Shown here: in pieces, positions 1-64,000 of the stretch | Layout: every line of letters starts with the position of its first letter | How positions within the stretch are numbered: the stretch's first letter is position 1 | Origin: Fuscovulum ytuae | GTDB lineage: Bacteria; Pseudomonadota; Alphaproteobacteria; Rhodobacterales; Rhodobacteraceae | Assembly (NCBI RefSeq): GCF_029953595.1 | Contig: NZ_CP124535.1 | Location: 3,145,001-3,209,000 of the forward strand | Direction of reading: 5' to 3' | Length of the DNA: 64,000 nt | Position numbers and translations under genes: made by a program | Notes under the pieces: generated by a model | What the model was told of the DNA's origin: nothing | The model's database searches: none | What the model saw: only the letters and a program-made list of their open reading frames with translations

Positions 1-826
1 TCGTGCAGTCGCGATGGGCGGGGAAGGGGATGCCAAGATCGGGGCGGACCTTTTCCAGCCGGGTCATGTAATCGGCGGGCATGTATTCGAACGCCTCCAC
101 CAGACCGCCTGTGGCGGCTTGCAGGCGGTTCAGAAGGATGAGGGCGTCGGGCAGCGAGCGGGCGGCGAGGGTGGCCGTGGCATGGGCGCGCGGGGCGGGG
201 ACGAGTTTCATCACGGCGGCGGTGATGATGCCGAGGGTGCCTTCGGCACCGATGAAGAGGTCCTTGAGGTCGTAGCCAGAGTTGTCCTTGTGCAGTTCGG
301 ACATGAGATCGAGGATTTGGCCGTCGGGGAGCACGACCTCGAGCCCCAAGCAAAGCGCGCGGGTCGAGCCGTAGCGCAGGACGTTCGATCCGCCCGCATT
401 GGTGGACAGGACGCCGCCGATCATGGCGGAGCCGCGCGCGCCGAACCAGAGGGGGAAATAAAGATCGTGGTCGGCGGCGGCGTCGTGGAGGCGCGAGAGG
501 ATGACGCCCGCCTCGACGATGGCGAGGCGGGAGGAGGGGCGGATGTCGCGGATGCGGTTGAGGCGTTCGGTGGACAGAAGGAGGCCGCCTTCGGTGTAGG
601 TGGCCCCTGTCAGACCTGTATTGCCGGAGATGGGGATGACGGGGATGCCGTGTTCGGCGGCGAGTTTGACTGTGGCAGCCACTTCGGCGGTGGAGCCGGG
701 GCGGGCGACGGCGAGGGGGGCACCTTCATAGGTGCCCATCCAATCGCGCGACAGGCGCGCGGTATCGGGCCCGGTGAGGACATTCGTCTTACCGAGAAGG
801 GCTTCGAGGGCGGGGATGAGGGACAT
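1..826 (-). CDS. FAD-binding oxidoreductase (GlcD/D-lactate dehydrogenase type), 3' end outside window
   Basis: Reading the minus strand from ATG at 826 gives 275 open codons that run off the window edge. The visible part is the PCMH-type FAD-binding domain: PISGNTGLTG at residues 65-74, MIGGVLSTNAGGSNVLRYG near 135-153, and the flavin-contact stretch IGAEGTLGIIT at 192-202. This family (GlcD, D-lactate and D-2-hydroxyglutarate dehydrogenases) oxidises 2-hydroxyacids to 2-oxoacids. Its members are about 460-480 residues, so the C-terminal FAD-oxidase domain, which fixes the substrate, lies outside. A GGAG sits just upstream of the start. Substrate cannot be assigned. Confidence 0.9.
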   Translation of the reverse strand, partial: MSLIPALEALLGKTNVLTGPDTARLSRDWMGTYEGAPLAVARPGSTAEVAATVKLAAEHGIPVIPISGNTGLTGATYTEGGLLLSTERLNRIRDIRPSSRLAIVEAGVILSRLHDAAADHDLYFPLWFGARGSAMIGGVLSTNAGGSNVLRYGSTRALCLGLEVVLPDGQILDLMSELHKDNSGYDLKDLFIGAEGTLGIITAAVMKLVPAPRAHATATLAARSLPDALILLNRLQAATGGLVEAFEYMPADYMTRLEKVRPDLGIPFPAHRDCT

Positions 827-913
827 GGCATGCGCTCCGGTCGTGGGGCGAGTCATCGGACGGCGCGGGGCGGGTTGCAAGGGGAGATGTTGCGTCCTGT
901 GATGCCGGCGCAA

Positions 914-941
914 GGTGAGTATTTGGGCCAAGATGAAGGGG
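914..941 (-). repeat. 3'-flank box, copy 1
   Basis: On the strand of the gene it follows (tesA, minus), the core reads TCATCTTGGCCCAAATACTC. It starts about 64 bp after the tesA stop and lies before the start of the FAD oxidase. Nearly the same 20-bp core recurs at 6197-6223, 31855-31880 and 39382-39404, always downstream of a gene 3' end and in the same orientation to that gene. Copy 3 also shares flanking bases (ACTCACC then TGC). No function is known to me. Confidence 0.8.
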
Positions 942-1004
942 AGGGCGTGCTTCGGTCTTGGCTGTAGGCGCGATGGCGCGGGATGGGATGAGGTGCGGCG
1001 GCGG

Positions 1005-1715
1005 TCAGTCCCCGGACTGCGCGGCGAGGTCGAGGAGGGCGGGGCCGAGGCGGGTGACGATCTGCGCCACGCCGTCCTTGTTGGGGTGGATGCCGTCGGG
1101 TTGCATCCATTGGCGGATCTGGCCCGGATCGGTGGCGTCGGGCGAGAGCAGGCGGAAGAAGGGGGCCGTGATTTTCGCACCATGGGCCGTGGCGATGTCG
1201 GCATAGAGGCTGTCGAAATCAGCCTTGTAATCGGGGCCGAAATTGCCCGGTGCCTGCATCGGGACGACGAGGACGGCAAGGCCGCGGTCGGTGGCGGTTT
1301 TCACGATGCTGTCGATGTTCTTGCGGGTTTCTTCGGGGGGCAGGCCACGGAGGAGGTCATTGCCGCCGAGCGTCACGATCAGGGCGTCGGTTTCCGGCGT
1401 CAGCGACCAGTCGAGGCGGGAGAGGCCGCCCGCCGAGGTGTCGCCCGAGACGCCTGCATTGATCACGGTGGCGGGGGAGCCTTGCGCGGCGAGCCATGCG
1501 TTGAGTTGGGGGACCAGACCTTCGCCGTCGGGCAGGCCGTAGCCTGCGGTGAGGCTGTCGCCAAGCGCCACGATGGTGGGTTCGGCCTGTGCGGCAGAGG
1601 GGTGCCCGACGGAAAGGGTTGCGGCGAGCGTTACAGAGGCTAGCGCCAATGTGATGTTGCGGAGCCTGCGGCGCGCGCCATATGTGGCATTGGACAGTTG
1701 GAAGGCGATTTTCAT
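1005..1715 (-). CDS. tesA: Arylesterase / acyl-CoA thioesterase I, GDSL family
   Basis: A 236-residue SGNH/GDSL hydrolase, probably periplasmic, that cleaves acyl esters and thioesters (lysophospholipase L1 and protease I are names for the same activity in E. coli). All family blocks are present: GDSL at 52-55 with the nucleophile Ser54, the block II Gly (NAGVSGDTS), GGNDLL, and DGIHPN with the catalytic Asp and His. Residues 15-44 form a signal peptide ending AAQA. I chose ATG 1715 because the upstream extension has no family match. That start overlaps, in a CATG, the start of the divergent ABC gene, so the tesA promoter must lie inside its neighbour. The same divergent pairing, tesA with ybbA-ybbP, occurs in E. 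coli. Confidence 0.92.
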   Translation of the reverse strand: MKIAFQLSNATYGARRRLRNITLALASVTLAATLSVGHPSAAQAEPTIVALGDSLTAGYGLPDGEGLVPQLNAWLAAQGSPATVINAGVSGDTSAGGLSRLDWSLTPETDALIVTLGGNDLLRGLPPEETRKNIDSIVKTATDRGLAVLVVPMQAPGNFGPDYKADFDSLYADIATAHGAKITAPFFRLLSPDATDPGQIRQWMQPDGIHPNKDGVAQIVTRLGPALLDLAAQSGD

Positions 1716-2412
1716 GGCGGATGCGGTGCTCGATACAGTTCTGACGCTGAAGGACGTTCGGTTGACTTTGGCGGGAAATGCGGGGCCGGTCGATATCCTC
1801 AAGGGCATATCACTGGAAGTTCATGCGGGCGAGACGGTTGGTCTGATCGGGCCGTCGGGATCGGGGAAGTCGTCGCTTTTGATGCTGATGGGGGGGTTGG
1901 AGCGGGCCACGGGGGGCGAGGTGCGCGCCTTGGGGCAGGACCTGACGGCGATGGACGAGGATGGGCTGGCGCGGTTCCGGCGCGGCAAGATGGGGGTGGT
2001 GTTCCAGTCCTTCCACCTGATGCCCACAATGACGGCCTTGGAGAATGTGGCGGTACCCTTGGAGTTGATGGGGGTGCCAGATGCCTTTGCACGGGCAGAG
2101 GCGGAGTTGCAGGCCGTGGGTCTGGGCGCGCGGATGGGACATTATCCAAGCCAGATGTCGGGGGGCGAGCAGCAGCGCGTGGCGCTGGCCCGCGCGGCGG
2201 CACCACGTCCGGCGATCCTTTTGGCGGATGAGCCGACGGGCAACCTTGATGGGGTGAACGGGCAGGCCATCATGGACCTTTTGTTCGGGTTGCGGGATCG
2301 GCATGGAGCGACGCTTGTCCTTGTGACCCATGCGCCGGAACTGGCCGCGCGCTGTGACCGGGTGGTGCGGCTTGCCGATGGGCGGGTTGTGCAGTCGGAG
2401 GTGGCGGCGTGA
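1714..2412 (+). CDS. ybbA: ABC transporter ATP-binding protein, YbbA/LolD type
   Basis: A 232-residue cytoplasmic ATPase of the MacB/LolD class. It shows Walker A GPSGSGKSS (46-54), the Q-loop VVFQSF, the ABC signature MSGGEQQR (148-155), and Walker B AILLADEPTGNLD. A GGAAGG lies about 8 nt before ATG 1714. The longer open frame back to 1549 is tesA antisense and is ignored. The stop overlaps the GTG start of the permease gene by 4 bp, so the two are translationally coupled and form one complex. In E. coli the same pair adjoins tesA; its substrate is not established there or here. Confidence 0.9.
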   Translation: MADAVLDTVLTLKDVRLTLAGNAGPVDILKGISLEVHAGETVGLIGPSGSGKSSLLMLMGGLERATGGEVRALGQDLTAMDEDGLARFRRGKMGVVFQSFHLMPTMTALENVAVPLELMGVPDAFARAEAELQAVGLGARMGHYPSQMSGGEQQRVALARAAAPRPAILLADEPTGNLDGVNGQAIMDLLFGLRDRHGATLVLVTHAPELAARCDRVVRLADGRVVQSEVAA

Positions 2413-4928
2413 GTCCCGATCTGAGACTGGCTTGGACGATAGCCCGGCGCGAATTGCGCGGGGGCGTGAAGGGGTTTCGGGTGTTTCTGGCCTGCCTTGC
2501 GCTGGGCGTGGCGGCGATTGCCGCCGTGGGGCTTGTGCGGGCGTCGATCCAGCAGGGGCTGGCCGATCAGGGCGCGGTGCTGCTGGGCGGCGATGCGCAG
2601 ATGGAATTCACCTACCGCTTTGCCACCGAGGATGAGCGGGCTTGGATGGACGGGGTTTCCGAGCGGGTTTCGGAGATCGTGGATTTCCGGTCCATGGTGG
2701 TGGTGGGCGAGGAAAGCGCGCTGACGCAGGTAAAGGCGGTGGATGACGCCTATCCGCTGCTTGGTTCGGTGGAATTGGAGGCGGGAACGCTGCCCGAGGC
2801 GCTGGCCGTGGTTGATGGCCGCGCCGGGATGGTGATGGACAAGGTTCTGGTGGATCGGCTGGGTCTGGCCATCGGCGATGCGGTCCGTATGGGCGTGGGG
2901 GAGTTTCGGCTGGGCGGCGTCCTGTTGCGGGAACCCGACAGTGCGACGGGGGGCTTTTCGCTGGGCCCGCGCACGATTGTGCGGACGGCCGATCTGGCGG
3001 GGTCGGGGTTGTTGGAGCCCGGTTCGCTGTATGAGACGGAATATCGCCTGATCCTGCCCGTGGGCACCGATTTGGCCGCGATGGAGCGGCGGGCCGAGGC
3101 GGAATTTGCCGATGCCGGGATGCGCTGGGATGACAGCCGCCGCGCCGCGCCGGGGGTGGAGCGGTTCGTGGACCGGATCGGGTCTTTCCTGATCCTTGTG
3201 GGGATCGCGGGGTTGGCCGTGGGTGGCGTGGGCGTGCAGGCGGCTGTGCGGGCCTATCTGGAGGGGAAGGTGGCGACGATTGCCACGCTGAAAACCCTTG
3301 GCGCGGAAGGGCGGCTGATCTTTCGCATCTATCTGTTGCAGATCGGGGTTCTGGCGGGGCTGGGGGTTTTGATCGGCCTTGCCCTTGGTGCGGCGGTGCC
3401 GATGCTCTTTGGCGGGGTGATCGAGGCGGCGCTGCCGTTTCCGGCGGAGGTGGGTGTCTATCCGCTGCCTTTGCTGGAGGCAGCGTTTTACGGGGTGGTG
3501 ACGGCCTTTCTGTTCACCCTGTGGCCCTTGGCGCGGACCGAAGGGGTGCGGGCGGCGGCGTTGTATCGGGGGTCGGGTAAGGCGGGGATGCCTGCGGCGC
3601 GGCATCTGTGGGCCATCGGTGCCTTGGCTGTGTTGCTGATCGGGGGGGCTGTGTGGTTTTCCGGCACGTGGGAACTGACGCTGGGATCGGCGGGGGGCGT
3701 GATCGGGGCCTTGATCGTGCTGGCCGTGGCAGCGGTGGGTCTGCGGCGGCTGGCGCGGGGCGCGGCGCGGGCGGGGCTGGCGCGGGGGCGCGTGGCGCTG
3801 CGATTGGCGCTGGCCAGTATTGGCGGGCCACGGGATGAGGCGGGGGCGGTGATCCTGTCGCTTGGGCTTGGGCTTTCCGTGCTGGCGGCGGTGGGGCAGA
3901 TCGACGCCAATCTGCGGGCGGCCATCGAGACGGACCTGCCGGAGCGGGCGCCGAGTTATTTCTTTGTCGATATCCAGCCCGGTCAGGTGGAGGGGTTCCT
4001 TGCCCGGATGAAGGGCGATGCGGCGGTGAGCAAGGTGGAAAGCGCGCCCATGCTGCGCGCGGTGCTGACCCAGATCAACGGGCGGCCCGCAAAAGAGGTG
4101 GCGGGGGAGCATTGGGTGGTGCGGGGCGACCGCGGGATCACCTATTCCGCCGAACCGCAGGAGAATGCCAAGGTGGTGGCGGGGGAATGGTGGCCTGCCG
4201 ACTATACCGGGCCGGCGCAGGTGTCATTCGCCGCCGAAGAGGCCGAGGAGATCGGGCTGAAGCTGGGGGATGCATTGGTGGTCAATGTGCTGGGCCGCGA
4301 TATCCCGGCGACGATCACCTCGTTCCGGCAGGTGGATTTTTCCAGCGCGGGGATGGGGTTTGTCATGACGATGAACCCGGCCGCCTTGCAGGGGGCACCG
4401 CATACTTTCATCGCGACGGTCTATGCGACGGAAGAGGCCGAGGCGGCGATCCTGCGGGATGTGTCGAAGGCTTATCCCAACGTGACCGCGATCCGCATCC
4501 GCGAGGCGATTGACCGGGTGACGGAGGCCTTGCAGGCCATTGCCACGGCCACAGCCTGGGCGGCGGCGGCAACGCTGGTGACCGGGTTCGTCGTTCTGAT
4601 CGGGGCGGCGGCGGCGGGGGAGCGCGCGCGGGTCTATGAGGCGGCGGTGATGAAGACGCTGGGCGCCACGCGGGGGCGGATCTTGGCGAGTTTCGCGCTG
4701 CGGTCTGCGCTGACGGGGGCTGCGGCGGGAGGCGTGGCCATCGTGGCGGGGGGCCTTGCCGGATGGGCGGTGATGGTCTTCGTGATGGAGGCGGATTATT
4801 TCTTCGAACCCGTCTCGGCCATCGCCATCGTTGCGGGTGGGGTGTTTGCCACCATGGCGGCGGGCCTTCTGTTCGCGCTGCGGCCCTTGGCGGCGCGACC
4901 GGCGCAGGTCCTGCGGGCGCAGGAATAG
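2409..4928 (+). CDS. ybbP: FtsX-like ABC transporter permease, YbbP type
   Basis: An 839-residue inner-membrane permease. A membrane helix near residues 22-45 is followed by a large periplasmic MacB-type domain (about 50-240), then a first FtsX core of helices (about 260-375), a second helix group with another periplasmic stretch (about 400-690), and a last FtsX core (about 695-835). The duplicated FtsX layout is that of YbbP and differs from the four-helix LolC/E and MacB permeases. It starts at GTG 2409 inside the stop of the ATPase gene. Family members move lipophilic molecules or act mechanically at the envelope; no substrate can be inferred. Confidence 0.88.
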   Translation: MSPDLRLAWTIARRELRGGVKGFRVFLACLALGVAAIAAVGLVRASIQQGLADQGAVLLGGDAQMEFTYRFATEDERAWMDGVSERVSEIVDFRSMVVVGEESALTQVKAVDDAYPLLGSVELEAGTLPEALAVVDGRAGMVMDKVLVDRLGLAIGDAVRMGVGEFRLGGVLLREPDSATGGFSLGPRTIVRTADLAGSGLLEPGSLYETEYRLILPVGTDLAAMERRAEAEFADAGMRWDDSRRAAPGVERFVDRIGSFLILVGIAGLAVGGVGVQAAVRAYLEGKVATIATLKTLGAEGRLIFRIYLLQIGVLAGLGVLIGLALGAAVPMLFGGVIEAALPFPAEVGVYPLPLLEAAFYGVVTAFLFTLWPLARTEGVRAAALYRGSGKAGMPAARHLWAIGALAVLLIGGAVWFSGTWELTLGSAGGVIGALIVLAVAAVGLRRLARGAARAGLARGRVALRLALASIGGPRDEAGAVILSLGLGLSVLAAVGQIDANLRAAIETDLPERAPSYFFVDIQPGQVEGFLARMKGDAAVSKVESAPMLRAVLTQINGRPAKEVAGEHWVVRGDRGITYSAEPQENAKVVAGEWWPADYTGPAQVSFAAEEAEEIGLKLGDALVVNVLGRDIPATITSFRQVDFSSAGMGFVMTMNPAALQGAPHTFIATVYATEEAEAAILRDVSKAYPNVTAIRIREAIDRVTEALQAIATATAWAAAATLVTGFVVLIGAAAAGERARVYEAAVMKTLGATRGRILASFALRSALTGAAAGGVAIVAGGLAGWAVMVFVMEADYFFEPVSAIAIVAGGVFATMAAGLLFALRPLAARPAQVLRAQE

Positions 4929-4983
4929 CGCCCGTCCGGCCGGGGGCTTGGCTTGATGGGGTGGGGGCTGCTAGGTCTGGCGG

Positions 4984-6189
4984 ATGGACCTTACGGTGAT
5001 CCCCAACACGCAGGCGCGACGGCTGTTTCTGGACCGGCATGCGCTGGCCGAGGCGCCGGTGGGCGCGGCATCGGGCGCGGCGCTGGCGGGGCTGGTGGAC
5101 CGGATCGGCTTCGTGCAGGTGGACAGCATCACCACGGTGGCGCGGGCGCATGACATGATCCTGTGGTCGCGCCGGCAGGGCTATCGCCCGGCGGGCCTGA
5201 AGCGGGCCTTGGAGCGGGACCGGCAGCTGTGGGAACATTGGACGCATGATGCGTCGATCCTGCCCGTGGCGCTGTGGCCGATGTGGCGGGGGCGGTTCGC
5301 GCGGGATGAGATGCGGCTGCGCGATGGTTGGCGCAAGTGGTTCCGCGAGGGGTATGAGGCGCAATTCGATACGATACTGGACCGGATCGCACGGGATGGG
5401 CCTGTTTCCTCGTCCGATGTGGGCGAGGGGGAGGTGCGGGGCAAGGGTGGCTGGTGGGACTGGCATCCGTCGAAGACCGCGCTGGAATGGCTGTGGCGCA
5501 CGGGGCGGATCGCGGTGGCGCGGCGGGATGGGTTCAAGAAGGTCTATGACCTGACGGAACGGGTGATCCCCGACGCGGTGCGGGGGGCGGAGGTTTCGCC
5601 AGAGGAAGAGGTGGAATGGGCCTGCGCCTCGGCCCTTGACCGTTTGGGGTTTGGCACGGCGGGCGAGGTGGCGGCCTATTGGAACGCCGTTCCGGGCGAG
5701 GCGGTGCGCGACTGGCTGGCGCAGGCGGTGCGGGCAGGGCGGGTGGAAGAGGTGCTTATCGAAGGCGCGGATGGGACGCGGCGGCGTGTCTTTGCGTCGC
5801 CCGGTTTGGTGCGGCAGGACGTGCCCGAACCACCCGCGCGGATGCGGGTGCTGTCGCCCTTTGACCCTGCACTGCGCGACCGGAAGCGGGCAGAGTTCCT
5901 GTTCGGCTTCCGCTACCGGATCGAGGTTTTCGTGCCGGAACCGAAGCGGGTCTTTGGCTATTATGTCTTCCCCCTGCTGGAAGGGGCGCGGCTGGTGGGG
6001 CGGATCGATGTGAAACGCGCAGGCGAGGTGCTGGCCGTGCGCGCCGTCTGGCCGGAGCCGGGGGTGCATTTCGGCAAGGGGCGGATTGCCAAGCTGGAGG
6101 CAGAGTTGGATCGGCTGGCGGTCTTTGCAGGCAGCGCGCGGGTGGAATGGGCGGAGGGGTGGCTGAGGCAGCCAAAGCGGCAGCCGTGA
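4984..6189 (+). CDS. YcaQ-like winged-helix DNA glycosylase (HTH_42)
   Basis: A 401-residue protein of the HTH_42 family, whose E. coli member YcaQ unhooks DNA interstrand crosslinks and excises bulky N7-alkyl purines. The motif Q45-V46-D47 in FVQVDSIT matches the Q-hydrophobic-D catalytic motif I recall for the YcaQ branch; the AlkZ resistance branch has QxQ. Other family stretches are ARAHDMILWSR, LWEHWTHDASILP, and in the C-terminal part ILSPFDP-like VLSPFDPALRDR. The gene is solitary, 55 bp after ybbP and convergent with the transglycosylase gene. ATG 4984 is used because the family begins immediately after it. Confidence 0.85.
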   Translation: MDLTVIPNTQARRLFLDRHALAEAPVGAASGAALAGLVDRIGFVQVDSITTVARAHDMILWSRRQGYRPAGLKRALERDRQLWEHWTHDASILPVALWPMWRGRFARDEMRLRDGWRKWFREGYEAQFDTILDRIARDGPVSSSDVGEGEVRGKGGWWDWHPSKTALEWLWRTGRIAVARRDGFKKVYDLTERVIPDAVRGAEVSPEEEVEWACASALDRLGFGTAGEVAAYWNAVPGEAVRDWLAQAVRAGRVEEVLIEGADGTRRRVFASPGLVRQDVPEPPARMRVLSPFDPALRDRKRAEFLFGFRYRIEVFVPEPKRVFGYYVFPLLEGARLVGRIDVKRAGEVLAVRAVWPEPGVHFGKGRIAKLEAELDRLAVFAGSARVEWAEGWLRQPKRQP

Positions 6190-6196
6190 TCCTGCC

Positions 6197-6223
6197 TTTT
6201 CATCTTGGCGGTAAATACTCCGG
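6197..6223 (+). repeat. 3'-flank box, copy 2
   Basis: Starts 8 bp after the stop of the YcaQ-like gene and reads, on that gene's strand, TTCATCTTGGCGGTAAATAC followed by TCCGG. It differs from the other three copies only in the middle (GGCGGT for GGCCCA). It runs directly into the G/C hairpin at 6221-6245. Confidence 0.75.
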
Positions 6224-6245
6224 GGGTCCGGGGGCTGGCCCCCGG
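6221..6245. repeat. GGTCC-flanked G/C hairpin, copy 1
   Basis: CGGGGGT is followed by a 7-bp stem CCGGGGG/CCCCCGG around loop CTGG. It sits in the 70-bp convergent gap between the YcaQ-like gene and the MltB-type gene, abutting the 3'-flank box. No T-run follows on either strand, so it is not a standard intrinsic terminator. Related copies are at 13159-13186 and 39203-39235. Confidence 0.65.
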
Positions 6246-6259
6246 TCCCGCAGGTGCGA

Positions 6260-7504
6260 TCAGCGCAACCGCTTTAGAATATCGAGCGAGGCATAGCCAT
6301 CCGGCACCATGCCGACGCTGCGCTGGAAGGCGCGCAAGGCGGCAAGGGTGTTGGGGCCGATCTTGCCGTCCACCCCTTTCGTGTCAAAGCCTGCCGCCGT
6401 CAGGCGTTCCTGCAATTCGCGCCGTTCTGCCCCTGTCAGGGCGCGGTCTTCGCGCGGCCATGCGGCGCGGATCGGGGGGCCACCCGCCAGACGGTCGGAG
6501 AGATGGCCGACGGCGATCACATAGGCGTCGGCGGCGTTGTAGCGTTCGATGGCGCGGAAATTTGCGGTGATGAGGAAGGCCGCACCGCGCGCGCCAGCGG
6601 GGAGCAAAAGCTCGGCCCGGTCAAGATCGGGGAGGTTTCCGCCTGTGGCATCCCGCAGGCCAAGTGTGGCCCAATCGGCAGAGGACATGGCGGTGCCTGT
6701 TCCGGCAAGCCCGTAGTCGAAATCGGTGGGCAATGTGACCTCGATCCCCCATGGCAGGCCCTTTTGCCAGCCGGACCGCGCCAGATAGGCGGCGGTGGAG
6801 GCGAGCGCATCGGTCGGATCATCAGACCAGATGTCGCGCCGCCCATCGCCGTTAAAATCCACGGCGAAGGATTGATAGGAGGAGGGGATGAATTGCGTAT
6901 GGCCCATGGCCCCGGCCCAACTGCCCGTGAAGGCATCGGGGCCGATATCGCCTGATTGCAGGATGCGCAGGGCGTCGATCAGCTGCGCCTCGAAAAAAGC
7001 CCCCCGGCGTCCATCATGGGCGAGTGTGGCCAGCGCCTCGATCACCGGGATATCGCCGCGGTTGGCCCCATAGCTCGATTCCAGCCCCCAGATGGCGGTG
7101 ACCACCTCGGCGGGGACGCCATAGGTGGCCTCAAGCCGGTCCAGCGTGGTGCGGTGCTGGGCGAGCGCGATCTGGCCGTTTTCCACGCGCCGATCCGATA
7201 CGGCGCTGTCGAGGTAATCCCAGAGGGTGCGGGTAAATTCGGCCTGATTGCGGTCCTTTTCGATGACGCTTTCGTTGTAGCGGATGCCATTTAGGGCGCG
7301 GTCAAAGGTGGCGGGCGCGATGCCTGCGGCCAGCGCGCGGGGGCGGAAGGCGGTGACCCATTGGTCAAGGCCGGATTGGGGGCTGCTGATGGTCAAGATG
7401 GCCTCGGTCACGGGCGGCGGTTCGGGGGCAGGCTGCGGCATTGCGGCGGGGCCTGCAAGGGCCGGACCGGGAAGGAGCGAAAGGGAAAGGATCGCGGCAC
7501 GCAT
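6260..7504 (-). CDS. Lytic murein transglycosylase, MltB family, with C-terminal peptidoglycan-binding domain
   Basis: A 414-residue periplasmic enzyme that cleaves the glycan backbone of peptidoglycan to 1,6-anhydroMurNAc. After a signal peptide (about 1-18, ending ALA) comes an SLT_2 domain (about 45-340) with catalytic Glu142 in GLESSYGANRGD, plus GAMGHTQFIPSSY and DFNGDGRRDIW. The last 60 residues are a PG_binding_1 domain (LQERLTAAGFDTKGVDGKIG and on). There is no lipobox Cys, so it is a soluble form. I prefer ATG 7504 to GTG 7507, since AGGTG lies upstream. It is monocistronic. Confidence 0.93.
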   Translation of the reverse strand: MRAAILSLSLLPGPALAGPAAMPQPAPEPPPVTEAILTISSPQSGLDQWVTAFRPRALAAGIAPATFDRALNGIRYNESVIEKDRNQAEFTRTLWDYLDSAVSDRRVENGQIALAQHRTTLDRLEATYGVPAEVVTAIWGLESSYGANRGDIPVIEALATLAHDGRRGAFFEAQLIDALRILQSGDIGPDAFTGSWAGAMGHTQFIPSSYQSFAVDFNGDGRRDIWSDDPTDALASTAAYLARSGWQKGLPWGIEVTLPTDFDYGLAGTGTAMSSADWATLGLRDATGGNLPDLDRAELLLPAGARGAAFLITANFRAIERYNAADAYVIAVGHLSDRLAGGPPIRAAWPREDRALTGAERRELQERLTAAGFDTKGVDGKIGPNTLAALRAFQRSVGMVPDGYASLDILKRLR

Positions 7505-7609
7505 CACATCACCTGCCTGTTGGTTCTTCTTGTGGTTGCAACAGAAGATAGGGCGGGGTGGCCCGCCTTGGAAGGCGGGGGGAAAGGGCGCTGGCGGGGT
7601 TTCGCCGGG

Positions 7610-9868
7610 TCAGCGGCGCTTGCGGATGACCTTGCGCTTCAGCTTGGTGTCGCGGGCGGCGGCGGCACCGGGTTTGCGGGGTGAGAAGCGCCCCTTTTTC
7701 CCAGTGCGCGGGCTGCGCGGCAAGGGGGCACCGTCGAGTGAGATCAGTTCCAGCGTCAGGCCGCCGGTAACGGGGATTGCCTCGGCCAGACGCACGGTGA
7801 CCTTTTGCCCGATGCCAAGGGTGAGGCCCGTATCGGCGCCCATCAGGGTTTGGGTTCCATCGTCGTAGTGGAAGAACTCGCGCCCCACGTCGCGGATCGG
7901 GATCAACCCGTCGGCCCCGGTTTCGTCGAGTTTCACGAACAGGCCAAAGCGTTGTACGCCCGAGATGCGGCCCGTGAATTCGCTGCCCACGCGATCTGAC
8001 AGATAGGCGGCGAGGTAGCGGTCGTTGGTGTCGCGTTCCGCCGTCATCGACCGGCGTTCGGCATCGGAGATGAGCTTGGCGGTTTCGTCCAGCGCCTCGA
8101 TATCCTGCGGGGATAGCCCGTCGCGGCCCCAGTCATGCCCTGTGATCAGGGCGCGGTGGACGATCAGATCGGCATAGCGGCGGATGGGCGAGGTGAAATG
8201 GGCGTAAGACCGCAGGGACAGGCCGAAATGCCCGAAATTCTGCGGGTGGTAATAGGCCTGCGTCATGGAGCGGAGGGTGGTGATGTTCATCAACTCGTCA
8301 AATTCGGTGCCCTGCGCTTGAGCCAGAAGGCGGTTGAGATGGGCGGTTTTGAGAACCTGCCCCTTGGCAAGGGTGAAACCTGACGCCTCGGCCACTTCGC
8401 GCAGCGCGTCGAGCTTTTCGGGGCTGGGTTCTTCATGGACGCGGAACAGGAGGGGGCGTTTCAGGCGGGTCAATTCTTCGGCGGCGGCCACATTGGCGAG
8501 GATCATGAATTCCTCGATCAGGCGGTGGGCGTCGAAGCGTTCGCGGAAGGCCACGGAGAGCACCTTGCCTTCGTCCGACAGCACGATCTTGCGTTCGGGC
8601 AGGTCGAGGTCGAGCGGTTGGCGCAGGTGGCGGGCCTTGGTGGCGGCTTGGTAGGCCGCGTAAAGGGGGGTGATGACCCGGTCCATAAGGGCTGCGGTGC
8701 GGGGCGTGGGGTGGCCGTCCTGCGCTTGCTGCACCTCTTCGTAAGTAAGAGAGGCGGCCGAGCGCATCATGCCGCGGACAAATCGGTGGCTGATCTTGGT
8801 GCCTTCGGCATCCAGTTTCAGGCGGACGGCGAGGCAGGGCCTGTCCACGCCTTCATGCAGCGAACAGAGGTCGCCCGACAGGATATCGGGCAGCATGGGA
8901 ACGACGCGGTCAGGGAAATAGGTGGAATTGCCGCGCTTGCGCGCCTCGCGGTCAAGAGCGCTGCCGGGGCGGACGTAATGGGCGACATCGGCGATGGCCA
9001 CCCAGACGATATGGCCGCCGGGGTTGTGGGCATCGTGGTCGGCCTCGGCGAAGACCGCATCGTCATGGTCGCGGGCATCGGAGGGGTCGATGGTGACAAG
9101 CGGCAGGTCGCGCAGGTCTTCGCGGGCGTCCATGGGAGCGGGATTGGCGGCTTCGGCCTCTTGGATGACCGGGTCGGGGAAGCGGTCGGGGATGCCATGC
9201 TGATGGATCGCGATGAGGGAGACAGCTTTCGGCCCCATCGGATCGCCAAGGCGCTGAACGATCCGGGCGCGGGGCAGGCCCATTCGCTTGGGGCCATGCT
9301 GTTCGGCCTCGACCAATTCGCCGTCGCGGGCCTCTAGGCTGTCGTCGCGGCTGACGAGCCAATCCTTGTCGGCCCCTTTGTCGATGGGGATGATGCGGCC
9401 GCCTTCGGCGGATTTTCGGAAGATGCCGAGGATCTTGATCGGGTTTGATCCAAGGCGGCGGATGAGGCGGGCTTCATACTGGTAGTCGTCGAGATCGACC
9501 TTGGACAGGCGCGCAAGGACGCGGTCGCCCGCGCCGAGGGCGGGGTCGCCCTTTTTCGGGATGAAGAGGATGCGAGGGGCATCTTCCGCAGCACCCTGCC
9601 ATTCCATGGGGCGCAGGAAGATATCCCCTTGATCATCGGGCGGCAGGGCGGTCAGCAGGGTGACGGGTGGGAGGGTGTCGGGGTCGCGATAGGTGCGGGC
9701 CTTTTTGGTGACAGACCCGTCGGCCTCTAGCTCCTTCAGGATGCGCTTGAGGTCGATGCGCGCGGCGCCCTTGATCCCGAAGGCCTTGGCAATGTCACGC
9801 TTGGCCGAAAGGCCGGGGTTTTCAGCGATCCATTGAAGGATCTGGGCTTTGGTCGGGATATCCTGCAT
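7610..9868 (-). CDS. rnr: Ribonuclease R
   Basis: A 752-residue 3'-5' exoribonuclease of the RNase II/R family, which degrades structured RNA and takes part in RNA quality control. It has an N-terminal winged helix (about 1-65), cold-shock OB folds (about 70-230), and an RNB domain with the catalytic acidic cluster TIDPSDARDHDDAV (about 256-269). The downstream RNB motifs NSTYFPDRVVPMLP and HFTSPIRRYADLIVHR follow, then an S1 domain (about 625-710). The tail is strongly basic (TKLKRKVIRKRR), typical of RNase R and not of RNase II. A 100-bp gap separates it from the MltB-type gene. Start ATG 9868 lacks a clear ribosome site but agrees with the family N terminus. Confidence 0.95.
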   Translation of the reverse strand: MQDIPTKAQILQWIAENPGLSAKRDIAKAFGIKGAARIDLKRILKELEADGSVTKKARTYRDPDTLPPVTLLTALPPDDQGDIFLRPMEWQGAAEDAPRILFIPKKGDPALGAGDRVLARLSKVDLDDYQYEARLIRRLGSNPIKILGIFRKSAEGGRIIPIDKGADKDWLVSRDDSLEARDGELVEAEQHGPKRMGLPRARIVQRLGDPMGPKAVSLIAIHQHGIPDRFPDPVIQEAEAANPAPMDAREDLRDLPLVTIDPSDARDHDDAVFAEADHDAHNPGGHIVWVAIADVAHYVRPGSALDREARKRGNSTYFPDRVVPMLPDILSGDLCSLHEGVDRPCLAVRLKLDAEGTKISHRFVRGMMRSAASLTYEEVQQAQDGHPTPRTAALMDRVITPLYAAYQAATKARHLRQPLDLDLPERKIVLSDEGKVLSVAFRERFDAHRLIEEFMILANVAAAEELTRLKRPLLFRVHEEPSPEKLDALREVAEASGFTLAKGQVLKTAHLNRLLAQAQGTEFDELMNITTLRSMTQAYYHPQNFGHFGLSLRSYAHFTSPIRRYADLIVHRALITGHDWGRDGLSPQDIEALDETAKLISDAERRSMTAERDTNDRYLAAYLSDRVGSEFTGRISGVQRFGLFVKLDETGADGLIPIRDVGREFFHYDDGTQTLMGADTGLTLGIGQKVTVRLAEAIPVTGGLTLELISLDGAPLPRSPRTGKKGRFSPRKPGAAAARDTKLKRKVIRKRR

Positions 9869-10484
9869 GGCGATGGCCTAGCACGGGGCGGGGGAAAGGC
9901 CAATCGGTTTGGGGGGAACGCTGCCGTCGAAGGGGACAGGTCATCCGGCCCGATGGCTTGGCCATCGCATGTCCGGCGAAGTGGATCGTCCAAGAGAAGA
10001 TCATCGGGGCGTTTCTTACCCTTGGGGATATTCCCGGACAGACGGCGAACAGATTGCCGAGCGTTACCTTTAATGGCGCGTCCCTTCTGTGTTTTCTGTC
10101 GACAAACATCCTTGGAGACGCGATCAGTCCAAATCTGCGCAAGGAAGGACCACAGGGAATGGAGAAGTTTCACAAGCTTCTTCGCCCCTCCGGCGCGTTT
10201 TTCTGGGAGCGAACTGCAAGCGGATTGCACCGAGATGTGCAGGCCTAAGCAGCCGAACTGTGGCGGTCTATCGAGGGTGGCGGCGCGGTCGGTGTGATCC
10301 TGCCTCCGGCTTTGATGACGCCTGCCGACGTTCTTGAATTGTGTCGTCGACACGCGCGCCCAGAAAAGACGGCAGAACCCGCGCTGGAGCAGATTGGCTG
10401 ATCGTCGGCTTTTGAGGCCGGTTTGCAATGACTGCGCGTTGCAAGGCAGTTTCCGCAAGCAAGAATGGCGGCTAAGGTCCCGCC
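9869..10484. other. Gene-poor 616-bp stretch between rnr and the LysR gene
   Basis: No reading frame here resembles a known family, none has a good ribosome site, and the open frames on both strands have low-complexity or basic translations typical of chance. The part from about 10020 to 10250 is visibly richer in A/T than its surroundings. It marks the junction between conserved housekeeping genes and the catabolic island. The last 60 bp carry the TTGCAA repeats listed separately. It may hold the remnant of a deleted gene or an unannotated RNA. Confidence 0.5.
10423..10444. promoter_or_regulatory. Candidate LysR operator: two TTGCAA repeats
   Basis: TTGCAA occurs at 10423-10428 and again at 10439-10444, 16 bp apart, ending 40 bp before the LysR start codon. 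Each hexamer is itself palindromic. A further TTGCAA lies at 17386-17391, in the leader just before the flavoprotein gene. Autoregulation from such a position is normal for LysR proteins, but the assignment is inference. Confidence 0.3.
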
Positions 10485-11474
10485 ATGTCCGACGATGCGA
10501 ACCGTATACAGTCCGAACTGACCCTGCGCGGTTTGCGGGTCTTTGTGGCGTTGGAGGAGACCGGTTCCATCGCGGGGGCCGCGCAGCGGCTTGGCGGGTC
10601 CTCGTCGGGCGTCAGCCAGCATATCACCGCGCTGGAAGCCGCCATCGGCGCGAAACTTTTCGATCGCCGCGCCAAGCCGGTCACATTGACACCCGCGGGT
10701 CAGGTCCTTCGCGCCCATGCCCACCGTATTCTGAACGTCGTGTCCGAAGCGCAAGCCGAACTGGCAGAAATTAGCATGACCAGCCTGCCGCAACTGAACC
10801 TTGCGATCATCGACGACCTTGATGCGTCATTGACGCCGGTGCTGGTGTCTGCCTTGCAGGCGCGGTTTCGCAAATGCTTTGTCCATGCCTTTTCTGGCAG
10901 GTCGGACCAGATCATCGAGCGTCTGAACGCGCGTGAGGCGGATATTGGCGTGACCGCCCTTCTGCCTGCCGATACGACGACGTTCCAATCCGCGCAGATA
11001 CTTCGTGAGGCCTTCATCCTTGTCACGGCGAAAGGCGCGATAGGGCCCGGTTCCGACCCGCGCGAGGCGCTGACCCGGCTGCCCTTCGTCCAGTATTCCG
11101 AGACGATGCCCCTTGGCCAGAAGGTCGCGCAGCACCTCAAACGGGTGAAGCTGAACGTCCCGCGCCGCTTTGCCTTTGAGGCGACGCGATCAGTTCTGGC
11201 AATGGTGGTGCAGACCGGTGGCTGGACGCTGACAACGCCCTTGAACCTTTTGGATGCAGAGCGATTCATCCCGATGCTGGACATCCTTCCTTTGCCCTTT
11301 GCAGGAGAGACGCGGCACGTCCACCTTGTTGCCCGGGCGGAGGAGTTGGGTCACTTGCCCGAAGCGCTGGCCCGCGATTGCCGCCGCATCCTGCGCGACG
11401 TTTTGATCCCCCGCTTTGTCGCCATTGCTCCGGGTTTCGAAACGGCGATTGAGGTGGCGGAGGATGAAGCCTAG
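10485..11474 (+). CDS. LysR-family transcriptional regulator
   Basis: A 329-residue regulator. The N-terminal winged helix-turn-helix spans about 10-70 (LRVFVALEETGSIAGAAQRL, then SQHITALEAAIGAKLFDRR and LTPAGQ). The rest is a periplasmic-binding-protein-like effector domain (about 95-310). It ends convergently with the racemase-like gene, sharing a 4-bp CTAG that holds both stop codons. Its position at the edge of the catabolic operon makes it the likely inducer-responsive activator of the operon and of the divergent importer genes. The inducer would be the substrate or an intermediate; this is inference from position. Confidence 0.88.
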   Translation: MSDDANRIQSELTLRGLRVFVALEETGSIAGAAQRLGGSSSGVSQHITALEAAIGAKLFDRRAKPVTLTPAGQVLRAHAHRILNVVSEAQAELAEISMTSLPQLNLAIIDDLDASLTPVLVSALQARFRKCFVHAFSGRSDQIIERLNAREADIGVTALLPADTTTFQSAQILREAFILVTAKGAIGPGSDPREALTRLPFVQYSETMPLGQKVAQHLKRVKLNVPRRFAFEATRSVLAMVVQTGGWTLTTPLNLLDAERFIPMLDILPLPFAGETRHVHLVARAEELGHLPEALARDCRRILRDVLIPRFVAIAPGFETAIEVAEDEA

Positions 11475-12124
11475 CTGAGCGCGAAATCTCGGATTGCCCC
11501 GACCAGACAATCCAGACTGTCCGTGAAGGGCACGGTCAGCGACCCGGTCAGGAGCGACAGTTCGGTGCAGGCGATAAGAACATGTCCCTCGGCCGCCTTG
11601 GCCAGCGCGGACATTTCTGCATGCGCCTCTGGCCCGGTATCGCCCGTCTTGACGCGACGGATCAGCGACAGGACCGGGCCCTCATCTTTGGGCCAGACCG
11701 GCGTGATGCCGGCCTGTGCAAAATGCGCGTCAAAGGCCCCTGTCAGGCGAATGGCGGGCGAGGCGAGCATAGAAACCCGCCCCTTCGGCAAGGCGGCCAC
11801 CGTCGCCAGCCGCATGTCGAGGAAGGGCAAAGATGTGGCTGCCATGATCTGTGGTGCATAGGCGTGGGCGGTGTTGCAGGGCATGGCCAGCGCCTGTGCC
11901 CCTGCGGCCGCCAGATCGCGCGCCATCTGTGCCAGCACCGGGCTTGGATCTTCGCCCGTTCCTTCGATCAGCCGGCGGATACGGCTGGGGACGGCGGGAT
12001 TTTGGTGGACGATCAGAGGAATATGATCGGCATCGTCCTGTGCATCGACTGCGGCCAAGAGGCGCTGCATCAGAAGCACTGTCGCCTCTGGTCCCATGCC
12101 GCCAAGGATGCCGACCGTCTTCAT
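11471..12124 (-). CDS. Aspartate/glutamate racemase family protein
   Basis: A 217-residue cofactor-independent two-cysteine racemase-fold protein. The catalytic pair is visible: Cys83 in [10 protein letters not shown] and Cys186 in IACTELS, with [11 protein letters not shown] at the N terminus. Family members invert the alpha carbon of acidic amino acids (Asp, Glu, hydantoins). It is the last gene of the minus-strand operon; its ATG overlaps the stop of the lyase gene as ATGA. I start at 12124 because earlier codons lie inside the lyase gene. With a CuyA-like lyase next to it, conversion of a D-amino acid to the L form before lyase attack is plausible, but substrate is not shown by sequence. 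Confidence 0.85.
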
Positions 12125-13119
12125 GCGTGGGGCAAGACGTGAGTATAGCCGGTCAGACCGATGGCGCCGCCTGTGTGCAGGAAGACGATCCGCTGGCCTT
12201 TGGTGAAATGCCCCTTGCGGCACAGGTCGATCAGACCCGCCGCGCCCTTGCCGGAATAGACCGGATCAAGAAGGATGGCCTCCTGTTTGGCGAAGATGTC
12301 GATAGCCTCAAGCGTGCTGTCTGCCGGAATGCCGTAGCCCTTGCCGATGTAGTCGCAGTTTGCCACGACATCCTCGCGCGCCACGACACTTTGGAGTCCG
12401 ATCTTTTCTTCGGTCGCTTGCGCCAGACGGAAGACGTTGCCCTCTTGAACCTCTTTTGGCGCGCGTACGCCGATGCCGAGCAGGGGAAGCTGCGCGTTCA
12501 GCGCCTTTAGCCCGACGATCAGCCCGGCATGCGTGCCCGCCGATCCGGTGGCCGTCACCATGTGATCGAAGGTCAGCCCGCGCTCCACCATCTGCCCCAG
12601 CAATTCCAGTGCGCAGTTGACATAGCCCAGCGCCCCTGTTGCGTTCGACCCGCCTCCGACGATGGCATAGGGCTTGCGCCCTTCGGCCTTCATCCGCGTG
12701 GCCACGGCGAACATCTCGGCGTTCATGTCCAGACCTGGGCCCCGGTGTTCGATCGTTGCCCCATGAAGCACATCCAAAAGGACATTGCCGTTCAGGCGGT
12801 AGTTCGGCTCGTTATAGCCTGTGCGGTCTTCCAGCAGGATATGGCAATCCATCCCCAGCTTCGCCGCCGCCGCCGCCGTCTGCCGGGCGTGGTTCGATTG
12901 GGTGGCCCCTTGCGTCAGAACGATGTCGGCGCCCTGCGCCACGGCCTCGGCCATCAAGAACTCCAGCTTGCGAGTCTTGTTGCCGCCTGTCGACAGCCCG
13001 GTACAATCGTCGCGCTTGATCCAGATTTCTGGACCCAGCAGGGCCGAGAGGCGGGGCAAGTGCTCTAGGGGTGTGGGTAGGTGGCCAAGTCGGATACGGG
13101 GGAAGCGTGAAAGCTGCAT
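12121..13119 (-). CDS. cuyA: PLP-dependent lyase, CuyA-like (L-cysteate sulfo-lyase / D-cysteine desulfhydrase family)
   Basis: A 332-residue fold-type II PLP enzyme. The PLP lysine is Lys48 in [14 protein letters not shown] and the substrate-carboxylate motif is [12 protein letters not shown] (72-83). The overall sequence, with [17 protein letters not shown] and [16 protein letters not shown], is much closer to my memory of roseobacter CuyA than to E. coli DcyD. CuyA splits L-cysteate into pyruvate, ammonium and sulfite; DcyD splits D-cysteine. ATG 13119 has GAGG 7 nt upstream. It sits between the HpsN-like and racemase genes. Function as a sulfo-lyase needs assay, since ACC-deaminase and desulfhydrase relatives share these motifs. 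Confidence 0.75.
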
Positions 13120-13158
13120 CTGGTGTCCTCTGGACATGTTCTGTCCGCAGTTATCCCA

Positions 13159-13186
13159 CGGGGGTCCGGGGGTGTGAAACCCCCGG
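13159..13186. repeat. GGTCC-flanked G/C hairpin, copy 2
   Basis: CGGGGGT followed by the stem CCGGGGG ... CCCCCGG with loop TGTGAAA. It lies in the 97-bp gap between the HpsN-like and CuyA-like genes, inside the operon. No T-run follows. It could limit read-through or protect the mRNA 3' end, giving different levels of the flanking genes. Confidence 0.6.
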
Positions 13187-13216
13187 CGATATGCCAAGGG
13201 CCAAAAGTGCCGGGAA

Positions 13217-14500
13217 TTAGCGCAGAAATTTCTCCAGTCTGATATCGGCGGTGCGGGCGTGGCCCTCCATGCCCTCAAAGCGGCTGATGCTGGCGGTGAC
13301 GGCTGCCAGTTGCGGCAGCGCCTCGGGCGTCACTTTTTGCCAAGTCACTGTTTTCAGGAACTTGTGGACGGACAGACCGCCCGTGTAACGCGCGGCGCCA
13401 GAGGTGGGCAGGACGTGGTTTGTCCCCGCCGCCTTGTCACCGAAGGCCACGGTGCTTTCTGCGCCGAGGAAGAGGCTGCCATAGGCGGAAAGCCGTGCCT
13501 TCCACCAGTCAAGTTTTGCCGCCTGCACATGCAGATGTTCCGGCGCGATGCTGTCGGCGGTCGCGGCCATTGCTTCAGGCCCATCGCAGAGGATGATCTC
13601 GCCAAGATTGGTCCATGCCGCCTCGGCCGCAGCCCGGTTGGGTTGGGGGAGTTCGGCGGCGAAAAGGGGCGCAAGGCGCGCCACTTCCGTGGCAAGTTCT
13701 GGGCTGTCCGTTACCAGCCAGACCGGCGAATTCGCCCCATGCTCGGCCTGCCCGATAAGATCCCATGCGACGATCACAGGGTCTGCGGAGGAATCCGCGA
13801 TGACCATGCTGTCGGTCGGGCCTGCCACCATGTCGATGCCGACCCGGCCATAAAGAAGACGCTTTGCCTCTGCGACATATTGGTTGCCGGGGCCGACGAG
13901 GATGTCCGCCGGGGGCAGGCCGAACAGGCCAAAGGCCAGCGCCGCCACCCCTTGAATGCCGCCCAGAGCAAGAACGCGGTCTGCGCCGCAATGGCGCAAT
14001 GTGTAGAGGATCGCGTCTGGCACCCCGGCCGGGGCATCGGCGCGCGGAGGTGAGACGGCCGCGATGTGGCGGACCCCCGCAATCTTGGCCGTCGTCACCG
14101 TCATCATGGCGCTTGCGATATGGCTGTAGCGCCCACCCGGCACATAACACCCGGCCGCATTGACCGGGATCAGGCGCTGCCCCGCCGTCAGACCGGGGCG
14201 GAGTTCGATCTCGGTTTCCTTGATGCTGGCACGCTGGGCCGCTGCAAAGCGGGCGATGTTTTCATGGGCATAGGCGATGTCGTCCTTAAGTCTTTGGGGA
14301 ACCCGCGCGCAGGCGGCTTCCATCGCCTCCTCGGACACCACGATGTCACCTTGCCAACGGTCAAGCTCGGCCGACAGGCGTTGCGCCATTGCCTCGCGTC
14401 CTGTTTCCAGTTCGGCCAGAAGGGCCGCGACTGTACCAGACAGGTTTTCCGCATCGGCTGGGGCATTGGCTGCACCACGCTTGAGATAGGTCGGGGTCAT
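13217..14500 (-). CDS. Histidinol-dehydrogenase-family alcohol dehydrogenase, HpsN-like
   Basis: A 427-residue member of the HisD family, but not a histidine-biosynthesis gene by context. It begins with TPTYLKRG, as does HpsN, the sulfopropanediol 3-dehydrogenase of roseobacters. HisD-type active-site residues are all kept: Gln and His in GQAEHG, the Glu-His pair in SIAPEHLHV, Asp in [15 protein letters not shown], and His in [15 protein letters not shown]. Such enzymes make a carboxylate from a primary alcohol in two NAD-linked steps with one zinc. ATG 14500 overlaps the stop of the upstream aminotransferase gene (ATGA). A cysteinolate- or DHPS-like alcohol would be a sensible substrate. Confidence 0.78.
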
Positions 14501-15696
14501 GCAGCCTCCGTCGCGTGGGCTGTTTCCTCGGCGATGATCTGGGCGATCAGCGTGCAGTCGGCAGGGGTGAAGGTCAGAGGCAGGCGCATGTCGAACAGCC
14601 TTGCCAGCACGGCCGAGGTGCGCGGCAAGGGCGCTTGTGGCGCGAAGCGCCAGTGGTCGAAGCGGCTGGTAAAGCCGTGTGGGGCCGCTGCGCCGAACCA
14701 TTTCAGTTCGACCCCCCGGGCTGCACAGGCCGCGATAAAGGCGCGGCAGCGGCCCGGCGTCCAGTCAGGGCCTACAAGGAACTGGATCGATGAACCGACA
14801 AAGCCTTCCTCCTGCGGTCGTCGCGGCAGTGTCACGCCGGGGATGGTGGCAAAACCCACAGCGGCAGCTTGGTAGAGCGCGTTCCACCGCTTTATCCGGT
14901 CGGGCATGCTGGCGATCTGGTCTAGCAGGATCGCGGCGCGGACGGCATCCATACGCGCCGATCCGTTCGGCATCTGATATTTGGCGCTGTCGAAATCCGC
15001 ATCGGCGGGTCCTGCGCCATGGCGGGCATACATCATGTAGGACCCCGATAGCATCGTCGCCCGCGCCATGAACCCTGCGTCAGACGCCACCAAAAGCCCC
15101 CCTTCGCCGGAGTTCATGTGCTTGTAGGTTTGGGTCGAGAAACAGCCTGCAAGGCCGAAGGTGCCGCTTGACCGGCCCTTCCACGTTGCCCCCATCGTAT
15201 GCGCGCAATCCTCGATCAGGATCAGGTCATGGCGGGCACAGATCGCGGTTACCGCCGCCATATCGGGCAGATGCCCACGCATGTTGGACAGCAATAGTGC
15301 CTTCGCTCCTGCGCCGTAGGCCTTGCTCTCTAGATCGGCAAGATCAGGGCGCAACTGATCGGTCGTTTCGACCAGCACTGGCACAGCACCCACCAGCGCA
15401 ATCGCGCCGGGCACAGGTGCGAGCGTGAAGGCGTTGGTCAGGACGCGGTCCCCCGGCCCGATCCCGGCGGCGCGCAGAGCAATCTGCATCGCTTGCCCGC
15501 CCGAGGTGACGGCTAGGCAATAGGGTTGACCGATATAGTCGGCAAAGGCGCGTTCTAGAGCGGCCACCGATCCGGTTTCGCCCGGATCGACGTTGTATCG
15601 GTGCAGTCGCCCGCTGCGCAGCACCTCGACGGCGCGGGTGATGCCGGCCTCGGAAATCGGCTCTTGCTGGGTAAAGCTTTTGCCGAACCGTTCCAT
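14497..15696 (-). CDS. DegT/DnrJ/EryC1-family PLP aminotransferase
   Basis: A 399-residue fold-type I enzyme. The PLP lysine is Lys192 in FSTQTYKHMNSGEGG, and the ring-nitrogen Asp is Asp163 in LIEDCAHTMGA. The usual members act on keto-sugars, but no sugar-nucleotide or glycosyltransferase gene is nearby. In this operon it more likely transaminates or deaminates an amine or amino-alcohol intermediate. Its start codon directly follows the stop of the MttB-like gene (TGA then ATG), and its end overlaps the HpsN-like start, so the operon is translationally coupled here. Substrate unknown. Confidence 0.82.
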   Translation of the reverse strand: MERFGKSFTQQEPISEAGITRAVEVLRSGRLHRYNVDPGETGSVAALERAFADYIGQPYCLAVTSGGQAMQIALRAAGIGPGDRVLTNAFTLAPVPGAIALVGAVPVLVETTDQLRPDLADLESKAYGAGAKALLLSNMRGHLPDMAAVTAICARHDLILIEDCAHTMGATWKGRSSGTFGLAGCFSTQTYKHMNSGEGGLLVASDAGFMARATMLSGSYMMYARHGAGPADADFDSAKYQMPNGSARMDAVRAAILLDQIASMPDRIKRWNALYQAAAVGFATIPGVTLPRRPQEEGFVGSSIQFLVGPDWTPGRCRAFIAACAARGVELKWFGAAAPHGFTSRFDHWRFAPQAPLPRTSAVLARLFDMRLPLTFTPADCTLIAQIIAEETAHATEAA

Positions 15697-17235
15697 TCAG
15701 GGCTCCAGCCGGATCGGAAACTCGGCGCGCATCCGTGCCTCGGCTTCGGGCGTCAGATAGGTGGGGTGGTGCGTCTCCAGCACACGCCGCGCGGCGGCCT
15801 TGGCGCGGGTCCATGCGTCGGGGCGGCCTTTCTCGTCCCATGTCACCGGTGCGTCGCGGTCGGCGATTGTCGGGTAGAAATAATCTCGCTGCATCGCCGC
15901 GATGGTATGCGCGCCGCCAAGGAAGTGGCCGGGACCGAGGACGGCCTCGCAGATAGCGTCATAGCCGAGCGTTTCCTCATTCACCTCTACCCCGCGGAGG
16001 GTGCGATAAATGAGGGAATGCATCTCGTCGTCGAGGATGAAGGCCTCAAAGGACGCGCCGAGAAGAGACGCCATCATGCCGGAGGATTCGTAGATCAGGT
16101 TCCCCCCTGCGAGGGCCGCAGCCAGCGAGGAAATCCCCTTTTCCGCCCCATATTGTGCGTCCGGCACCTTGGCGTCGGTCATGCTGGACGCGACGCCCGA
16201 GGGCAGCCCGATCCAGTTCGAAATCTGTGCCGAAGCCGCGTTCATCACACTGATTTCGCCACCGCCCCCGACAAAGGACCCGGTGCGCAAGTCCACGACG
16301 AGCGGCCAGTTCGAAAACACCATCGGATGGCCGGGCTTGATCACGTTGACCATGATCAGGCTTGCCAGTGTCTCGGCCAAGGATTGCGCAAGGAAGCCGG
16401 CCAGCGTTGCGGGCGCCGTGGCCCCCGACTGCGCGGCGGTTATACAAGACAGGGGCAGGCCGTGTTCGATGCAGGCCAGAGTGACCATCACCGCATCCTC
16501 GCCATAGCGCATGGGAGAGATCATTGGTGAGATATGCGCCTTCAGAAACGGCGTGGCGCGGAACAGGCCCGATGCCCCGTCGCCCCCCAGCCCGATGTCC
16601 ACCATCCGCATGATCGGCGCGACATGATCGTGGATGGTGAAGGAAGTGGCGACGGGTTTTGTCGTCCCCTTCATCAGGGCAAAGACGGTGTTGACGTCCA
16701 GATCATAGATATCGGGCAAGTCCGTCGCCACGCAGCATCGGGTAAACCAGCTGACATTGGTCAAGGTGTCTTGCAACCGGGTGAAGTCGTAAAGGTCGCG
16801 AAGGGTGGAGGGGCGGTAGCCGCCGCTGTCGATATCCAATGTAAGGACGGCTGCGCCCCCGGTGCCAAGATGTACGGCGTCTCCGCCCACTTCGATCGAA
16901 CGGGCCGGATCGCGGCCGTGAAAGGTGAAGGTCTTGGCAGACAGAGCGATGACACGTTCGACCAAGTCGCGCGGAAAAAACACGCGCCCGTCACCGAAGG
17001 TTGCGCCCGCCGCCCGGAATGGCTTGACCATGATCTCCGGCACCTCGCCGACGCCGAGGTCAGAGAGCAGCCGCAATGCGGTGCCGTAGATCGCCTGCAT
17101 GTCGGCCTCGGACAGGGGGCGATACTGGCCGCCGCGCTGACCCGGTGGGCAGGGATTGACGGCTGGCGGCAGGGCCCGTTTCGCGACCCGGTCTGCCCTT
17201 CCCCCGCTCCGCCGCCCGGTCTGACCGTCGTTCAT
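15697..17235 (-). CDS. MttB-family methyltransferase without pyrrolysine (trimethylamine methyltransferase-like)
   Basis: A 512-residue TIM-barrel protein of the MttB superfamily. The frame is open throughout, so no in-frame amber encodes pyrrolysine; it belongs with the non-Pyl branch that includes glycine betaine and proline betaine demethylases. Typical stretches include GTGGAAVLTLDI, GLPSGVASSMTDAKVPD and the C-terminal LGGAHTIAAMQRDYFYP. Known non-Pyl members pass a methyl group from a quaternary amine to a corrinoid protein, but no corrinoid protein gene is in this window. It is the first gene of the minus-strand operon; GGAGAG lies 4 nt before ATG 17235. A second 512-residue MttB-like protein is encoded at 45582-47120. 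Confidence 0.82.
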   Translation of the reverse strand: MNDGQTGRRSGGRADRVAKRALPPAVNPCPPGQRGGQYRPLSEADMQAIYGTALRLLSDLGVGEVPEIMVKPFRAAGATFGDGRVFFPRDLVERVIALSAKTFTFHGRDPARSIEVGGDAVHLGTGGAAVLTLDIDSGGYRPSTLRDLYDFTRLQDTLTNVSWFTRCCVATDLPDIYDLDVNTVFALMKGTTKPVATSFTIHDHVAPIMRMVDIGLGGDGASGLFRATPFLKAHISPMISPMRYGEDAVMVTLACIEHGLPLSCITAAQSGATAPATLAGFLAQSLAETLASLIMVNVIKPGHPMVFSNWPLVVDLRTGSFVGGGGEISVMNAASAQISNWIGLPSGVASSMTDAKVPDAQYGAEKGISSLAAALAGGNLIYESSGMMASLLGASFEAFILDDEMHSLIYRTLRGVEVNEETLGYDAICEAVLGPGHFLGGAHTIAAMQRDYFYPTIADRDAPVTWDEKGRPDAWTRAKAAARRVLETHHPTYLTPEAEARMRAEFPIRLEP

Positions 17236-17413
17236 CGTTCTCTCCGATATTCAGCGCCATAGGAGGGGCATGCCACAGGCGGTGACAACGCAGAAGCGTC
17301 TGGTTCACACGAATTGATCGCGCCCTTCGCTTTTCCTGAACCCCCGGGGCGTTCATTGACGAAGCCAAGTCCCTTGACGCTTGATTTTGCAACAAGAGGC
17401 AGGAGTGTCCGGT
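17236..17413. promoter_or_regulatory. Divergent control region of the catabolic island
   Basis: This 178-bp gap separates the starts of the MttB-like operon (minus) and the flavoprotein gene (plus), so it should hold both promoters. Two TTGACG hexamers, at 17358 and upstream near 17346, could serve as -35 elements for the plus strand, but no clear -10 follows. TTGCAA at 17386-17391 matches the repeats before the LysR gene. No strong hairpin is seen. Confidence 0.4.
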
Positions 17414-19834
17414 ATGAAGACCCAGACCCGCGTGGTGGTGATCGGCGGCGGCATTGCAGGGTGTTCAACCCTGTATCATTTGACTCAGGAAGGCTGGACC
17501 GATGTCGTCCTGATCGAACGCAACGAACTGACATCGGGCACCACCTGGCATTCAGCCGCGCAGGTCACCAACTTCGGGATGACGCAGACGATGGTGGGCC
17601 TAAAGAGCCATTCCATCAAGCTTTACAAGGAATTGGCAGCCGATCCCGACTATCCGATCAACTATCACCACGGTGATGGGGGTATTCGTCTCGCAAATTC
17701 TGAAACGACCATGGACGGCTATCGCCACTTCGCCAGTCAAGCCAAGGTGATGGGGGTGGATTTCGAGATCATCGATGCCGCCGAATGTGCGCGCCGCCAT
17801 CCGCTGATCACTACTGACCGGCTGATCGGTGGACTGTGGGATCCGCTGGATGGCGACATTGACCCCGCACAACTCTGCCAGGCGCTGGCGCGGCGTGCGC
17901 GCAAGGCCGGAGCGGAAGTCTATCGGAACACGCCCGTCACCGGCCTTTCGCAACTTAAGGATGACAGTTGGATCGTCCATACCGAACAAGGCGACATTGC
18001 CTGCGAGATCGTCGTTAACGCCTGCGGCTATCGCGTGAATGAGGTGGGCGCGATGATGGGCGTGCACCACCCCGTCGCCTCGATGGAGCATCAGTATTTC
18101 CTGACCGAGCCAATCCAAGGGATCATCGACTTCGGGAAACGCGTACCGCTGCTGCGATGCCCGATCGACGATTTCTATTCGCGGCAAGAGAAGCAGGGCC
18201 TTCTCGTTGGCTTTTACGAACAGGATTGCCGGACTTGGGGGCTGGACGGGATCGACCCGAACTTTGTCAACGCGCTATGCCCTAGCGACACCGACCGTGT
18301 TCTTCCTGTGCTGGAGAACGTCTTCAAGCGCATGCCTGCGCTGGCCGAGGTCGGCATCCACACCATCGTGAACGGCCCGATCACATATTCTATCGATGGG
18401 GCGCCCCTCGTCGGCCCGATCCCCGGCAAGCGAAATGCCTTCTGCATCATCGGCTTGCGGGCTGGAATTGGGGAAGGCGGTGGGCATGGCTGGCTGCTCG
18501 CCCAACAAATCGTGCATGGCGAGGCAGAATATGACACTTGGGTTACCGATCCGCGTCGCTTTACCGGCCATGCGAATGTGGAACTCACGGCGCTGAAGGC
18601 GATTGAGGACTATCAGAACGAGTTCCGTTTCCACCTGCCGCATGAACACCGCCCGGCAGGCCGCCCGATGAAGACCACGCCCTTGACCCCAATCCTCGCG
18701 GCGGAAGGGGCGGAGTTCGGCGTGGTCAATGGCTGGGAGAGGATGGCCTACATCAAGCCTAGGCCCGATTTCCACGAAACCCACAGCTTCCGCTTCAACG
18801 AGACGTTCGACGTGGTGGCAGAAGAAGTCCGGGCCGTGCAGACCGGGGTGGGGTTGACCGAAGTCAGCGGTTTCAATCGGTTCGAGATCACCGGCTTGGG
18901 GGCGCAGGACTGGCTCGACAGCATGTTCTGCGGGCGGGTGACGCGGAAGGTGGGGAAGGTTGGCCTTGGTTATCTTTTGAATCACCATGGCAACATCAAG
19001 GGAGAGGCCACGCTGGCCAATATCGACGAGGGCATAATCTGGTATGGATCGGCTGCCGCGTCGGAATATCACGACATGGACTGGCTTACGGCGCATCTAC
19101 CGAAGGACGGGGCGGTCCGCATTCGGTCACTGACGAATGATTACACCATCCTTGTTCTTGCCGGTCCGAAGTCGCGCGAGGTGTTGTCGGCAGCCGCGCG
19201 CGGTGACTGGTCGGCTACAGCCTTTCCTTGGTTATCCGTGCGCCGTGCCTTTGTGGGGATCGCGCCTGCGGTGGTGATGTCGGTCAGCTTCTCGGGCGAG
19301 TTGGCCTACGAAATCCACGTCCCGAACGCCCAGCTTTATGCGGCCTATCTGGCCTTGCGGAAGGCAGGTGAGGCGCATGGATTGCGGCTCTTTGGTTCTT
19401 ACGCCGTTGAATCCATGCGGCTGGAAAAGGGGTATCGGCACTGGAAGGCTGATTTGGTCACGGAGTTCGACCCCTTTGAGACCGGTCTGGCACGGTTCGT
19501 TAGGATGGATAAGCCCGCATTTATTGGCAAGGCTGCGCTGGAAAGAAGGGTCGCCGCAGGACCCCGCCGCGCCTTTGTGTCCATGGTGCTGGATGCTACA
19601 CATGCCACGGCGCATGGCGGGGATGCGATCCTGTCGGAAGGTCGGGTGGTGGGATCGGTCACCTCGGTCGCCTGGGGGCATAGGGTGGGCAGGAACATTG
19701 CCATGGGTTTTGTCGAACCGGCCCTGGCGACTGAGGGTACAAGGCTGTTCGTCGAGGTGATCGGAGAACCGATCTCTGCCGTCGTCGTGCCGGAATGCCT
19801 TTATGATCCGGAGAATGCACGTGTTCGCGCCTAA
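17414..19834 (+). CDS. Dimethylglycine/sarcosine dehydrogenase-like FAD and GcvT-domain protein
   Basis: An 806-residue two-part flavoenzyme. The N-terminal DAO domain (about 1-385) has the FAD motif VVVIGGGIAGCSTLYHL and His46 in TSGTTWHSAAQ, the position of the covalent-FAD histidine in dimethylglycine dehydrogenase. It is followed by an FAO_M linker, then GcvT-type folate-binding domains (about 435-800; FSGELAYEIHVP, ESMRLEKGYRHWKADL). Relatives oxidatively remove an N-methyl group and pass the one-carbon unit to tetrahydrofolate. I start at ATG 17414 because AGGAG lies 8 nt upstream. The substrate is probably a secondary or tertiary N-methyl amine made or used by the divergent operon. Confidence 0.87.
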   Translation: MKTQTRVVVIGGGIAGCSTLYHLTQEGWTDVVLIERNELTSGTTWHSAAQVTNFGMTQTMVGLKSHSIKLYKELAADPDYPINYHHGDGGIRLANSETTMDGYRHFASQAKVMGVDFEIIDAAECARRHPLITTDRLIGGLWDPLDGDIDPAQLCQALARRARKAGAEVYRNTPVTGLSQLKDDSWIVHTEQGDIACEIVVNACGYRVNEVGAMMGVHHPVASMEHQYFLTEPIQGIIDFGKRVPLLRCPIDDFYSRQEKQGLLVGFYEQDCRTWGLDGIDPNFVNALCPSDTDRVLPVLENVFKRMPALAEVGIHTIVNGPITYSIDGAPLVGPIPGKRNAFCIIGLRAGIGEGGGHGWLLAQQIVHGEAEYDTWVTDPRRFTGHANVELTALKAIEDYQNEFRFHLPHEHRPAGRPMKTTPLTPILAAEGAEFGVVNGWERMAYIKPRPDFHETHSFRFNETFDVVAEEVRAVQTGVGLTEVSGFNRFEITGLGAQDWLDSMFCGRVTRKVGKVGLGYLLNHHGNIKGEATLANIDEGIIWYGSAAASEYHDMDWLTAHLPKDGAVRIRSLTNDYTILVLAGPKSREVLSAAARGDWSATAFPWLSVRRAFVGIAPAVVMSVSFSGELAYEIHVPNAQLYAAYLALRKAGEAHGLRLFGSYAVESMRLEKGYRHWKADLVTEFDPFETGLARFVRMDKPAFIGKAALERRVAAGPRRAFVSMVLDATHATAHGGDAILSEGRVVGSVTSVAWGHRVGRNIAMGFVEPALATEGTRLFVEVIGEPISAVVVPECLYDPENARVRA

Positions 19835-20171
19835 GCCGTCCATCCCTGTTCCGCAGGTTGGAGGCGGTGCTGTCGCAGTGTGGCTTGCGGCTGGATATCG
19901 CATGAAAAGGACAGGGCGACATGCCCGCGAAGGTTGGCTGTTCGGCGCGAATGACGGGCATATGGCCTTAGATATCCTTCGCGGACATCGGCATGGTCGG
20001 CGAGAGACGGTACCATGACGCGTCATATGTGCAGATCAATGATGACGGGACAGCCTTCGGGCCGACGATTTGCGTGGGGACGGGGTTACCCAAGGCCAAA
20101 CCCCTAAGCGACAGCGTTGGACAGGTTGGATCCGCGCTCGTATAGTTCACCAAAAACCAGGGAGGAAAATC
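19835..20171. other. 337-bp leader of the ABC importer genes; possible gene remnant
   Basis: Between the flavoprotein and the binding-protein gene. It holds a perfect 12-bp palindrome ATGACGCGTCAT (20025-20036) and the promoter listed below. A 50-codon frame at 19993-20145 has a protein-like composition (YVQINDDGTAFGP, then TICVGTGLPKAKPL) but no ribosome site and no family I know. A stop sits just upstream of it in frame. It may be the tail of a decayed gene. Confidence 0.4.
20117..20146 (+). promoter_or_regulatory. Candidate sigma-70 promoter of the ABC importer
   Basis: TTGGAC at 20117-20122 and TATAGT at 20141-20146 with an 18-bp spacer. Transcription would start near 20153, leaving a short leader before GGAGGA (20161-20166) and GTG 20172. 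Confidence 0.45.
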
Positions 20172-21734
20172 GTGAAAAACCTTATACTTCAGCCGGGTAT
20201 GACTCGGCGCGGCGTCTTGAAGGGCGCCACTGCAATGGCGGCGGCGGGCCTGATCCTGCCTGCGACCATGCAAAGGGCGCGGGCCGAGCCGAAGAAGGGC
20301 GGCGTGTTCCGCCTTGGAATCGGCCATGGCTCGACCACGGATACCTACGATCCGGGCCTGTGGGACCAGCTTTATGTGCAGACCTTTGCGGCGGCGCGCC
20401 ACAACTACCTGATCGAGATCGCAGCGGACGGGTCGCTTGTCGGGGAGATTGCCGAAAGCTGGGAGTCGCCCGATGGCTCGACCTGGATTTTCAAGATCCG
20501 CGAGGGGGTGACGTTCCATTCCGGCAAACCGCTGACCGTCGATGACGTGATTGCATCGCTGAACCACCACCGGGGCGAAGCCTCGACATCGGCGGTGAAG
20601 TCCTATTTCGACCCGGTGACCGACATCAAGGCGGATGGCGGCAATGTTGTCGTTACCCTCGACGCCCCGAATGCGGACTTCCCCTATCTGATGTCGGACT
20701 ACCACCTCGCGATCATGCCGGGCATCGATGGCAAGATCGACGTCACCTCGTCCGACGGCGCAGGGGGCTACATTGTGGAAAGCTACGAGCCCGGCGTGCA
20801 GGCCACGCTGAACCGCAACCCGAACTACTGGAAGAGCGACCGGGCGCATTTCGATCAGCTTATCCTGCTGACGATCATCGATCCGGCCGCCCGACTGAAC
20901 GCGCTGATCACCAACGAGGTCGATACGATCGACCAGGTCGACCCTGCCTCGATCGGGCTTTTGGAAAGCCGGGGCGTGGCCAAGATCCTGTCGATTTCAG
21001 GTAACGCGCATTACACCTTCCCGATGGACGCGCGCGCTGCGCCGTTCAGCGACAACAATGTGCGTCTTGCGCTGAAATATTCCTTCGATCGGCAGGAACT
21101 GGTGGACAAGATCCTGGCCGGCCATGGCTCGGTCTCGAATGACAACCCGATCGGCCCGGCAAACCGGTACTTCTTTGCCGGCATGGAGCAAAAGACCTAC
21201 GATCCCGACAAGGCCAAGTTCCATCTCAAGGAAGCCGGGATGGATAAGCTTGAAGTCACGATTTCTGCGGCAAACGCTGCCTTCTCGGGCGCGGTTGATG
21301 CCGCAGTCCTGATGAGTGAGAAAGCCGCCGCTGCCGGTATCACCATCACCGTGGACCGGGTGCCGGATGACGGCTACTGGGACAATGTCTGGTTGAAAAA
21401 GCCGTTCTGCGCCAGCTACTGGGGCGGGCGGCCGACCGAAGACCAGATGTTCACCACGGCCTATTTGGGTGGTGGGGCATGGAACGAAAGCTTCTGGACG
21501 AATGCGCGGTTCGACGAGCTTTTGGTCGCGGCACGGTCCGAGTTGGACGACACCAAGCGTCGGGCGATGTACGAGGAGATGCAGCAACTCGTCTCCTTCG
21601 AAGGTTCGTCGATCATTCCGATGTACAACAACTATGTGATGGCGGTCTCGAATGCGATCGCTACACCCGAGAAGATCGGCAACAACTGGAACCTCGATGG
21701 TTTCCGCTGCGTCGAGCGCTGGTGGATGGCCTGA
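20172..21734 (+). CDS. ABC transporter substrate-binding protein, peptide/opine family (SBP_bac_5), Tat signal
   Basis: A 520-residue periplasmic solute receptor of the DppA/OppA family. A twin-arginine signal (MTRRGVLKGATAMAAAG, residues 10-26) suggests export in folded form. Family stretches include the N-terminal GGVFRLGIGHG, SWESPDGSTWIFKIREGVTF, the central YSFDRQELVDKILAG and the C-terminal YEEMQQLVSFEGSSIIPMY. The open frame extends upstream, but GTG 20172 with GGAGGA 5 nt before it is the likely start. It is followed by a strong hairpin and then both permeases and the ATPase. The ligand is probably the substrate of the island; class C SBPs also bind opines, betaines and small amines, not only peptides. 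Confidence 0.9.
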   Translation: MKNLILQPGMTRRGVLKGATAMAAAGLILPATMQRARAEPKKGGVFRLGIGHGSTTDTYDPGLWDQLYVQTFAAARHNYLIEIAADGSLVGEIAESWESPDGSTWIFKIREGVTFHSGKPLTVDDVIASLNHHRGEASTSAVKSYFDPVTDIKADGGNVVVTLDAPNADFPYLMSDYHLAIMPGIDGKIDVTSSDGAGGYIVESYEPGVQATLNRNPNYWKSDRAHFDQLILLTIIDPAARLNALITNEVDTIDQVDPASIGLLESRGVAKILSISGNAHYTFPMDARAAPFSDNNVRLALKYSFDRQELVDKILAGHGSVSNDNPIGPANRYFFAGMEQKTYDPDKAKFHLKEAGMDKLEVTISAANAAFSGAVDAAVLMSEKAAAAGITITVDRVPDDGYWDNVWLKKPFCASYWGGRPTEDQMFTTAYLGGGAWNESFWTNARFDELLVAARSELDDTKRRAMYEEMQQLVSFEGSSIIPMYNNYVMAVSNAIATPEKIGNNWNLDGFRCVERWWMA

Positions 21735-21749
21735 TCCCTATTGCTTGAG

Positions 21750-21796
21750 GCCGGGACGCGGGTGGGCAATGCCTGCCCGCGTCCCGGCTGCTTTTT
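21750..21796 (+). terminator. Hairpin with T-run between binding-protein and permease genes
   Basis: A perfect 13-bp stem, GCCGGGACGCGGG (21750-21762) with CCCGCGTCCCGGC (21776-21788), is followed by TGCTTTTT. It lies 15 bp after the binding-protein stop and about 50 bp before the first permease start. Partial termination here would give many binding proteins per membrane complex. Confidence 0.8.
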
Positions 21797-21847
21797 ATCA
21801 AAGGCGGCGCAAGAACCGCCGGGCCTGACGGAAACGGGGGGAAAGAC

Positions 21848-22801
21848 ATGAGCGCCATCCTGGCGATGATCGGGCGGAGACTTCTTCTGGGTCTTCTGAC
21901 GCTCTTTGTGATTTCGGTCGTGATCTTTGGTGCGACGGAGCTTTTGCCGGGTGACCTTGCGCGCGAATTGCTTGGCCAGTCCGCGACCGAAGAAACGCTT
22001 GCCGCCTTGCGGGCGCAACTTGGCCTGAACGAGCCGGCCCCCGTTCGCTATTGGAACTGGCTGACGGGCGTGCTTCATGGCGATTTCGGCGTCTCTATGG
22101 CAACGAAAAAGCCTATCTTGGAATTGGTCGGAACACGCCTGGAACACACGATGTTCCTGGCGCTTTATGCCGCTGCAATGTCGGTGCCGCTGTCGCTGAT
22201 CTTGGGTGTCTTGGCGGCGCTGTGGCGGAACTCAATCTTTGACCGGGCATCGAATTCTCTCGCCTTGACGGCGATCTCGTTTCCCGAGTTCTTCGTGGCT
22301 TACATCCTGATCCTCTGGCTTAGCCAAACGGGCTTTTTCCCGTCCATGGTGCGGATTACCCCGGCCACGACCTTTGGCGACATGCTTTACATGTGCTTCC
22401 TGCCGGCGCTGACACTGACGCTTGTCGTCACCGCGCATATGATGCGGATGACCCGTGCGGCGATCATCAACCTGTTGGCCAACCCCTATATCGAGATGGC
22501 GCGGCTTAAGGGCATGGCCCCGCTTCGTGTCGTGCTGCGCCATGCCGTGCCGAATGCGCTTGCCCCGATCATCAATGTGGTGGCGCTGAACCTTGCCTAT
22601 CTTATTACCGGGGTCGTCGTCGTCGAGGTGGTCTTCGTCTATCCGGGTCTGGGGCAGTTGATGGTGGATGCGGTCACCAACCGCGATATTCCAGTCGTGC
22701 AGGCCATCGCCCTGATCTTTGCGGCCGCATATGTATTGCTGAACCTAATCGCGGATGTGCTCTCGACGATCACCAACCCGCGGCTGATGCATCAGAGGTA
22801 A
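21848..22801 (+). CDS. ABC transporter permease, DppB type
   Basis: A 317-residue inner-membrane permease. Six helices are visible, starting with LLLGLLTLFVISVVIFGATEL at the N terminus. The coupling (EAA) loop reads YIEMARLKGMAPLRVVLRHAVPNA. The N-terminal ELLPGDLARELLGQSATEETLAALRAQLG and on is the usual DppB pattern. GGGGGAAAG precedes ATG 21848. It pairs with the DppC-type gene 4 bp downstream. Confidence 0.92.
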   Translation: MSAILAMIGRRLLLGLLTLFVISVVIFGATELLPGDLARELLGQSATEETLAALRAQLGLNEPAPVRYWNWLTGVLHGDFGVSMATKKPILELVGTRLEHTMFLALYAAAMSVPLSLILGVLAALWRNSIFDRASNSLALTAISFPEFFVAYILILWLSQTGFFPSMVRITPATTFGDMLYMCFLPALTLTLVVTAHMMRMTRAAIINLLANPYIEMARLKGMAPLRVVLRHAVPNALAPIINVVALNLAYLITGVVVVEVVFVYPGLGQLMVDAVTNRDIPVVQAIALIFAAAYVLLNLIADVLSTITNPRLMHQR

Positions 22802-22805
22802 CGGC

Positions 22806-23720
22806 ATGAATGTGATCGTCTTTCTGGTCGCAGCGCTTGCCCTTTTCTTTGTGATTGGCGTTGCGGCGCGCGTCGCAATGAAGAGCCTGGCATCGGAGGC
22901 ACACAAGCCGACTTTCCGCGACATGCCGCTTACCGCGTCCTTCGGACTTGCTGTGATCCTATTCTACGTTCTTGTCGCTGTCTTTGGGCCGTTCCTTGCC
23001 CCCTTTGGCGAGGGAGAGGTCGTCGGTGCCCAATATCTGCCGTGGGCGGCTCCGCATTATCTTGGTACCGACAAGCTTGGGCGCGATATGCTGACACGGC
23101 TGATCTATGGTGCACGAAACACCGTGGGGATTGCCTTTGTAACGACGGCGCTGGCTTTTTTTGTCGGCTCTATCTTGGGCATTTGGGCAGCCTTGGTGGG
23201 TGGGTGGCTGGATCAGTGGACGTCCCGCTTTGTGGATGCGCTTATGGCCATACCGGCTTTGATCTTTTCGCTTCTTCTGCTCACGATCTTTGGCACTTCG
23301 GTTTTGACGCTGATCCTTGTCATCGCGGCTGTGGATGCGACCCGTGTCTTTAGGTTGGCGCGTTCCGTCGCGCAGGGGATTGTCGTGATGGACTACATTG
23401 AAGCGGCGCGTCTGCGCGGCGAGTCGAATTGGCATCTGATCCATCGTGAGATCCTGCCGAATGCCATGGCACCGCTTGTGGCAGAGTTCGGCCTGCGGTT
23501 CTGTTTCGTTTTCCTTTCCATCTCTGCGCTGTCGTTCCTTGGGCTTGGGATCAAGCCGCCAACTGCCGATTGGGGCAGCATGGTGCGGGAGAACGCCACG
23601 CTGATGACCTTTGGTGACATCACGCCGCTGCTTCCTGCCGGAGCGATTGCACTGCTGACCGTGGCAGTGAACTTCGTCGTCGACTGGCAATTGCACCGCG
23701 CCAGCGGATTGAAGGAGTGA
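22806..23720 (+). CDS. ABC transporter permease, DppC type
   Basis: A 304-residue permease with an N-terminal anchor helix (about 4-24) followed by the OppC_N helix and the core of five helices. The motif HYLGTDKLGRDMLTRLIYGAR (about 78-98) is the DppC hallmark, and the EAA loop is YIEAARLRGESNWHLIHREIL. The first helix seems to be an extra segment relative to E. coli DppC. Spacing is 4 bp on either side, so it is in one transcript with the other importer genes. Confidence 0.92.
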   Translation: MNVIVFLVAALALFFVIGVAARVAMKSLASEAHKPTFRDMPLTASFGLAVILFYVLVAVFGPFLAPFGEGEVVGAQYLPWAAPHYLGTDKLGRDMLTRLIYGARNTVGIAFVTTALAFFVGSILGIWAALVGGWLDQWTSRFVDALMAIPALIFSLLLLTIFGTSVLTLILVIAAVDATRVFRLARSVAQGIVVMDYIEAARLRGESNWHLIHREILPNAMAPLVAEFGLRFCFVFLSISALSFLGLGIKPPTADWGSMVRENATLMTFGDITPLLPAGAIALLTVAVNFVVDWQLHRASGLKE

Positions 23721-23724
23721 CCCA

Positions 23725-25341
23725 ATGGAAAAGAAGGTGCTTCTGACCATAAAGGGTCTGCAGATTGAGGGGCGTTCGGGCGATGCGTGGCACCCGATCG
23801 TCAAGGGCGTTGACCTGACCCTTCACAGGGGAGAGGTCCTTGGGCTGATCGGTGAGTCCGGGGCGGGAAAGTCGACGCTGGGTCTGGCGGCGATGGGTTT
23901 TGCCCGCGACGGATGCCGCATCTCGGGCGGGACAATCGACTTTGACGGCATCGATCTGCGTACGGCATCCGAAATTGAGCGCCGAGGCTTGCGCGGAAAG
24001 CGCATCGCTTATGTCGCACAGTCGGCAGCCGCCAGTTTCAACCCTGCGCACAAGCTTATTGACCAATATTGCGAGGCCCCTGTCATTCATCGGGTGATGC
24101 CGCGAGAGAAAGCCGAGGCTGATGCCATTGAGCTTTACCGTCGTATGCGCCTGCCCAATCCCGAGGAGATCGGGTTCCGTTATCCGCATCAGGTTTCGGG
24201 CGGGCAGTTGCAACGGGCGATGACGGCGATGGCCATGGCGTGCCGGCCTGACCTGATCATCTTCGACGAACCGACCACAGCGCTTGATGTCACGACACAG
24301 ATCGAGGTTCTGGCGGCGATCCGCGACATCGTCCGCCAGTTCGGGACAGCGGCAATCTATATCACGCATGACCTTGCCGTGGTGGCGCAGATGGCAGACC
24401 GCATCAAGGTGCTTTTGCGCGGCAACGAGGTGGAAGAAGCGAACACCCGCAAAATGCTGGCCGAGCCGCGTGATGACTATACGAAAAGCCTTTGGGCTGT
24501 CCGCAGCTTTGCCCGCCCGGAACAGCCGTCTGCGACGGGAACTCCGGTCGTTTCGGTGCGGAACGTTACGGCTGGGTATGGCAAGGTCAATGTGCTGACG
24601 GACGTAAGTTTTGATATCCATGCCCGCCGCACGGTCGCCGTGGTGGGCGAAAGCGGGTCAGGCAAGTCCACGACCGCGCGCGTCATCACGGGCCTTCTTC
24701 CGCCGCGAAATGGTGAGGTGCTGTTCAACGGCAAGCCGTTGCCGCCCGAGTTCAGGGCCCGCTCGCGCGACGAATTGCGCCAGTGCCAGATGATCTACCA
24801 GATGGCCGACACTGCCTTGAATCCCAAGCTGCGGCTGCGAGAGCTGATCGGTCGGCCCGCCGAAATGTATCTGGGCCTTAGGGGAAAAGCTCTGGATGAC
24901 CGCATCCGTGACCTGCTCTCATTGATCGAGCTTGACCCCGACAAGTACATTGACCGGCTGCCCGGCGAACTTTCGGGCGGACAGAAGCAGCGGATCGGAA
25001 TTGCGCGCGCCCTTGCTGCCGAGCCGCAGCTGATCATCTGCGACGAGGTGACCAGTGCCCTCGACCAGATTGTGCAAGAGGGCATCCTGAAGCTTCTGGC
25101 CCGGCTGCAAGACGAGTTGAACCTCGCTTACATGTTCATCACCCATGATCTGGCAACGGTAAGGTCCATCGCAGATGAGGTCGTGGTGATGCAGCAAGGT
25201 GTGGTGGTCGAACGGGGGCCCAAGGCGGCGCTCTTTGCGGCCCCGCAAGAGGACTACACCAAGCTGTTGCTATCGTCGGTGCCTGAGATGGACCCGGATT
25301 GGTTGAACCGACTGCTCGCCGCGCGGGGCGAGCTTGCATGA
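23725..25341 (+). CDS. Fused dual ABC ATPase, DppD-DppF type (GsiA-like)
   Basis: A 538-residue protein holding two complete ATPase domains. The first has Walker A GESGAGKST (about 45-53), signature VSGGQLQR and Walker B LIIFDEPTTALD. The second starts near residue 275 with Walker A GESGSGKST, signature LSGGQKQRIGIARA and Walker B LIICDEVTSALD, where Val replaces the usual Pro. Fusion of the two ATPases is common in importers such as GsiA. Last gene of the importer set; a short gap leads to the convergent GNAT gene. Confidence 0.92.
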   Translation: MEKKVLLTIKGLQIEGRSGDAWHPIVKGVDLTLHRGEVLGLIGESGAGKSTLGLAAMGFARDGCRISGGTIDFDGIDLRTASEIERRGLRGKRIAYVAQSAAASFNPAHKLIDQYCEAPVIHRVMPREKAEADAIELYRRMRLPNPEEIGFRYPHQVSGGQLQRAMTAMAMACRPDLIIFDEPTTALDVTTQIEVLAAIRDIVRQFGTAAIYITHDLAVVAQMADRIKVLLRGNEVEEANTRKMLAEPRDDYTKSLWAVRSFARPEQPSATGTPVVSVRNVTAGYGKVNVLTDVSFDIHARRTVAVVGESGSGKSTTARVITGLLPPRNGEVLFNGKPLPPEFRARSRDELRQCQMIYQMADTALNPKLRLRELIGRPAEMYLGLRGKALDDRIRDLLSLIELDPDKYIDRLPGELSGGQKQRIGIARALAAEPQLIICDEVTSALDQIVQEGILKLLARLQDELNLAYMFITHDLATVRSIADEVVVMQQGVVVERGPKAALFAAPQEDYTKLLLSSVPEMDPDWLNRLLAARGELA

Positions 25342-25381
25342 TCAGGCGGGGACGTTTTGCAGGGGCCCTGCTCTGAACGGG

Positions 25382-25801
25382 TCAGAGCGTCAACACCATG
25401 TCGCGATGGGGGATGCCTGCATCCATGTATTCCGGGCCAGTGGCCGTGAAACCAAGGCGTTCGTAGAAGCCGATGGCGTGCGTTTGACTGCCGAGTTTGG
25501 CGGTCGTCATGCCTTGGGCGCGGAGTTCCGTGAGCGCGGCGCGGATTAGGGCTGCGCCGAGGCCTGTGCCGCGATGGGACTTCAACACGCAGACACGGCC
25601 GATCTTGCCCGTCTTTCCTTGCAGCAGAAGGCGGGCGGATCCGACGGGGGTGTCGTTTTCGGTGGCGAGAAGGTGAAGGGCGGTGTCGTCCTTGTCGTCG
25701 ATCTCATCCTCTTCCGGCACGCCCTGTTCTTCGATGAAGACCACGCGGCGGAGGTGGCGGCAGGTGGTGATGTCGCGGGTGGGGGCAATGTGAATCGTCA
25801 T
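25382..25801 (-). CDS. GNAT acetyltransferase, ElaA-like
   Basis: A 139-residue single-domain N-acetyltransferase. The acetyl-CoA loop is VCVLKSHRGTGLGAALIRAAL (about 70-90), and the N terminus RRVVFIEEQGVPEEDEID is typical of the ElaA/YjcF group. The start is 2 bp after the dapE stop, so it is probably co-transcribed with dapE. Acceptor unknown. Confidence 0.85.
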   Translation of the reverse strand: MTIHIAPTRDITTCRHLRRVVFIEEQGVPEEDEIDDKDDTALHLLATENDTPVGSARLLLQGKTGKIGRVCVLKSHRGTGLGAALIRAALTELRAQGMTTAKLGSQTHAIGFYERLGFTATGPEYMDAGIPHRDMVLTL

Positions 25802-25803
25802 GG

Positions 25804-26949
25804 TCAGGCGGCGGCGAAATAGTCACGCAGGATGCGGCTGTAGATGGATTTGAGCTGGTGGATTTGCGCCAGTTCGACCCGTTCATCGACCTGATGCATC
25901 GTCTTGCCGACGAGGCCGAATTCGACCACGGGGCAGTGGTTCTTGACGAAGCGGGCATCCGAGGTGCCGCCGGTGGTGGAAAGTTCCGGGGTGATACCGG
26001 TTTCTGCCTGCACGGCGCGCGAGATCAGGGCCGACAGGTCGCCGGGGGGGGTGAGGAAGCTTTCGCCCGAAATCTGGATTCGGGTGGCGATCTGGACGCC
26101 GGTCTCTGCCTCTACCTTGGCGGCTTCGGATTTCAGCCATGTGGCGATGGTTTCGCCCGAATGGGCGTCGTTGAAGCGGATATTGACGGTGGCGGTCCCC
26201 TTGGCGGGGATGACGTTATTGGCGGGGTTGCCGCAATCCACCGTGGTGATCTGGAGCGTGGAGGGATCGAAATGATCCGTGCCCTCATCCAACTGATCGG
26301 GCAGGCCGGAGAGGAGCGTTGTCAGCGCGCGCATGGGATTTTTGGCGCGGTGGGGATAGGCGGAATGGCCTTGCACCCCGGTCGCCGTGAACCATGCGGT
26401 GAGTGACCCACGGCGGCCGATCTTCATCATCTGGCCCATGTGATCGGGGCAGGTGGGTTCGCCGACAAGGCAATGGGTCATGCGTTCGCCCTGCTGTGCC
26501 ATCCAGTCGAGAAGGGCCACGGTGCCATCGGTGGCGTCACCCTCTTCATCCCCTGTGATGGCAAGGATCACGGCGCCGTCGGGGGGCGTTTCGGTGACGA
26601 AGTCGATGGCGGCGGCGGCGAAGGCGGCGACGCCGGATTTCATGTCGGTGGCTCCGCGCCCATACATCCAGCCGTCCACAATGGCTGCGCCGAACGGGTC
26701 TTGCGTCCAGGCCGCGCGGTCGCCCACGGGGACGACATCCGTGTGCCCGTTGAAGCCGAAGCTGCGGTTGGCACCGCGTGCGCCCCAGCGGGCGAAGAGG
26801 TTGGCGGTGCCGTTCCGGTCCACCCGCGCGCAGGCAAAGCCTGCTTTTGACAGCAGGTCTTCCAGAAGCACCAAGGCGCCGCCTTCGGTGGGGGTGACCG
26901 AGGGGCAGCGGATCAGGGCGGCGGTCAGGGCGGCGGGATCGGTGGGCAT
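25804..26949 (-). CDS. dapE: Succinyl-diaminopimelate desuccinylase
   Basis: A 381-residue M20-family di-zinc amidohydrolase of the succinylase branch of lysine and meso-DAP synthesis, releasing LL-DAP. Metal ligands are visible: His in [12 protein letters not shown], Asp in [10 protein letters not shown], the base Glu and ligand Glu in GDEEGDA, and His in TMHQVDE. The dimerisation domain spans about 180-295. The partner gene dapD lies 6 kb away at 31942, with the Hint-domain genes between them. GNAT follows it. Confidence 0.96.
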
Positions 26950-27094
26950 GGCACGGGCCTTATGGATGCATTTGCCATGGGATAGCCCCTGCGTGCGGGG
27001 GTCGCAACGGGGCCTTTGGTGATACGCGAAGTATGGATGCTGCCTGACTATTGCGCGATCACGGCCATACTTTGGGTCTATTTTGCCATCATTG

Positions 27095-27111
27095 GTTAAA
27101 AAAGATTAATC
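27095..27111. promoter_or_regulatory. Shared upstream motif of the Hint genes, copy 1
   Basis: GTTAAAAAAGATTAATC, 36 bp before the start of the first Hint gene. The same position before the second Hint gene (30151-30167) holds GTTAATTAAGGTTAACA; 12 of 17 bases agree, keeping two TTAA boxes 6 bp apart. It resembles a CtrA site but the spacing is one base short of the TTAA-N7-TTAA consensus. Confidence 0.4.
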
Positions 27112-27147
27112 TTCTGCCGGGGGCGGCGGGGCAGTGGGATCGGGCGA

Positions 27148-28728
27148 ATGGCGACAGGCGCGGAACTGACTTACAACACCGGGGCGACGGCGATGCAGAT
27201 GGCGAATGCCATCTTCGGGACCGGCGTTGTGGTGAATAGTGCAAGCTATACCGGGGCGAATACGTCCTCGGCGATCTATTCGAACGGACAATTGGCACCG
27301 GGTGTGGTGCCCTCGGAAACCGGCGTGATCCTGTCGACAGGGGATGTGCGGAGTTTTACGCAATCGAACGGGGATCCGAACCGCAGCGCCGGCACCTCGA
27401 CGAATACGAGCGGGCCGGACGGCAACGCCCTGTTCAACGCCTTGGCCGGGGCGCAGACTTTTGATGCGTCATGGCTGGACGTGACCTTCACGCCGACGGG
27501 CAATGTTCTGACGATGCAGTTCGTTTTCGCATCGGAAGAATATCCGGAATATATCAATTCCAGCTTCAACGATGTGGTTGGCGTCTGGGTGAATGGGCAG
27601 TCGGTGCCCATGGTCGTCAATGGCGGCACGGCCAGCGTCAACAACATCAACGGAGCAACGCAGCAGAACCTGTTCGTGGACAACACGACCGACGCCTATA
27701 ACACCGAGATGGACGGGTTCACGGTGACGCTGTCGCTGTCCATCCCGGTCACGGCGGGGGTGCAGAACACGATCCGGATCGGGATTGCCGATGTGGGCGA
27801 TGCGGGGTGGGATTCGAACCTTCTGATCGCGGGGGATTCGCTTCAGACATCCATCGTGGCGCAGTCTGATGTGGTTCAGGTGGATCCCAATGAGGCCACG
27901 ACCATTGATGTGCTGGCCAATGACTCGAGCACGCAAGGCACGCTGACGATCACGCATGTGAATGGGCAGCCCGTGGTGGCGGGGCAGACGATCACGCTGT
28001 CTTCGGGCGAGCAGATCACGCTGAACGCCAACGGAACCTTTACGGTGGTGACGGATGCCACGGTGGAGACACAGAGCTTTACCTACACCATCTCGAACGG
28101 TCAGGGCGCAAGCGATGTCGGCATGGTGACGCTGAACATCGTGCATTGCTTTGTGGCGGGGTGCCGTATCCTGACGCCGCACGGCCTTGTGGCGGTGGAA
28201 GAGGTGGTGCCGGGCGATCTTGTGATGACGCGGGATGAGGGCGCGCGGCCTGTGCGGTGGATCGGGCGGCGGCGGGTGGCGGCGGCGGGTGATTTCGCGC
28301 CCATTGCCTTTGCTGCCGGGGCGCTGGGCGATCATGGTGCGGTGAGCCTGTCGCCCGAGCATCGGGTGCTTTTGACCGGCGCACGGGCCGAGATTCTGTT
28401 TGGCGAGGACGAGGTGCTTGTTGCGGCCAAGCATCTGGTGAATGACCACAGCATCCGGCGCAAGCCGGGGGGCGAGGTGGAGTATCTGCATCTTATGTTC
28501 GACCGCCATCAGGTGGTCTGGGCCGAGGGCCTGCCGAGCGAGAGCTTCTATCCCGGTGCGACATCGCTTGCCGGGTTGGAAATGGGCGCGCGGGCAGAGC
28601 TTTCGGCGCTTTTCCCCGAAATCGACCCGGAAACCGGGGTTGGATATGGCCCGACGGCGCGGCGTGTGTTGCGCGGATTCGAGGCAGAGGTCATGATGCG
28701 GGGAAGTTTGGTAAACACCGCCGCATGA
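27148..28728 (+). CDS. Choice-of-anchor L domain protein with C-terminal Hint domain (paralogue 1)
   Basis: A 526-residue protein in three parts. Residues 1-235 form a choice-of-anchor L domain (GVILSTGDVRSF, FVFASEEYPEYINSSFNDVVG). Residues 245-330 form an Ig/cadherin-like repeat (IDVLANDSSTQGTLTITHVNG). From Cys334 there is a Hint_2 domain: CFVAGCRILTPHG, VVPGDLVMTRD and LSPEHRVLLTG hold the nucleophile Cys334 and the block-B His. The C-terminal His-Asn of inteins is absent, so self-cleavage or ligation rather than splicing is expected. No N-terminal signal peptide is seen, which suggests type I secretion. It is 59% or so alike, by eye, to the 30222 gene. Confidence 0.88.
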   Translation: MATGAELTYNTGATAMQMANAIFGTGVVVNSASYTGANTSSAIYSNGQLAPGVVPSETGVILSTGDVRSFTQSNGDPNRSAGTSTNTSGPDGNALFNALAGAQTFDASWLDVTFTPTGNVLTMQFVFASEEYPEYINSSFNDVVGVWVNGQSVPMVVNGGTASVNNINGATQQNLFVDNTTDAYNTEMDGFTVTLSLSIPVTAGVQNTIRIGIADVGDAGWDSNLLIAGDSLQTSIVAQSDVVQVDPNEATTIDVLANDSSTQGTLTITHVNGQPVVAGQTITLSSGEQITLNANGTFTVVTDATVETQSFTYTISNGQGASDVGMVTLNIVHCFVAGCRILTPHGLVAVEEVVPGDLVMTRDEGARPVRWIGRRRVAAAGDFAPIAFAAGALGDHGAVSLSPEHRVLLTGARAEILFGEDEVLVAAKHLVNDHSIRRKPGGEVEYLHLMFDRHQVVWAEGLPSESFYPGATSLAGLEMGARAELSALFPEIDPETGVGYGPTARRVLRGFEAEVMMRGSLVNTAA

Positions 28729-28729
28729 A

Positions 28730-29719
28730 TTGACCCGCTGGATTGCCCTTTCGGATCAGACTGCCCCTCTGGCCTTGCCGGAAGGGGATGACTTGGCGCG
28801 TGGGCTTTTGGTGTTGGAGATCGAGCTTCCCTTGGCAGGGGCGGCGGTCCTATTGGACCTGCGGCTGGGTGAGGGCGCGTCGGAAGTGGCGCTGTCGTTG
28901 TTTCACGATCTGGGGGCGGGAATTGCGCTGCTGCATCGGCAGGGCGGGCGGGTGTTGCGCCATGTGCTGCCGGGGCCTTTGCCGCAGAAACCCGGTGTGG
29001 CGCAGTTGCGGTTTGGCTGGGATTCTGGGGCGGGGCGCTGGTCATTGACCCTTGAGCAGGACGGGCGGCGGATTGCGGCAGAGGGGGCGCGAGTATTGCC
29101 CCTGCGCTGGGACGATCTGCGGCTGCTTTGCACCGGCGGGCCGGGGGTGATGCGGCATCCGGCGGTGCTGTGGTTCGGGGTGACCGAGGGCGCGGCCTTG
29201 CCGCAACCGCAGGCGTGGCTGGGCGTGGCGACGCCGGTCGAGACGCAGCGCGGTGCGGTTCAGGCCGGGCTTCTGAAGCCCGGCGACAGGGTCGTGACGC
29301 AGGAGAATGGCGCGGTGGCGGTGACCGGGGTCACGCGGATCGCGGTGCCAAGTCGGGGTAGCCTTGCGCCGATCCGGCTGCGCGCGCCCTATTACGGGGC
29401 GCGGGAGGATATCCTTGTGTCGCCCGATCAGCCTGTCTGGGTCGGCGGGCCAGAGGCGGAGTATCTGTTCGGCGAGGAAGAGGTGCTGGTTCTGGCGCGG
29501 CATCTGGCGGATGGGCAGATGGCGGTTGCCGACAGTCGGCGTGCGGTCGCGATGGGCGTGGTGCTGGACCTTGGGTCGCCGGAACTGGTGCTGGCGGATG
29601 GCTGTGTGCTGGCAACGGCGGGCCCGGCGGGGCAGCCGCCTGTGCGGCGGTTGCTGGATGGATATGAGGCGCAGTCGCTGCGTTCGGCGCTGCTGCGGTT
29701 GCAGCGGCGGGTGGTGTAG
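28730..29719 (+). CDS. Hint-domain-like protein lacking the catalytic residues
   Basis: A 329-residue protein starting at TTG 28730, one base after the stop of paralogue 1, so translation is probably coupled. Residues 1-155 look like a beta-rich binding domain. Residues 160-320 align without gaps to the Hint domain of its neighbour (KPGDRVVT to PGDLVMT; YLFGEEEVLVLARHL to ILFGEDEVLVAAKHL). The nucleophile Cys is Trp163 and the block-B His is Gln234, so it should be unable to autoprocess. It may be a structural or regulatory partner of paralogue 1, or a decaying copy. The frame is intact over its length, which argues for selection. Confidence 0.75.
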   Translation: MTRWIALSDQTAPLALPEGDDLARGLLVLEIELPLAGAAVLLDLRLGEGASEVALSLFHDLGAGIALLHRQGGRVLRHVLPGPLPQKPGVAQLRFGWDSGAGRWSLTLEQDGRRIAAEGARVLPLRWDDLRLLCTGGPGVMRHPAVLWFGVTEGAALPQPQAWLGVATPVETQRGAVQAGLLKPGDRVVTQENGAVAVTGVTRIAVPSRGSLAPIRLRAPYYGAREDILVSPDQPVWVGGPEAEYLFGEEEVLVLARHLADGQMAVADSRRAVAMGVVLDLGSPELVLADGCVLATAGPAGQPPVRRLLDGYEAQSLRSALLRLQRRVV

Positions 29720-29722
29720 GCA

Positions 29723-30073
29723 TCAGTCGAAGAAGGGCGTCATCTGGGCGACGATGACCGAGTTTTCATCAAGCGCCCGTTGCATGAGGGCGCGTTCTTC
29801 GGCGTCAATCTCATCCCCGGCCTTAAGCCGATCGTCGAGCGTGCCGTAGCCCGACACGTCGAGGGGGGCGAGGTCGGCCTGTTTCAAAATGGCGACGGTT
29901 TCGCGGACGGCCTCTTCCTCATCCACGCCGGAAGCATAGCACATGAGCGCGGCCCCGGTGGCCTTGTCGGGCAGGCCATCGCCCGGTTTGCGGCCCACTT
30001 CAACGACAAGGGTATAGACCTGTTGCGGCCGTTTGGCGGCGCGCTTTTCGGGGCTGGGGGCGTCGTCGGTCAT
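29723..30073 (-). CDS. Conserved hypothetical protein, 116 aa
   Basis: A small acidic protein with no signal peptide or membrane segment. Start ATG 30073 has GGAG upstream and begins TDDAPSPEKRAAKRPQQVY; earlier in-frame codons are not needed. Residues 18-30 form a hydrophobic strand (YTLVVEVGRKPGD) and residues 45-75 a helix-rich stretch. I do not recognise a domain. It is convergent with the Hint-like gene (3-bp gap) and divergent from paralogue 2. Confidence 0.7.
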   Translation of the reverse strand: MTDDAPSPEKRAAKRPQQVYTLVVEVGRKPGDGLPDKATGAALMCYASGVDEEEAVRETVAILKQADLAPLDVSGYGTLDDRLKAGDEIDAEERALMQRALDENSVIVAQMTPFFD

Positions 30074-30150
30074 GTCGCAGGCTCCGCTGTGCTGGGGCTG
30101 CGATAGCATCCCCACGGGCGAAGCGCAAAGCGATGCCGGGCGGGAGGGGA

Positions 30151-30167
30151 GTTAATTAAGGTTAACA
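30151..30167. promoter_or_regulatory. Shared upstream motif of the Hint genes, copy 2
   Basis: GTTAATTAAGGTTAACA, 54 bp before the start of paralogue 2. See the copy at 27095-27111. The flanking sequences otherwise differ, so the motif is not simply part of a recent duplication. Confidence 0.4.
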
Positions 30168-30221
30168 TGTCGGTCTTCGGTGCCGTTCCTTGTGGGGTGG
30201 CATTGCGAGGAGTGCGTGAAG

Positions 30222-31772
30222 ATGGCCGATATGGAATTGCGGATCGATTCCGCGAGTGCCGAACAGATGGCGCAGACCATCTTTGGTGCCGGGGTGAAGA
30301 TCGTTTCCGCCAGCTATAGCGGGCAGTCGGGTCAGGTCGGCATCTATTCGGGGGCCGAAACGACGATGCCAGGGGTTGCGCCTTCGGATAGCGGGCTGAT
30401 CCTATCAACCGGGAAGGTGTCGGACTTCACGCAATCGTCGGGGGATGCAAACATCTCATCCGGGACATCGACGGATTTCGGCAGGACCGGCGACGATATG
30501 CTGAGCAAGGTGTCGGGTCAGACAACCTTTGATGCGGCGGTTTTTCAGGCGAATTTCGTGCCATCGGGCGATTTGCTGACGATGCAGATCGTCTGGTCTT
30601 CGGAAGAATATCTGGAATATGTGAATTCCGGCTTCAACGATGCCTTTGCCGTTTGGGTGAACGGGGTGCCTGCTGAACTGGTGGTGGGCAGCGGCGCGAT
30701 TTCGATCGACAATATCAACGACAAGGTCAATTCGAACCTCTATGTCGATAACCCGGCTTCATCGAACACCTATAACACCGAAATGGACGGCTTTACCGTG
30801 ACGCTGACCCTGAAGGTGCCGGTCACCGCGGGAGAGGTGAACACGTTCCGCATGGCGATTGCCGATGGTGGCGACGGGGCCTTCGATTCGGCGGTGATGA
30901 TCGCGGCGGACTCGGTGCAGGTGGCGATGATCGCGCAGGATGACGAGATCACCCTTCGGCAGGGCGAGGAGGGTGTGCTGGATGTGCTAAGCAATGACAG
31001 TTCCAGCTTGGGCGATCCGTTGACCGTCACAAAGATCAACGGGGTCGATGTGGTGGCGGGGGACAGCGTCAAGCTGTCCACCGGCGAGGTGATCACGCTG
31101 GGCAAGGATGGGAAGCTGTATTTCCAGTCCATGAAAAGTACGCAGGACCAGGTGATCACCTACGAGGTGACCGATGGGGTCGGCACCACGGATGTGGCCT
31201 TTATCAAGCTCAACATGATCGCCTGTTTCACGGAAGGCACGTTGATCGATGTGCCAGGTGGGCGCGTGCCAGTGGAACGGTTGCGGGTTGGGGATGCCGT
31301 GCTGACGCGGGATCATGGGGCGCAAGTGCTGCGCTGGGTTGGGCGTGTGGTGCGGGCGGCGGTGGGGGCGGATGCGCCGGTGGAAATCGCGGCGGGAACC
31401 TTCGGTGATCATGGGACGGTGCGCCTGTCGCCCAATCATCGGGTTCTTGTGACGGGGGCGCGGGCAGAGCTGCTGTTTGGCGAGGCGGAGGTTCTGGTTA
31501 AGGCGCAGCATCTGGTGGATGGCCGCGCCGTGCGGGTGGTGGAGGGGGGCGAGGTTGCCTATCTGCACCTGCTCTTTGACCGGCATGAGGTGGTGGTGGC
31601 GAATGGGTTGGCCTGCGAAAGCTATCATCCGGGCAGTCTGGCGGGATGTGACGCCGAGGCGCGGGATGAGGTGCTGCGGCTGTTCCCGGCCTTGCGCGAG
31701 GATGGCGCGGCCTATGGGCCGCTGGCGCGGGTGGAGTTGAAGGCGCGTGAGGCGCGTCTTTTGGCGGGGTGA
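30222..31772 (+). CDS. Choice-of-anchor L domain protein with C-terminal Hint domain (paralogue 2)
   Basis: A 516-residue paralogue of the 27148 gene with the same order: choice-of-anchor L (about 1-240; GLILSTGKVSDF, SSEEYLEYVNSGFNDAF), an Ig/cadherin-like repeat (about 245-330; LDVLSNDSSSLGDPLTVTKING), and Hint_2 from Cys335 (CFTEGTLIDVPGG, RVGDAVLTRDHG, LSPNHRVLVTG). Both Hint catalytic residues are present. I use ATG 30222 because GAGGAG lies 9 nt upstream; the frame stays open back to 30180. No signal peptide. The type I secretion pair at 40.7-43.8 kb is a possible exporter. Confidence 0.88.
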   Translation: MADMELRIDSASAEQMAQTIFGAGVKIVSASYSGQSGQVGIYSGAETTMPGVAPSDSGLILSTGKVSDFTQSSGDANISSGTSTDFGRTGDDMLSKVSGQTTFDAAVFQANFVPSGDLLTMQIVWSSEEYLEYVNSGFNDAFAVWVNGVPAELVVGSGAISIDNINDKVNSNLYVDNPASSNTYNTEMDGFTVTLTLKVPVTAGEVNTFRMAIADGGDGAFDSAVMIAADSVQVAMIAQDDEITLRQGEEGVLDVLSNDSSSLGDPLTVTKINGVDVVAGDSVKLSTGEVITLGKDGKLYFQSMKSTQDQVITYEVTDGVGTTDVAFIKLNMIACFTEGTLIDVPGGRVPVERLRVGDAVLTRDHGAQVLRWVGRVVRAAVGADAPVEIAAGTFGDHGTVRLSPNHRVLVTGARAELLFGEAEVLVKAQHLVDGRAVRVVEGGEVAYLHLLFDRHEVVVANGLACESYHPGSLAGCDAEARDEVLRLFPALREDGAAYGPLARVELKAREARLLAG

Positions 31773-31854
31773 CGGAACAGTTTTGGATCATCGGCCGGAT
31801 GGCCCGTCCTAAGGGGGGCGTTCCTGAGGCGTGGCGCGCGGGGTTTGCCGTGCA

Positions 31855-31880
31855 GGTGAGTATTTGGGCCAAGGTGAAAG
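31855..31880 (-). repeat. 3'-flank box, copy 3
   Basis: On the dapD strand the core reads TCACCTTGGCCCAAATACTC, one base different from copies 1 and 4. It lies 62 bp after the dapD stop, in the convergent gap to Hint paralogue 2. Confidence 0.75.
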
Positions 31881-31910
31881 GGCAGGGTTCCGTCTGCCCC
31901 TTCCGGCCGG

Positions 31911-31935
31911 GGTAGGGTGGGGTTGCACCCCACCC
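31911..31935. repeat. GGTAGGGTGGGGTT stem-loop, copy 1
   Basis: The word GGTAGGGTGGGGTT (31911-31924) forms a stem GGGTGGGG/CCCCACCC with loop TTGCA. It lies 7 bp after the dapD stop. The same 14-bp word is in the long stem-loop at 63000-63054. No T-run follows. Confidence 0.55.
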
Positions 31936-31941
31936 GTTGCA

Positions 31942-32769
31942 TCAGTCGCGCAGGAGTTCGTTGATCGAGGTCTTGGAGCGGGTTTGGGCGTCGACCTTTT
32001 TCACGATCACGGCGCAGTAGAGGTTGATGCCGTTTTTCGAGGGCATGGAGCCTGCGACGACGACGGAGCCTGCGGGCACCTCGCCATACATCACGGCGCC
32101 GGTTTCGCGATCGACGATCTTGGTCGATTTGCCGATGAAGACGCCCATGCCGAGGACGGAGCCTTCGCGCACGATACAGCCTTCGACAACCTCGGAGCGG
32201 GCGCCGATGAAGCAATTGTCCTCGATGATCGTTGGGCCGGCCTGCATGGGTTCGAGGACGCCGCCGATGCCGACACCACCCGAGAGGTGGACATTCTTGC
32301 CGATCTGGGCGCAGGAGCCGACGGTGGCCCAGGTGTCGACCATGGTGCCTTCATCGACATAGGCACCGAGGTTGACGAAAGAGGGCATCAGCACCACGCC
32401 CTTGGCAATATGGGCCGAGCGGCGCACGACGCAGTTGGGGACGGCGCGGAAGCCTGCTGCTTTCCACTGGTCGGGGCCCCAGCCGTGGAATTTGCTGTCG
32501 ACCTTGTCCCACCAGCCGCCGCCCTGCGGGCCGCCTGCGTGATGTTCCATATCCTTGATGCGGAAGCCCAGAAGGACGGCCTTCTTGGCCCATTGGTTGA
32601 CGTGCCACTGCCCGTCGGCCTGCCGTTCGGCCACGCGCAGGGTGCCGCTGTCGAGGGCGTTGAGCGTGGCCTCGATGGCATCGCGCGCCTCGCCCTTGGT
32701 GGCGGGGGTGATGGTGTCGCGGGCATCCCACGCGGTTTCGATGGCGGCTTCGAGCGCGGCGTAGGTCAT
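31942..32769 (-). CDS. dapD: 2,3,4,5-tetrahydropyridine-2,6-dicarboxylate N-succinyltransferase
   Basis: A 275-residue trimeric cytosolic enzyme that succinylates tetrahydrodipicolinate from succinyl-CoA, the step leading to the DapE substrate. An N-terminal helical domain (about 1-100; [20 protein letters not shown]) precedes a left-handed beta-helix of hexapeptide repeats (about 105-240; [20 protein letters not shown]). Divergent from the LOG gene with an 80-bp gap. dapA is at 55.6 kb, so three lysine genes are spread through the window. Confidence 0.97.
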
Positions 32770-32849
32770 GGCCTTCCCCCCTTTTGATTGGTCTGATCAG
32801 GTGCGACCCTATAGAGAGGCCGAAAGGCCCGTGCAACAAGAGGAACGGC

Positions 32850-33650
32850 ATGACACCCAAGGAGGATGGACGCAGCCACCCTTTCCGCGACAGCAGCGAG
32901 GATGCGGCGGCGGCGGAGCGGTTGCCGGATACGGCGCAGACGCAGGCACCGGCCTATCGGCTGGCCTTTACCGACACGGATTTCCTGATGCGCGAGGAGT
33001 TGCGACCGGTGCGGTTGCAGTTGGAACTGCTGAAGCCGCAGATGGTGCTGGACGAGCGGGGCATCCGGTCCACCGTGGTGGTGATGGGGTCGGCGCGGGT
33101 CAGGCCGGATGGCACGGGGCCTGCGGGCGGGCTGGCGCGGTGGTATGAGGAGGCGCGGAAGCTTTCCTTCCTTATCACGGAGGAGAGCCTGAAGAGTTAC
33201 GGGCGCGAGTTGGTGGTCGTCACCGGGGGCGGGCCGGGGATCATGGAGGCGGGGAACCTTGGCGCGGCGGAGGCGGGGGGGCAGTCGATCGGGTTGAACA
33301 TCGTGCTGCCGCATGAGCAGGCGCCAAATGCCCATGTCACGCCAGATCTGTGTTTCAACTTCCACTATTTCGCGATCCGCAAGATGCATTTCCTGATGCG
33401 GGCGCGGGCGGTCTGCATCTTTCCGGGCGGGTTTGGCACGCTGGATGAGATGTTCGAGGCGCTGACCTTGATCCAGACGGGGCGGATGAAGCCGGTGCCG
33501 TTTTTGCTGTTTGGCCGGGCGTTCTGGGAGGGGGTCGTGAATTGGCAGGCGCTGGCGGATCAGGGGCTGATCAACGCGGATGATCTGAAGCTGTTCCGGT
33601 TCGTGGAGACGGCGGAAGAGGCGGTGGAGATGATACTGGGGGGCGCGTGA
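32850..33650 (+). CDS. LOG family protein (TIGR00730)
   Basis: A 266-residue Rossmann-fold protein. The two family motifs are GGGPGIMEAGN and PGGFGTLDEMFE. Members with these motifs hydrolyse nucleoside 5'-monophosphates to base and ribose 5-phosphate (cytokinin-activating activity in plants and actinobacteria). This one has a longer N-terminal extension, about 65 residues, as in the alphaproteobacterial group. GAGG precedes ATG 32850. Physiological role in bacteria is uncertain. Confidence 0.87.
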   Translation: MTPKEDGRSHPFRDSSEDAAAAERLPDTAQTQAPAYRLAFTDTDFLMREELRPVRLQLELLKPQMVLDERGIRSTVVVMGSARVRPDGTGPAGGLARWYEEARKLSFLITEESLKSYGRELVVVTGGGPGIMEAGNLGAAEAGGQSIGLNIVLPHEQAPNAHVTPDLCFNFHYFAIRKMHFLMRARAVCIFPGGFGTLDEMFEALTLIQTGRMKPVPFLLFGRAFWEGVVNWQALADQGLINADDLKLFRFVETAEEAVEMILGGA

Positions 33651-33760
33651 GGGTTTGGCGCTGGCATCGTTCGGGATGTTCTGAAACGGACGGTAAGTAT
33701 CCTGTTTGACGGTTTCTGATCTGGCCTGAGGGGCGGGGGGGACTCGTCTTGCGCGTAAGT

Positions 33761-33775
33761 GTTCCTATAATGTTC
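33761..33775. promoter_or_regulatory. LexA operator (SOS box) of dnaE2
   Basis: GTTC at 33761-33764 and GTTC at 33772-33775, 7 bp apart, match the alphaproteobacterial LexA consensus GTTC-N7-GTTC. It ends 31 bp before the dnaE2 start, and GGAAC follows at 33781. Confidence 0.8.
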
Positions 33776-33806
33776 TTATCGGAACATCTGCGAATCCCTG
33801 CTGCCC

Positions 33807-36629
33807 ATGGCTTTCGTCGAATTGTCGGCCCTGTCGAATTTCACCTTTCTTCTTGGGGCGTCGCATCCCGAGGAGGTGATGGAGCGTGCCGCCGCCATGG
33901 GGATGGCGGGGGTGGCGGTGGCGGATGTGAATTCCGTGGCGGGGATCGTGCGCGCCCATGCGCGGGTGCGGGAACTGGAACGGCTGGCGGCGGAGGAGGG
34001 GCGGGACTGGCCGGGGACGCGGCTTATCCCGGCGGCGCGGATCGTGCTGCGGGATGGGTTCACGGTGACCTGTCTGCCGGAAGGTCGGGCAGGGTGGGGG
34101 CGGTTATGCCGTCTGATTTCGCTGGGTCGGTTGCGGGTGGCGAAGGGGGAGTGTGACCTTTCGCTGGACGATCTGCTGGCGTGGGGGACGGGGATGGTGC
34201 TGCTGATCCATCCGCCTCAGCGGGGGCAGATGGAGGCGTGGCGGGGCGCGGTGGCGCGGCTGATCGGGGCCTTTGGCGGGGCGTGCCATCTGCTGATGGC
34301 GCCGCGCTATGACGGGCAGGATCGGGCACGGTTCGCGCGCTTGGCGCGGCTGGCGGAGGGGGTGGGGGTGACGCCCGTGGCGAGCGCCTTGCCGATCATG
34401 CATCACGGGTCGCGGCGGCGGATGGCGGATGTGCTGACGGCGATCCGGCTGGGGGTTCGGGTGGATGCGCTGGGCCGCCGCGCGCTGCCCCATGCCGAGC
34501 AGCGGCTGCGGTCGGAGGCCGAGATGCTGCGGCTGTTTTCTGGCCACGAGGATGCGGTGCATCGGTCGGGGGAGGTGGCGGCGGGCTTGGCGTTTTCGCT
34601 GGATGAGTTGCGGTATGAATACCCGTCGGAGGTGACGGGGGGCGAGACGGCGGCGGAACGTCTGGCGCGGCTGGCTTGGGCGGGGCTGGATTGGCGATAC
34701 CCAGATGGCCCCCCCGATCGGGTGCGGGCGCAGATGGCGCATGAATTGGCGCTGATCGGGAAGCTGCGGTACGAGCCCTATTTCCTGACGGTGCATGATA
34801 TCGTCGATTTCGCCAAGGCGCGGGGGATCCTGTGCCAAGGGCGGGGGTCGGCGGCGAATTCGGTGGTCTGTTACGCCTTGGGCGTGACGAGTGTCAGCCC
34901 GGAGATCGGGACGATGGTCTTTGAGCGGTTCGTTTCCGAGGCGCGGAATGAGCCGCCCGATATCGACGTGGATTTCGAACATGAGCGGCGCGAGGAGGTG
35001 ATCCAGCATATCTATGCGCGCTATGGGCGGCATCGGGCGGGACTCTGCGCGACGGTGATCCATTACCGTGGCAAGCGGGCTGTGCGCGAGGTAGGGCGCG
35101 CGATGGGGTTGAGCGAGGACACGCTGGCCGCGATGTCGAGCCAGATCTGGGGCTGGGGGGGACCGGGGCAGATCACGGAAACCCGGCTGCGTGAGATCGG
35201 GCTGGACCCCACGGATCGGCGGCTGGCGCTGACGCTGCAACTGATCGAGGAGATACAGGGGTTTCCCCGGCATTTAAGCCAGCATGTCGGCGGGTTCATC
35301 ATCACCGAGGGGCGGCTGGATGAGTTGGTGCCCATCGAGAATGCGACGATGGAGGATCGGACCGTCATCTGCTGGGACAAGGATGATATCGACACGCTGG
35401 GGATATTGAAGGTGGATGTGCTGGCCTTGGGGATGTTGACCTGCATCCGCAAGGCGTTCGACCTGATGGAGCGGCATCACCAGTTGCGGCATACGCTGGC
35501 CAGCCTGCCCGCCGAGGACCCTGCGACCTATGAGATGCTGTGCCGGGCCGATAGCCTTGGCGTGTTTCAGGTGGAAAGCCGGGCGCAGATGAATTTCCTA
35601 CCACGGATGCGGCCGCGGACGTTTTACGATCTGGTCATTCAGGTGGCGATCATCCGACCGGGGCCGATACAGGGGGATATGGTGCATCCCTTCCTGCGGC
35701 GGCGGAACGGGCAGGAGGTGGTGAGCTTTCCTTCGGATGAGTTGGGGCGCGTCTTGGGCAAGACGCTGGGCGTACCGCTGTTTCAGGAACAGGCGATGCA
35801 GATCGCCATCATCGGGGCGGGGTTCACGCCGACCGAGGCTGACCGTCTGCGGCGGTCGCTGGCCACCTTCAAGAAGCATGGAAATGTGAGCGAGTTCCGT
35901 GAGCGGTTCATGGCGGGGATGGCGGCGAATGGATATCAGGAGGAGTTTGCCGCGCGCTGTTTCGCGCAGATCGAGGGGTTTGGGAGTTACGGCTTCCCCG
36001 AAAGCCACGCCGCCAGTTTTGCCCTGTTGGTCTATGCCAGTGCATGGTTGAAGCGGCATCATCCGGGGATATTCGCCTGCGCGTTGCTGAACAGCCAGCC
36101 TATGGGGTTTTATGCGCCGGCCCAGATCGTGCGGGATGCGCGGGAACATGGGGTCACGGTGCGCCCGCCCTGCATCAATGCAAGCCATTGGGACAATGTG
36201 ATGGAACCCGATGGGCGGGGCGGGTTGGCGCTGCGGCTGGGGTTCCGGCAGATCAAGGGGATGGTGGAGGAAGAGGCGCAGTGGATCGTCGCCGCGCGAG
36301 GCAATGGCTATGCCGTGGTGGAGGATGTCTGGCGGCGCGCGGGGGTGAGCGCGCGGATGCTGGCGCGTTTGGCCGAAGCGGATGCCTTTGCGGCGCTGGG
36401 CGTGACGCGGCGTGAGGCGCTATGGGCGGCGAAGGCCTTGGTGGAGGGCAGCCCCTTGCCGCTCTTTGCCGGGGATATCGATGGCGAGGGGATCGTGGAA
36501 CCCGGCGTTAGCTTGCGCGAGATGACGATGGGCGAGCAGGTGGTGGAGGATTACGTGTCGCTCCGCCTGACGCTGCGGGCGCATCCTATGGCGTTGCTGC
36601 GGCCTTGGCTGACGCCAGAGGTGGCTTGA
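33807..36629 (+). CDS. dnaE2: Error-prone DNA polymerase DnaE2, lacking the C-terminal OB domain
   Basis: A 940-residue C-family polymerase used in SOS mutagenesis with ImuA and ImuB. It has a PHP domain (about 1-200), and the palm with catalytic Asp residues in EPPDIDVDFEHERREEV and in ILKVDVLALGML. The conserved polymerase stretch FQVESRAQM and the helix-hairpin-helix region to about 880 follow. The frame stops after HPMALLRPWLTPEVA, just where other DnaE2 proteins go on for roughly 130-150 residues with an OB fold (VAGLVLVRQRPGSA-like). No OB remnant is seen in any frame downstream. imuA and imuB are not adjacent. A LexA box precedes it. Confidence 0.9.
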   Translation: MAFVELSALSNFTFLLGASHPEEVMERAAAMGMAGVAVADVNSVAGIVRAHARVRELERLAAEEGRDWPGTRLIPAARIVLRDGFTVTCLPEGRAGWGRLCRLISLGRLRVAKGECDLSLDDLLAWGTGMVLLIHPPQRGQMEAWRGAVARLIGAFGGACHLLMAPRYDGQDRARFARLARLAEGVGVTPVASALPIMHHGSRRRMADVLTAIRLGVRVDALGRRALPHAEQRLRSEAEMLRLFSGHEDAVHRSGEVAAGLAFSLDELRYEYPSEVTGGETAAERLARLAWAGLDWRYPDGPPDRVRAQMAHELALIGKLRYEPYFLTVHDIVDFAKARGILCQGRGSAANSVVCYALGVTSVSPEIGTMVFERFVSEARNEPPDIDVDFEHERREEVIQHIYARYGRHRAGLCATVIHYRGKRAVREVGRAMGLSEDTLAAMSSQIWGWGGPGQITETRLREIGLDPTDRRLALTLQLIEEIQGFPRHLSQHVGGFIITEGRLDELVPIENATMEDRTVICWDKDDIDTLGILKVDVLALGMLTCIRKAFDLMERHHQLRHTLASLPAEDPATYEMLCRADSLGVFQVESRAQMNFLPRMRPRTFYDLVIQVAIIRPGPIQGDMVHPFLRRRNGQEVVSFPSDELGRVLGKTLGVPLFQEQAMQIAIIGAGFTPTEADRLRRSLATFKKHGNVSEFRERFMAGMAANGYQEEFAARCFAQIEGFGSYGFPESHAASFALLVYASAWLKRHHPGIFACALLNSQPMGFYAPAQIVRDAREHGVTVRPPCINASHWDNVMEPDGRGGLALRLGFRQIKGMVEEEAQWIVAARGNGYAVVEDVWRRAGVSARMLARLAEADAFAALGVTRREALWAAKALVEGSPLPLFAGDIDGEGIVEPGVSLREMTMGEQVVEDYVSLRLTLRAHPMALLRPWLTPEVA

Positions 36630-36680
36630 TCGGGCGGGCCGTCGCGGGGCAGGCTTGGTCATGTCACGAGGGAGAGGCAC

Positions 36681-37163
36681 ATGACACCGGAGCGGCTGGC
36701 GATCGAGATGGGGCTGGATATCCCCGATTTTGACCGGATCGGGTATTACGGGGCGGATTATGGGACGATGAAGCCCTATCACCGGGTGGGGAACCTGTTG
36801 TTCCTGTCGGGTCATGTGGCGCAGGTGGGGGCGGAGATCACCCACAAGGGACGACTGGGGGCGGATCTGACGACAGCGCAGGGCTATGACGCGGCGCGGC
36901 GGACGGGGCTGAACGTGCTGGGCGGCATACGGCAGGCGGTCGGATCGCTGGACCGGGTGAAGGGCATCGTGCGGACGCTGAATTTCGTGGTCTGCACGCC
37001 GGATTATGAAGAGGTGCATAAGGTATCGTCGGGACTGTCGGACCTGTTTATCGAGGTGTTCGGGCGCGAGCGGGGACTTGGGGGCCGTGCGACCATCGGG
37101 GTGATGGCGCTTGCGGGCGGTGTGTGTTTCGAGACATGGGCCACGGTGGAAGTGGAGGATTGA
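36681..37163 (+). CDS. RidA/YjgF family protein (160 aa)
   Basis: A RidA-superfamily protein. It belongs to the longer YjgH/TdcF-like branch, with the core VGNLLFLSGHVAQVG, TRTGLNVLGGIRQAVG-like ARRTGLNVLGGIRQAVG, and VNFVVCTPDYEEVHKV-like NFVVCTPDYEEVHKV. The conserved Arg that holds the substrate carboxylate in RidA may be the one in GGRATIGV. Classical RidA hydrolyses reactive enamines and imines from PLP enzymes; this branch is not well defined. GAGGGAGAGG precedes ATG 36681. It may share a transcript with the next gene. Confidence 0.87.
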   Translation: MTPERLAIEMGLDIPDFDRIGYYGADYGTMKPYHRVGNLLFLSGHVAQVGAEITHKGRLGADLTTAQGYDAARRTGLNVLGGIRQAVGSLDRVKGIVRTLNFVVCTPDYEEVHKVSSGLSDLFIEVFGRERGLGGRATIGVMALAGGVCFETWATVEVED

Positions 37164-37167
37164 GGGG

Positions 37168-37650
37168 GTGGACCTGCTGCGCGGCTTGCTGATCCCTTTT
37201 GCGCTGCTGTTTCTGGCGGGGGCGCTGGCGGCGGGCTGGTATGGCCGCAGCCTTGGCGCGGATGTCCGGCTGTTGCAGAGCGAGGGCGTTGAGGTCGAGG
37301 CCGAGATCGTGCGGAAATGGCGGCATGTGCCGACGCGCAGCGATGCCGATGGGACGGAGCGCGAGGGGATACCGACCTATTACCTTTATTTCCGCTTTGC
37401 CGATCCGGTGACGGGCGATGTTCTGGAGGATCGCAGCACCGTGTCGCGCGAGACATGGGAGGCCATGGCGGTGGGTGAGCGGCGCGTGGCGCTGGTGGCG
37501 CGGAGCGATCCTTCGGTGGTGGCGCTGTTCGGGACGGCGGGGTTGGACCGCGCGTCTGGGCAGCTTGACAGGCTGGCGACGTGGCTGGGGCTTTTCGCGC
37601 TGGCCTTTTTGGCCTTGGACTTCGCGCTTAGGCGGCGGCGTCAGTCATAG
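37168..37650 (+). CDS. DUF3592-like membrane protein
   Basis: A 160-residue protein with a membrane helix at about 5-25 ([19 protein letters not shown]) and another at about 130-152 ([19 protein letters not shown]), enclosing a beta-rich domain ([24 protein letters not shown]). That layout is the DUF3592 pattern, function unknown. GTG 37168 with GAGGGGG before it follows the RidA-like stop by 4 bp. Its end overlaps the convergent pterin dehydratase gene by 10 bp. Confidence 0.7.
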
Positions 37651-37943
37651 GCGAGCGCATCCATCTTGGCGGCAAGGCGGAGGTCGAGATCGGTCAACCC
37701 GCCCGTGTCATGGGTGGTGAGCGTCACGGTGACGGTCTTGTAGACATTGGACCAATCGGGATGGTGGTTCCACTTTTCCGCCCAGAAGGCGGCGCGGGTC
37801 ATGAAGCCGAAAGCTTCGATGAAATTCGCGAAGGTGTAGACCTTGGCGATGGCGCGGCCGCCTTCGATGACCATCCAGCCTGATGCAATGAGCGGGGCGA
37901 GATCGCTGTCGGCGACGGGTTGATAGGGGGGACGGTCGATCAT
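37641..37943 (-). CDS. phhB: 4a-hydroxytetrahydrobiopterin dehydratase (pterin-4a-carbinolamine dehydratase)
   Basis: A 100-residue enzyme that dehydrates 4a-hydroxytetrahydropterin, recycling the cofactor of aromatic amino acid hydroxylases. The active-site signature is [16 protein letters not shown]. The C-terminal [14 protein letters not shown] is the usual dimer helix. ATG 37943 is preferred; GTG 37949 is also possible. No phenylalanine hydroxylase gene is adjacent, so it may serve molybdopterin or another pterin. Confidence 0.9.
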
Positions 37944-38002
37944 GGGCACCTCTGTCTGTCAGCGCAGCATGCACCCGCAGGGGGCGGCGTCAACGGCGGT
38001 GA

Positions 38003-39175
38003 TCACGTCTCGGCGTCGATGCGCCGGAAGGGACCGTAGGCGGTGAGAACCTCGATCTCGTCATCCACGGCGCGGCGTTCGGCGCGCAGGTATTGCGCCA
38101 CCGCGTCACGGAAGCCGGGATCGGCGATCCAGTGGAGGGAATGGACGGGGGTAGGAAGGTAGCCACGGGCAAGTTTGTGTTCGCCCTGTGCGCCCGCCTC
38201 GACACGTGCAAGGCCGTGGGTGATGGCCCAGTCGATGGCCTGATAGTAGCAGAGTTCGAAATGCAGGCAGGGGTGATCTTCGACACAGCCCCAATAGCGA
38301 CCGTAAAGCGTATCTCGCCCGATGAAATTGAGCGCGCCTGCGACGGGGGTGCCGTCAGGACGTTCGGCCAGCACCAAGAGCATGTCGTTGCACATGGTTT
38401 CATGGGCGAGAGTGAAGAAGCGGCGGCTGAGGTAGGGGGTGCCCCATTTGCGCGCGCCGGTGTCTTGATAGAAAGCCCAGAAAGCATCCCAGTGATGTGA
38501 TTGGATTTGATCGCCCGTCAGCGCCCGGACGGTGAGACCCGAGGCGTGGGCGGTTTCGCGTTCCTTGCGGATCATCTTGCGTTTGCGCGAGGACAGGTCG
38601 TTCAGGAAATCGTCGAATGTTGCGTAGCCCCGGTTTTCCCAGTGGAATTGCTGGGTGACGCGGTGGAGCAGGCCGTGGCGGGGGGCCAGCGTTTCGGCCT
38701 CTTCCCCCGTGCAAAAGGTAACGTGGAGCGAGGAGAGGCGGTTGGAGCGGGCTAGGTGGACCGCCGCCTCTACCAGATCGTCGCGGGCGTGGGGGGCGTC
38801 GGGCGCGGTGAGGAAGCGGCGTCCCGTGGCGGGGGTGAAGGGGACGGCGATCTGAAGTTTTGGGTAGTAGCGACCGCCCGCGCGTTCCAGCGCCTGCGCC
38901 CAGCCGTGATCGAAGATATATTCGCCCTGGCTGTGGGATTTCACATAAAGCGGCGTGGCCGCGAGGAGGCGGGTGTCGTCGCGCAGGATCAGGGGGCGGG
39001 GCGACCAGCCGGTGCCTGTGCCGGTGGAGTTAGAGGCATCCAGCGCGTTGAGGAAGCGATGGGTGGTGAAGGGGTCTTGCGGCCTTGTTCCATCTGCGGC
39101 CTCTGGGCAGGCGACGGCATCCCATTCGGCGGCGGGGATATCGGCGAGGCGGTCGAGGAGTTCGGTTCTGGTCAT
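38003..39175 (-). CDS. FemAB/GNAT-like protein (COG3146, peptidogalycan-biosynthesis family)
   Basis: A 390-residue protein of the family called peptidogalycan biosynthesis/recognition (PF04339), with a tandem GNAT fold. Family stretches are YIFDHGWAQALERAGGRYYPKLQIAVPFTPATGRR (here split as YIFDHGWAQALERAGG and YYPKLQIAVPFTP), FLNDLSSRKRKMIRKER, and HFELCYYQAIDWAI near the C terminus. The activity is unproven; aminoacyl or acyl transfer is guessed from the fold. ATG 39175 is used since earlier residues are unlike the family. No clear ribosome site. Confidence 0.8.
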   Translation of the reverse strand: MTRTELLDRLADIPAAEWDAVACPEAADGTRPQDPFTTHRFLNALDASNSTGTGTGWSPRPLILRDDTRLLAATPLYVKSHSQGEYIFDHGWAQALERAGGRYYPKLQIAVPFTPATGRRFLTAPDAPHARDDLVEAAVHLARSNRLSSLHVTFCTGEEAETLAPRHGLLHRVTQQFHWENRGYATFDDFLNDLSSRKRKMIRKERETAHASGLTVRALTGDQIQSHHWDAFWAFYQDTGARKWGTPYLSRRFFTLAHETMCNDMLLVLAERPDGTPVAGALNFIGRDTLYGRYWGCVEDHPCLHFELCYYQAIDWAITHGLARVEAGAQGEHKLARGYLPTPVHSLHWIADPGFRDAVAQYLRAERRAVDDEIEVLTAYGPFRRIDAET

Positions 39176-39202
39176 GCCGGCGCGTCGGTCTTTCTGGAAA
39201 GG

Positions 39203-39235
39203 CCGGGGGGCCATCCGGCCCCCCGGACCCCCCGG
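39203..39235. repeat. GGTCC-flanked G/C hairpin, copy 3
   Basis: On the minus strand CCGGGGGGT is followed by the stem CCGGGGGG/CCCCCCGG with loop CCGGAT or so. It is 28 bp upstream of the FemAB-like start and lies in the same gap, and in the same relative order, as 3'-flank box copy 4. Confidence 0.6.
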
Positions 39236-39381
39236 TGCTGTGTCTTGCAACGTCGGGTCAGGGCAGAGGTGGGGCAATGGGTGCCTTGGTCAAGCCGGAA
39301 GGGTGGTGTCGCTTGGGTTTGCTATCTGCCGTCCCTTTCGAAAACCTTGGAGCCGCAGCGCGTGGAGTGGCGGGTTTCTTT

Positions 39382-39404
39382 TGAGTATTTGGGCCAAGAT
39401 GAAG
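39382..39404 (-). repeat. 3'-flank box, copy 4
   Basis: On the strand of the phosphodiesterase gene it reads TCATCTTGGCCCAAATACTC and begins 8 bp after the stop of that gene. The 140 bp between it and the hairpin at 39203-39235 contain no gene. Confidence 0.8.
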
Positions 39405-39411
39405 AGAGGGG

Positions 39412-40191
39412 TCAGGCCGGATGGGGGGCCGGATATTGTTCGAAGGTGATGTTCTGCGCGATGCGGCGGGCGGAGGCTTCCTGTTCGGGGGATTTGATGG
39501 TCCAGCAAAGGATCGCCGCGCCTTTGGCGGCCAGTTCGGCAACGCGGGGGCGGGCGAGATCGGTATGTTCGTGGGAGATGAAGGTGGCCTCGACCCGGTC
39601 GTAGTCGGGGATGGGGCGGAGGCGGTCGCAGGTTTCAGGGGCGAGGGGGTGCCAATCTTCGGGATCATAGGCCGAGGTGGTCAGGCCGCGCGGCAGGTTG
39701 GGCGCAAGCGCCGCCATGCGGGCGATGCAATGGGGGTTGAAGGACATCACGGCGACGGGGCCTTGGTATCCGGCCAGAAGGGTGGCGGTGGCCGCTTCGA
39801 GGCGGCCATCGGTTTCGGCCATGCGGAGGGTCTGATCCTTTAGCTCGATCAAGAGGGGGGTGCGGCCTGCGATGAGGGATAAAACCTCGGCCAAGGTGGG
39901 GATGGTTTCATCGCCGCCCTTGAGCGGGATTTCGGCCAGCTGGTCAGCGGTAAGGTCGGAGAGCCAGCCTTCGCGCGGGGTGAGGCGTTCGAGGGTTTCA
40001 TCGTGAAAGACCATCGGGACGCCATCGCGGGACAGTTGAAGGTCGATCTCGATCGCGTAGCCTGCTGCGATGGCGGCAGCGATGGCCGCGCGGCTGTTTT
40101 CGGGGCGCCCTTGCGTGACGTCGTGATAGGCCCGGTGAGCGATGGGTGTGGTCAGGAAAGCGGGGGGCAGGGGCGCGCGCATCGGGGTCAC
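39412..40191 (-). CDS. Glycerophosphodiester phosphodiesterase family protein
   Basis: A 259-residue GDPD TIM barrel that would hydrolyse glycerophosphodiesters to sn-glycerol 3-phosphate and an alcohol. Catalytic and metal residues are visible: His in PIAHRAYHD, Glu-Asn in GRPENS, Glu and Asp in YAIEIDLQLSRDG, and His-Asp in VFHDETLERLT. No signal peptide, so cytoplasmic. Start may be GTG 40191 or ATG 40182; the stop of the upstream RidA-like gene is 8 bp before the first. The two form an operon. Confidence 0.9.
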   Translation of the reverse strand: MTPMRAPLPPAFLTTPIAHRAYHDVTQGRPENSRAAIAAAIAAGYAIEIDLQLSRDGVPMVFHDETLERLTPREGWLSDLTADQLAEIPLKGGDETIPTLAEVLSLIAGRTPLLIELKDQTLRMAETDGRLEAATATLLAGYQGPVAVMSFNPHCIARMAALAPNLPRGLTTSAYDPEDWHPLAPETCDRLRPIPDYDRVEATFISHEHTDLARPRVAELAAKGAAILCWTIKSPEQEASARRIAQNITFEQYPAPHPA

Positions 40192-40199
40192 CAGGCGGT

Positions 40200-40658
40200 T
40201 TATCGGATTTCGAAGAGGCCTTCGATTTCCACCGCCACGCCCAAGGGCAGCGAGGCGGCGGAGACGGCGGAGCGGGCATGGCGGCCTGCGTCGCCAAGGG
40301 CTGCCACCAGAAAGTCGGAGGCGCCGTTGATGACCTTGGGCTGATCGGTGAATTCGGGGGTGGAGTTGACGAAGCCCACCAGTTTCACCACGCGGACAAG
40401 GCGCGAGAGATCGCCGCCGCAGGCCTTTTTCACTTGAGCCAGCAGCGAGATGGCGCAGGATTTCGCGGCCTCGGCCCCCTGTTCGATGGCGAGGTCGTCG
40501 CCCAAGCGGCCCTTGATGAGGCCGGAGGCGTTCTGGCTGATCTGGCCGGAGACGTGGACGAGGTTGCCCACCACGACGAAGGGGACGTAATTCGCGGCAG
40601 GCGCGGGCGCGTCGGGCAGGGTGACGCCGAGTTCGGCGAGGCGGGCTTCGATGGACAT
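40200..40658 (-). CDS. RidA/YjgF family protein (152 aa)
   Basis: A second RidA-superfamily protein, of the SPO-type long branch (MSIEARLAELGVTLPDAPAP start). It has the core VPFVVVGNLVHVSGQIS and the C-terminal HARSAVSAASLPLGVAVEIE, where Arg in ARSAV matches the substrate-binding Arg105 of E. coli RidA. It may hydrolyse enamine or imine intermediates. GGAGG lies 6 nt before ATG 40658. Only distantly like the 36681 gene. Confidence 0.9.
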   Translation of the reverse strand: MSIEARLAELGVTLPDAPAPAANYVPFVVVGNLVHVSGQISQNASGLIKGRLGDDLAIEQGAEAAKSCAISLLAQVKKACGGDLSRLVRVVKLVGFVNSTPEFTDQPKVINGASDFLVAALGDAGRHARSAVSAASLPLGVAVEIEGLFEIR

Positions 40659-40724
40659 GGGAACCTCCGGTTGCTTGGCGCGGAGGCTAGCCTTCGGGGC
40701 GGGGCGGGGCAAGGGTGGGCAGGA

Positions 40725-42017
40725 TCAGCTTTCGCGGAAGGCTTGCCGAAAATAGACCGCAAAGGGTTGGAAGAGATAAGCAAGCGGCGTGCGCGGGGTG
40801 GTGAGGAGATAGGCATCCACCGGCATGCCGGGCAGAAGAGCGCGGTCACCGAGGAGGGTGAGTTCGGCAGGCGTCAGCGTGATCTCGGCCCGGTAATAGG
40901 GGATGCCGCTATTGGCATCGGCCAGCGCATCGGCAGAGATCACCGAGAGGGTTCCGGTGAGTTCGGGTGCGTCGGCATGGGGGAAGGCGGGTAGCATGAG
41001 GCGGACCGGCTGGCCGGGATGCACCTCATCGATATGGAGGGGGGGGATGCGGGCGGCGATCACCAGCGGGCGGTCCTGCGGGACAAGGTAGAGGATGGGT
41101 TCGGCGGGCCGGATCACGGCGCGGGGGGTGGTGACGGTCAGGCCGAGGACGAGGCCCGAAACGGGGGCGCGTATTTCAAGCCGGGCGATGCGTTCGGCTA
41201 AGGTGGCGGCGCGTTCGCCTGCCTCACGTTCCAGCGGGGCGATGTCGCGCAGTTCGGAGAGCGCCTCTTCGCGGCGCAGGGCGGCGAGGCGGAGGATTTC
41301 AAGGTCGAACTCGGTGATGCGGCCTTCGGCCTGCGCGCGGGAGGAGGCGAGTTCGCCAAGCCGGCCTTGCAGCCCGGCTTCTTCGCGTTCGAGGGCGAGG
41401 ACGCGGGCGGCTTGGGCGAGGCCTTTATCCAGCAGGTCCTGCTGGGTGGCGAGTTCGCGGCGGATGAGATCAAGCTGGCGGGTGAGGGCGGCGGTTTGCG
41501 CGTCGATCCCTTCGATTTGGGTGCCAAACTGGGCGCTGCGGCGGGCGAGTTGTTCCGTTTGACGGGCGAGCGTGTCGCGGCGGGCGAGGAAGAGGCGGGT
41601 CTGGCCTTCGATCAGGTCGGCGACCTGCGGGTCGGCTGGATCAAGATCGGCGGGGAAGGTGAGGGTCGGGGCATCGTCCCGTTCCGCCTCGAGCCGGGCG
41701 CGGCGGGTGCGGAGGTCGAGAAGCTGGGAGGTGACGATGCGGTATTCGGCGGTGACCGCGGTGCCGTCGAGGGTGAGGAGGAGGTCACCGGCGGCAACGG
41801 GTTGGCCTTCGCGGATGGCGACGCCGGACACGACGCCGCCATCGGGATGCTGGACCACCTGACGGTTCTGTGCCACCTCGACCTGACCGGGGGCGATGAC
41901 GGCCCCGTCAAGGGTGGTGAAGGTGCCCCAGAGGCCAAGCGTGGCCAAAAGCGCGGCAAGGGCAGTGAGGCCGAGCAGCGCGGGGCGACGGGCCGAAAAG
42001 GGCGAAGGGGCTGTCAT
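40725..42017 (-). CDS. Type I secretion periplasmic adaptor (HlyD/PrtE family)
   Basis: A 430-residue membrane fusion protein. One N-terminal helix (about 12-32) anchors it in the inner membrane. A barrel-sandwich half (about 45-85; HPDGGVVSGVAIREGQPVAAGD) precedes long coiled coils (about 95-285) and the second half plus HlyD C-terminal domain (IRAPVSGLVLGLTV-like EIRAPVSGLVLGLTVTTP). The start overlaps the stop of the ATPase gene (ATGA). No TolC-type gene follows, so the outer-membrane channel is supplied from elsewhere. Confidence 0.92.
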   Translation of the reverse strand: MTAPSPFSARRPALLGLTALAALLATLGLWGTFTTLDGAVIAPGQVEVAQNRQVVQHPDGGVVSGVAIREGQPVAAGDLLLTLDGTAVTAEYRIVTSQLLDLRTRRARLEAERDDAPTLTFPADLDPADPQVADLIEGQTRLFLARRDTLARQTEQLARRSAQFGTQIEGIDAQTAALTRQLDLIRRELATQQDLLDKGLAQAARVLALEREEAGLQGRLGELASSRAQAEGRITEFDLEILRLAALRREEALSELRDIAPLEREAGERAATLAERIARLEIRAPVSGLVLGLTVTTPRAVIRPAEPILYLVPQDRPLVIAARIPPLHIDEVHPGQPVRLMLPAFPHADAPELTGTLSVISADALADANSGIPYYRAEITLTPAELTLLGDRALLPGMPVDAYLLTTPRTPLAYLFQPFAVYFRQAFRES

Positions 42018-43792
42018 CTTAGGCTTCCGGGGGCGGTGGCGCGGGTGATTTCGGCGGCGTTCTGGATGCGGTCGCGCAGGATCTGATCACGCGGGCCATA
42101 GGCGGAGGGTTGGCCGTTTTCTAGGATCAGGAGCAGGTCGCATTCCTGAATGGCGGCGGGGCGATGGGCCATGACGAGGGCAGAGCCCCCCGCCGCCTTG
42201 TGCGCGCGCAGGGCAGCGTTGAGGGCATTCGATCCGTCATTGTCGAGTTGCGAATTCGGTTCATCAAGGATCAGAAGCGGCGGGTCGCCATAAAGCGCGC
42301 GGGCCAGCGCCACGCGCTGCATCTGACCACCGGATAGGCGGCCGCCGCTGGCATCGATGCGGGTGTCATAGCCATCGGGCAGGCGCAGGATCATGTCATG
42401 CGCGGCGGCTTTTTTTGCGGCGGCGATGACAGCGGCATCGTTGGGCGGGGCGAGGCGAGAGATGTTTTCGGCGATGGTTCCGTCAAAGAGGGTGACCCGC
42501 TGGGGCAGGTAGCCGATCCAGCGACCCAGCTGATCGGGGTCATATTGATCGAGCGTCGCGCCATCGAGGCGAAGGCTGCCTGTGGCGGCGGGCCAGAGGC
42601 CGATCAGGGCACGGGCGAGGGTGGATTTGCCCGCGCCGGAGGGGCCGATGACACCCAAAGCCTGACCGGGGTCTATGGCGAAAGAGATACCGCGCAGGAT
42701 GGGCAAGGGTTGACCCGGCGGGCGGACGGCGAGTTGGGCGGCGACAAGCTGGCCCTTGGGGCGGGGCAGGTTGGTGCGCGGGGCAGGTGGCGGATTGCGG
42801 GCCAGAAGGTCGGCAAGGCGGTGGCGCGCCTCAGCCGCGCGCTGGACGGTGGACCAGTGACCCACGGCCTGTTCGACGGGTTGCAGGGCGCGGCCCATGA
42901 GGATGGAGGCCGCGATCATCGCGCCGGGGCTGAGTTCGCCCTTCAGCACGACCCATGCGGCAAGGCCGAGCATGGCCGATTGCAAGAAAAGCCGGAAGGT
43001 GCGCGAGGCGGTGGCATGGCCGCCCGCGATGTCGGAGGCGGCAAGACCTTCGACGAGGGCAAGGTTGCGGGTTCTTTGCCAACGGTCGAAGGCGGCCCCG
43101 GTCATGCCAAGGGCGCGGATCGTTTCGCCTTCGGTGACCATGCGGTCAGCACTGCGGTCGGCATGCAGGGCGGCGGCGGTGCTGCGTGCGATGGCGCGGC
43201 GGGTGGCAAGTTGGTTGAGGACGGCAAGGCCCACGACGATGACCCCGCCCGCGATGGCAAGCCAGCCGAGCAGCGGGTGAAAGAGGAAAATCGCGGCAAG
43301 GAAGACCGGGGTCCATGGCATGTCGATCAGGGCGGTGATCGCGGGCGAGGACCAGAATTGGCGGATGGCATCCAGATCGCGGGGGGCCGAGGCGGCGGGT
43401 GTATCATCGGGATCAAGGCTTGCGGCCGTCAGGGCGGCGGAGAAGACCCGACGGTCGAGGCCATCCTGCATCCGGGCGCCGATGCGGGCGAGAAGGCGGC
43501 TGCGGGCATGGTCAAACAGGCCCATCAGCAGAAAGAGGACGGTGATGAGGAGCGAAAGGGCAACAAGCGTTGCCTCGGATCGGCTGCCTAAGACGCGGTC
43601 ATAGACCTGCAGCATGTAAAGCGGACTGGTCAGCATCAGGAGGCTGGCCGCTACGGAAAAGACGATGGCCAAGGCGAAGAGCCGGGGCTGGCGATGGGAG
43701 GCGAGTTCGGCGAGACCGGGATGCTGGGCGGCGCGGTTGGAAAGACGCGGCGCGGGCGTCGTTTGGGGCGGTTTCACGGGCAATCCTGACAC
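42014..43792 (-). CDS. Type I secretion permease/ATPase (PrtD family)
   Basis: A 592-residue half-transporter: six membrane helices (about 40-310) fused to an ATPase with Walker A GPSGAGKST, signature LSGGQMQRVALARAL and Walker B LLILDEPNSQLD. There is no N-terminal C39 domain, so it is of the RTX/PrtD class. GTG 43792 has no ribosome site; GTG 43777 with AGGA upstream is a good alternative. Substrate unknown; the Hint-domain proteins at 27-32 kb lack signal peptides and are candidates. Confidence 0.92.
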   Translation of the reverse strand: MSGLPVKPPQTTPAPRLSNRAAQHPGLAELASHRQPRLFALAIVFSVAASLLMLTSPLYMLQVYDRVLGSRSEATLVALSLLITVLFLLMGLFDHARSRLLARIGARMQDGLDRRVFSAALTAASLDPDDTPAASAPRDLDAIRQFWSSPAITALIDMPWTPVFLAAIFLFHPLLGWLAIAGGVIVVGLAVLNQLATRRAIARSTAAALHADRSADRMVTEGETIRALGMTGAAFDRWQRTRNLALVEGLAASDIAGGHATASRTFRLFLQSAMLGLAAWVVLKGELSPGAMIAASILMGRALQPVEQAVGHWSTVQRAAEARHRLADLLARNPPPAPRTNLPRPKGQLVAAQLAVRPPGQPLPILRGISFAIDPGQALGVIGPSGAGKSTLARALIGLWPAATGSLRLDGATLDQYDPDQLGRWIGYLPQRVTLFDGTIAENISRLAPPNDAAVIAAAKKAAAHDMILRLPDGYDTRIDASGGRLSGGQMQRVALARALYGDPPLLILDEPNSQLDNDGSNALNAALRAHKAAGGSALVMAHRPAAIQECDLLLILENGQPSAYGPRDQILRDRIQNAAEITRATAPGSLR

Positions 43793-43951
43793 GGGTTACA
43801 CGGCCCGCAGCCCCGACAACCTGCATCGGACGGACCGACGCGAAGGCTAGCACGGGCAGAAGGGCGGTGACAATCGCGTGGGCGGGTCATCCGGGGGAAT
43901 GAAATGCGCGTAATATGAATGAATGCCGTTTGATGCAGCGAAAACAGCGGG

Positions 43952-43976
43952 TTTCCGCGACACGTGATCGCGGAAA
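43952..43976. other. Inverted repeat upstream of mlaA
   Basis: TTTCCGCGA and TCGCGGAAA form a perfect 9-bp stem with loop CACGTGA, about 95 bp before the mlaA start and 160 bp before the divergent secretion gene. No T-run follows on either strand. It could be an operator or mRNA leader structure. Confidence 0.35.
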
Positions 43977-44070
43977 GGCCCGGTTGCGGTTGTCTTGGCA
44001 GGCGTCGCGGCATAGACGTTGGAAAAGGCTTTGGGTGCAAGTCCGGGCCGTGTGGGATTGGAAGAGGGCG

Positions 44071-44847
44071 ATGAACAGGCGCGAGATGCGGATGGGAAAG
44101 AAGGGTCCGGCGGTTGCGGCGGCGGGTGTTGCGCTGCTTTTGTCGGCCTGTGGCCCGGCGCCCATCCCCTCCGGGATCGATGATCCGAATGAAGCGCAGA
44201 ACCGTCAGGTCCATGAGTTCAATCGTGGGCTGGATCGTAACCTGCTGCGGCCGACGGCCACGACCTATAGCCGTATCCTGCCAGAACCCGTTGAAACGGG
44301 GATTTCGAATTTCGCGAGCAACCTTGATGCACCGGGCGATGTTGTGAACAACCTGTTGCAGTTGCGTCTGGGCAAAGCGGCGGAGAATACGCTGCGCTTT
44401 GCTATCAATTCGACCATCGGGATCGGCGGGTTGTTCGACCCGGCCACGGCGCTTGGCGTGATGGGGGATCGCACGGATTTCGGCGAGACGCTACATGTCT
44501 GGGGTGCGCCGGAAGGGGATTATGTGGAAGCGCCGTTTGTGGGGCCGACGACAAGCCGCGACATGGTGGGGCTGGTTGTGGATGTGGCGCTGAACCCCGT
44601 TCGGTTGGCGCTGCCCAATCCCGAGGCGGGCTATGCCACGGTGGCAAAGATTTCGTCCGGGCTGAGCAATCGCGCGCGTTTTACCAACACGGTCGATTCC
44701 ATTCTGTATGAAAGCGCAGACAGCTATGCGCAGGCGCGCCTGCTGTATCTGCAGAACCGCCGGTTCGAACTGGGGCAGGATGCTGCTGGGGACGATGCCG
44801 GATTTGAAGACCCCTATGCCGATTTTGAGGATCCCTATGCGCAATGA
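44071..44847 (+). CDS. mlaA: MlaA/VacJ family outer-membrane lipoprotein
   Basis: A 258-residue lipoprotein of the Mla system, which removes misplaced phospholipids from the outer leaflet of the outer membrane. Signal peptide with lipobox LLLSAC near residue 29, then the MlaA core: DPNEAQNRQVHEFNRGLDRN, NFASNLDAPGDVVNNLLQLRLGKA, GLFDPATALG, and ETLHVWGAPEGDYVEAPFVGP-like stretches. The tail has two near-copies of (A/E)DPYA. ATG 44071 has GGAAGAGGG upstream. mlaC overlaps by 11 bp. Confidence 0.93.
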   Translation: MNRREMRMGKKGPAVAAAGVALLLSACGPAPIPSGIDDPNEAQNRQVHEFNRGLDRNLLRPTATTYSRILPEPVETGISNFASNLDAPGDVVNNLLQLRLGKAAENTLRFAINSTIGIGGLFDPATALGVMGDRTDFGETLHVWGAPEGDYVEAPFVGPTTSRDMVGLVVDVALNPVRLALPNPEAGYATVAKISSGLSNRARFTNTVDSILYESADSYAQARLLYLQNRRFELGQDAAGDDAGFEDPYADFEDPYAQ

Positions 44848-45454
44848 TCCTGCTTTTTCCCGGCTGTCGCGCCGGAGTTTCACCACCATCGCACTGGCGG
44901 CATCGGCTGCCTTTGCCTTGCCGCTGCCGGGGCAGGCCCTGACGGTAGAGCAGTCGCGTGATCTGATCGACCGGGCGGTGGCGGATGTGAACCGCATCAT
45001 CGGGTCGGGCAAATCCGAAAGCGCTATGTTTGCGGATTTCGAGCGGGTCTTTGTGAAATATGCCGATGTGCCGGTGATCGCGCGGTCGGCGCTTGGCCCT
45101 GCCGCGCGGCAGGCGAGCGGGGGGCAGCTTTCGGCCTTCACCACGGCCTATCAGGGCTATATCAGCCGGAAATACGGTCGCCGCTTCCGCGAATTCATCG
45201 GCGGGCGCATCGAGGTTGTGGATGCGCGTCCGATCAAAAGCTATTTTGAGGTGATCTCGGTCGCCCATCTGCAGGGCGAGGCACCGTTCGACCTGCGCTG
45301 GCATGTTTCGGACAAGTCGGGGCGTAGCCTGTTTTTCAACATCATCATCGAAGGGGTTAACATGCTGGCCTCGGAGAGGACGGAGATCGGCGCCTTGTTG
45401 GACAAGAACCGGGGCAATATCGATGCGCTGGTGGCGGAGTTGAAGACGCTGTGA
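44837..45454 (+). CDS. mlaC: MlaC/Ttg2D family periplasmic phospholipid-binding protein
   Basis: A 205-residue periplasmic shuttle between MlaA and the inner-membrane Mla transporter. The N terminus SRLSRRSFTTIALAASAAFALPLPGQA looks like a twin-arginine signal, ending near residue 33 (written here as SRRSFTTIALAASAAF plus LPGQA). Core motifs: YARPVIARSALGPAAR-like VIARSALGPAARQASG, FTTAYQGYISRKYGRRF and YFEVISVAHL. ATG 44837 lies inside mlaA with GAGG 6 nt upstream. mlaD, mlaE and mlaF are not in the window. A strong terminator follows. Confidence 0.9.
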   Translation: MRNDPAFSRLSRRSFTTIALAASAAFALPLPGQALTVEQSRDLIDRAVADVNRIIGSGKSESAMFADFERVFVKYADVPVIARSALGPAARQASGGQLSAFTTAYQGYISRKYGRRFREFIGGRIEVVDARPIKSYFEVISVAHLQGEAPFDLRWHVSDKSGRSLFFNIIIEGVNMLASERTEIGALLDKNRGNIDALVAELKTL

Positions 45455-45478
45455 TCCCCTGCGCAGGGCTGTAGGGCA

Positions 45479-45508
45479 AACCCGCCGGGGCCATCCGGCG
45501 GGTTTTTT
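45479..45508 (+). terminator. Intrinsic terminator after mlaC
   Basis: Stem AACCCGCCGG/CCGGCGGGTT (10 bp), loop GGCCAT, then TTTT. It ends mlaA-mlaC transcription 25 bp after the mlaC stop. Confidence 0.92.
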
Positions 45509-45581
45509 CATTGCGGTGTCGGGAAAGGGGCAGACGCGGGCGACGCTTGAGTGAGGATTGGCCAAGGCAAGGGAGGCGGGC

Positions 45582-47120
45582 ATGGCAGGATCAGAGCGGC
45601 GCGGCGGGCGGCGGGGCGGAAAGGCGCGGGCCGCAGGGGGGGCTGGGGCAGGCTATGGTGCCCTGCGCCACCCATTCGCGGCGCAGGGCGCGTTTTCCGA
45701 CGATGAGATCGCCGCGATGCACGACACCGCGCTGCGGGTGCTTGAGGATCTGGGTATCCGTGTCCTGCTGAGTGAGGCGCGGGCCATCCTGCGGGGGGCC
45801 GGGGCCATCGTGGACGAGGACAGCGCCATGGTGCGGATCGGACGCGACATGGTCGCCGAGGCGCTGCGCCAAGCGCCAAGGTCGGTGCGTCTGCGCGCCG
45901 CCGATCCGGCACGTGAGCGGGTCTTTGCACCCGGAGAGATGCTGTTCATGGCGGGGGCGGGCTGCCCCAATGTGACTGACCTTATGCGCGGGCGACGGGC
46001 CGGATCGCGGGAAAGTTTTGTCGAGACGCTGCGCCTGCAACAGGTCTTTGACGTGATCCATATGCATGGTCCATCGGCGGAACCACAGGATGTGCCAATC
46101 CATTTGCGGCATTACGCGATGATGGAGGATCAGCTCGCCAATGGGGCAAAGCCCCTCTTTGTCTATGCGCGGGGGCGCGGGCAGGTGGAAGAGGCCTTTC
46201 ACATGATCCGGCTGGCGCGCGGGCTGGATGAGGCGGGGTTCCGTGACGGGGTCTGGGCCACGACGGTGATCAACACCAATTCCCCGCGCCAGATCGACGT
46301 GCCGATGGCGCGGGGGATTATCGATTTCGCGCGGGCGGGGCAGTTGACGCTGATCACGCCCTTCTGTCTGGCGGGGGCGATGGCCCCGGTGACTGTGGCG
46401 GGGGCGCTGGTCCTGCAACATGCCGAAGCCCTGGCGGGGATCGTGCTGGCGCAGATGGCCGCACCGGGCGCGCCGGTGGCCTATGGCGGGTTCTCCTCCA
46501 ATGTGGACATGAAGAGCGGATCGCCCGCCTTTGGTACGCCGGAACATGTGCGCGCCAATCTGGGATCGGGGCAGTTGGCGCGGTTCATCGGGCTGCCATG
46601 GCGGTCTGCCACGGGGGCTGCGTCGAATGTGGCGGATGCGCAGGGGGCGACCGAGACGGTGATGGCGCTGTGGGGCGCGGTGCTGGCGCAGGCGACGGTG
46701 ACAGTTCATGCGGCGGGTTGGTTGGAGGGCGGGCTAAGCTTTGGCTATGAAAAGTTCATCTGCGATGTCGAAGCCTTGCAGGTGATGGCAGCGTTGGCCC
46801 AGCCTGCGGCGGCGGATACGGCGGCGCTGGCCTTTGAGGCGATTGCCGAAGTGCCGCCCGGCGGCCATTTCTTTGCAGCCGCGCATACGATGGAGCGGTA
46901 TGAGACAGCCTTCCATGCACCGCTGGTGGCGGACCTGGCCAACCATGGGGCATGGCGAGACGCGGGCGGCCTGCGCGCGGATGAGCGGGCGACGGCGATC
47001 TGGCAAGAAGCCTTGGCGGATTTCACGCCGCCACGGGCTTGTGATGGGGCGGCGGGGCGTTTGGCGCGTTGGGTTGCCGATCGGCGGCAGGCTGGGGGCA
47101 TGCCACCCGAAGAGATGTAG
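45582..47120 (+). CDS. MttB-family methyltransferase without pyrrolysine (second copy)
   Basis: A 512-residue MttB superfamily protein, distant from the 15697 gene but with the same fold pattern: an N-terminal basic region, FSDDEIAAMHDTALRVLEDLG (split FSDDEIAAMHDT, ALRVLEDLGI), GAGCPNVTDL, and the C-terminal VPPGGHFFAAAHTMERYETAF. It has no in-frame amber codon. The likely role is demethylation of a quaternary or tertiary methylamine, but no corrinoid protein is near. I start at ATG 45582 because GGGAGG lies upstream. The gene stands alone between a terminator and a convergent PBP gene. Confidence 0.82.
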   Translation: MAGSERRGGRRGGKARAAGGAGAGYGALRHPFAAQGAFSDDEIAAMHDTALRVLEDLGIRVLLSEARAILRGAGAIVDEDSAMVRIGRDMVAEALRQAPRSVRLRAADPARERVFAPGEMLFMAGAGCPNVTDLMRGRRAGSRESFVETLRLQQVFDVIHMHGPSAEPQDVPIHLRHYAMMEDQLANGAKPLFVYARGRGQVEEAFHMIRLARGLDEAGFRDGVWATTVINTNSPRQIDVPMARGIIDFARAGQLTLITPFCLAGAMAPVTVAGALVLQHAEALAGIVLAQMAAPGAPVAYGGFSSNVDMKSGSPAFGTPEHVRANLGSGQLARFIGLPWRSATGAASNVADAQGATETVMALWGAVLAQATVTVHAAGWLEGGLSFGYEKFICDVEALQVMAALAQPAAADTAALAFEAIAEVPPGGHFFAAAHTMERYETAFHAPLVADLANHGAWRDAGGLRADERATAIWQEALADFTPPRACDGAAGRLARWVADRRQAGGMPPEEM

Positions 47121-47130
47121 GGGGCCCGGG

Positions 47131-49344
47131 TCAGTAAAGGCCGAGCAGGTCGCGCAGAAGCGCCTCGACTGGGTCTTCTTGTGAACGGTCGCGTTGGGGC
47201 TGCTGGGCCACGGTGCCGGGGTCTTGGTATTCCGGCTGAGGCGGCGCGCGGGGGGCGGGGATATCCATGGGTAGGGGCTTGGGGGGCAGGCCTTCGTGGA
47301 CCCGGACCATCACCTCGTGCCAGATTTCGGCGGGCAAGCCGCCGCCTGTAACGCCTGTCAGGGGGGTGTTGTCGTCATAGCCCATCCAGACGCCCGCCAC
47401 GTAATCGGCGGTATAGCCCACGAACCATGCATCGCGGGCGGCCTGTGTGGTGCCGGTTTTGCCTGCGGCCTGCCGATCGTCAAGCCGCGCGCGGCCGCCC
47501 GTGCCATTTTCGATGACCTTGGTCATCATATAGGTCAAAAGGCGGGCCGACTGTTCCGAGATAACACGTTCGCCGATGCCACCTGCTGCCCCGATCAACG
47601 GTTCTTCTTCGCCCTGAAGGCTGAGTTCGACAAGACCGTATGGCGTGACGGATGACCCGCCGTTCAGGATGCCCGCATAGGCGCCTGTCATTTCCAAGAG
47701 GGTGGACTCGGACGCGCCAAGCGCGAGGGCGGGGCCTGCGGCGAGGTCGCTTTGTATCCCGAAATCGGCGGCGACCTTGCGGACATTGTCGCGGCCCACG
47801 GCTTCGGACACCTTGACGGCAGGGATGTTGCGGCTTTCCGCCAAGGCTTGGGTCAGGGTGATCATGCCCTTGAATTTTTCATCGTAATTCTTGGGCGACC
47901 ACGGGCCGGAGCCGGGGATGTTGATCGTATAGGGCGTATCTTCGACGTAATCTTCCGGCGACCAGCCAAGGTCGAGGGCGGCGGCATAGACAAAGGGTTT
48001 GAAGGCTGACCCCGTCTGACGCAGGGCCTGTGTGGCACGGTTGAAGCTGCCTGCGGCCTGTGTCTTGCGCCCGCCAACCATGGCGCGGACGGCCCCATCG
48101 GCGGACATGACCACGATGGCGGCCTGTGCGTTCGAGCCCTGTTTGATCTTTGTGTCAAAGATATAGGCGAGCGCCTCTTCGGATGCCCTTTGCAGCTGCT
48201 GGTCCAGCGTGGTGCGAATGATGACATCCTCGGTCGTCTGGGTGGTAAGGAAGGCGGGGGCGGTTTCCATCACCCAATCCGCAAAGAAACCGCCAGAGCG
48301 GGAGGCGGCGGCTTCGGACAGGCGGGCGGGGTTGGCGCGGGCTTCGGTTGCCTGATCGGCGGTGAGGTAGCCCTGTTCCTCCATCAGCCCGATGATGACA
48401 TTGGCGCGGGCGCGGGCGCGATCCATGTTGTTCGTGGGGGCAAAATAAGACGGGGCTTTGAGAAGGCCTGCCAGCATTGCCGCCTCGGCGGCGTTCACTT
48501 CATTGGCGGATTTGCCGAAATAGCGCTGGGCGGCGGCTTCGAACCCGCGCGCGCCGGCCCCCAGATAGGCGCGGTTGAAGTAGATGGTGAGGATTTCCTC
48601 CTTGGAATACTTCAACTCCATCGCGATGGCGTAGGGGACTTCCTTGATCTTGCGCCACATGCTGCCACGGCGGCAGTCGGCTTCGTAATCGGCTTCGGAT
48701 TTCCACTGGGTTTGATCATAGGGAACGCCGAGGCAGAGGAGTTTCGCCACCTGCTGGGTGATGGTGGAGCCGCCATTGCCCGAGAAGGGGCCGCGCCCTT
48801 CGGCGAGGTTGATGCGGATCGCGCTGGCGATGCCGCGGGGAGAGATGCCGAGATGCAGGTAAAAGCGGCGGTCTTCGGTGGCGACCACCGCATCATGCAG
48901 GAAGGGCGAGACGGTTTCGGCGGTGATCATGCCACCGAAGGTTTCGCCGCGCCATGCAAAGACCTTGTTTTCCCGATCGAGAAAGGTGACCGATCCGCGC
49001 GAGCGGGCATCGATCAGATCGGTGACCGGGGCCAGCTGGGCGTAGAAATAGAAGACGGCGGCGGCAAGGATCGTGCCCATGACAAAGCCGACGCGCCAGC
49101 CGATGCCCCAGATGATGCGCCATAGCAGGCCGAAAAGGCCAAAGAAGAAGCGCCCGATCGGGCCACGGCGGCGCGGTGGGCGGTTTGAGGGCGAAGTGCC
49201 GCGACCGGGCGGCTTGCCATTGCCCCCGGACCCGCCCTTTCGGGACCCGGAGGGCGTGCTGGACGCCGCCGGACGGGAGGCCGCCACGCGCCTGTCGGCC
49301 ACGAGAGGGGCGCGGGGTCCGCGCCCGTTACCGGATACTGCCAT
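47131..49344 (-). CDS. Class A penicillin-binding protein (PBP1A type)
   Basis: A 737-residue bifunctional peptidoglycan synthase. After a long basic, Pro/Gly-rich cytoplasmic tail and a helix (about 78-105) comes a glycosyltransferase 51 domain with the Glu in VVATEDRRFYLHLGIS and GGSTITQQVAK. The transpeptidase follows with SxxK in TGSAFKPF, SxN in AESRNIP, and KTG in AGKTGTT. No OB domain insert is obvious, so it is closer to PBP1A-like/PbpF forms. Start ATG 49344 has AGAAGG before it. Divergent from glnK with a 276-bp gap. Confidence 0.93.
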   Translation of the reverse strand: MAVSGNGRGPRAPLVADRRVAASRPAASSTPSGSRKGGSGGNGKPPGRGTSPSNRPPRRRGPIGRFFFGLFGLLWRIIWGIGWRVGFVMGTILAAAVFYFYAQLAPVTDLIDARSRGSVTFLDRENKVFAWRGETFGGMITAETVSPFLHDAVVATEDRRFYLHLGISPRGIASAIRINLAEGRGPFSGNGGSTITQQVAKLLCLGVPYDQTQWKSEADYEADCRRGSMWRKIKEVPYAIAMELKYSKEEILTIYFNRAYLGAGARGFEAAAQRYFGKSANEVNAAEAAMLAGLLKAPSYFAPTNNMDRARARANVIIGLMEEQGYLTADQATEARANPARLSEAAASRSGGFFADWVMETAPAFLTTQTTEDVIIRTTLDQQLQRASEEALAYIFDTKIKQGSNAQAAIVVMSADGAVRAMVGGRKTQAAGSFNRATQALRQTGSAFKPFVYAAALDLGWSPEDYVEDTPYTINIPGSGPWSPKNYDEKFKGMITLTQALAESRNIPAVKVSEAVGRDNVRKVAADFGIQSDLAAGPALALGASESTLLEMTGAYAGILNGGSSVTPYGLVELSLQGEEEPLIGAAGGIGERVISEQSARLLTYMMTKVIENGTGGRARLDDRQAAGKTGTTQAARDAWFVGYTADYVAGVWMGYDDNTPLTGVTGGGLPAEIWHEVMVRVHEGLPPKPLPMDIPAPRAPPQPEYQDPGTVAQQPQRDRSQEDPVEALLRDLLGLY

Positions 49345-49488
49345 GCCTTCTACTGCCCGTCTTTCGCGCGCTGGTTTTGATGCAGCATAGCCTGACCGCA
49401 CGGGAATGTGGAGACAGCATCGTGTTTACGGATCGGCAACGATTCGCTTACGCGATCTGCCTATGATTTAATCAATCGCCGCCAAAAG

Positions 49489-49505
49489 TGCAAAAATTGT
49501 GCAAA
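49489..49505. promoter_or_regulatory. GTGCAAA direct repeat upstream of glnK
   Basis: GTGCAAA at 49489-49495 and 49499-49505, 10 bp apart, one helical turn. A regulator site is possible. It does not match the NtrC consensus well, so no name is given. Confidence 0.3.
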
Positions 49506-49620
49506 TTTGCCGGATTTACGCCCCGGTGATCCCCCCGGATTCCTTGTGCAGCTGCGGCATCGCCCTCCTTGATGCGGGCAAGGGTCCGGAACGGGCCCCC
49601 GCCAATGGAAGGGGAACGAC

Positions 49621-49959
49621 GTGAAACTCATCATTGCAGCAATCAAGCCGTTCAAGCTGGAGGAGGTCCGCGAGGCGCTGACCACCATCGGCGTACGGGG
49701 CATGATGGTGACCGAGATCAAGGGCTTCGGCTCGCAGTCCGGGCACACCGAAATCTACCGTGGTGCCGAATATGCCGTGAACTTCGTGCCGAAGGTCCGG
49801 CTGGAGATCGTGGTGAGCGACAGCCTGGCAGACCAGGTCGTCGAGACGATCCGCACCACCGCGAAGACCGACAAGATCGGTGATGGAAAAATCTTCGTGC
49901 TGGATGTTCAGCACGCCGTCCGTGTCCGCACGGGCGAGACCAATGACGATGCGCTGTAA
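49621..49959 (+). CDS. glnK: Nitrogen regulatory protein P-II
   Basis: A 112-residue trimeric signal protein that reads 2-oxoglutarate and ATP/ADP and blocks AmtB. Tyr51, the uridylylation site in the T-loop (EIYRGAEYAVNFVPK), is present, as is the B-loop TAKTDKIGDGKIFV. It starts at GTG with GGAAGGGGAA upstream. Being directly before amtB (28 bp gap) marks it as the GlnK paralogue, likely induced by nitrogen limitation. Confidence 0.95.
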   Translation: MKLIIAAIKPFKLEEVREALTTIGVRGMMVTEIKGFGSQSGHTEIYRGAEYAVNFVPKVRLEIVVSDSLADQVVETIRTTAKTDKIGDGKIFVLDVQHAVRVRTGETNDDAL

Positions 49960-49987
49960 GAGCCGCAGGGAAGGGGAAACCGCAACC

Positions 49988-51343
49988 ATGAAGCATTTTG
50001 CGAAACTTTCGGGTCTGGGCGCGCTGGGCGCTGCGGCCTTTGCCGCCCTGCCCGTATGGGCGCAGGAGGCGACCGAGGCGGCGGCCGAGGTTGTTGAAGA
50101 AGTCGTGCCCGTGATGGACAAGGGCGATGTCAGCTGGATGATGGTGTCCACCGTCCTCGTTCTGTTCATGACCATCCCGGGCCTTGCGCTGTTCTACGGC
50201 GGTCTCGTGCGGTCGAAGAACATGCTGTCGGTGCTGATGCAGACGACGATGATCGCCTGCGTCATGATGCTGGTCTGGGTGATCTACGGCTATTCCTTTG
50301 CCTTTGGCGGATCGACCAACCCGTTCTTTGGCGGCTTTGGCAAGCTGTTCCTGTCGGGCGTGACGGCGGATAGCATGGCGGCCACCTTCTCGGCCGGCTA
50401 TGTGATCCCGGAATATCTGTTCATCGCCTTCCAGATGACCTTTGCGGCGATCACGCCCGCACTGATCATCGGGGCCTTTGCCGAGCGCGTGAAGTTCAGC
50501 GCGGTTCTGGTGTTCTCGGTCCTGTGGGGCACGCTGTCCTACTTCCCGATTGCCCATATGGTGTGGGATGCCAACGGCTATCTGTTCGCCAAGGGCGCCA
50601 TCGACTTTGCGGGCGGCACCGTGGTGCATATCAATGCCGGTATCGCGGCGCTGGTGGGCTGCATCGTGATCGGCAAGCGCGTGGGCTACGGCAAGGACAA
50701 CATGGCCCCGCATTCGATGGTGCTGACCATGGTTGGTGCATCGATGCTGTGGGTCGGCTGGTTCGGCTTCAACGTCGGGTCCAACCTTGAGGCCAATGGC
50801 GGCGCGACGCTGGCGATGATCAACACCTTCATCGCGACGGCTGCGGCGACGGTTGCTTGGGCCCTTATCGAGAGCATGCAGCGTGGCAAGGCGAGCATGC
50901 TGGGTGCTGCGTCGGGTATGGTTACGGGCCTTGTGGCCGTGACCCCGGCCTGTGGCGCGATCGGGCCGATGGGCGCGATCCTGCTGGGCGTTCTGGCGAC
51001 CTTTGCGAGCTACTTCTTCGTGACCGTGGTCAAGCACAAGATGCAGTACGACGACAGCCTTGACGTCTTCGGCATCCATGGCGTGGCCGGGATCGTGGGC
51101 GCGGTGCTGACGGGTGTGTTCTCCGCGGCAGCCTTCGGCGGCGTGAAGGGCGACGACTATGCGATGATGGCGCAGCTTTGGGTGCAGATCGAAGGCGTGC
51201 TGATCACCATCGTCTGGTCGGGTGTGGTGTCCTTCGTTCTGTTCAAGGCGATCGACATGACCATGGGCCTGCGCGTCGACAATGACACGGAGCGTCAGGG
51301 TCTGGACCTCGCCTCGCATGGTGAACAGGCTTACCACAGCTAA
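49988..51343 (+). CDS. amtB: Ammonium transporter
   Basis: A 451-residue inner-membrane channel with a cleaved signal peptide (about 1-22, ending VWAQ) and eleven helices. The twin pore histidines appear in FPIAHMVWD and in FGIHGVAGIVG, and the periplasmic gate Phe in the helix with AFAERVKFSA. Start ATG 49988 has GGGAAGGGG before it. It closes with a cytoplasmic tail. The terminator at 51426 separates it from the GYD gene. Confidence 0.95.
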   Translation: MKHFAKLSGLGALGAAAFAALPVWAQEATEAAAEVVEEVVPVMDKGDVSWMMVSTVLVLFMTIPGLALFYGGLVRSKNMLSVLMQTTMIACVMMLVWVIYGYSFAFGGSTNPFFGGFGKLFLSGVTADSMAATFSAGYVIPEYLFIAFQMTFAAITPALIIGAFAERVKFSAVLVFSVLWGTLSYFPIAHMVWDANGYLFAKGAIDFAGGTVVHINAGIAALVGCIVIGKRVGYGKDNMAPHSMVLTMVGASMLWVGWFGFNVGSNLEANGGATLAMINTFIATAAATVAWALIESMQRGKASMLGAASGMVTGLVAVTPACGAIGPMGAILLGVLATFASYFFVTVVKHKMQYDDSLDVFGIHGVAGIVGAVLTGVFSAAAFGGVKGDDYAMMAQLWVQIEGVLITIVWSGVVSFVLFKAIDMTMGLRVDNDTERQGLDLASHGEQAYHS

Positions 51344-51425
51344 GCTTTCGGTGGGGCCGCCTGAGGGTGGCCCCACATTTGGACGGCGTGCCGGGGTCCC
51401 TCCTCCCTTCCTCGGTGCGAAACTG

Positions 51426-51463
51426 AAACGGCCCGCGGGACACTCCCCCCGCGGGCCGTTTTT
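51426..51463. terminator. Intrinsic terminator between amtB and the GYD gene
   Basis: Perfect 14-bp stem AAACGGCCCGCGGG/CCCGCGGGCCGTTT, loop ACACTCCC, then T-run on the plus strand. The A/T ends make it usable in both directions by the two convergent genes. Confidence 0.92.
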
Positions 51464-51466
51464 CTA

Positions 51467-51799
51467 TTAGCGCATCGGCGGTTTGTAGCTGCCAAGAGCC
51501 TTGCCTGCGGCCTGCATGGCGGCCATCGCCTCGGCTGGTGTCATCAGCTTGACCGTGGACGAGGACGCGACGGTGCCAGAAGCGGCCACGGCCATGGCTC
51601 CAGCGGCCATCATCTGGTCGTCCGGGCCTTCGATGAGGCAGATGACATCATGTTGACCGAAGGCAAAGAACAGATGGTGAAGTTTTCCACCCAAGGATTC
51701 GATGAGTTTTCGCGCGGCGGCTTCGCGGTCGGACGGGGTGGCCACGAGTGCCTTCACGGCATCGGGAGTATAGGAAAGCTGATAGAGGTAGAACGACAT
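51467..51799 (-). CDS. GYD domain protein
   Basis: A 110-residue small ferredoxin-like fold protein. It has YLYQLSYTPDAVKALVATP at the N terminus, GGKLHHLFFAFGQHDVICLIEGPDD in the middle (GGKLHHLFFAFGQ, VICLIEGPDD) and a C-terminal ABM-type helix. The GYD family has no known function. Its ATG is followed upstream by the terminator region of the next gene. Confidence 0.87.
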   Translation of the reverse strand: MSFYLYQLSYTPDAVKALVATPSDREAAARKLIESLGGKLHHLFFAFGQHDVICLIEGPDDQMMAAGAMAVAASGTVASSSTVKLMTPAEAMAAMQAAGKALGSYKPPMR

Positions 51800-51887
51800 G
51801 GATCTGGTCCCTCTGATTATGGAGGGAACGCTGTCTGCACTCTGCCCCTTGGATCGCAGTCAGCGCACCCTTTGGTTGCGCCGAAAC

Positions 51888-51920
51888 AAAAAAACGCGCA
51901 GTCAGGGCAGTGGCTGCGCG
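51888..51920 (-). terminator. Intrinsic terminator after the aminotransferase gene
   Basis: On the minus strand CGCGCAG/CTGCGCG form a 7-bp stem around TCAGGGCAGTGG, followed by TTTTTTTG. It is about 70 bp after the aminotransferase stop. Confidence 0.8.
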
Positions 51921-51988
51921 TGCGAGGTTAGCACATATCGACAGCAGGGCGTTAGCGATCTATCGGCCCTGTTGCACATCGCTGTGCA

Positions 51989-53170
51989 TCAGCCTGCGAC
52001 CTGCGCGATGGCTGCGGCGAGGATCGGCACCGTACGGGCGTTGAGGCCTGCGATGTTGATGCGGCTATCGCCCACCATGTAGATGGCGTGATCTTCGCGG
52101 AGCGTGTTCACCTGCGCCTCGGTCAGGCCGAGACGGCTGAACATGCCGCGATGGCTGGCCACGAAATCGAAGCGGTCGGAATTGGTGGCCTTGCGAAGCT
52201 CATCGGCCAGCGATTGGCGGAGGGTGAGCATATTGAGGCGGACCTCTTCCAACTCGGCCATCCAGTCGGCCTTGAGGGCGGCATCTTCAAGGATCATCGT
52301 CACCAGACGCGCGCCGTGATCGGGCGGGAAGCTGAAATTCTGGCGGTTGAGGAAGTTGAGGTTGCCTTGCAGCACGCCTTTTCCTGCGGCCGCGCCGATG
52401 CCGATCAGGATGCCCGTGCGTTCGCGGTAGATGCCGAAATTCTTGGAGCACGAGGCGGCGATCAGCACTTCGGGGAAGGCGGCGGCGATTTTGCGGGTGG
52501 CGGCGGCATCCTCTGTTAGCCCATCGCCGAAGCCTTGATAGGCAAGATCGACAAGGGGGATGGCCCCGCGCTGGGCAAGAAGGGTGATGACCTGATCCCA
52601 CTGCGCCCCATCAAGGTTGGCACCCGTGGGGTTATGGCAGCAGCCATGCAGGAGGACCACGTCGCCCGATTTGACCTTGGCGAGGTCTTCCATCAGCCCC
52701 ACAAAATCAACCCCGCGCGTTGCGGCGTCGAAATAGCGGTATTCGGCCATGTTCATGCCGAGGAACTTGATGATCGAAGGGTGGTTCGGCCATGTCGGGT
52801 TGGAAATCCAGACTGTGGCCGTGGGCGTGGCAAGGCGGATCAGTTCCAGCGCCTGCCGGATCGCGCCCGTGCCGCCCGGCGTGGCGATGGAAGCGAGGCG
52901 GTCGGTTGGGACGGCATCCCCGAGGATCATCGCAGAGAGCGCGGCATTATAGGCCGGTTCCCCGGCAAGGCCTGTGTAGGTCTTGGTCGTCTCTGTCTCC
53001 CACAGTTTCTTTTCTGCCGCCTTTACGGCGCGCATGACGGGAGTGAGACCGGTGGCGTCTTTGTACACGCCTACGCCAAGGTCGATCTTGGTCGTGCGCG
53101 GGTCGTCGCGGAACATGGCGATGAGTTGCAGGATCTTGTCCTGCGGCTGCGCCTTCAGCTGGTCGAACAT
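51989..53170 (-). CDS. Class I aromatic/aspartate aminotransferase (TyrB/AspC type)
   Basis: A 393-residue PLP enzyme of fold type I, subgroup I-alpha. PLP-Lys is in SCSKNFGIYRERTG, and the contacts are VDLAYQGFGDG and HNPTG in CHNPTGANLD. The N-terminal LGVGVYKDATGLTPVMRAV is typical of TyrB-type enzymes that take aromatic and dicarboxylic amino acids. I chose ATG 53170, since residues before it do not match. The sulfurtransferase gene is 4 bp upstream in the same direction. Confidence 0.93.
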   Translation of the reverse strand: MFDQLKAQPQDKILQLIAMFRDDPRTTKIDLGVGVYKDATGLTPVMRAVKAAEKKLWETETTKTYTGLAGEPAYNAALSAMILGDAVPTDRLASIATPGGTGAIRQALELIRLATPTATVWISNPTWPNHPSIIKFLGMNMAEYRYFDAATRGVDFVGLMEDLAKVKSGDVVLLHGCCHNPTGANLDGAQWDQVITLLAQRGAIPLVDLAYQGFGDGLTEDAAATRKIAAAFPEVLIAASCSKNFGIYRERTGILIGIGAAAGKGVLQGNLNFLNRQNFSFPPDHGARLVTMILEDAALKADWMAELEEVRLNMLTLRQSLADELRKATNSDRFDFVASHRGMFSRLGLTEAQVNTLREDHAIYMVGDSRINIAGLNARTVPILAAAIAQVAG

Positions 53171-53174
53171 TGGT

Positions 53175-54038
53175 CTATCCCTTTTCCCCGAGACCTTTTT
53201 CAACAGGCAGGTCTTCGTACATGCCCCATTCGGACCATGAGCCATCATAGAGGCTATGGTTCCGATGGCCGATCCGTTCCAGCGCCAGCGACAGGATCGC
53301 CGCTGTGACGCCTGACCCGCAGGTCGTGATGGCGGGTTTGGTAAGGTCCACCCCCGCCGCCTCGAACGTGGCGCGCAAGGCGGGGACGGATTTCATGGTG
53401 CCATCCGCGTTCAGAAGCGTGGCGAAGGGCAGGTTCTTTGATCCAGGAATATGGCCTGCGCGCAGGCCGGGGCGAGGTTCGGGCGCCTCTCCGGCAAAGC
53501 GCGGGGCGGAGCGGGCGTCGATGATTTCCGCCTCGCGCAGTTTGGAGGTATGGGCCACCTGCGTGACGTCCTTGACCAGATGGTTCTGGCGGCTGACGGT
53601 CATGTGGCGGTCCTTGACGACGGGGGGAAGGTCTTCGACCTCGCGTCCTTCGGCGCGCCATTTGGGAAAGCCGCCATCAAGGACGGCGACATCGGTCTTG
53701 CCCATCAGACGGAAGGTCCACCAGACGCGCGCAGCGGAAAAGAGGCCCGCGCCATCGTAGATCACGACCTGATGACCGTCGCCCACGCCCATGGCGCGCA
53801 TGCGGGACATGAATTTTTCCACCGGCGGGGCCATGTGGGGGAGGGCGGAGCGTTGATCCGAGATCTCGTCAATGTCGAAGAAGCGCGCGCCGGGGATATG
53901 GGCGGCATTGTATTCGGCCTTTGGGTCGCGGCCTGCGTCGGGCAGATACCACGAGGCATCGAGAATGCGCAGGTCCGGGTCGCGCAGATGCGCAGCGAGC
54001 CAGTCGGTCGAAACGAGTGTCTTGGTATCGTCGGTCAC
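53175..54038 (-). CDS. sseA: 3-mercaptopyruvate/thiosulfate sulfurtransferase
   Basis: A 287-residue tandem rhodanese. The active loop of the second domain is CGSGVTA, the 3-mercaptopyruvate form, and not the CRKG form of thiosulfate enzymes. The first, inactive, domain holds DASWYLPD and IPGARFFDIDEIS. GTG 54038 with GGAGG 7 nt upstream is preferred to ATG 54056. Followed in the same direction by the aminotransferase, which could supply 3-mercaptopyruvate from cysteine. Confidence 0.9.
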   Translation of the reverse strand: MTDDTKTLVSTDWLAAHLRDPDLRILDASWYLPDAGRDPKAEYNAAHIPGARFFDIDEISDQRSALPHMAPPVEKFMSRMRAMGVGDGHQVVIYDGAGLFSAARVWWTFRLMGKTDVAVLDGGFPKWRAEGREVEDLPPVVKDRHMTVSRQNHLVKDVTQVAHTSKLREAEIIDARSAPRFAGEAPEPRPGLRAGHIPGSKNLPFATLLNADGTMKSVPALRATFEAAGVDLTKPAITTCGSGVTAAILSLALERIGHRNHSLYDGSWSEWGMYEDLPVEKGLGEKG

Positions 54039-54116
54039 GGGTGGGCCTCCGGCCATGCGGTCTGGGGGCAAGTAGCGGGATCGGGCCTTTGTGGCAAGGG
54101 TGGCCGGGCGTGAGGG

Positions 54117-54233
54117 GCGATTTCTGACGCAGAAATCGCGCCGTTTTCTGCACGCAGAAAACGGGAGGAGGCGCGGCGATTGGGGTCCGATTTCTGTGCC
54201 AGAAATCGGCGCATTTTCCGCGTCGGAAAATGC
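54117..54233. repeat. Cluster of four A/T-armed palindromes (cluster 1)
   Basis: Four stem-loops in 117 bp, between the smpB stop and the sseA start. H1 54117-54139: arms GCGATTTCT, 5-base loop. H2 54141-54164: arms CCGTTTTCTG, loop CACG. H3 54187-54209: arms CCGATTTCTG, loop TGC. H4 54211-54233: arms GCATTTTCCG, loop CGT. Each has a G/C foot, an A/T-rich run and a G/C top, and 9-10 bp arms. None is followed by a T-run. A 22-bp part of H2 recurs, inverted, as H7 at 60046-60067. Confidence 0.85.
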
Positions 54234-54240
54234 TGTCCCG

Positions 54241-54720
54241 TCAGTCGCGCTTGGACATCTTCAGGAGGCGGGCCTTTTCACGATCCCAGTCGCGCTTGGC
54301 GCTGGTTTCGCGCTTGTCGGCCAGTTTCTTGCCCTTGGCGATGCCAAGCTTGACCTTCACGATGCCACGGTCGTTGAAATACATCTTCATCGGCACGATG
54401 GTCATGCCTTCGCGCGCAGTGGCATTCCAGAGACGCGACAGTTCCCTTTTGGAAACCAATAGCTTGCGGCGGCGGCGTTCTTCATGCCCCCAAGTCTTGG
54501 CTTGCAGGTAGGGGGCAATGTAGCTGTTGATCAGCCACAGCTCACCGCCTTCGACGGAAGCATAGCTTTCGCCGAGGTTCGATCCGCCTTGGCGGAGGCT
54601 TTTGACCTCGGACCCTTGGAGGATGATGCCCGCCTCCAGATCGCTTTCGATATGGTAGTCGAAGCGGGCGCGGCGATTTTCCGCGATGAGTTTGGAATTT
54701 GGGTCGGATTTCGTGGCCAT
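54241..54720 (-). CDS. smpB: SsrA-binding protein SmpB
   Basis: A 159-residue tmRNA partner in ribosome rescue. Its OB fold holds [33 protein letters not shown] (split [13 protein letters not shown] and NLGESY) and the C-terminal basic tail [28 protein letters not shown] ([17 protein letters not shown]). All standard. The 3' end abuts the palindrome cluster 1; no other terminator is seen, so the cluster may end its message. Confidence 0.96.
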
Positions 54721-54760
54721 GATCGTGTCGAGATAGGCGATGGGCGGCGCGGAGTCCAGT

Positions 54761-55636
54761 TCAGGCGCGGCGCGAGCGAGAGAGGGTGTAAAGACCTGAG
54801 GCCACGATCAGGGCCGAACCTGCCAGCGTGAGGGCATCAGGGCGCTCGTGGAAGACGAGGATGCCGAGGATCATCGCAAAGACGAGGCGCGTGTAGCGAA
54901 AGGGGGTGACGACGGACACCTCACCCGTACGCATGGCGATTGTGAGGGCGTTGTAGGCGAAAATGCCGAAGGCCGTCATGGCGGCAAGGAGGGCGAGGGC
55001 GGTGGGATCGGGCATCCGTGCGCCACCTGTGACGGCAAGGATGATGGCGCCTGCAAGGGCAAGCATGGCCATCCCGATGGTGCCAAGCTGGCGGTTCGAC
55101 AGGGCCGGGGGAGCGGCGCGGGTGGCAAGATCGCGGCCCGCAAAGCCGAGCATCCCGGCCACGGTGACAAGGGACAGGAGGGTGAAACCTTCGACCCCAG
55201 GCTGCAGGATGAGAAGGACGCCTGCAAAGCCCACGCTGATCGCTGTCCAGCGCCGCCAGCCGACCTTTTCTCCGAAAAGGAGTGCCGCGCCCGCGACGAC
55301 GACAAGGGGGGTGGCTTGCAAGATGGCAGCGGCGGTGGAGAGGGGGGTAAGCGCTACGGCGAGGGAGTAAAAAAGGCGGCCCGCCACTTCAAACGATGAT
55401 CGGATGAGGAGGGGGCGCGAGAGAAGTGCCGGATGGAGCAGCGTTTCGCCGGCGCTTTTTGCCCGGATGCCGAAGAAGGCGGCCCCTGTCAGGCCAAAGA
55501 TCAGCAGGGCCTGACCAAGGGGGATATGCGCGGTGACGGCTTTGAGGAACATATCCTCGACCGCGAAGCCCGCCATGGCGGCGACCATCCAGAGCGCCCC
55601 GCGCAGATTGGCGCTGCGCGGGGGCGTGGCGGTCAC
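54761..55636 (-). CDS. EamA/DMT superfamily transporter
   Basis: A 291-residue membrane protein with ten helices in two EamA repeats (about 12-140 and 152-285). The second repeat holds [22 protein letters not shown], the usual signature. Such proteins export amino acids, nucleosides or other metabolites. The start overlaps the dapA stop by 4 bp (ATGA), so it belongs to the dapA transcript. Export of a lysine-pathway product is possible but unproven. Confidence 0.9.
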
Positions 55637-56505
55637 AGGATGCCTGCGTGTTCCATCGCGGCTTTGATGCGGGCCTTGGTGGCGTCGGTCAGGCCGACAA
55701 GGGGAAGGCGGACCTCTTCGGTGCAGCGTCCAAGGAGGGAGAGGCCGTATTTCGCCCCCGCAAGCCCCGGTTCAATGAAGATTGCCTCATGCAGGGGCAT
55801 CAGGCGATCTTGGTATGCCAGTGCCTTGCGGTAGTCACCTGCCAGCGTGGCCTGCTGGAATTCGGCGCAGAGCTTCGGCGCGACATTGGCCGTGACCGAG
55901 ATGCAGCCCGTCCCGCCATGGGCGTTGAAGCCGAGGGCCGTTGCATCCTCACCTGACAGCTGGATGAAGTCGGGGCCGCAGGAGGCGCGCTGCATCGAGA
56001 CGCGCTCAATCTTGCCGGTCGCGTCCTTGACCCCGATGATGCGGGGAAGCTGTGCCAGTTTTCCCATGGTTTCGGGCGTCATATCGACAACAGATCGGCC
56101 GGGGATGTTGTAGATGATGATGGGAAGCGTGCAGCAGTCATGCAGCGCGGTGTAATGCGCGATCATGCCCGCTTGCGTGGGCTTGTTGTAATAGGGCGTC
56201 ACGACGAGTGCGGCATCGGCGCCGACGCGTTCAGCATGCTGGATCAGGCGGATGCCTTCGACCGTGTTGTTTGATCCCGCGCCCGCGATCACCGGCACGC
56301 GGCCTGCGGCGAATTTCACCACCGCCTCGACCACGGCTTCGTGCTCTTCGTGGGAAAGCGTCGGGCTTTCGCCCGTGGTGCCGACCGGGACAAGGCCGGT
56401 AGAGCCCTGTTCGATCTGCCAATCGACAAGTTTCTTCAGCGTGTCCAGATCAAGTTCGCCGTTCTTGAACGGCGTTACCAAGGCGGGAATGGACCCTTGG
56501 ATCAT
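55633..56505 (-). CDS. dapA: 4-hydroxy-tetrahydrodipicolinate synthase
   Basis: A 290-residue TIM-barrel class I aldolase that joins pyruvate and aspartate semialdehyde, the first step of the lysine/DAP branch. Schiff-base Lys is in IIGVKDATG, Tyr in [11 protein letters not shown], and the phosphate-loop-like [14 protein letters not shown] near residue 44. It acts with dapD and dapE elsewhere in the window. Promoter region is shared with the divergent transglycosylase gene. Confidence 0.97.
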
Positions 56506-56669
56506 GGCACGCGTCTCCTGTTTCTGGGCGAGGGTGGCCCGGTTGCAAACGCGCCCTTCCTAGACCTGTGGCAAGGCCTTGCCAAGTGGGGCTGCGGATG
56601 ACGTGCTTGTGGGTTGCGGGGGGCGGCGGGCTGCGGCAGACTCTGCGTTAAGGATCACAACCAAGACCA

Positions 56670-58628
56670 ATGATGATCGGGCAGATGATGGCAAGGACGC
56701 GCCGCCTTGGGTGGTTTATTTCGGCATTTCTTTTGGTGTTGCCGGCAGGGGTGATTGCGGCCCCGGCGGATGCGCTGCGCGCGGGGCTGGACCGGGCGGC
56801 GGCGGGCGATTGGGCGGGTGCCGTGGCGGCGGCGCAGGGCGGCGGGCAGATTGCGGCGGACATCATCGAATGGCAACGGCTGCGCGCGGGCGAAGGGCGG
56901 CTGGGGGAATATGAGGCTTTCCTTGCGCGCCGCGCTGATTGGCCGGGGATGCCCCTGCTGAAGGAAAGGGGCGAGGAGGCGGTGGCGCGGTCTACCGATC
57001 CGAACCGTGTGCTGGCCTATTTCGGGAATGGAAAACCCGAGACAGCGGAAGGGTCCCTTGCGTTGATCAAGGCACTGCGGGCGCTGGGGCGGGCTGATGT
57101 GGCCGAGGCCGAGGCGTTTCGGGCCTGGACGGAACTGGCCTCTTCTGCCGAGGAAGAGGCTGAAATCCTTGGGCTTTATGGCGATGTGCTGAAAGTGGCG
57201 CATGAGGTGCGGCTGGATCGGCTTTTGTGGCAGAACCGGGTGTCCGAGGCGCGGCGGATGCTGCCGCGCGTGAGTGCGGGCTGGCAGGCGCTGGCGCAGG
57301 CGCGGATGGCGTTGCGGGCGGATGCCGATGGGGTGAATGCGTTGATCGACAAGGTTCCGGCGGCCCTGCAAGGCGATCCGGGGCTGGCCTATGAGCGGGC
57401 GGATTGGCGGTTCCGGCGCGACCGGGATGACGATGCGGCGGATTTGGTGATCGCGCAGTCGCAAAGTGCGGCGAGCCTTGGCGATCCGGCGGTCTGGGGG
57501 GATCGGCGCGGGGCGCTGGCGCGGGCCTTGTTGCGCGATGGCAAGCCGAAGGCCGCCTATCGAGTGGCATCCAGCCATTTCCTGACATCGGGTGGCGATT
57601 ATGCCGATCTGGAGTTTCTGTCCGGGTTCATCGCGCTGCGAAAGCTGGGCGATGCCGAGACGGCGCTGCGGCACTTCCGCAATCTGCGGGAAGGGGTGGC
57701 GACGCCCATATCCGTTAGCCGCGCGCATTATTGGGCAGGTCGGGCGCTGCTGGCCTCTGGCGACCGGGCGGGCGGCACGGCAGAATTGCAAGAGGCGGCG
57801 CGGCATCATACGGCCTATTACGGCTTATTGGCGGCCGAGGCCTTGGGGCAATCCCTTGATCCGGCCTTGCTTTCTAATGCCCGGCCTGCGGATTGGCGGG
57901 GCGCGGGGTTTGCCTCTTCTTCCGTGCTGGAGGCGGCGATGCTGCTGTCGCGGGCGGGGGATAGGACGCTATCGAAGCGGTTCTTCCTGCATCTGGCCGA
58001 AAGCCTGAACGCGACAGAGATGGACCAGCTGGCCGATCTGGCCTTGCAGATGGATGAGCCGCATATCGCGGTGGTGATTGCCAAGCAGGCGGCAGAGCGG
58101 GGCGTGATCCTGCCGCGCGCCTATTTCCCGGTGCCGGGCTTCGTGCCGGGTGAGGGGATCGGGGTGAGCCGGGCGCTGGCCCTTGCCATTGCGCGGCGGG
58201 AGTCGGAGTTTGATCCGGCGGCGCGGTCGGCGGCGGATGCGCGGGGGTTGATGCAGGTTCTGCCGTCCACGGCGAAGCTGGTCGCGCCACGGGTTGGCCT
58301 TGTCTATGACGCGGGGCGGTTGAACGATCCGGCCTATAACGTTCGGATCGGGACGGGCTATCTGGCGGAATTGGTTGAACAATTCGGGCCATCCATCGCG
58401 CTTGTGGCATCGGGTTACAATGCCGGGCCGGGGCGGCCGAAACGGTGGAAGGACATGTTCGGCGATCCGCGCGATGCAGCGGTGGATGTGATCGACTGGG
58501 TTGAGATGATCCCGTTTACCGAGACGCGGACCTATGTGATGCGGGTGACGGAAAGCCTTGTGATCTATCGCGCGATCCTGCGCGGATCGGTGGGCCCGGT
58601 GAATGTGACGGGAGAGTTGCGGGGGTAA
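56670..58628 (+). CDS. Soluble lytic transglycosylase (Slt70-like)
   Basis: A 652-residue periplasmic enzyme. A signal peptide (about 1-30, VLPAGVIAAPA) is followed by an alpha-superhelical ring (about 35-470) and a C-terminal SLT domain with catalytic Glu in AIARRESEFDPAARS, plus GLMQVLPSTAKLVA and ALVASGYNAGPGRPKRW. It cleaves glycan strands as MltB does, but from chain ends. Several ATGs sit at the start; ATG 56670 or 56685 are both possible. Third peptidoglycan enzyme of the window. Confidence 0.92.
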   Translation: MMIGQMMARTRRLGWFISAFLLVLPAGVIAAPADALRAGLDRAAAGDWAGAVAAAQGGGQIAADIIEWQRLRAGEGRLGEYEAFLARRADWPGMPLLKERGEEAVARSTDPNRVLAYFGNGKPETAEGSLALIKALRALGRADVAEAEAFRAWTELASSAEEEAEILGLYGDVLKVAHEVRLDRLLWQNRVSEARRMLPRVSAGWQALAQARMALRADADGVNALIDKVPAALQGDPGLAYERADWRFRRDRDDDAADLVIAQSQSAASLGDPAVWGDRRGALARALLRDGKPKAAYRVASSHFLTSGGDYADLEFLSGFIALRKLGDAETALRHFRNLREGVATPISVSRAHYWAGRALLASGDRAGGTAELQEAARHHTAYYGLLAAEALGQSLDPALLSNARPADWRGAGFASSSVLEAAMLLSRAGDRTLSKRFFLHLAESLNATEMDQLADLALQMDEPHIAVVIAKQAAERGVILPRAYFPVPGFVPGEGIGVSRALALAIARRESEFDPAARSAADARGLMQVLPSTAKLVAPRVGLVYDAGRLNDPAYNVRIGTGYLAELVEQFGPSIALVASGYNAGPGRPKRWKDMFGDPRDAAVDVIDWVEMIPFTETRTYVMRVTESLVIYRAILRGSVGPVNVTGELRG

Positions 58629-58720
58629 GGCGAGGAGTCTGTTCCCGACCCGATCTGTCGCCCATGGCGCAGACGGGACGGGCCATGTGATGCGCAGATT
58701 GCACAAATTTGTGACAGATC

Positions 58721-59956
58721 ATGGCCACCCGATACCTTCCCCTTTTCCTGCGCCACAGCCCCACGCCAAGGGTGGAGAATTTCGCCCTTTTGGCGGGGAT
58801 CGAGGCGACCGTACGCGGGACGCTGATTTCGGCGATGCCTTTGGTCGTCTATGAGGGGTTAGGCAGCGCTGAGGCCACATCGAGTGCCTATTTCTGGGCG
58901 GGGATCGTGGCCTTGGTCTGGGGTCTGCTGGTGCCGTGGTTCACGCGGCATGTGCCCCGGCGGTGGATGTATACCGCGGGCTGTCTGCTTTACCTTGTGG
59001 GGATGGCGCTGGCGGTGACGGGCACGGCGGTGACGGTGCCCCTTTCCCTGATGTGCCTTGCCAGCGCGACGGCGACGACCTTTGTCTGTTTCAATGCCTA
59101 TGTCCTTGATTACATTGAACGCACCGATCTGGGGCGGAGCCAGTCAACCCAGATGGTCTATGCGGCGGGGCCTTGGGCCATCGGGCCGATGCTGGGGGTC
59201 TGGCTGCATGATTGGTGGGCACCTGCGCCCTTCCTTCTGGCGGGGTCGGTGGCGGTTCTACTGCTGGTGGTGTTCTGGGTCTTGCGCCTTGGGAATGGCA
59301 AGCAGATCCAGCGGGCGAAGGGGCCCGCGCTGAACCCGCTGGCCTATCTGGGGCGGTTCTTCCGCCAGCCCCGGCTGATCGCAGGGTGGATGTTTGCGGT
59401 GATGCGGTCCTGCGGGTGGTGGGTCTATGTCGTCTATCTGCCGATCTTCTGCATCGAGGCGGGGCTTGGCGGAAAGGTGGGGGGCGTGGCGCTGTCGATT
59501 TCGAACGCGCTTTTATTCATCTCTCCGCTCATGCTGCGCTATGTGCGGCGGACTTCGGTGCGGCGGTCGGTGCGGCTGGCCTTTGGCCTGTGCGGGCTGT
59601 GTTTCATGGCAAGCGCGACCTTTGCGCCTTTGCCTTGGGTGACCGTGGTGGCGATGATGGCGGCGTCGATCTTTCTGGTGCTGCTCGACGTGGTGGGGGG
59701 GCTGCCTTTCCTGATGGCGGTGAAGCCGTCGGAGCGGACGGAAATGTCGGCGGTTTATTCGAGTTTTCGGGATGTTAGCGGCATCGTGACGCCTGCCACG
59801 GCTTGGGTCGTTCTGGTGCCGTTCGGGGCGCCGCTGGCGGCGTTTTTCGCCGTCACGGGGGTTGGAATGATCGGGGCCTTTACCGTGGCGTCTCGGTTGC
59901 ATCCGCGGTTGGGGACAGTCCGTCCGTCCCATGGGCGGCCCTTTGCGGGCGAGTGA
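58721..59956 (+). CDS. Major facilitator superfamily transporter
   Basis: A 411-residue inner-membrane protein with about twelve helices in two halves, split by a loop near 185-200 that is rich in Lys, Gln and Ala. The first half begins LLAGIEATVRGTLISAMP; there is no clear MFS motif A (GxLaDrxGrk), so the substrate class cannot be told. The stop codon lies within a 13-bp tandem duplication (59948-59973). Palindrome cluster 2 follows. Confidence 0.85.
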   Translation: MATRYLPLFLRHSPTPRVENFALLAGIEATVRGTLISAMPLVVYEGLGSAEATSSAYFWAGIVALVWGLLVPWFTRHVPRRWMYTAGCLLYLVGMALAVTGTAVTVPLSLMCLASATATTFVCFNAYVLDYIERTDLGRSQSTQMVYAAGPWAIGPMLGVWLHDWWAPAPFLLAGSVAVLLLVVFWVLRLGNGKQIQRAKGPALNPLAYLGRFFRQPRLIAGWMFAVMRSCGWWVYVVYLPIFCIEAGLGGKVGGVALSISNALLFISPLMLRYVRRTSVRRSVRLAFGLCGLCFMASATFAPLPWVTVVAMMAASIFLVLLDVVGGLPFLMAVKPSERTEMSAVYSSFRDVSGIVTPATAWVVLVPFGAPLAAFFAVTGVGMIGAFTVASRLHPRLGTVRPSHGRPFAGE

Positions 59957-59973
59957 CAGGGGCGAGTGACAGG
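59948..59973. repeat. 13-bp tandem duplication over a stop codon
   Basis: GGCGAGTGACAGG occurs twice in direct succession (59948-59960, 59961-59973). The first copy holds the TGA of the MFS gene. It borders palindrome cluster 2. Confidence 0.85.
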
Positions 59974-59974
59974 G

Positions 59975-60067
59975 GCGAAATCTGGTGCAGATTTCGCGGC
60001 GATTTTTGCGCGCAAAAATCGGGTGGAGCGCGATGGGTCTGGACCCGTTTTCTGCGTGCAGAAAACG
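59975..60067. repeat. Cluster of three A/T-armed palindromes (cluster 2)
   Basis: H5 59975-59997: arms GCGAAATCT, loop GGTGC. H6 60000-60021: perfect 22-bp palindrome with arm CGATTTTTGCG. H7 60046-60067: arms CGTTTTCTGC around GT. H7 is the exact reverse complement, over 22 bp, of H2 in cluster 1. A weaker GGGTC/GACCC stem lies between H6 and H7. The cluster lies between the convergent MFS and mcd genes, 6 kb from cluster 1. Confidence 0.85.
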
Positions 60068-60111
60068 TATTCGTTAAGGCGCGGTTAAGGCTGCGGTCGG
60101 TCCTTGGCACG

Positions 60112-60144
60112 AAAAAACGCGGGCCGGGGGGCCGGTCCGCGTTT
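60112..60144 (-). terminator. Intrinsic terminator after mcd
   Basis: AAACGCGG/CCGCGTTT stem with inner GCCGG/CCGGT pairs; on the minus strand it is followed by TTT within GCGTTTTTTCG. It is about 30 bp after the mcd stop. Confidence 0.82.
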
Positions 60145-60173
60145 CTTCCACCACCCTGACAGGGCTTGGTTAA

Positions 60174-61841
60174 TCAATCCAGAAGGCGACGGGCGATGAC
60201 CTGCGCCTGAATTTCCGCCGCACCTTCGAAGATGTTCAGAATGCGCGCGTCGCAAAGGATGCGGCTGATCTGATATTCCAGTGCGAAGCCGTTGCCGCCA
60301 TGGATTTGCAGCGCGTTGTCGGCGCTGGCCCATGCGACGCGGGCACCCAGAAGCTTGGCCATGCCGGCCTCCAGATCGCAGCGCTTGTCATGGTCTTTCT
60401 GCCAAGCCGAAAAATAGGTGAGCTGGCGGGCCACCATGATTTCCACCGCCATCATGGCAAGCTTGCCCGCCACACGGGGGAATTCGATCAGGGACTTGCC
60501 GAATTGCTTGCGGTCTTCGGCGTATTTCATGCCGACTTCCAGCGCGGACTGCGCGACGCCCACGGCACGGGCGGCGGTCTGGATGCGGGCGGATTCGAAG
60601 GTCTGCATCAACTGCTTGAACCCCTGCCCTTCGACACCGCCGAGAAGGTTTTCGCCCTTCACGCGGAAATCGTCGAAGTTGACGGTGTATTCCTTCATGC
60701 CGCGATAGCCCAAGACCTCAATCTCGCCGCCTGACAAGCCCTTGTCGACAAAGGGGGTTTCGTCGGTGCCGGGGGTCTTTTCGGCGAGGAACATGGACAG
60801 ACCGCGATAATCGGTGGTGCCCTCGATGGTGCGGGCGAGGACCGTCATCACATGGGTGCGGGCGGCGTGGGTGATCCATGTCTTGTTGCCGTTGACCACC
60901 CAATCGTCGCCATCGCGCCGCGCGCGGGTGCGCAGGCTGCCAAGGTCGGAGCCCGTATTCGGTTCGGTGAAGACGGCGGTGGGCAGGATTTCACCAGAGG
61001 CGAGTTTCGGCAGCCATTTGGCCTTTTGGTCGGGCGTGCCGCCGCAGAGGATCAGTTCGGCCGCGATTTCGGAGCGGGTGCCGAGGGAGCCCACGCCGAT
61101 ATAGCCGCGCGAGAGTTCTTCGGAGACCACGACCATAGAGGCCTTGGAAAGGCCGAAGCCGCCGAATTCTTCGGGGATGGTCAGGCCGAAGACGCCCATT
61201 TCGGCAAGGGAATCAATGATCTCCATCGGGATCAGTTCGTCCTTCAGGTGCCATTCATGGGCATGGGGGACGACCTTTTCATCGGCGAAGCGGCGGAACT
61301 GGTCGCGGATCATTTCCAGTTCTTCGTCCAGCCCCGTCGCGCCGAACGTGGCGCGGCCGTGATTGTCGCGCATGAGGGCGACAAGGCGGGTGCGGGCGGC
61401 GGCGGTGTTGCCTCGGGCCATGAGGGTGGCCGCCGCCGCGCCGGGCTGGGCCGGGGAAAGGCCGAGGTCCTGCAAGCGCGCGACCTCTCCCTGGCTCATG
61501 GGAATGCCGCCGTGGATCTGGTTGAGATATTCGCCATAGGCGATCTGGAGGAGAAGCGCCTCCATTTCCGAGAATTGGCCAGCGGTTTCAAGGCGCTGTG
61601 CCCAAGCCTGCATCTGGCGCAGGGATTCGGTATAGGTGGCAAGCCATGCCAGCGCATGGGCGGCATATTGATGGTCTTCGAGCGCCTGAGACGAGACTTT
61701 GCCCGCGACAGTGACCATGCCACGCAGGTTTTCGCGGGCCTGATCGAAGAGCGCCTCCACCTCGGGCAGGGATTCGGCGGTGAGGCCGAGGAGATCGGCG
61801 AGGAGGGGCGAGGCGGTCATGGGTTGGCCATCGTGCGGCAT
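60174..61841 (-). CDS. mcd: (2S)-methylsuccinyl-CoA dehydrogenase
   Basis: A 555-residue acyl-CoA dehydrogenase with a roughly 165-residue N-terminal extension (HQYAAHALAWLATYTESLRQ within it). Ordinary family members are near 380-400 residues. That extension is the mark of Mcd, which oxidises methylsuccinyl-CoA to mesaconyl-CoA in the ethylmalonyl-CoA pathway of acetyl-CoA assimilation. The core has FTEPNTGSDLGSLRTRA, TWITHAARTHVM and the catalytic-base region GFALEYQISRILCDARIL. ATG 61841 is used because codons before it are low-complexity. The other pathway genes (ccr, ecm, mch) are not in the window. Confidence 0.85.
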   Translation of the reverse strand: MPHDGQPMTASPLLADLLGLTAESLPEVEALFDQARENLRGMVTVAGKVSSQALEDHQYAAHALAWLATYTESLRQMQAWAQRLETAGQFSEMEALLLQIAYGEYLNQIHGGIPMSQGEVARLQDLGLSPAQPGAAAATLMARGNTAAARTRLVALMRDNHGRATFGATGLDEELEMIRDQFRRFADEKVVPHAHEWHLKDELIPMEIIDSLAEMGVFGLTIPEEFGGFGLSKASMVVVSEELSRGYIGVGSLGTRSEIAAELILCGGTPDQKAKWLPKLASGEILPTAVFTEPNTGSDLGSLRTRARRDGDDWVVNGNKTWITHAARTHVMTVLARTIEGTTDYRGLSMFLAEKTPGTDETPFVDKGLSGGEIEVLGYRGMKEYTVNFDDFRVKGENLLGGVEGQGFKQLMQTFESARIQTAARAVGVAQSALEVGMKYAEDRKQFGKSLIEFPRVAGKLAMMAVEIMVARQLTYFSAWQKDHDKRCDLEAGMAKLLGARVAWASADNALQIHGGNGFALEYQISRILCDARILNIFEGAAEIQAQVIARRLLD

Positions 61842-62229
61842 GGTGGGCACCTTCCGGACATCATTCTGCGGTTGCGAGAGAGGTAGGCTTTTTGCAGTCG
61901 CAGAGCAACTTAATTTCGCGCAGAAAAGATCAAGTGAAGGAAAATGTCGCAGCGGAATTTTGTTGGGCGGGGGCATGGTTTTTTTGTTTGCCGTGGCGGG
62001 ATTGGGGCAAGTGATTGCGGGCGCTGGATTAATTGGCGGTTTCGGGCTGCAACGGCTGTGCCCTGTTTTGTGCCGGGTTTTGTGCAGCATTCTGTGGGCA
62101 CGCAGCGCGCGGTGATCAGGCGTTAACCTAAGCGTGCTGTTGCGGCATTGGGGGTGAGTCGGGGCCGGGAGGGGCTTGGCATCGCGCCGGGGGCGAGGCA
62201 TGGTCGCGGCGCGCAAGCGGGGGGGCGGC
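61842..62229. other. 388-bp gap between mcd and the TauE gene
   Basis: Holds the divergent promoters of mcd and the exporter gene. TTTGCAGTCGCAGAGCAA (61894-61911) is a TTTGC/GCAA type inverted repeat, like sites of short-chain fatty acyl regulators; this is a guess. TTTTGTGC occurs twice (62066 and 62078, about). No open frame resembles a known protein. Confidence 0.4.
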
Positions 62230-62997
62230 ATGGATTGGGCGATGGCGGGGCTGGAGCCTGCCGCCTTTTGGGCGGCACTGGCGGTGACGCTGTTTGCCGG
62301 GTTTGTAAAGGGGGCGGTGGGCTTTGCCATGCCCTTGATCATGGTGTCGGCCTTCAGTGCCTTTCTGCCACCGGAGATGGCGGTGGCGGGGCTGATCCTG
62401 CCGACGCTGGTGACAAACCTCTTTCAGGCGACGCGGCAGGGGTTGGCGGCGGCATGGGGGTCGGTGAAGACCTATCGCCGGTTCCTGATCGGCACGGTGG
62501 TGTTCATCCTGATCTCGGCCCCGTTCCTGACGGTGATCCCGCGGGTGGCCTATCTTCTGGTTCTGGGTGTGCCGGTGACGGCCTTTGCGGCGGCGCAGCT
62601 GATGGGGGTGCCGCTGGCGCTGCCCCTGCGGCATCGGGCGCGGGCGGAATGGGGGCTGGGGATCGTTGGCGGGCTGTTTGGCGGGGTGTCGGGGATCTGG
62701 GGGCCGCCGCTTTTGGTTTATCTGTTGTCCATCAAGGCCGAGAAGGCCGAGATGGTGCGGGTGCAGGGCGTGGTCTTTCTGATCGGGGCGGTGGCCTTGT
62801 TGGCGGCGCATCTGCGGACGGGGGTTGCGGATGGCGCGAGCCTTGGGTTTTCGGCGGCGCTGGTGATGCCGGCGATGGCGGGGATGATGCTGGGATATCG
62901 GGTGCAGGACCGGCTGGATCAGGCGCGTTTCCGGCGCTGGACCCAAGGGTTGCTGGTGCTGACCGGGCTTAATCTGGTGCGTCAGGCGGTGATGTAG
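62230..62997 (+). CDS. TauE/SafE family exporter (COG0730)
   Basis: A 255-residue inner-membrane protein with about eight helices. Family stretches are VTLFAGFVKGAVGFAMPLIM (residues about 14-33) and GIVGGLFGGVSGIWGPPLLVYLLS. Members export sulfite, sulfoacetate or other organosulfur anions. ATG 62230 with GGGGGG upstream is preferred to 62176. A sulfite outlet would fit the CuyA-like lyase, but it is 49 kb from that gene. Confidence 0.88.
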   Translation: MDWAMAGLEPAAFWAALAVTLFAGFVKGAVGFAMPLIMVSAFSAFLPPEMAVAGLILPTLVTNLFQATRQGLAAAWGSVKTYRRFLIGTVVFILISAPFLTVIPRVAYLLVLGVPVTAFAAAQLMGVPLALPLRHRARAEWGLGIVGGLFGGVSGIWGPPLLVYLLSIKAEKAEMVRVQGVVFLIGAVALLAAHLRTGVADGASLGFSAALVMPAMAGMMLGYRVQDRLDQARFRRWTQGLLVLTGLNLVRQAVM

Positions 62998-62999
62998 GG

Positions 63000-63054
63000 G
63001 GGGGAGAACCCCACCCTACCCATCGGGCATTGCGGTAGGGTGGGGTTCTCCCCC
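63000..63054. terminator. Long perfect stem-loop between the TauE and pckA genes (GGTAGGGTGGGGTT copy 2)
   Basis: GGGGAGAACCCCACCCTACC (63001-63020) pairs perfectly with 63034-63053 around a 13-base loop, plus one more G-C pair. It lies between two convergent stop codons and may stop both transcripts although no T-run follows. Its right arm carries the GGTAGGGTGGGGTT word seen after dapD at 31911. Confidence 0.75.
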
Positions 63055-63064
63055 TCCCTGACCC

Positions 63065-64000
63065 TTAGCCGATCGCGGCGGCCTTTACGTCTTCGTCGAT
63101 GAAGGGGACGTATTGTTCGAAGTTCTTCGAGAACATTTCGACCAGTTTCTTGGCCTGCGCGTCATAGGCGGCCTTGTCGGCCCAAGTGTTGCGCGGGTCG
63201 AGAAGGCCCGTGTCCACGCCCGGCACGGCGACCGGCACGTCGAAGCCGAAATTCGGGTCGCGGCGGAATTCCACCGCAGCGAGCGAGCCGTCGAGTGCCG
63301 CAGACAGAAGCGCGCGGGTGGCCTTGATCGGCATCCGCTTGCCCGTGCCATAGGCGCCGCCGGTCCAGCCGGTGTTCACCAGCCAGCAATTGGCGCCGTG
63401 CTTGGCGATCTTGGCTTGCAGGAGCTTGCCATAGACCTCGGGGCGGCGCGGCATGAAGGGCGCACCGAAGCAGGTGGAGAAGGTGGGTTGCGGTTCGGTC
63501 ACGCCGCGTTCGGTTCCGGCCACCTTGGCGGTGAAGCCCGACAGGAAGTGATACATGGCCTGCGCGGGCGTCAACCGCGAGATGGGCGGCAGGACGCCGA
63601 AGGCATCGCAGGTGAGCATGATGATGTTCTTCGGATGCCCGCCGAGGCCCGTGTTGGAGGCGTTCGAGATGAAGTCCAGCGGATAGGCGCAGCGGGTGTT
63701 GGCCGTCAGGCTGTCATCGGCGAAGTCGAGTTCCAGCGTTTCGGGATCGTAGACCATGTTTTCCACCACGGTCGAGAAGTGGTGGGTGGTGGCATAGATC
63801 TCGGGCTCTGCCTCGGGGTCGAGGTTGATGGTCTTGGCGTAGCAGCCGCCTTCGAAGTTGAAGGAGCCGCGGTCGGACCAGCCATGTTCGTCGTCGCCGA
63901 TCAATATGCGGTCGGGCGCGGCGGAGAGCGTGGTCTTGCCGGTGCCGGAGAGGCCGAAGAAGACGGCGGTATCGACCGGGTTGCCGATGGCGTGGTTGGC
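63065..64000 (-). CDS. pckA: Phosphoenolpyruvate carboxykinase (ATP), 5' end outside window
   Basis: The 311 visible codons are the C-terminal part of ATP-dependent PEPCK, which makes PEP from oxaloacetate in gluconeogenesis. The kinase-1a loop [12 protein letters not shown] lies at 63921-63956; the metal- and nucleotide-binding region [26 protein letters not shown] follows (here [21 protein letters not shown]). Family length is near 530, so about 220 residues are outside. Conserved C-terminal [21 protein letters not shown] is present. Convergent with the exporter. Confidence 0.97.

Follow-up and report, generated by a model that had tools for sequence, protein, structure and literature searches.

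A recurrent gene cassette in Fuscovulum ytuae proposed to join N-demethylation to C3-sulfonate cleavage

Sulfonates and betaines are major currencies of the exchange between phytoplankton and bacteria. In a 64,000-nucleotide stretch of Fuscovulum ytuae DNA (contig NZ_CP124535.1, positions 3,145,001 to 3,209,000; hereafter the window), genes for putative N-demethylases stand next to genes for sulfonate breakdown, which raises the question whether both serve one substrate and, if so, which. A sequence-only reading had described the segment 10485–25341 as a catabolic island for an N-methylated, possibly sulfonated amino alcohol; every gene that it named was present, in an open frame and where it had been placed (Table 1).

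Table 1. Genes of the island, with positions counted from the first letter of the window; the seven genes given with a length have refined starts.
Feature	Position	Strand	Length (aa)	Basis
LysR-family regulator (probable local regulator)	10485..11474	+		PF00126, PF03466
CuyB, cysteate racemase	11471..12124	-	217	NF052483, refined start
CuyA, D-cysteate sulfo-lyase	12121..13119	-	332	NF052482, refined start
HpsN-type dehydrogenase, HisD fold, proposed cysteinolate-to-cysteate enzyme	13217..14500	-	427	GRYSH motif, 8WWE
DegT-family PLP aminotransferase	14497..15696	-	399	PF01041
MttB-superfamily methyltransferase, non-pyrrolysine	15697..17235	-	512	PF06253
DMGDH-like flavoprotein with folate (GCV_T) domain, proposed N-demethylase	17414..19834	+	806	DAO, FAO_M, GCV_T, GCV_T_C
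SBP_bac_5 solute-binding protein	20199..21734	+	511	PF00496, refined start
ABC permease, DppB/OppB type	21848..22801	+		PF00528, PF19300
ABC permease, DppC/OppC type	22806..23720	+		PF00528
Double ABC ATPase, OppDF type in one protein	23725..25341	+		PF00005 in two stretches, PF08352

The PLP lyase and the two-Cys racemase of that reading are CuyA and CuyB: both scored above the NCBIfam cut-offs (527 bits against 450 for CuyA, 246 bits against 190 for CuyB), and CuyA was the sole match in the F. ytuae genome at E 1e-10. From its sequence, the CuyA of the island is predicted to release sulfite, pyruvate and ammonium from cysteate. The stereochemical order suggested earlier, from D- to L-cysteate, has to be reversed. 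According to PMC11382572, L- and D-cysteate are converted into each other by CuyB, the D form is favored by CuyA, and HpsN acts R-specifically; HpsN should therefore give L-cysteate, which would be racemised to the D form by CuyB. The racemase beside CuyA had also been taken as a sign of a D-configured substrate. We rejected this argument, since L-cysteate derived from R-cysteinolate must become D-cysteate for CuyA. The same two enzymes carry out the cysteate dissimilation of Liu et al. 2024 (as cited in PMC11382572), whereas the island apparently feeds this route via an HpsN-type dehydrogenase and N-demethylating enzymes.

The dehydrogenase, previously noted for its full set of catalytic residues, carries GRYSH at residue 123, that is the motif of HpsN rather than of HisD (G-R-Y-A/S-H in place of G-S-A-P-L, as given in PMC11382572). 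The catalytic Glu-His pair and the zinc Asp are kept in an alignment with CpHpsN (8V35), and the closest solved relative is the (R)-DHPS dehydrogenase 8WWE (E 6e-163). The same paper reports that CpHpsN is inhibited by L-cysteate with an IC50 of 2.4 mM, which we take as support for the explanation favored below.

The methyltransferase matches PF06253 with 358 bits against a gathering score of 25. It is not a pyrrolysine trimethylamine methyltransferase, as it reached 298 bits against the TIGR02369 cut-off of 525 bits and contains no in-frame TAG or stop; its closest solved relative is the glycine betaine methyltransferase 9YCE (E 3e-59). Eight PF06253 matches were found in the F. ytuae genome together with one B12-binding_2 protein of the MtgC type, which has the DXHXXG motif and a neighboring frame read by eye as DUF1638. 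A PF06253 methyltransferase with one shared corrinoid protein is likewise part of the MtgB-MtgC-MtgD-MetF2 demethylation of glycine betaine in Ruegeria pomeroyi (PMC12478193), whereas in the island the MttB gene is transcribed away from that of a specific DMGDH and tied to sulfonate genes, and the substrate of its product is a predicted one. The flavoprotein has the domain order of dimethylglycine dehydrogenase (DMGDH) and matches the mitochondrial enzyme 5L46, its closest solved relative, over the full length at E 2e-144. In contrast to the mitochondrial enzyme, the bacterial group to which it belongs is linked to sulfonate genes, and its substrate is a predicted one. For the importer, the Opp-type genes were confirmed; the opine class proposed for it could not be established, because the binding protein lies far below the NCBIfam cut-offs (top match 139 bits against 600; CntA score 46 against 800).

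Among the loci read, this DMGDH type occurs together with CuyA, CuyB and HpsN in at least 11, namely the window, L065, L107, L116, L127, L162, L171, L192, L203, L205 and L206. Gene orders vary among them, three are plasmids (one conjugative, in Pseudomonas), Leisingera methylohalidivorans DSM 14336 carries the full cassette on a plasmid, and MttB often accompanies DMGDH loci that are linked to sulfonate genes. Because of this recurrence, the grouping goes beyond chance. The sulfonate route suggested earlier is upheld by the CuyA and CuyB scores and the HpsN motif, repeatedly linked to the DMGDH type and often to MttB. The island looks like an accessory catabolic cassette that is rearranged in other bacteria and on plasmids, and the cluster of its LysR regulator was found near DMGDH in 12 other loci among the best 80 DMGDH loci.

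We consider it somewhat probable that the cassette serves an N-methylated C3 aminosulfonate, most likely an N-methylated, perhaps trimethylated, cysteinolate. A rather unlikely alternative is that two separate modules adjoin, one in which HpsN, CuyB, CuyA and DegT handle cysteinolate and one in which MttB and DMGDH handle an N-methyl osmolyte, an ordinary sulfur-free betaine. It draws on the neighborhoods of the best 80 DMGDH loci, given for 79 since the DMGDH frame of L190 was not called, with many neighboring genes named by eye. Counting against the favored reading, HpsN, CuyA and CuyB were absent from the examined flanking DNA in 63 of the 80, several of the contigs being short. MttB alone of the six scored genes was present in 28/80 and none of the six in 33/80, again with several short contigs. 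Also against the favored reading, in the close relatives L114, L115 and L117, whose DMGDH is 89–92% identical, the cassette is absent between LysR and MttB or DMGDH; HpsN lies elsewhere in all three genomes and CuyA in two of the three. Betaine-type importers or guanidino genes adjoin some DMGDH loci, as in several Ruegeria and in R. pomeroyi, where MttB/DMGDH genes stand beside guanidino-type genes. Conversely, CuyA-DegT-CuyB-TauABC-HpsN clusters also occur with no methyl genes adjoining.

Against two separate modules, however, speaks the specificity of the linkage: among the matches listed, at least 7 of 70 DMGDH places have HpsN or CuyA no more than 12 kb away, compared with 0/134 places of the DMGDH paralog from the same genomes. 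In this comparison the HpsN places are those among the matches listed and the CuyA places the 121 listed; one of the linked DMGDH (genome G201) lies 11.6 kb from CuyA, and no paralog is linked with any of the 121. Moreover, the linked arrangements differ from each other, one being on a Pseudomonas plasmid, and TauABC-like genes stand a few genes from DMGDH in 10 of the 79 neighborhoods.

Co-occurrence across genomes points in the same direction for HpsN. It was found in 103 of 114 DMGDH-positive family genomes versus 95 of 280 DMGDH-negative ones. When genomes carrying DMGDH loci of the best-80 set were searched (49 genomes, from 50 of the 80 loci picked by hand), 48 had HpsN. The strength of association with HpsN was 15 for DMGDH, 8.2 for the paralog and 6.9 for DmdA, and the odds ratio for DMGDH dropped to ∼6 once adjusted for DmdA and the paralog; these tests and ratios ignore phylogeny. 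Lifestyle therefore accounts for part of the association, as judged from these two controls with 228 genomes each, DmdA being counted as present in 94 genomes above the cut-off out of 117 with a match. Among the 94 paralog-negative genomes the association rests on three DMGDH genomes (p 0.12). As a candidate main partner of DMGDH, CuyA was rejected, its co-occurrence being weaker than that of HpsN: within HpsN-positive genomes CuyA is independent of DMGDH (55/103 with and 43/95 without DMGDH), and its odds ratio is higher for the paralog (4.3) than for DMGDH (2.7); both findings weigh against the favored reading.

This tighter co-occurrence with HpsN argues against another reading, in which the methylated substrate is a different aminosulfonate, for example N-methylated cysteate, and HpsN serves a second, unmethylated one. 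Cysteate is indeed the compound at which CuyA and CuyB meet, and in R. pomeroyi DSS-3 the DMGDH (SPO_RS20090) adjoins a racemase above the CuyB cut-off (SPO_RS20085), a pairing that also speaks for the favored explanation, while the 22 kb read there carry no HpsN annotation; on balance we regard this reading as improbable.

For HpsN, sequence similarity alone does not name the substrate, since the copy of the window is 58–59% identical to HpsN of Ruegeria loci with DHPS-type genes and about as similar to many CuyA-linked copies. The island shares the HpsN fold, GRYSH and the active-site residues with the hpsNOP pathway for DHPS in Cupriavidus and Roseobacteraceae (as described in PMC11382572 and PMC11131964). 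It differs from this pathway in its ties to CuyA, CuyB and DegT and in that the 9 kb around HpsN contain no hpsO or hpsP match of at least 45% identity; of the 36 HpsN rows that have CuyA at a distance of up to 9 kb, 1 has these genes as well. In a tree of 47 rows, kept after dropping rows with stops or matches of 330 residues or fewer, those that come from DHPS-type clusters form a separate group; as the rows were collected around CuyA or DMGDH, they are not representative of HpsN at large. That the cluster is the known DHPS route ending in cysteate and CuyA is very improbable: a DHPS-to-cysteate route has been published (PMC11382572) and the closest solved relative of the dehydrogenase acts on (R)-DHPS, but hpsO and hpsP are missing near HpsN, the DHPS-type rows group apart, the identified proteins of the island include no sulfolactate dehydrogenase, and the N-methyl enzymes would be left with no role. 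HpsN-CuyA-CuyB clusters with no hpsO/hpsP may represent cysteinolate pathways.

Gene identities (from curated models and the motif), recurrence and co-occurrence are results; by inference, the compound degraded would be methylated cysteinolate, and the sequence of steps, the importer ligand and the parts played by MttB, DMGDH and DegT would be as follows. The importer would bring in the N-methylated solute, and MttB would take one methyl off the quaternary nitrogen and pass it via the shared MtgC-type corrinoid protein of the cell to tetrahydrofolate. The DMGDH-like flavoprotein could then oxidise the remaining N-methyl groups, with carbon going to tetrahydrofolate and electrons to ETF. MetF- and MtgD-like genes, named by eye, lie near DMGDH in 4 of the 79 neighborhoods, and Etf, FolD and PurU genes on three plasmids. 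The HpsN-type enzyme would take the freed cysteinolate to L-cysteate in a four-electron oxidation that uses two NAD+. CuyB would convert this product to D-cysteate, from which CuyA would presumably release pyruvate, ammonium and sulfite. DegT may provide a link between cysteate or cysteinolate and the corresponding oxo-compound.

More tentatively, the cassette may degrade an undescribed marine betaine, N,N,N-trimethyl-cysteinolate or its mono- or dimethyl forms. Plasmids would have carried it through Alpha- and Gammaproteobacteria, one importer being exchangeable for another and the first demethylation falling to either MttB or a GbcAB-like Rieske pair, and its MttB and DMGDH would be the first members of their families with specificity for an aminosulfonate. 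In Paracoccus, a GbcAB-like Rieske pair lies near HpsN, and the stretch read there contains no MttB match. A literature search by compound name returned no paper on methylated cysteinolate or cysteate, and a search for dimethylglycine dehydrogenase with sulfonate in Ruegeria pomeroyi likewise returned none. By coupling demethylation of the betaine type to the cleavage of a C3 sulfonate, a cassette that recurs in this way would predict a specific metabolite with exact masses (calculated [M+H]+ near 170.048, 184.064 and 198.079 for one to three methyl groups added to cysteinolic acid, 156.032) and proposes substrates for one MttB group and one DMGDH group. As R. pomeroyi DSS-3 carries DMGDH beside CuyB, the idea is directly testable.

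DegT was discarded as an island-specific marker, since 209 of 248 family genomes contain a match with an E value no higher than 1e-60. In the DegT tree (partial rows L117 and L125 dropped; L002, L010 and L013 omitted, the same genes being carried by L035, L036 and L037), the copy of the island and the CuyA-linked copies fell outside a 26-row clade of unlinked copies (100/100).

The genes that the sequence-only reading had listed for the island were all recovered there by translation and family search (see table). Among the minus-strand genes, DegT/HpsN and CuyA/CuyB overlap by four bases, and the Opp-type importer consists of a binding protein, two permeases and one double ATPase. The island lyase and racemase score above the curated NCBIfam cut-offs for CuyA (D-cysteate sulfo-lyase) and CuyB (cysteate racemase). 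For the HisD-fold enzyme the nearest solved relative is the (R)-dihydroxypropanesulfonate (DHPS) dehydrogenase 8WWE (E 6e-163), next comes CpHpsN 8V35, and true HisD chains rank behind both. It carries the motif GRYSH, a type described as a mark of HpsN in the accessible text of PMC11382572. GRYxH was found in 44 of the 47 rows of our HpsN tree set and is absent from an own-genome paralog (L051; L numbers denote the DNA stretches compared), a HisD (L052) and L103. The island MttB contains no in-frame stop and has a glycine betaine methyltransferase as its nearest solved relative; the flavoprotein aligns full-length with mitochondrial dimethylglycine dehydrogenase (DMGDH).

Coordinates of the island, its surroundings and related features (G000, source genome)
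Feature	Location	Strand	Remark
MttB, DegT, HpsN-type, CuyA, CuyB	window, within 10485-25341	minus	translation and family search
LysR, DMGDH-like flavoprotein, four-protein Opp-type importer	window, within 10485-25341	plus	translation and family search
RNase R	window 7610-9868		one flank of island
GNAT gene and M20 peptidase of DapE type	window 25382-26949		other flank of island
Hint domain and bacterial Ig domain in one protein	window 27148-28728		just beyond island
Second MttB-superfamily gene	window 45558-47120		beyond island; PF06253, 559 bits
HisD-fold paralog	G000:C1:1888668-1889942 (L051 9671-10981)		45-47% identity to window HpsN, without GRYxH
Own-genome member of 26-copy DegT clade	G000:C1:1322043-1323215 (L038)		adjoins glmU and glmS (by eye)
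DMGDH and CuyB	L196 (Ruegeria pomeroyi megaplasmid) 5638-13247		after aminotransferase, 5-guanidino-2-oxopentanoate decarboxylase and arginine-deiminase-family gene
Rieske pair	L205 (Paracoccus seriniphilus) 16820-19206		near HpsN
91-residue DegT match	L117, about 7900-8200		between LysR and MttB; perhaps cassette remnant

The source genome (4.19 Mb, three contigs, completeness 100) carries the island as an insertion relative to Ruegeria marisrubri (L171), since RNase R and DapE lie only ∼650 bases apart there; a GNAT match sought between these two genes in L171 was not found. In the sole same-genus genome sampled, CuyA, this DMGDH type and HpsN are all absent at the thresholds used. The island is accessory.

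The order of reactions proposed earlier, in which D-cysteate is racemised to L-cysteate, has to be reversed, because the available part of PMC11382572 gives D-cysteate as the substrate of choice of CuyA and a 10^6-fold selectivity of HpsN for R-DHPS. According to the same text HpsN is inhibited by L-cysteate, and CuyB interconverts L- and D-cysteate. By the priority rules, R-cysteinolate, configured like R-DHPS, would yield R-, that is L-cysteate, and CuyB would be required after the HpsN step to convert it to D-cysteate.

CuyA is present in 116 of 394 family genomes (E 1e-110), and 60 stretches surrounding it were retrieved for neighbourhood reading. Here HpsN repeatedly lies close to CuyA and CuyB, often with a divergent LysR, and some loci include an importer of the TauABC, SsuABC, ProXVW or TRAP type or a YeiH-type gene (names by eye). 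In several loci among L056-L071, LysR-HpsN-CuyA-CuyB sits between LepA-like and CobB-like genes (by eye), with no adjoining importer seen. hpsO/hpsP also occur in 1 of 36 HpsN rows having CuyA within 9 kb. Overall hpsO, hpsP or comD accompany 6/47 rows, all in one supported clade separate from that of the window; the rows were collected around CuyA or DMGDH and so do not represent HpsN at large. The window DegT and the other CuyA-linked copies do not belong to a supported clade of 26 DegT copies for which the DNA compared, mostly 1.5 kb flanks, gave no match to CuyA, CuyB or HpsN; one unlinked row, L027, groups with the CuyA-linked ones. DegT matches as such are found in 209/248 family genomes (E 1e-60, all paralogs counted). 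In Ensifer adhaerens and Ancylobacter pratisalsi the annotation of a plasmid stretch lists LysR, CuyA-type, DegT-type, CuyB-type, TauABC and HpsN-type genes, and the stretches read contain no gene for methyl removal. In Paracoccus ferrooxidans and Rhodovulum sulfidophilum, again on plasmids, HpsN is followed by two dehydrogenase-type genes, which we read as in hpsO/hpsP clusters, and the stretches read hold no CuyA annotation. Most simply, HpsN-CuyA-CuyB(-DegT) can be read as a pathway that breaks down cysteinolate, a compound that the accessible text of PMC8703288 names as a solute of algae.

We then scanned the genome collection with a DMGDH alignment and analysed the best 80 loci (73-92% identity; by record titles Rhodobacterales, Hyphomicrobiales-type genera and Granulosicoccus). 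Neighbours were MttB (42/80), HpsN (16/80) and CuyA (6/80). HpsN, CuyA or CuyB was present in 17 loci and all three were absent from the DNA stretch compared in 63, while all six scored genes were missing at 33, several contigs being short. Of the 79 loci in the gene-order listing, 10 have TauABC-like genes within a few genes of DMGDH, and 4 have genes there that look by eye like MetF and MtgD. The models that fitted one representative Tau set best were those for taurine transport, with scores below cut-off. One MAG locus (L141) combines MttB and DMGDH with an importer of the window's type. The grouping itself is real and recurrent: among the loci read, DMGDH, CuyA, CuyB and HpsN occur together in 11 (window, L065, L107, L116, L127, L162, L171, L192, L203, L205 and L206). 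Since gene order varies among these and the HpsN partners of DMGDH occupy at least four places in the HpsN tree (window/L116; L065/L158; L127; a group of L162, L171, L107, L192 and others), the comparison suggests that the cassette was assembled repeatedly. The close relatives L114, L115 and L117 have no cassette between LysR and MttB or DMGDH; their genomes encode HpsN elsewhere in 3/3 cases and CuyA in 2/3.

In Leisingera methylohalidivorans DSM 14336 a plasmid typed mobilizable encodes a betaine-type importer, LysR, MttB, DMGDH, CuyA, DegT, CuyB, HpsN and a member of the sulfate exporter family. A plasmid of the gammaproteobacterium Pseudomonas sp. MPC6, typed conjugative, bears CuyA, HpsN, DegT, CuyB and DMGDH (65%), together with Etf, ETF-QO, FolD, PurU, a ProXVW-type and a TRAP importer and, further away, sulfite exporter and sulfite oxidase genes. 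In Paracoccus seriniphilus (L205) DMGDH, EtfBA, FolD, PurU, a three-gene ABC importer, CuyA, DegT, CuyB and HpsN are followed by a Rieske pair that fits the GbcA and GbcB models best, with neither score reaching its cut-off (469/670 and 338/500 bits). The stretch contains no MttB match; the pair possibly stands in for MttB, so that the enzyme for the first demethylation may be exchangeable. In Ruegeria pomeroyi DSS-3 DMGDH (74%) adjoins a racemase above the CuyB cut-off (276 vs 190 bits), and Ruegeria SCSIO 43209 has MttB and DMGDH with HpsN ∼8 kb away. In several Ruegeria loci MttB-DMGDH stands beside two ureohydrolase-looking genes (by eye). Plasmid stretches read from Rhodobacteraceae SC52, Mesorhizobium 131-2-1, Roseobacter litoralis and Marinovum algicola contain DMGDH with no HpsN or CuyA match.

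An HpsN-like gene (E 1e-90) was found in 48, and CuyA (E 1e-100) in 24, of 49 searched genomes having DMGDH loci. Across 394 family genomes HpsN is present in 103/114 DMGDH-positive vs 95/280 DMGDH-negative genomes (odds ratio 18, kinship ignored) and CuyA in 58/114 vs 58/280; among HpsN-positive genomes CuyA is independent of DMGDH (55/103 with vs 43/95 without). In 228 genomes, again ignoring kinship, the odds ratios for HpsN were 6.9 for the marine marker DmdA, 8.2 for a same-genome DMGDH paralog and 15 for this DMGDH, whose link persisted in DmdA-positive (9.0) and DmdA-negative (10.5) genomes; for CuyA the paralog (4.3) exceeded this DMGDH (2.7). The odds ratio of this DMGDH for HpsN was ∼6 in a joint model that ignores kinship, and was not significant in paralog-negative genomes, which include only three with DMGDH. 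Physical linkage is the cleaner test: among the HpsN and CuyA places listed, 7/70 DMGDH vs 0/134 paralog places lie within 12 kb of either gene (one-sided Fisher 0.0005).

Its stereochemistry aside, the earlier proposal of an N-methylated aminosulfonate substrate stands as the best explanation of the gene content. It is a prediction, because most DMGDH loci show no nearby sulfonate gene, three close relatives lack the cassette between LysR and MttB or DMGDH, and our literature search found no paper on methylated cysteinolate or cysteate by name. What is new is how enzymes of known kinds are combined; the system as such is not of a new kind.

The source genome has eight PF06253 matches and one B12-binding_2 match; the latter reads as an MtgC-like protein containing DXHXXG, and the next frame was read as DUF1638. 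A single MtgC-like protein with several PF06253 proteins resembles the R. pomeroyi system, in which, in the accessible text of PMC12478193, a common MtgC works with MtgD and MetF2; the same text notes that bacteria of this sort can have as many as seven PF06253 proteins, a number that suggests a variety of methylated substrates.
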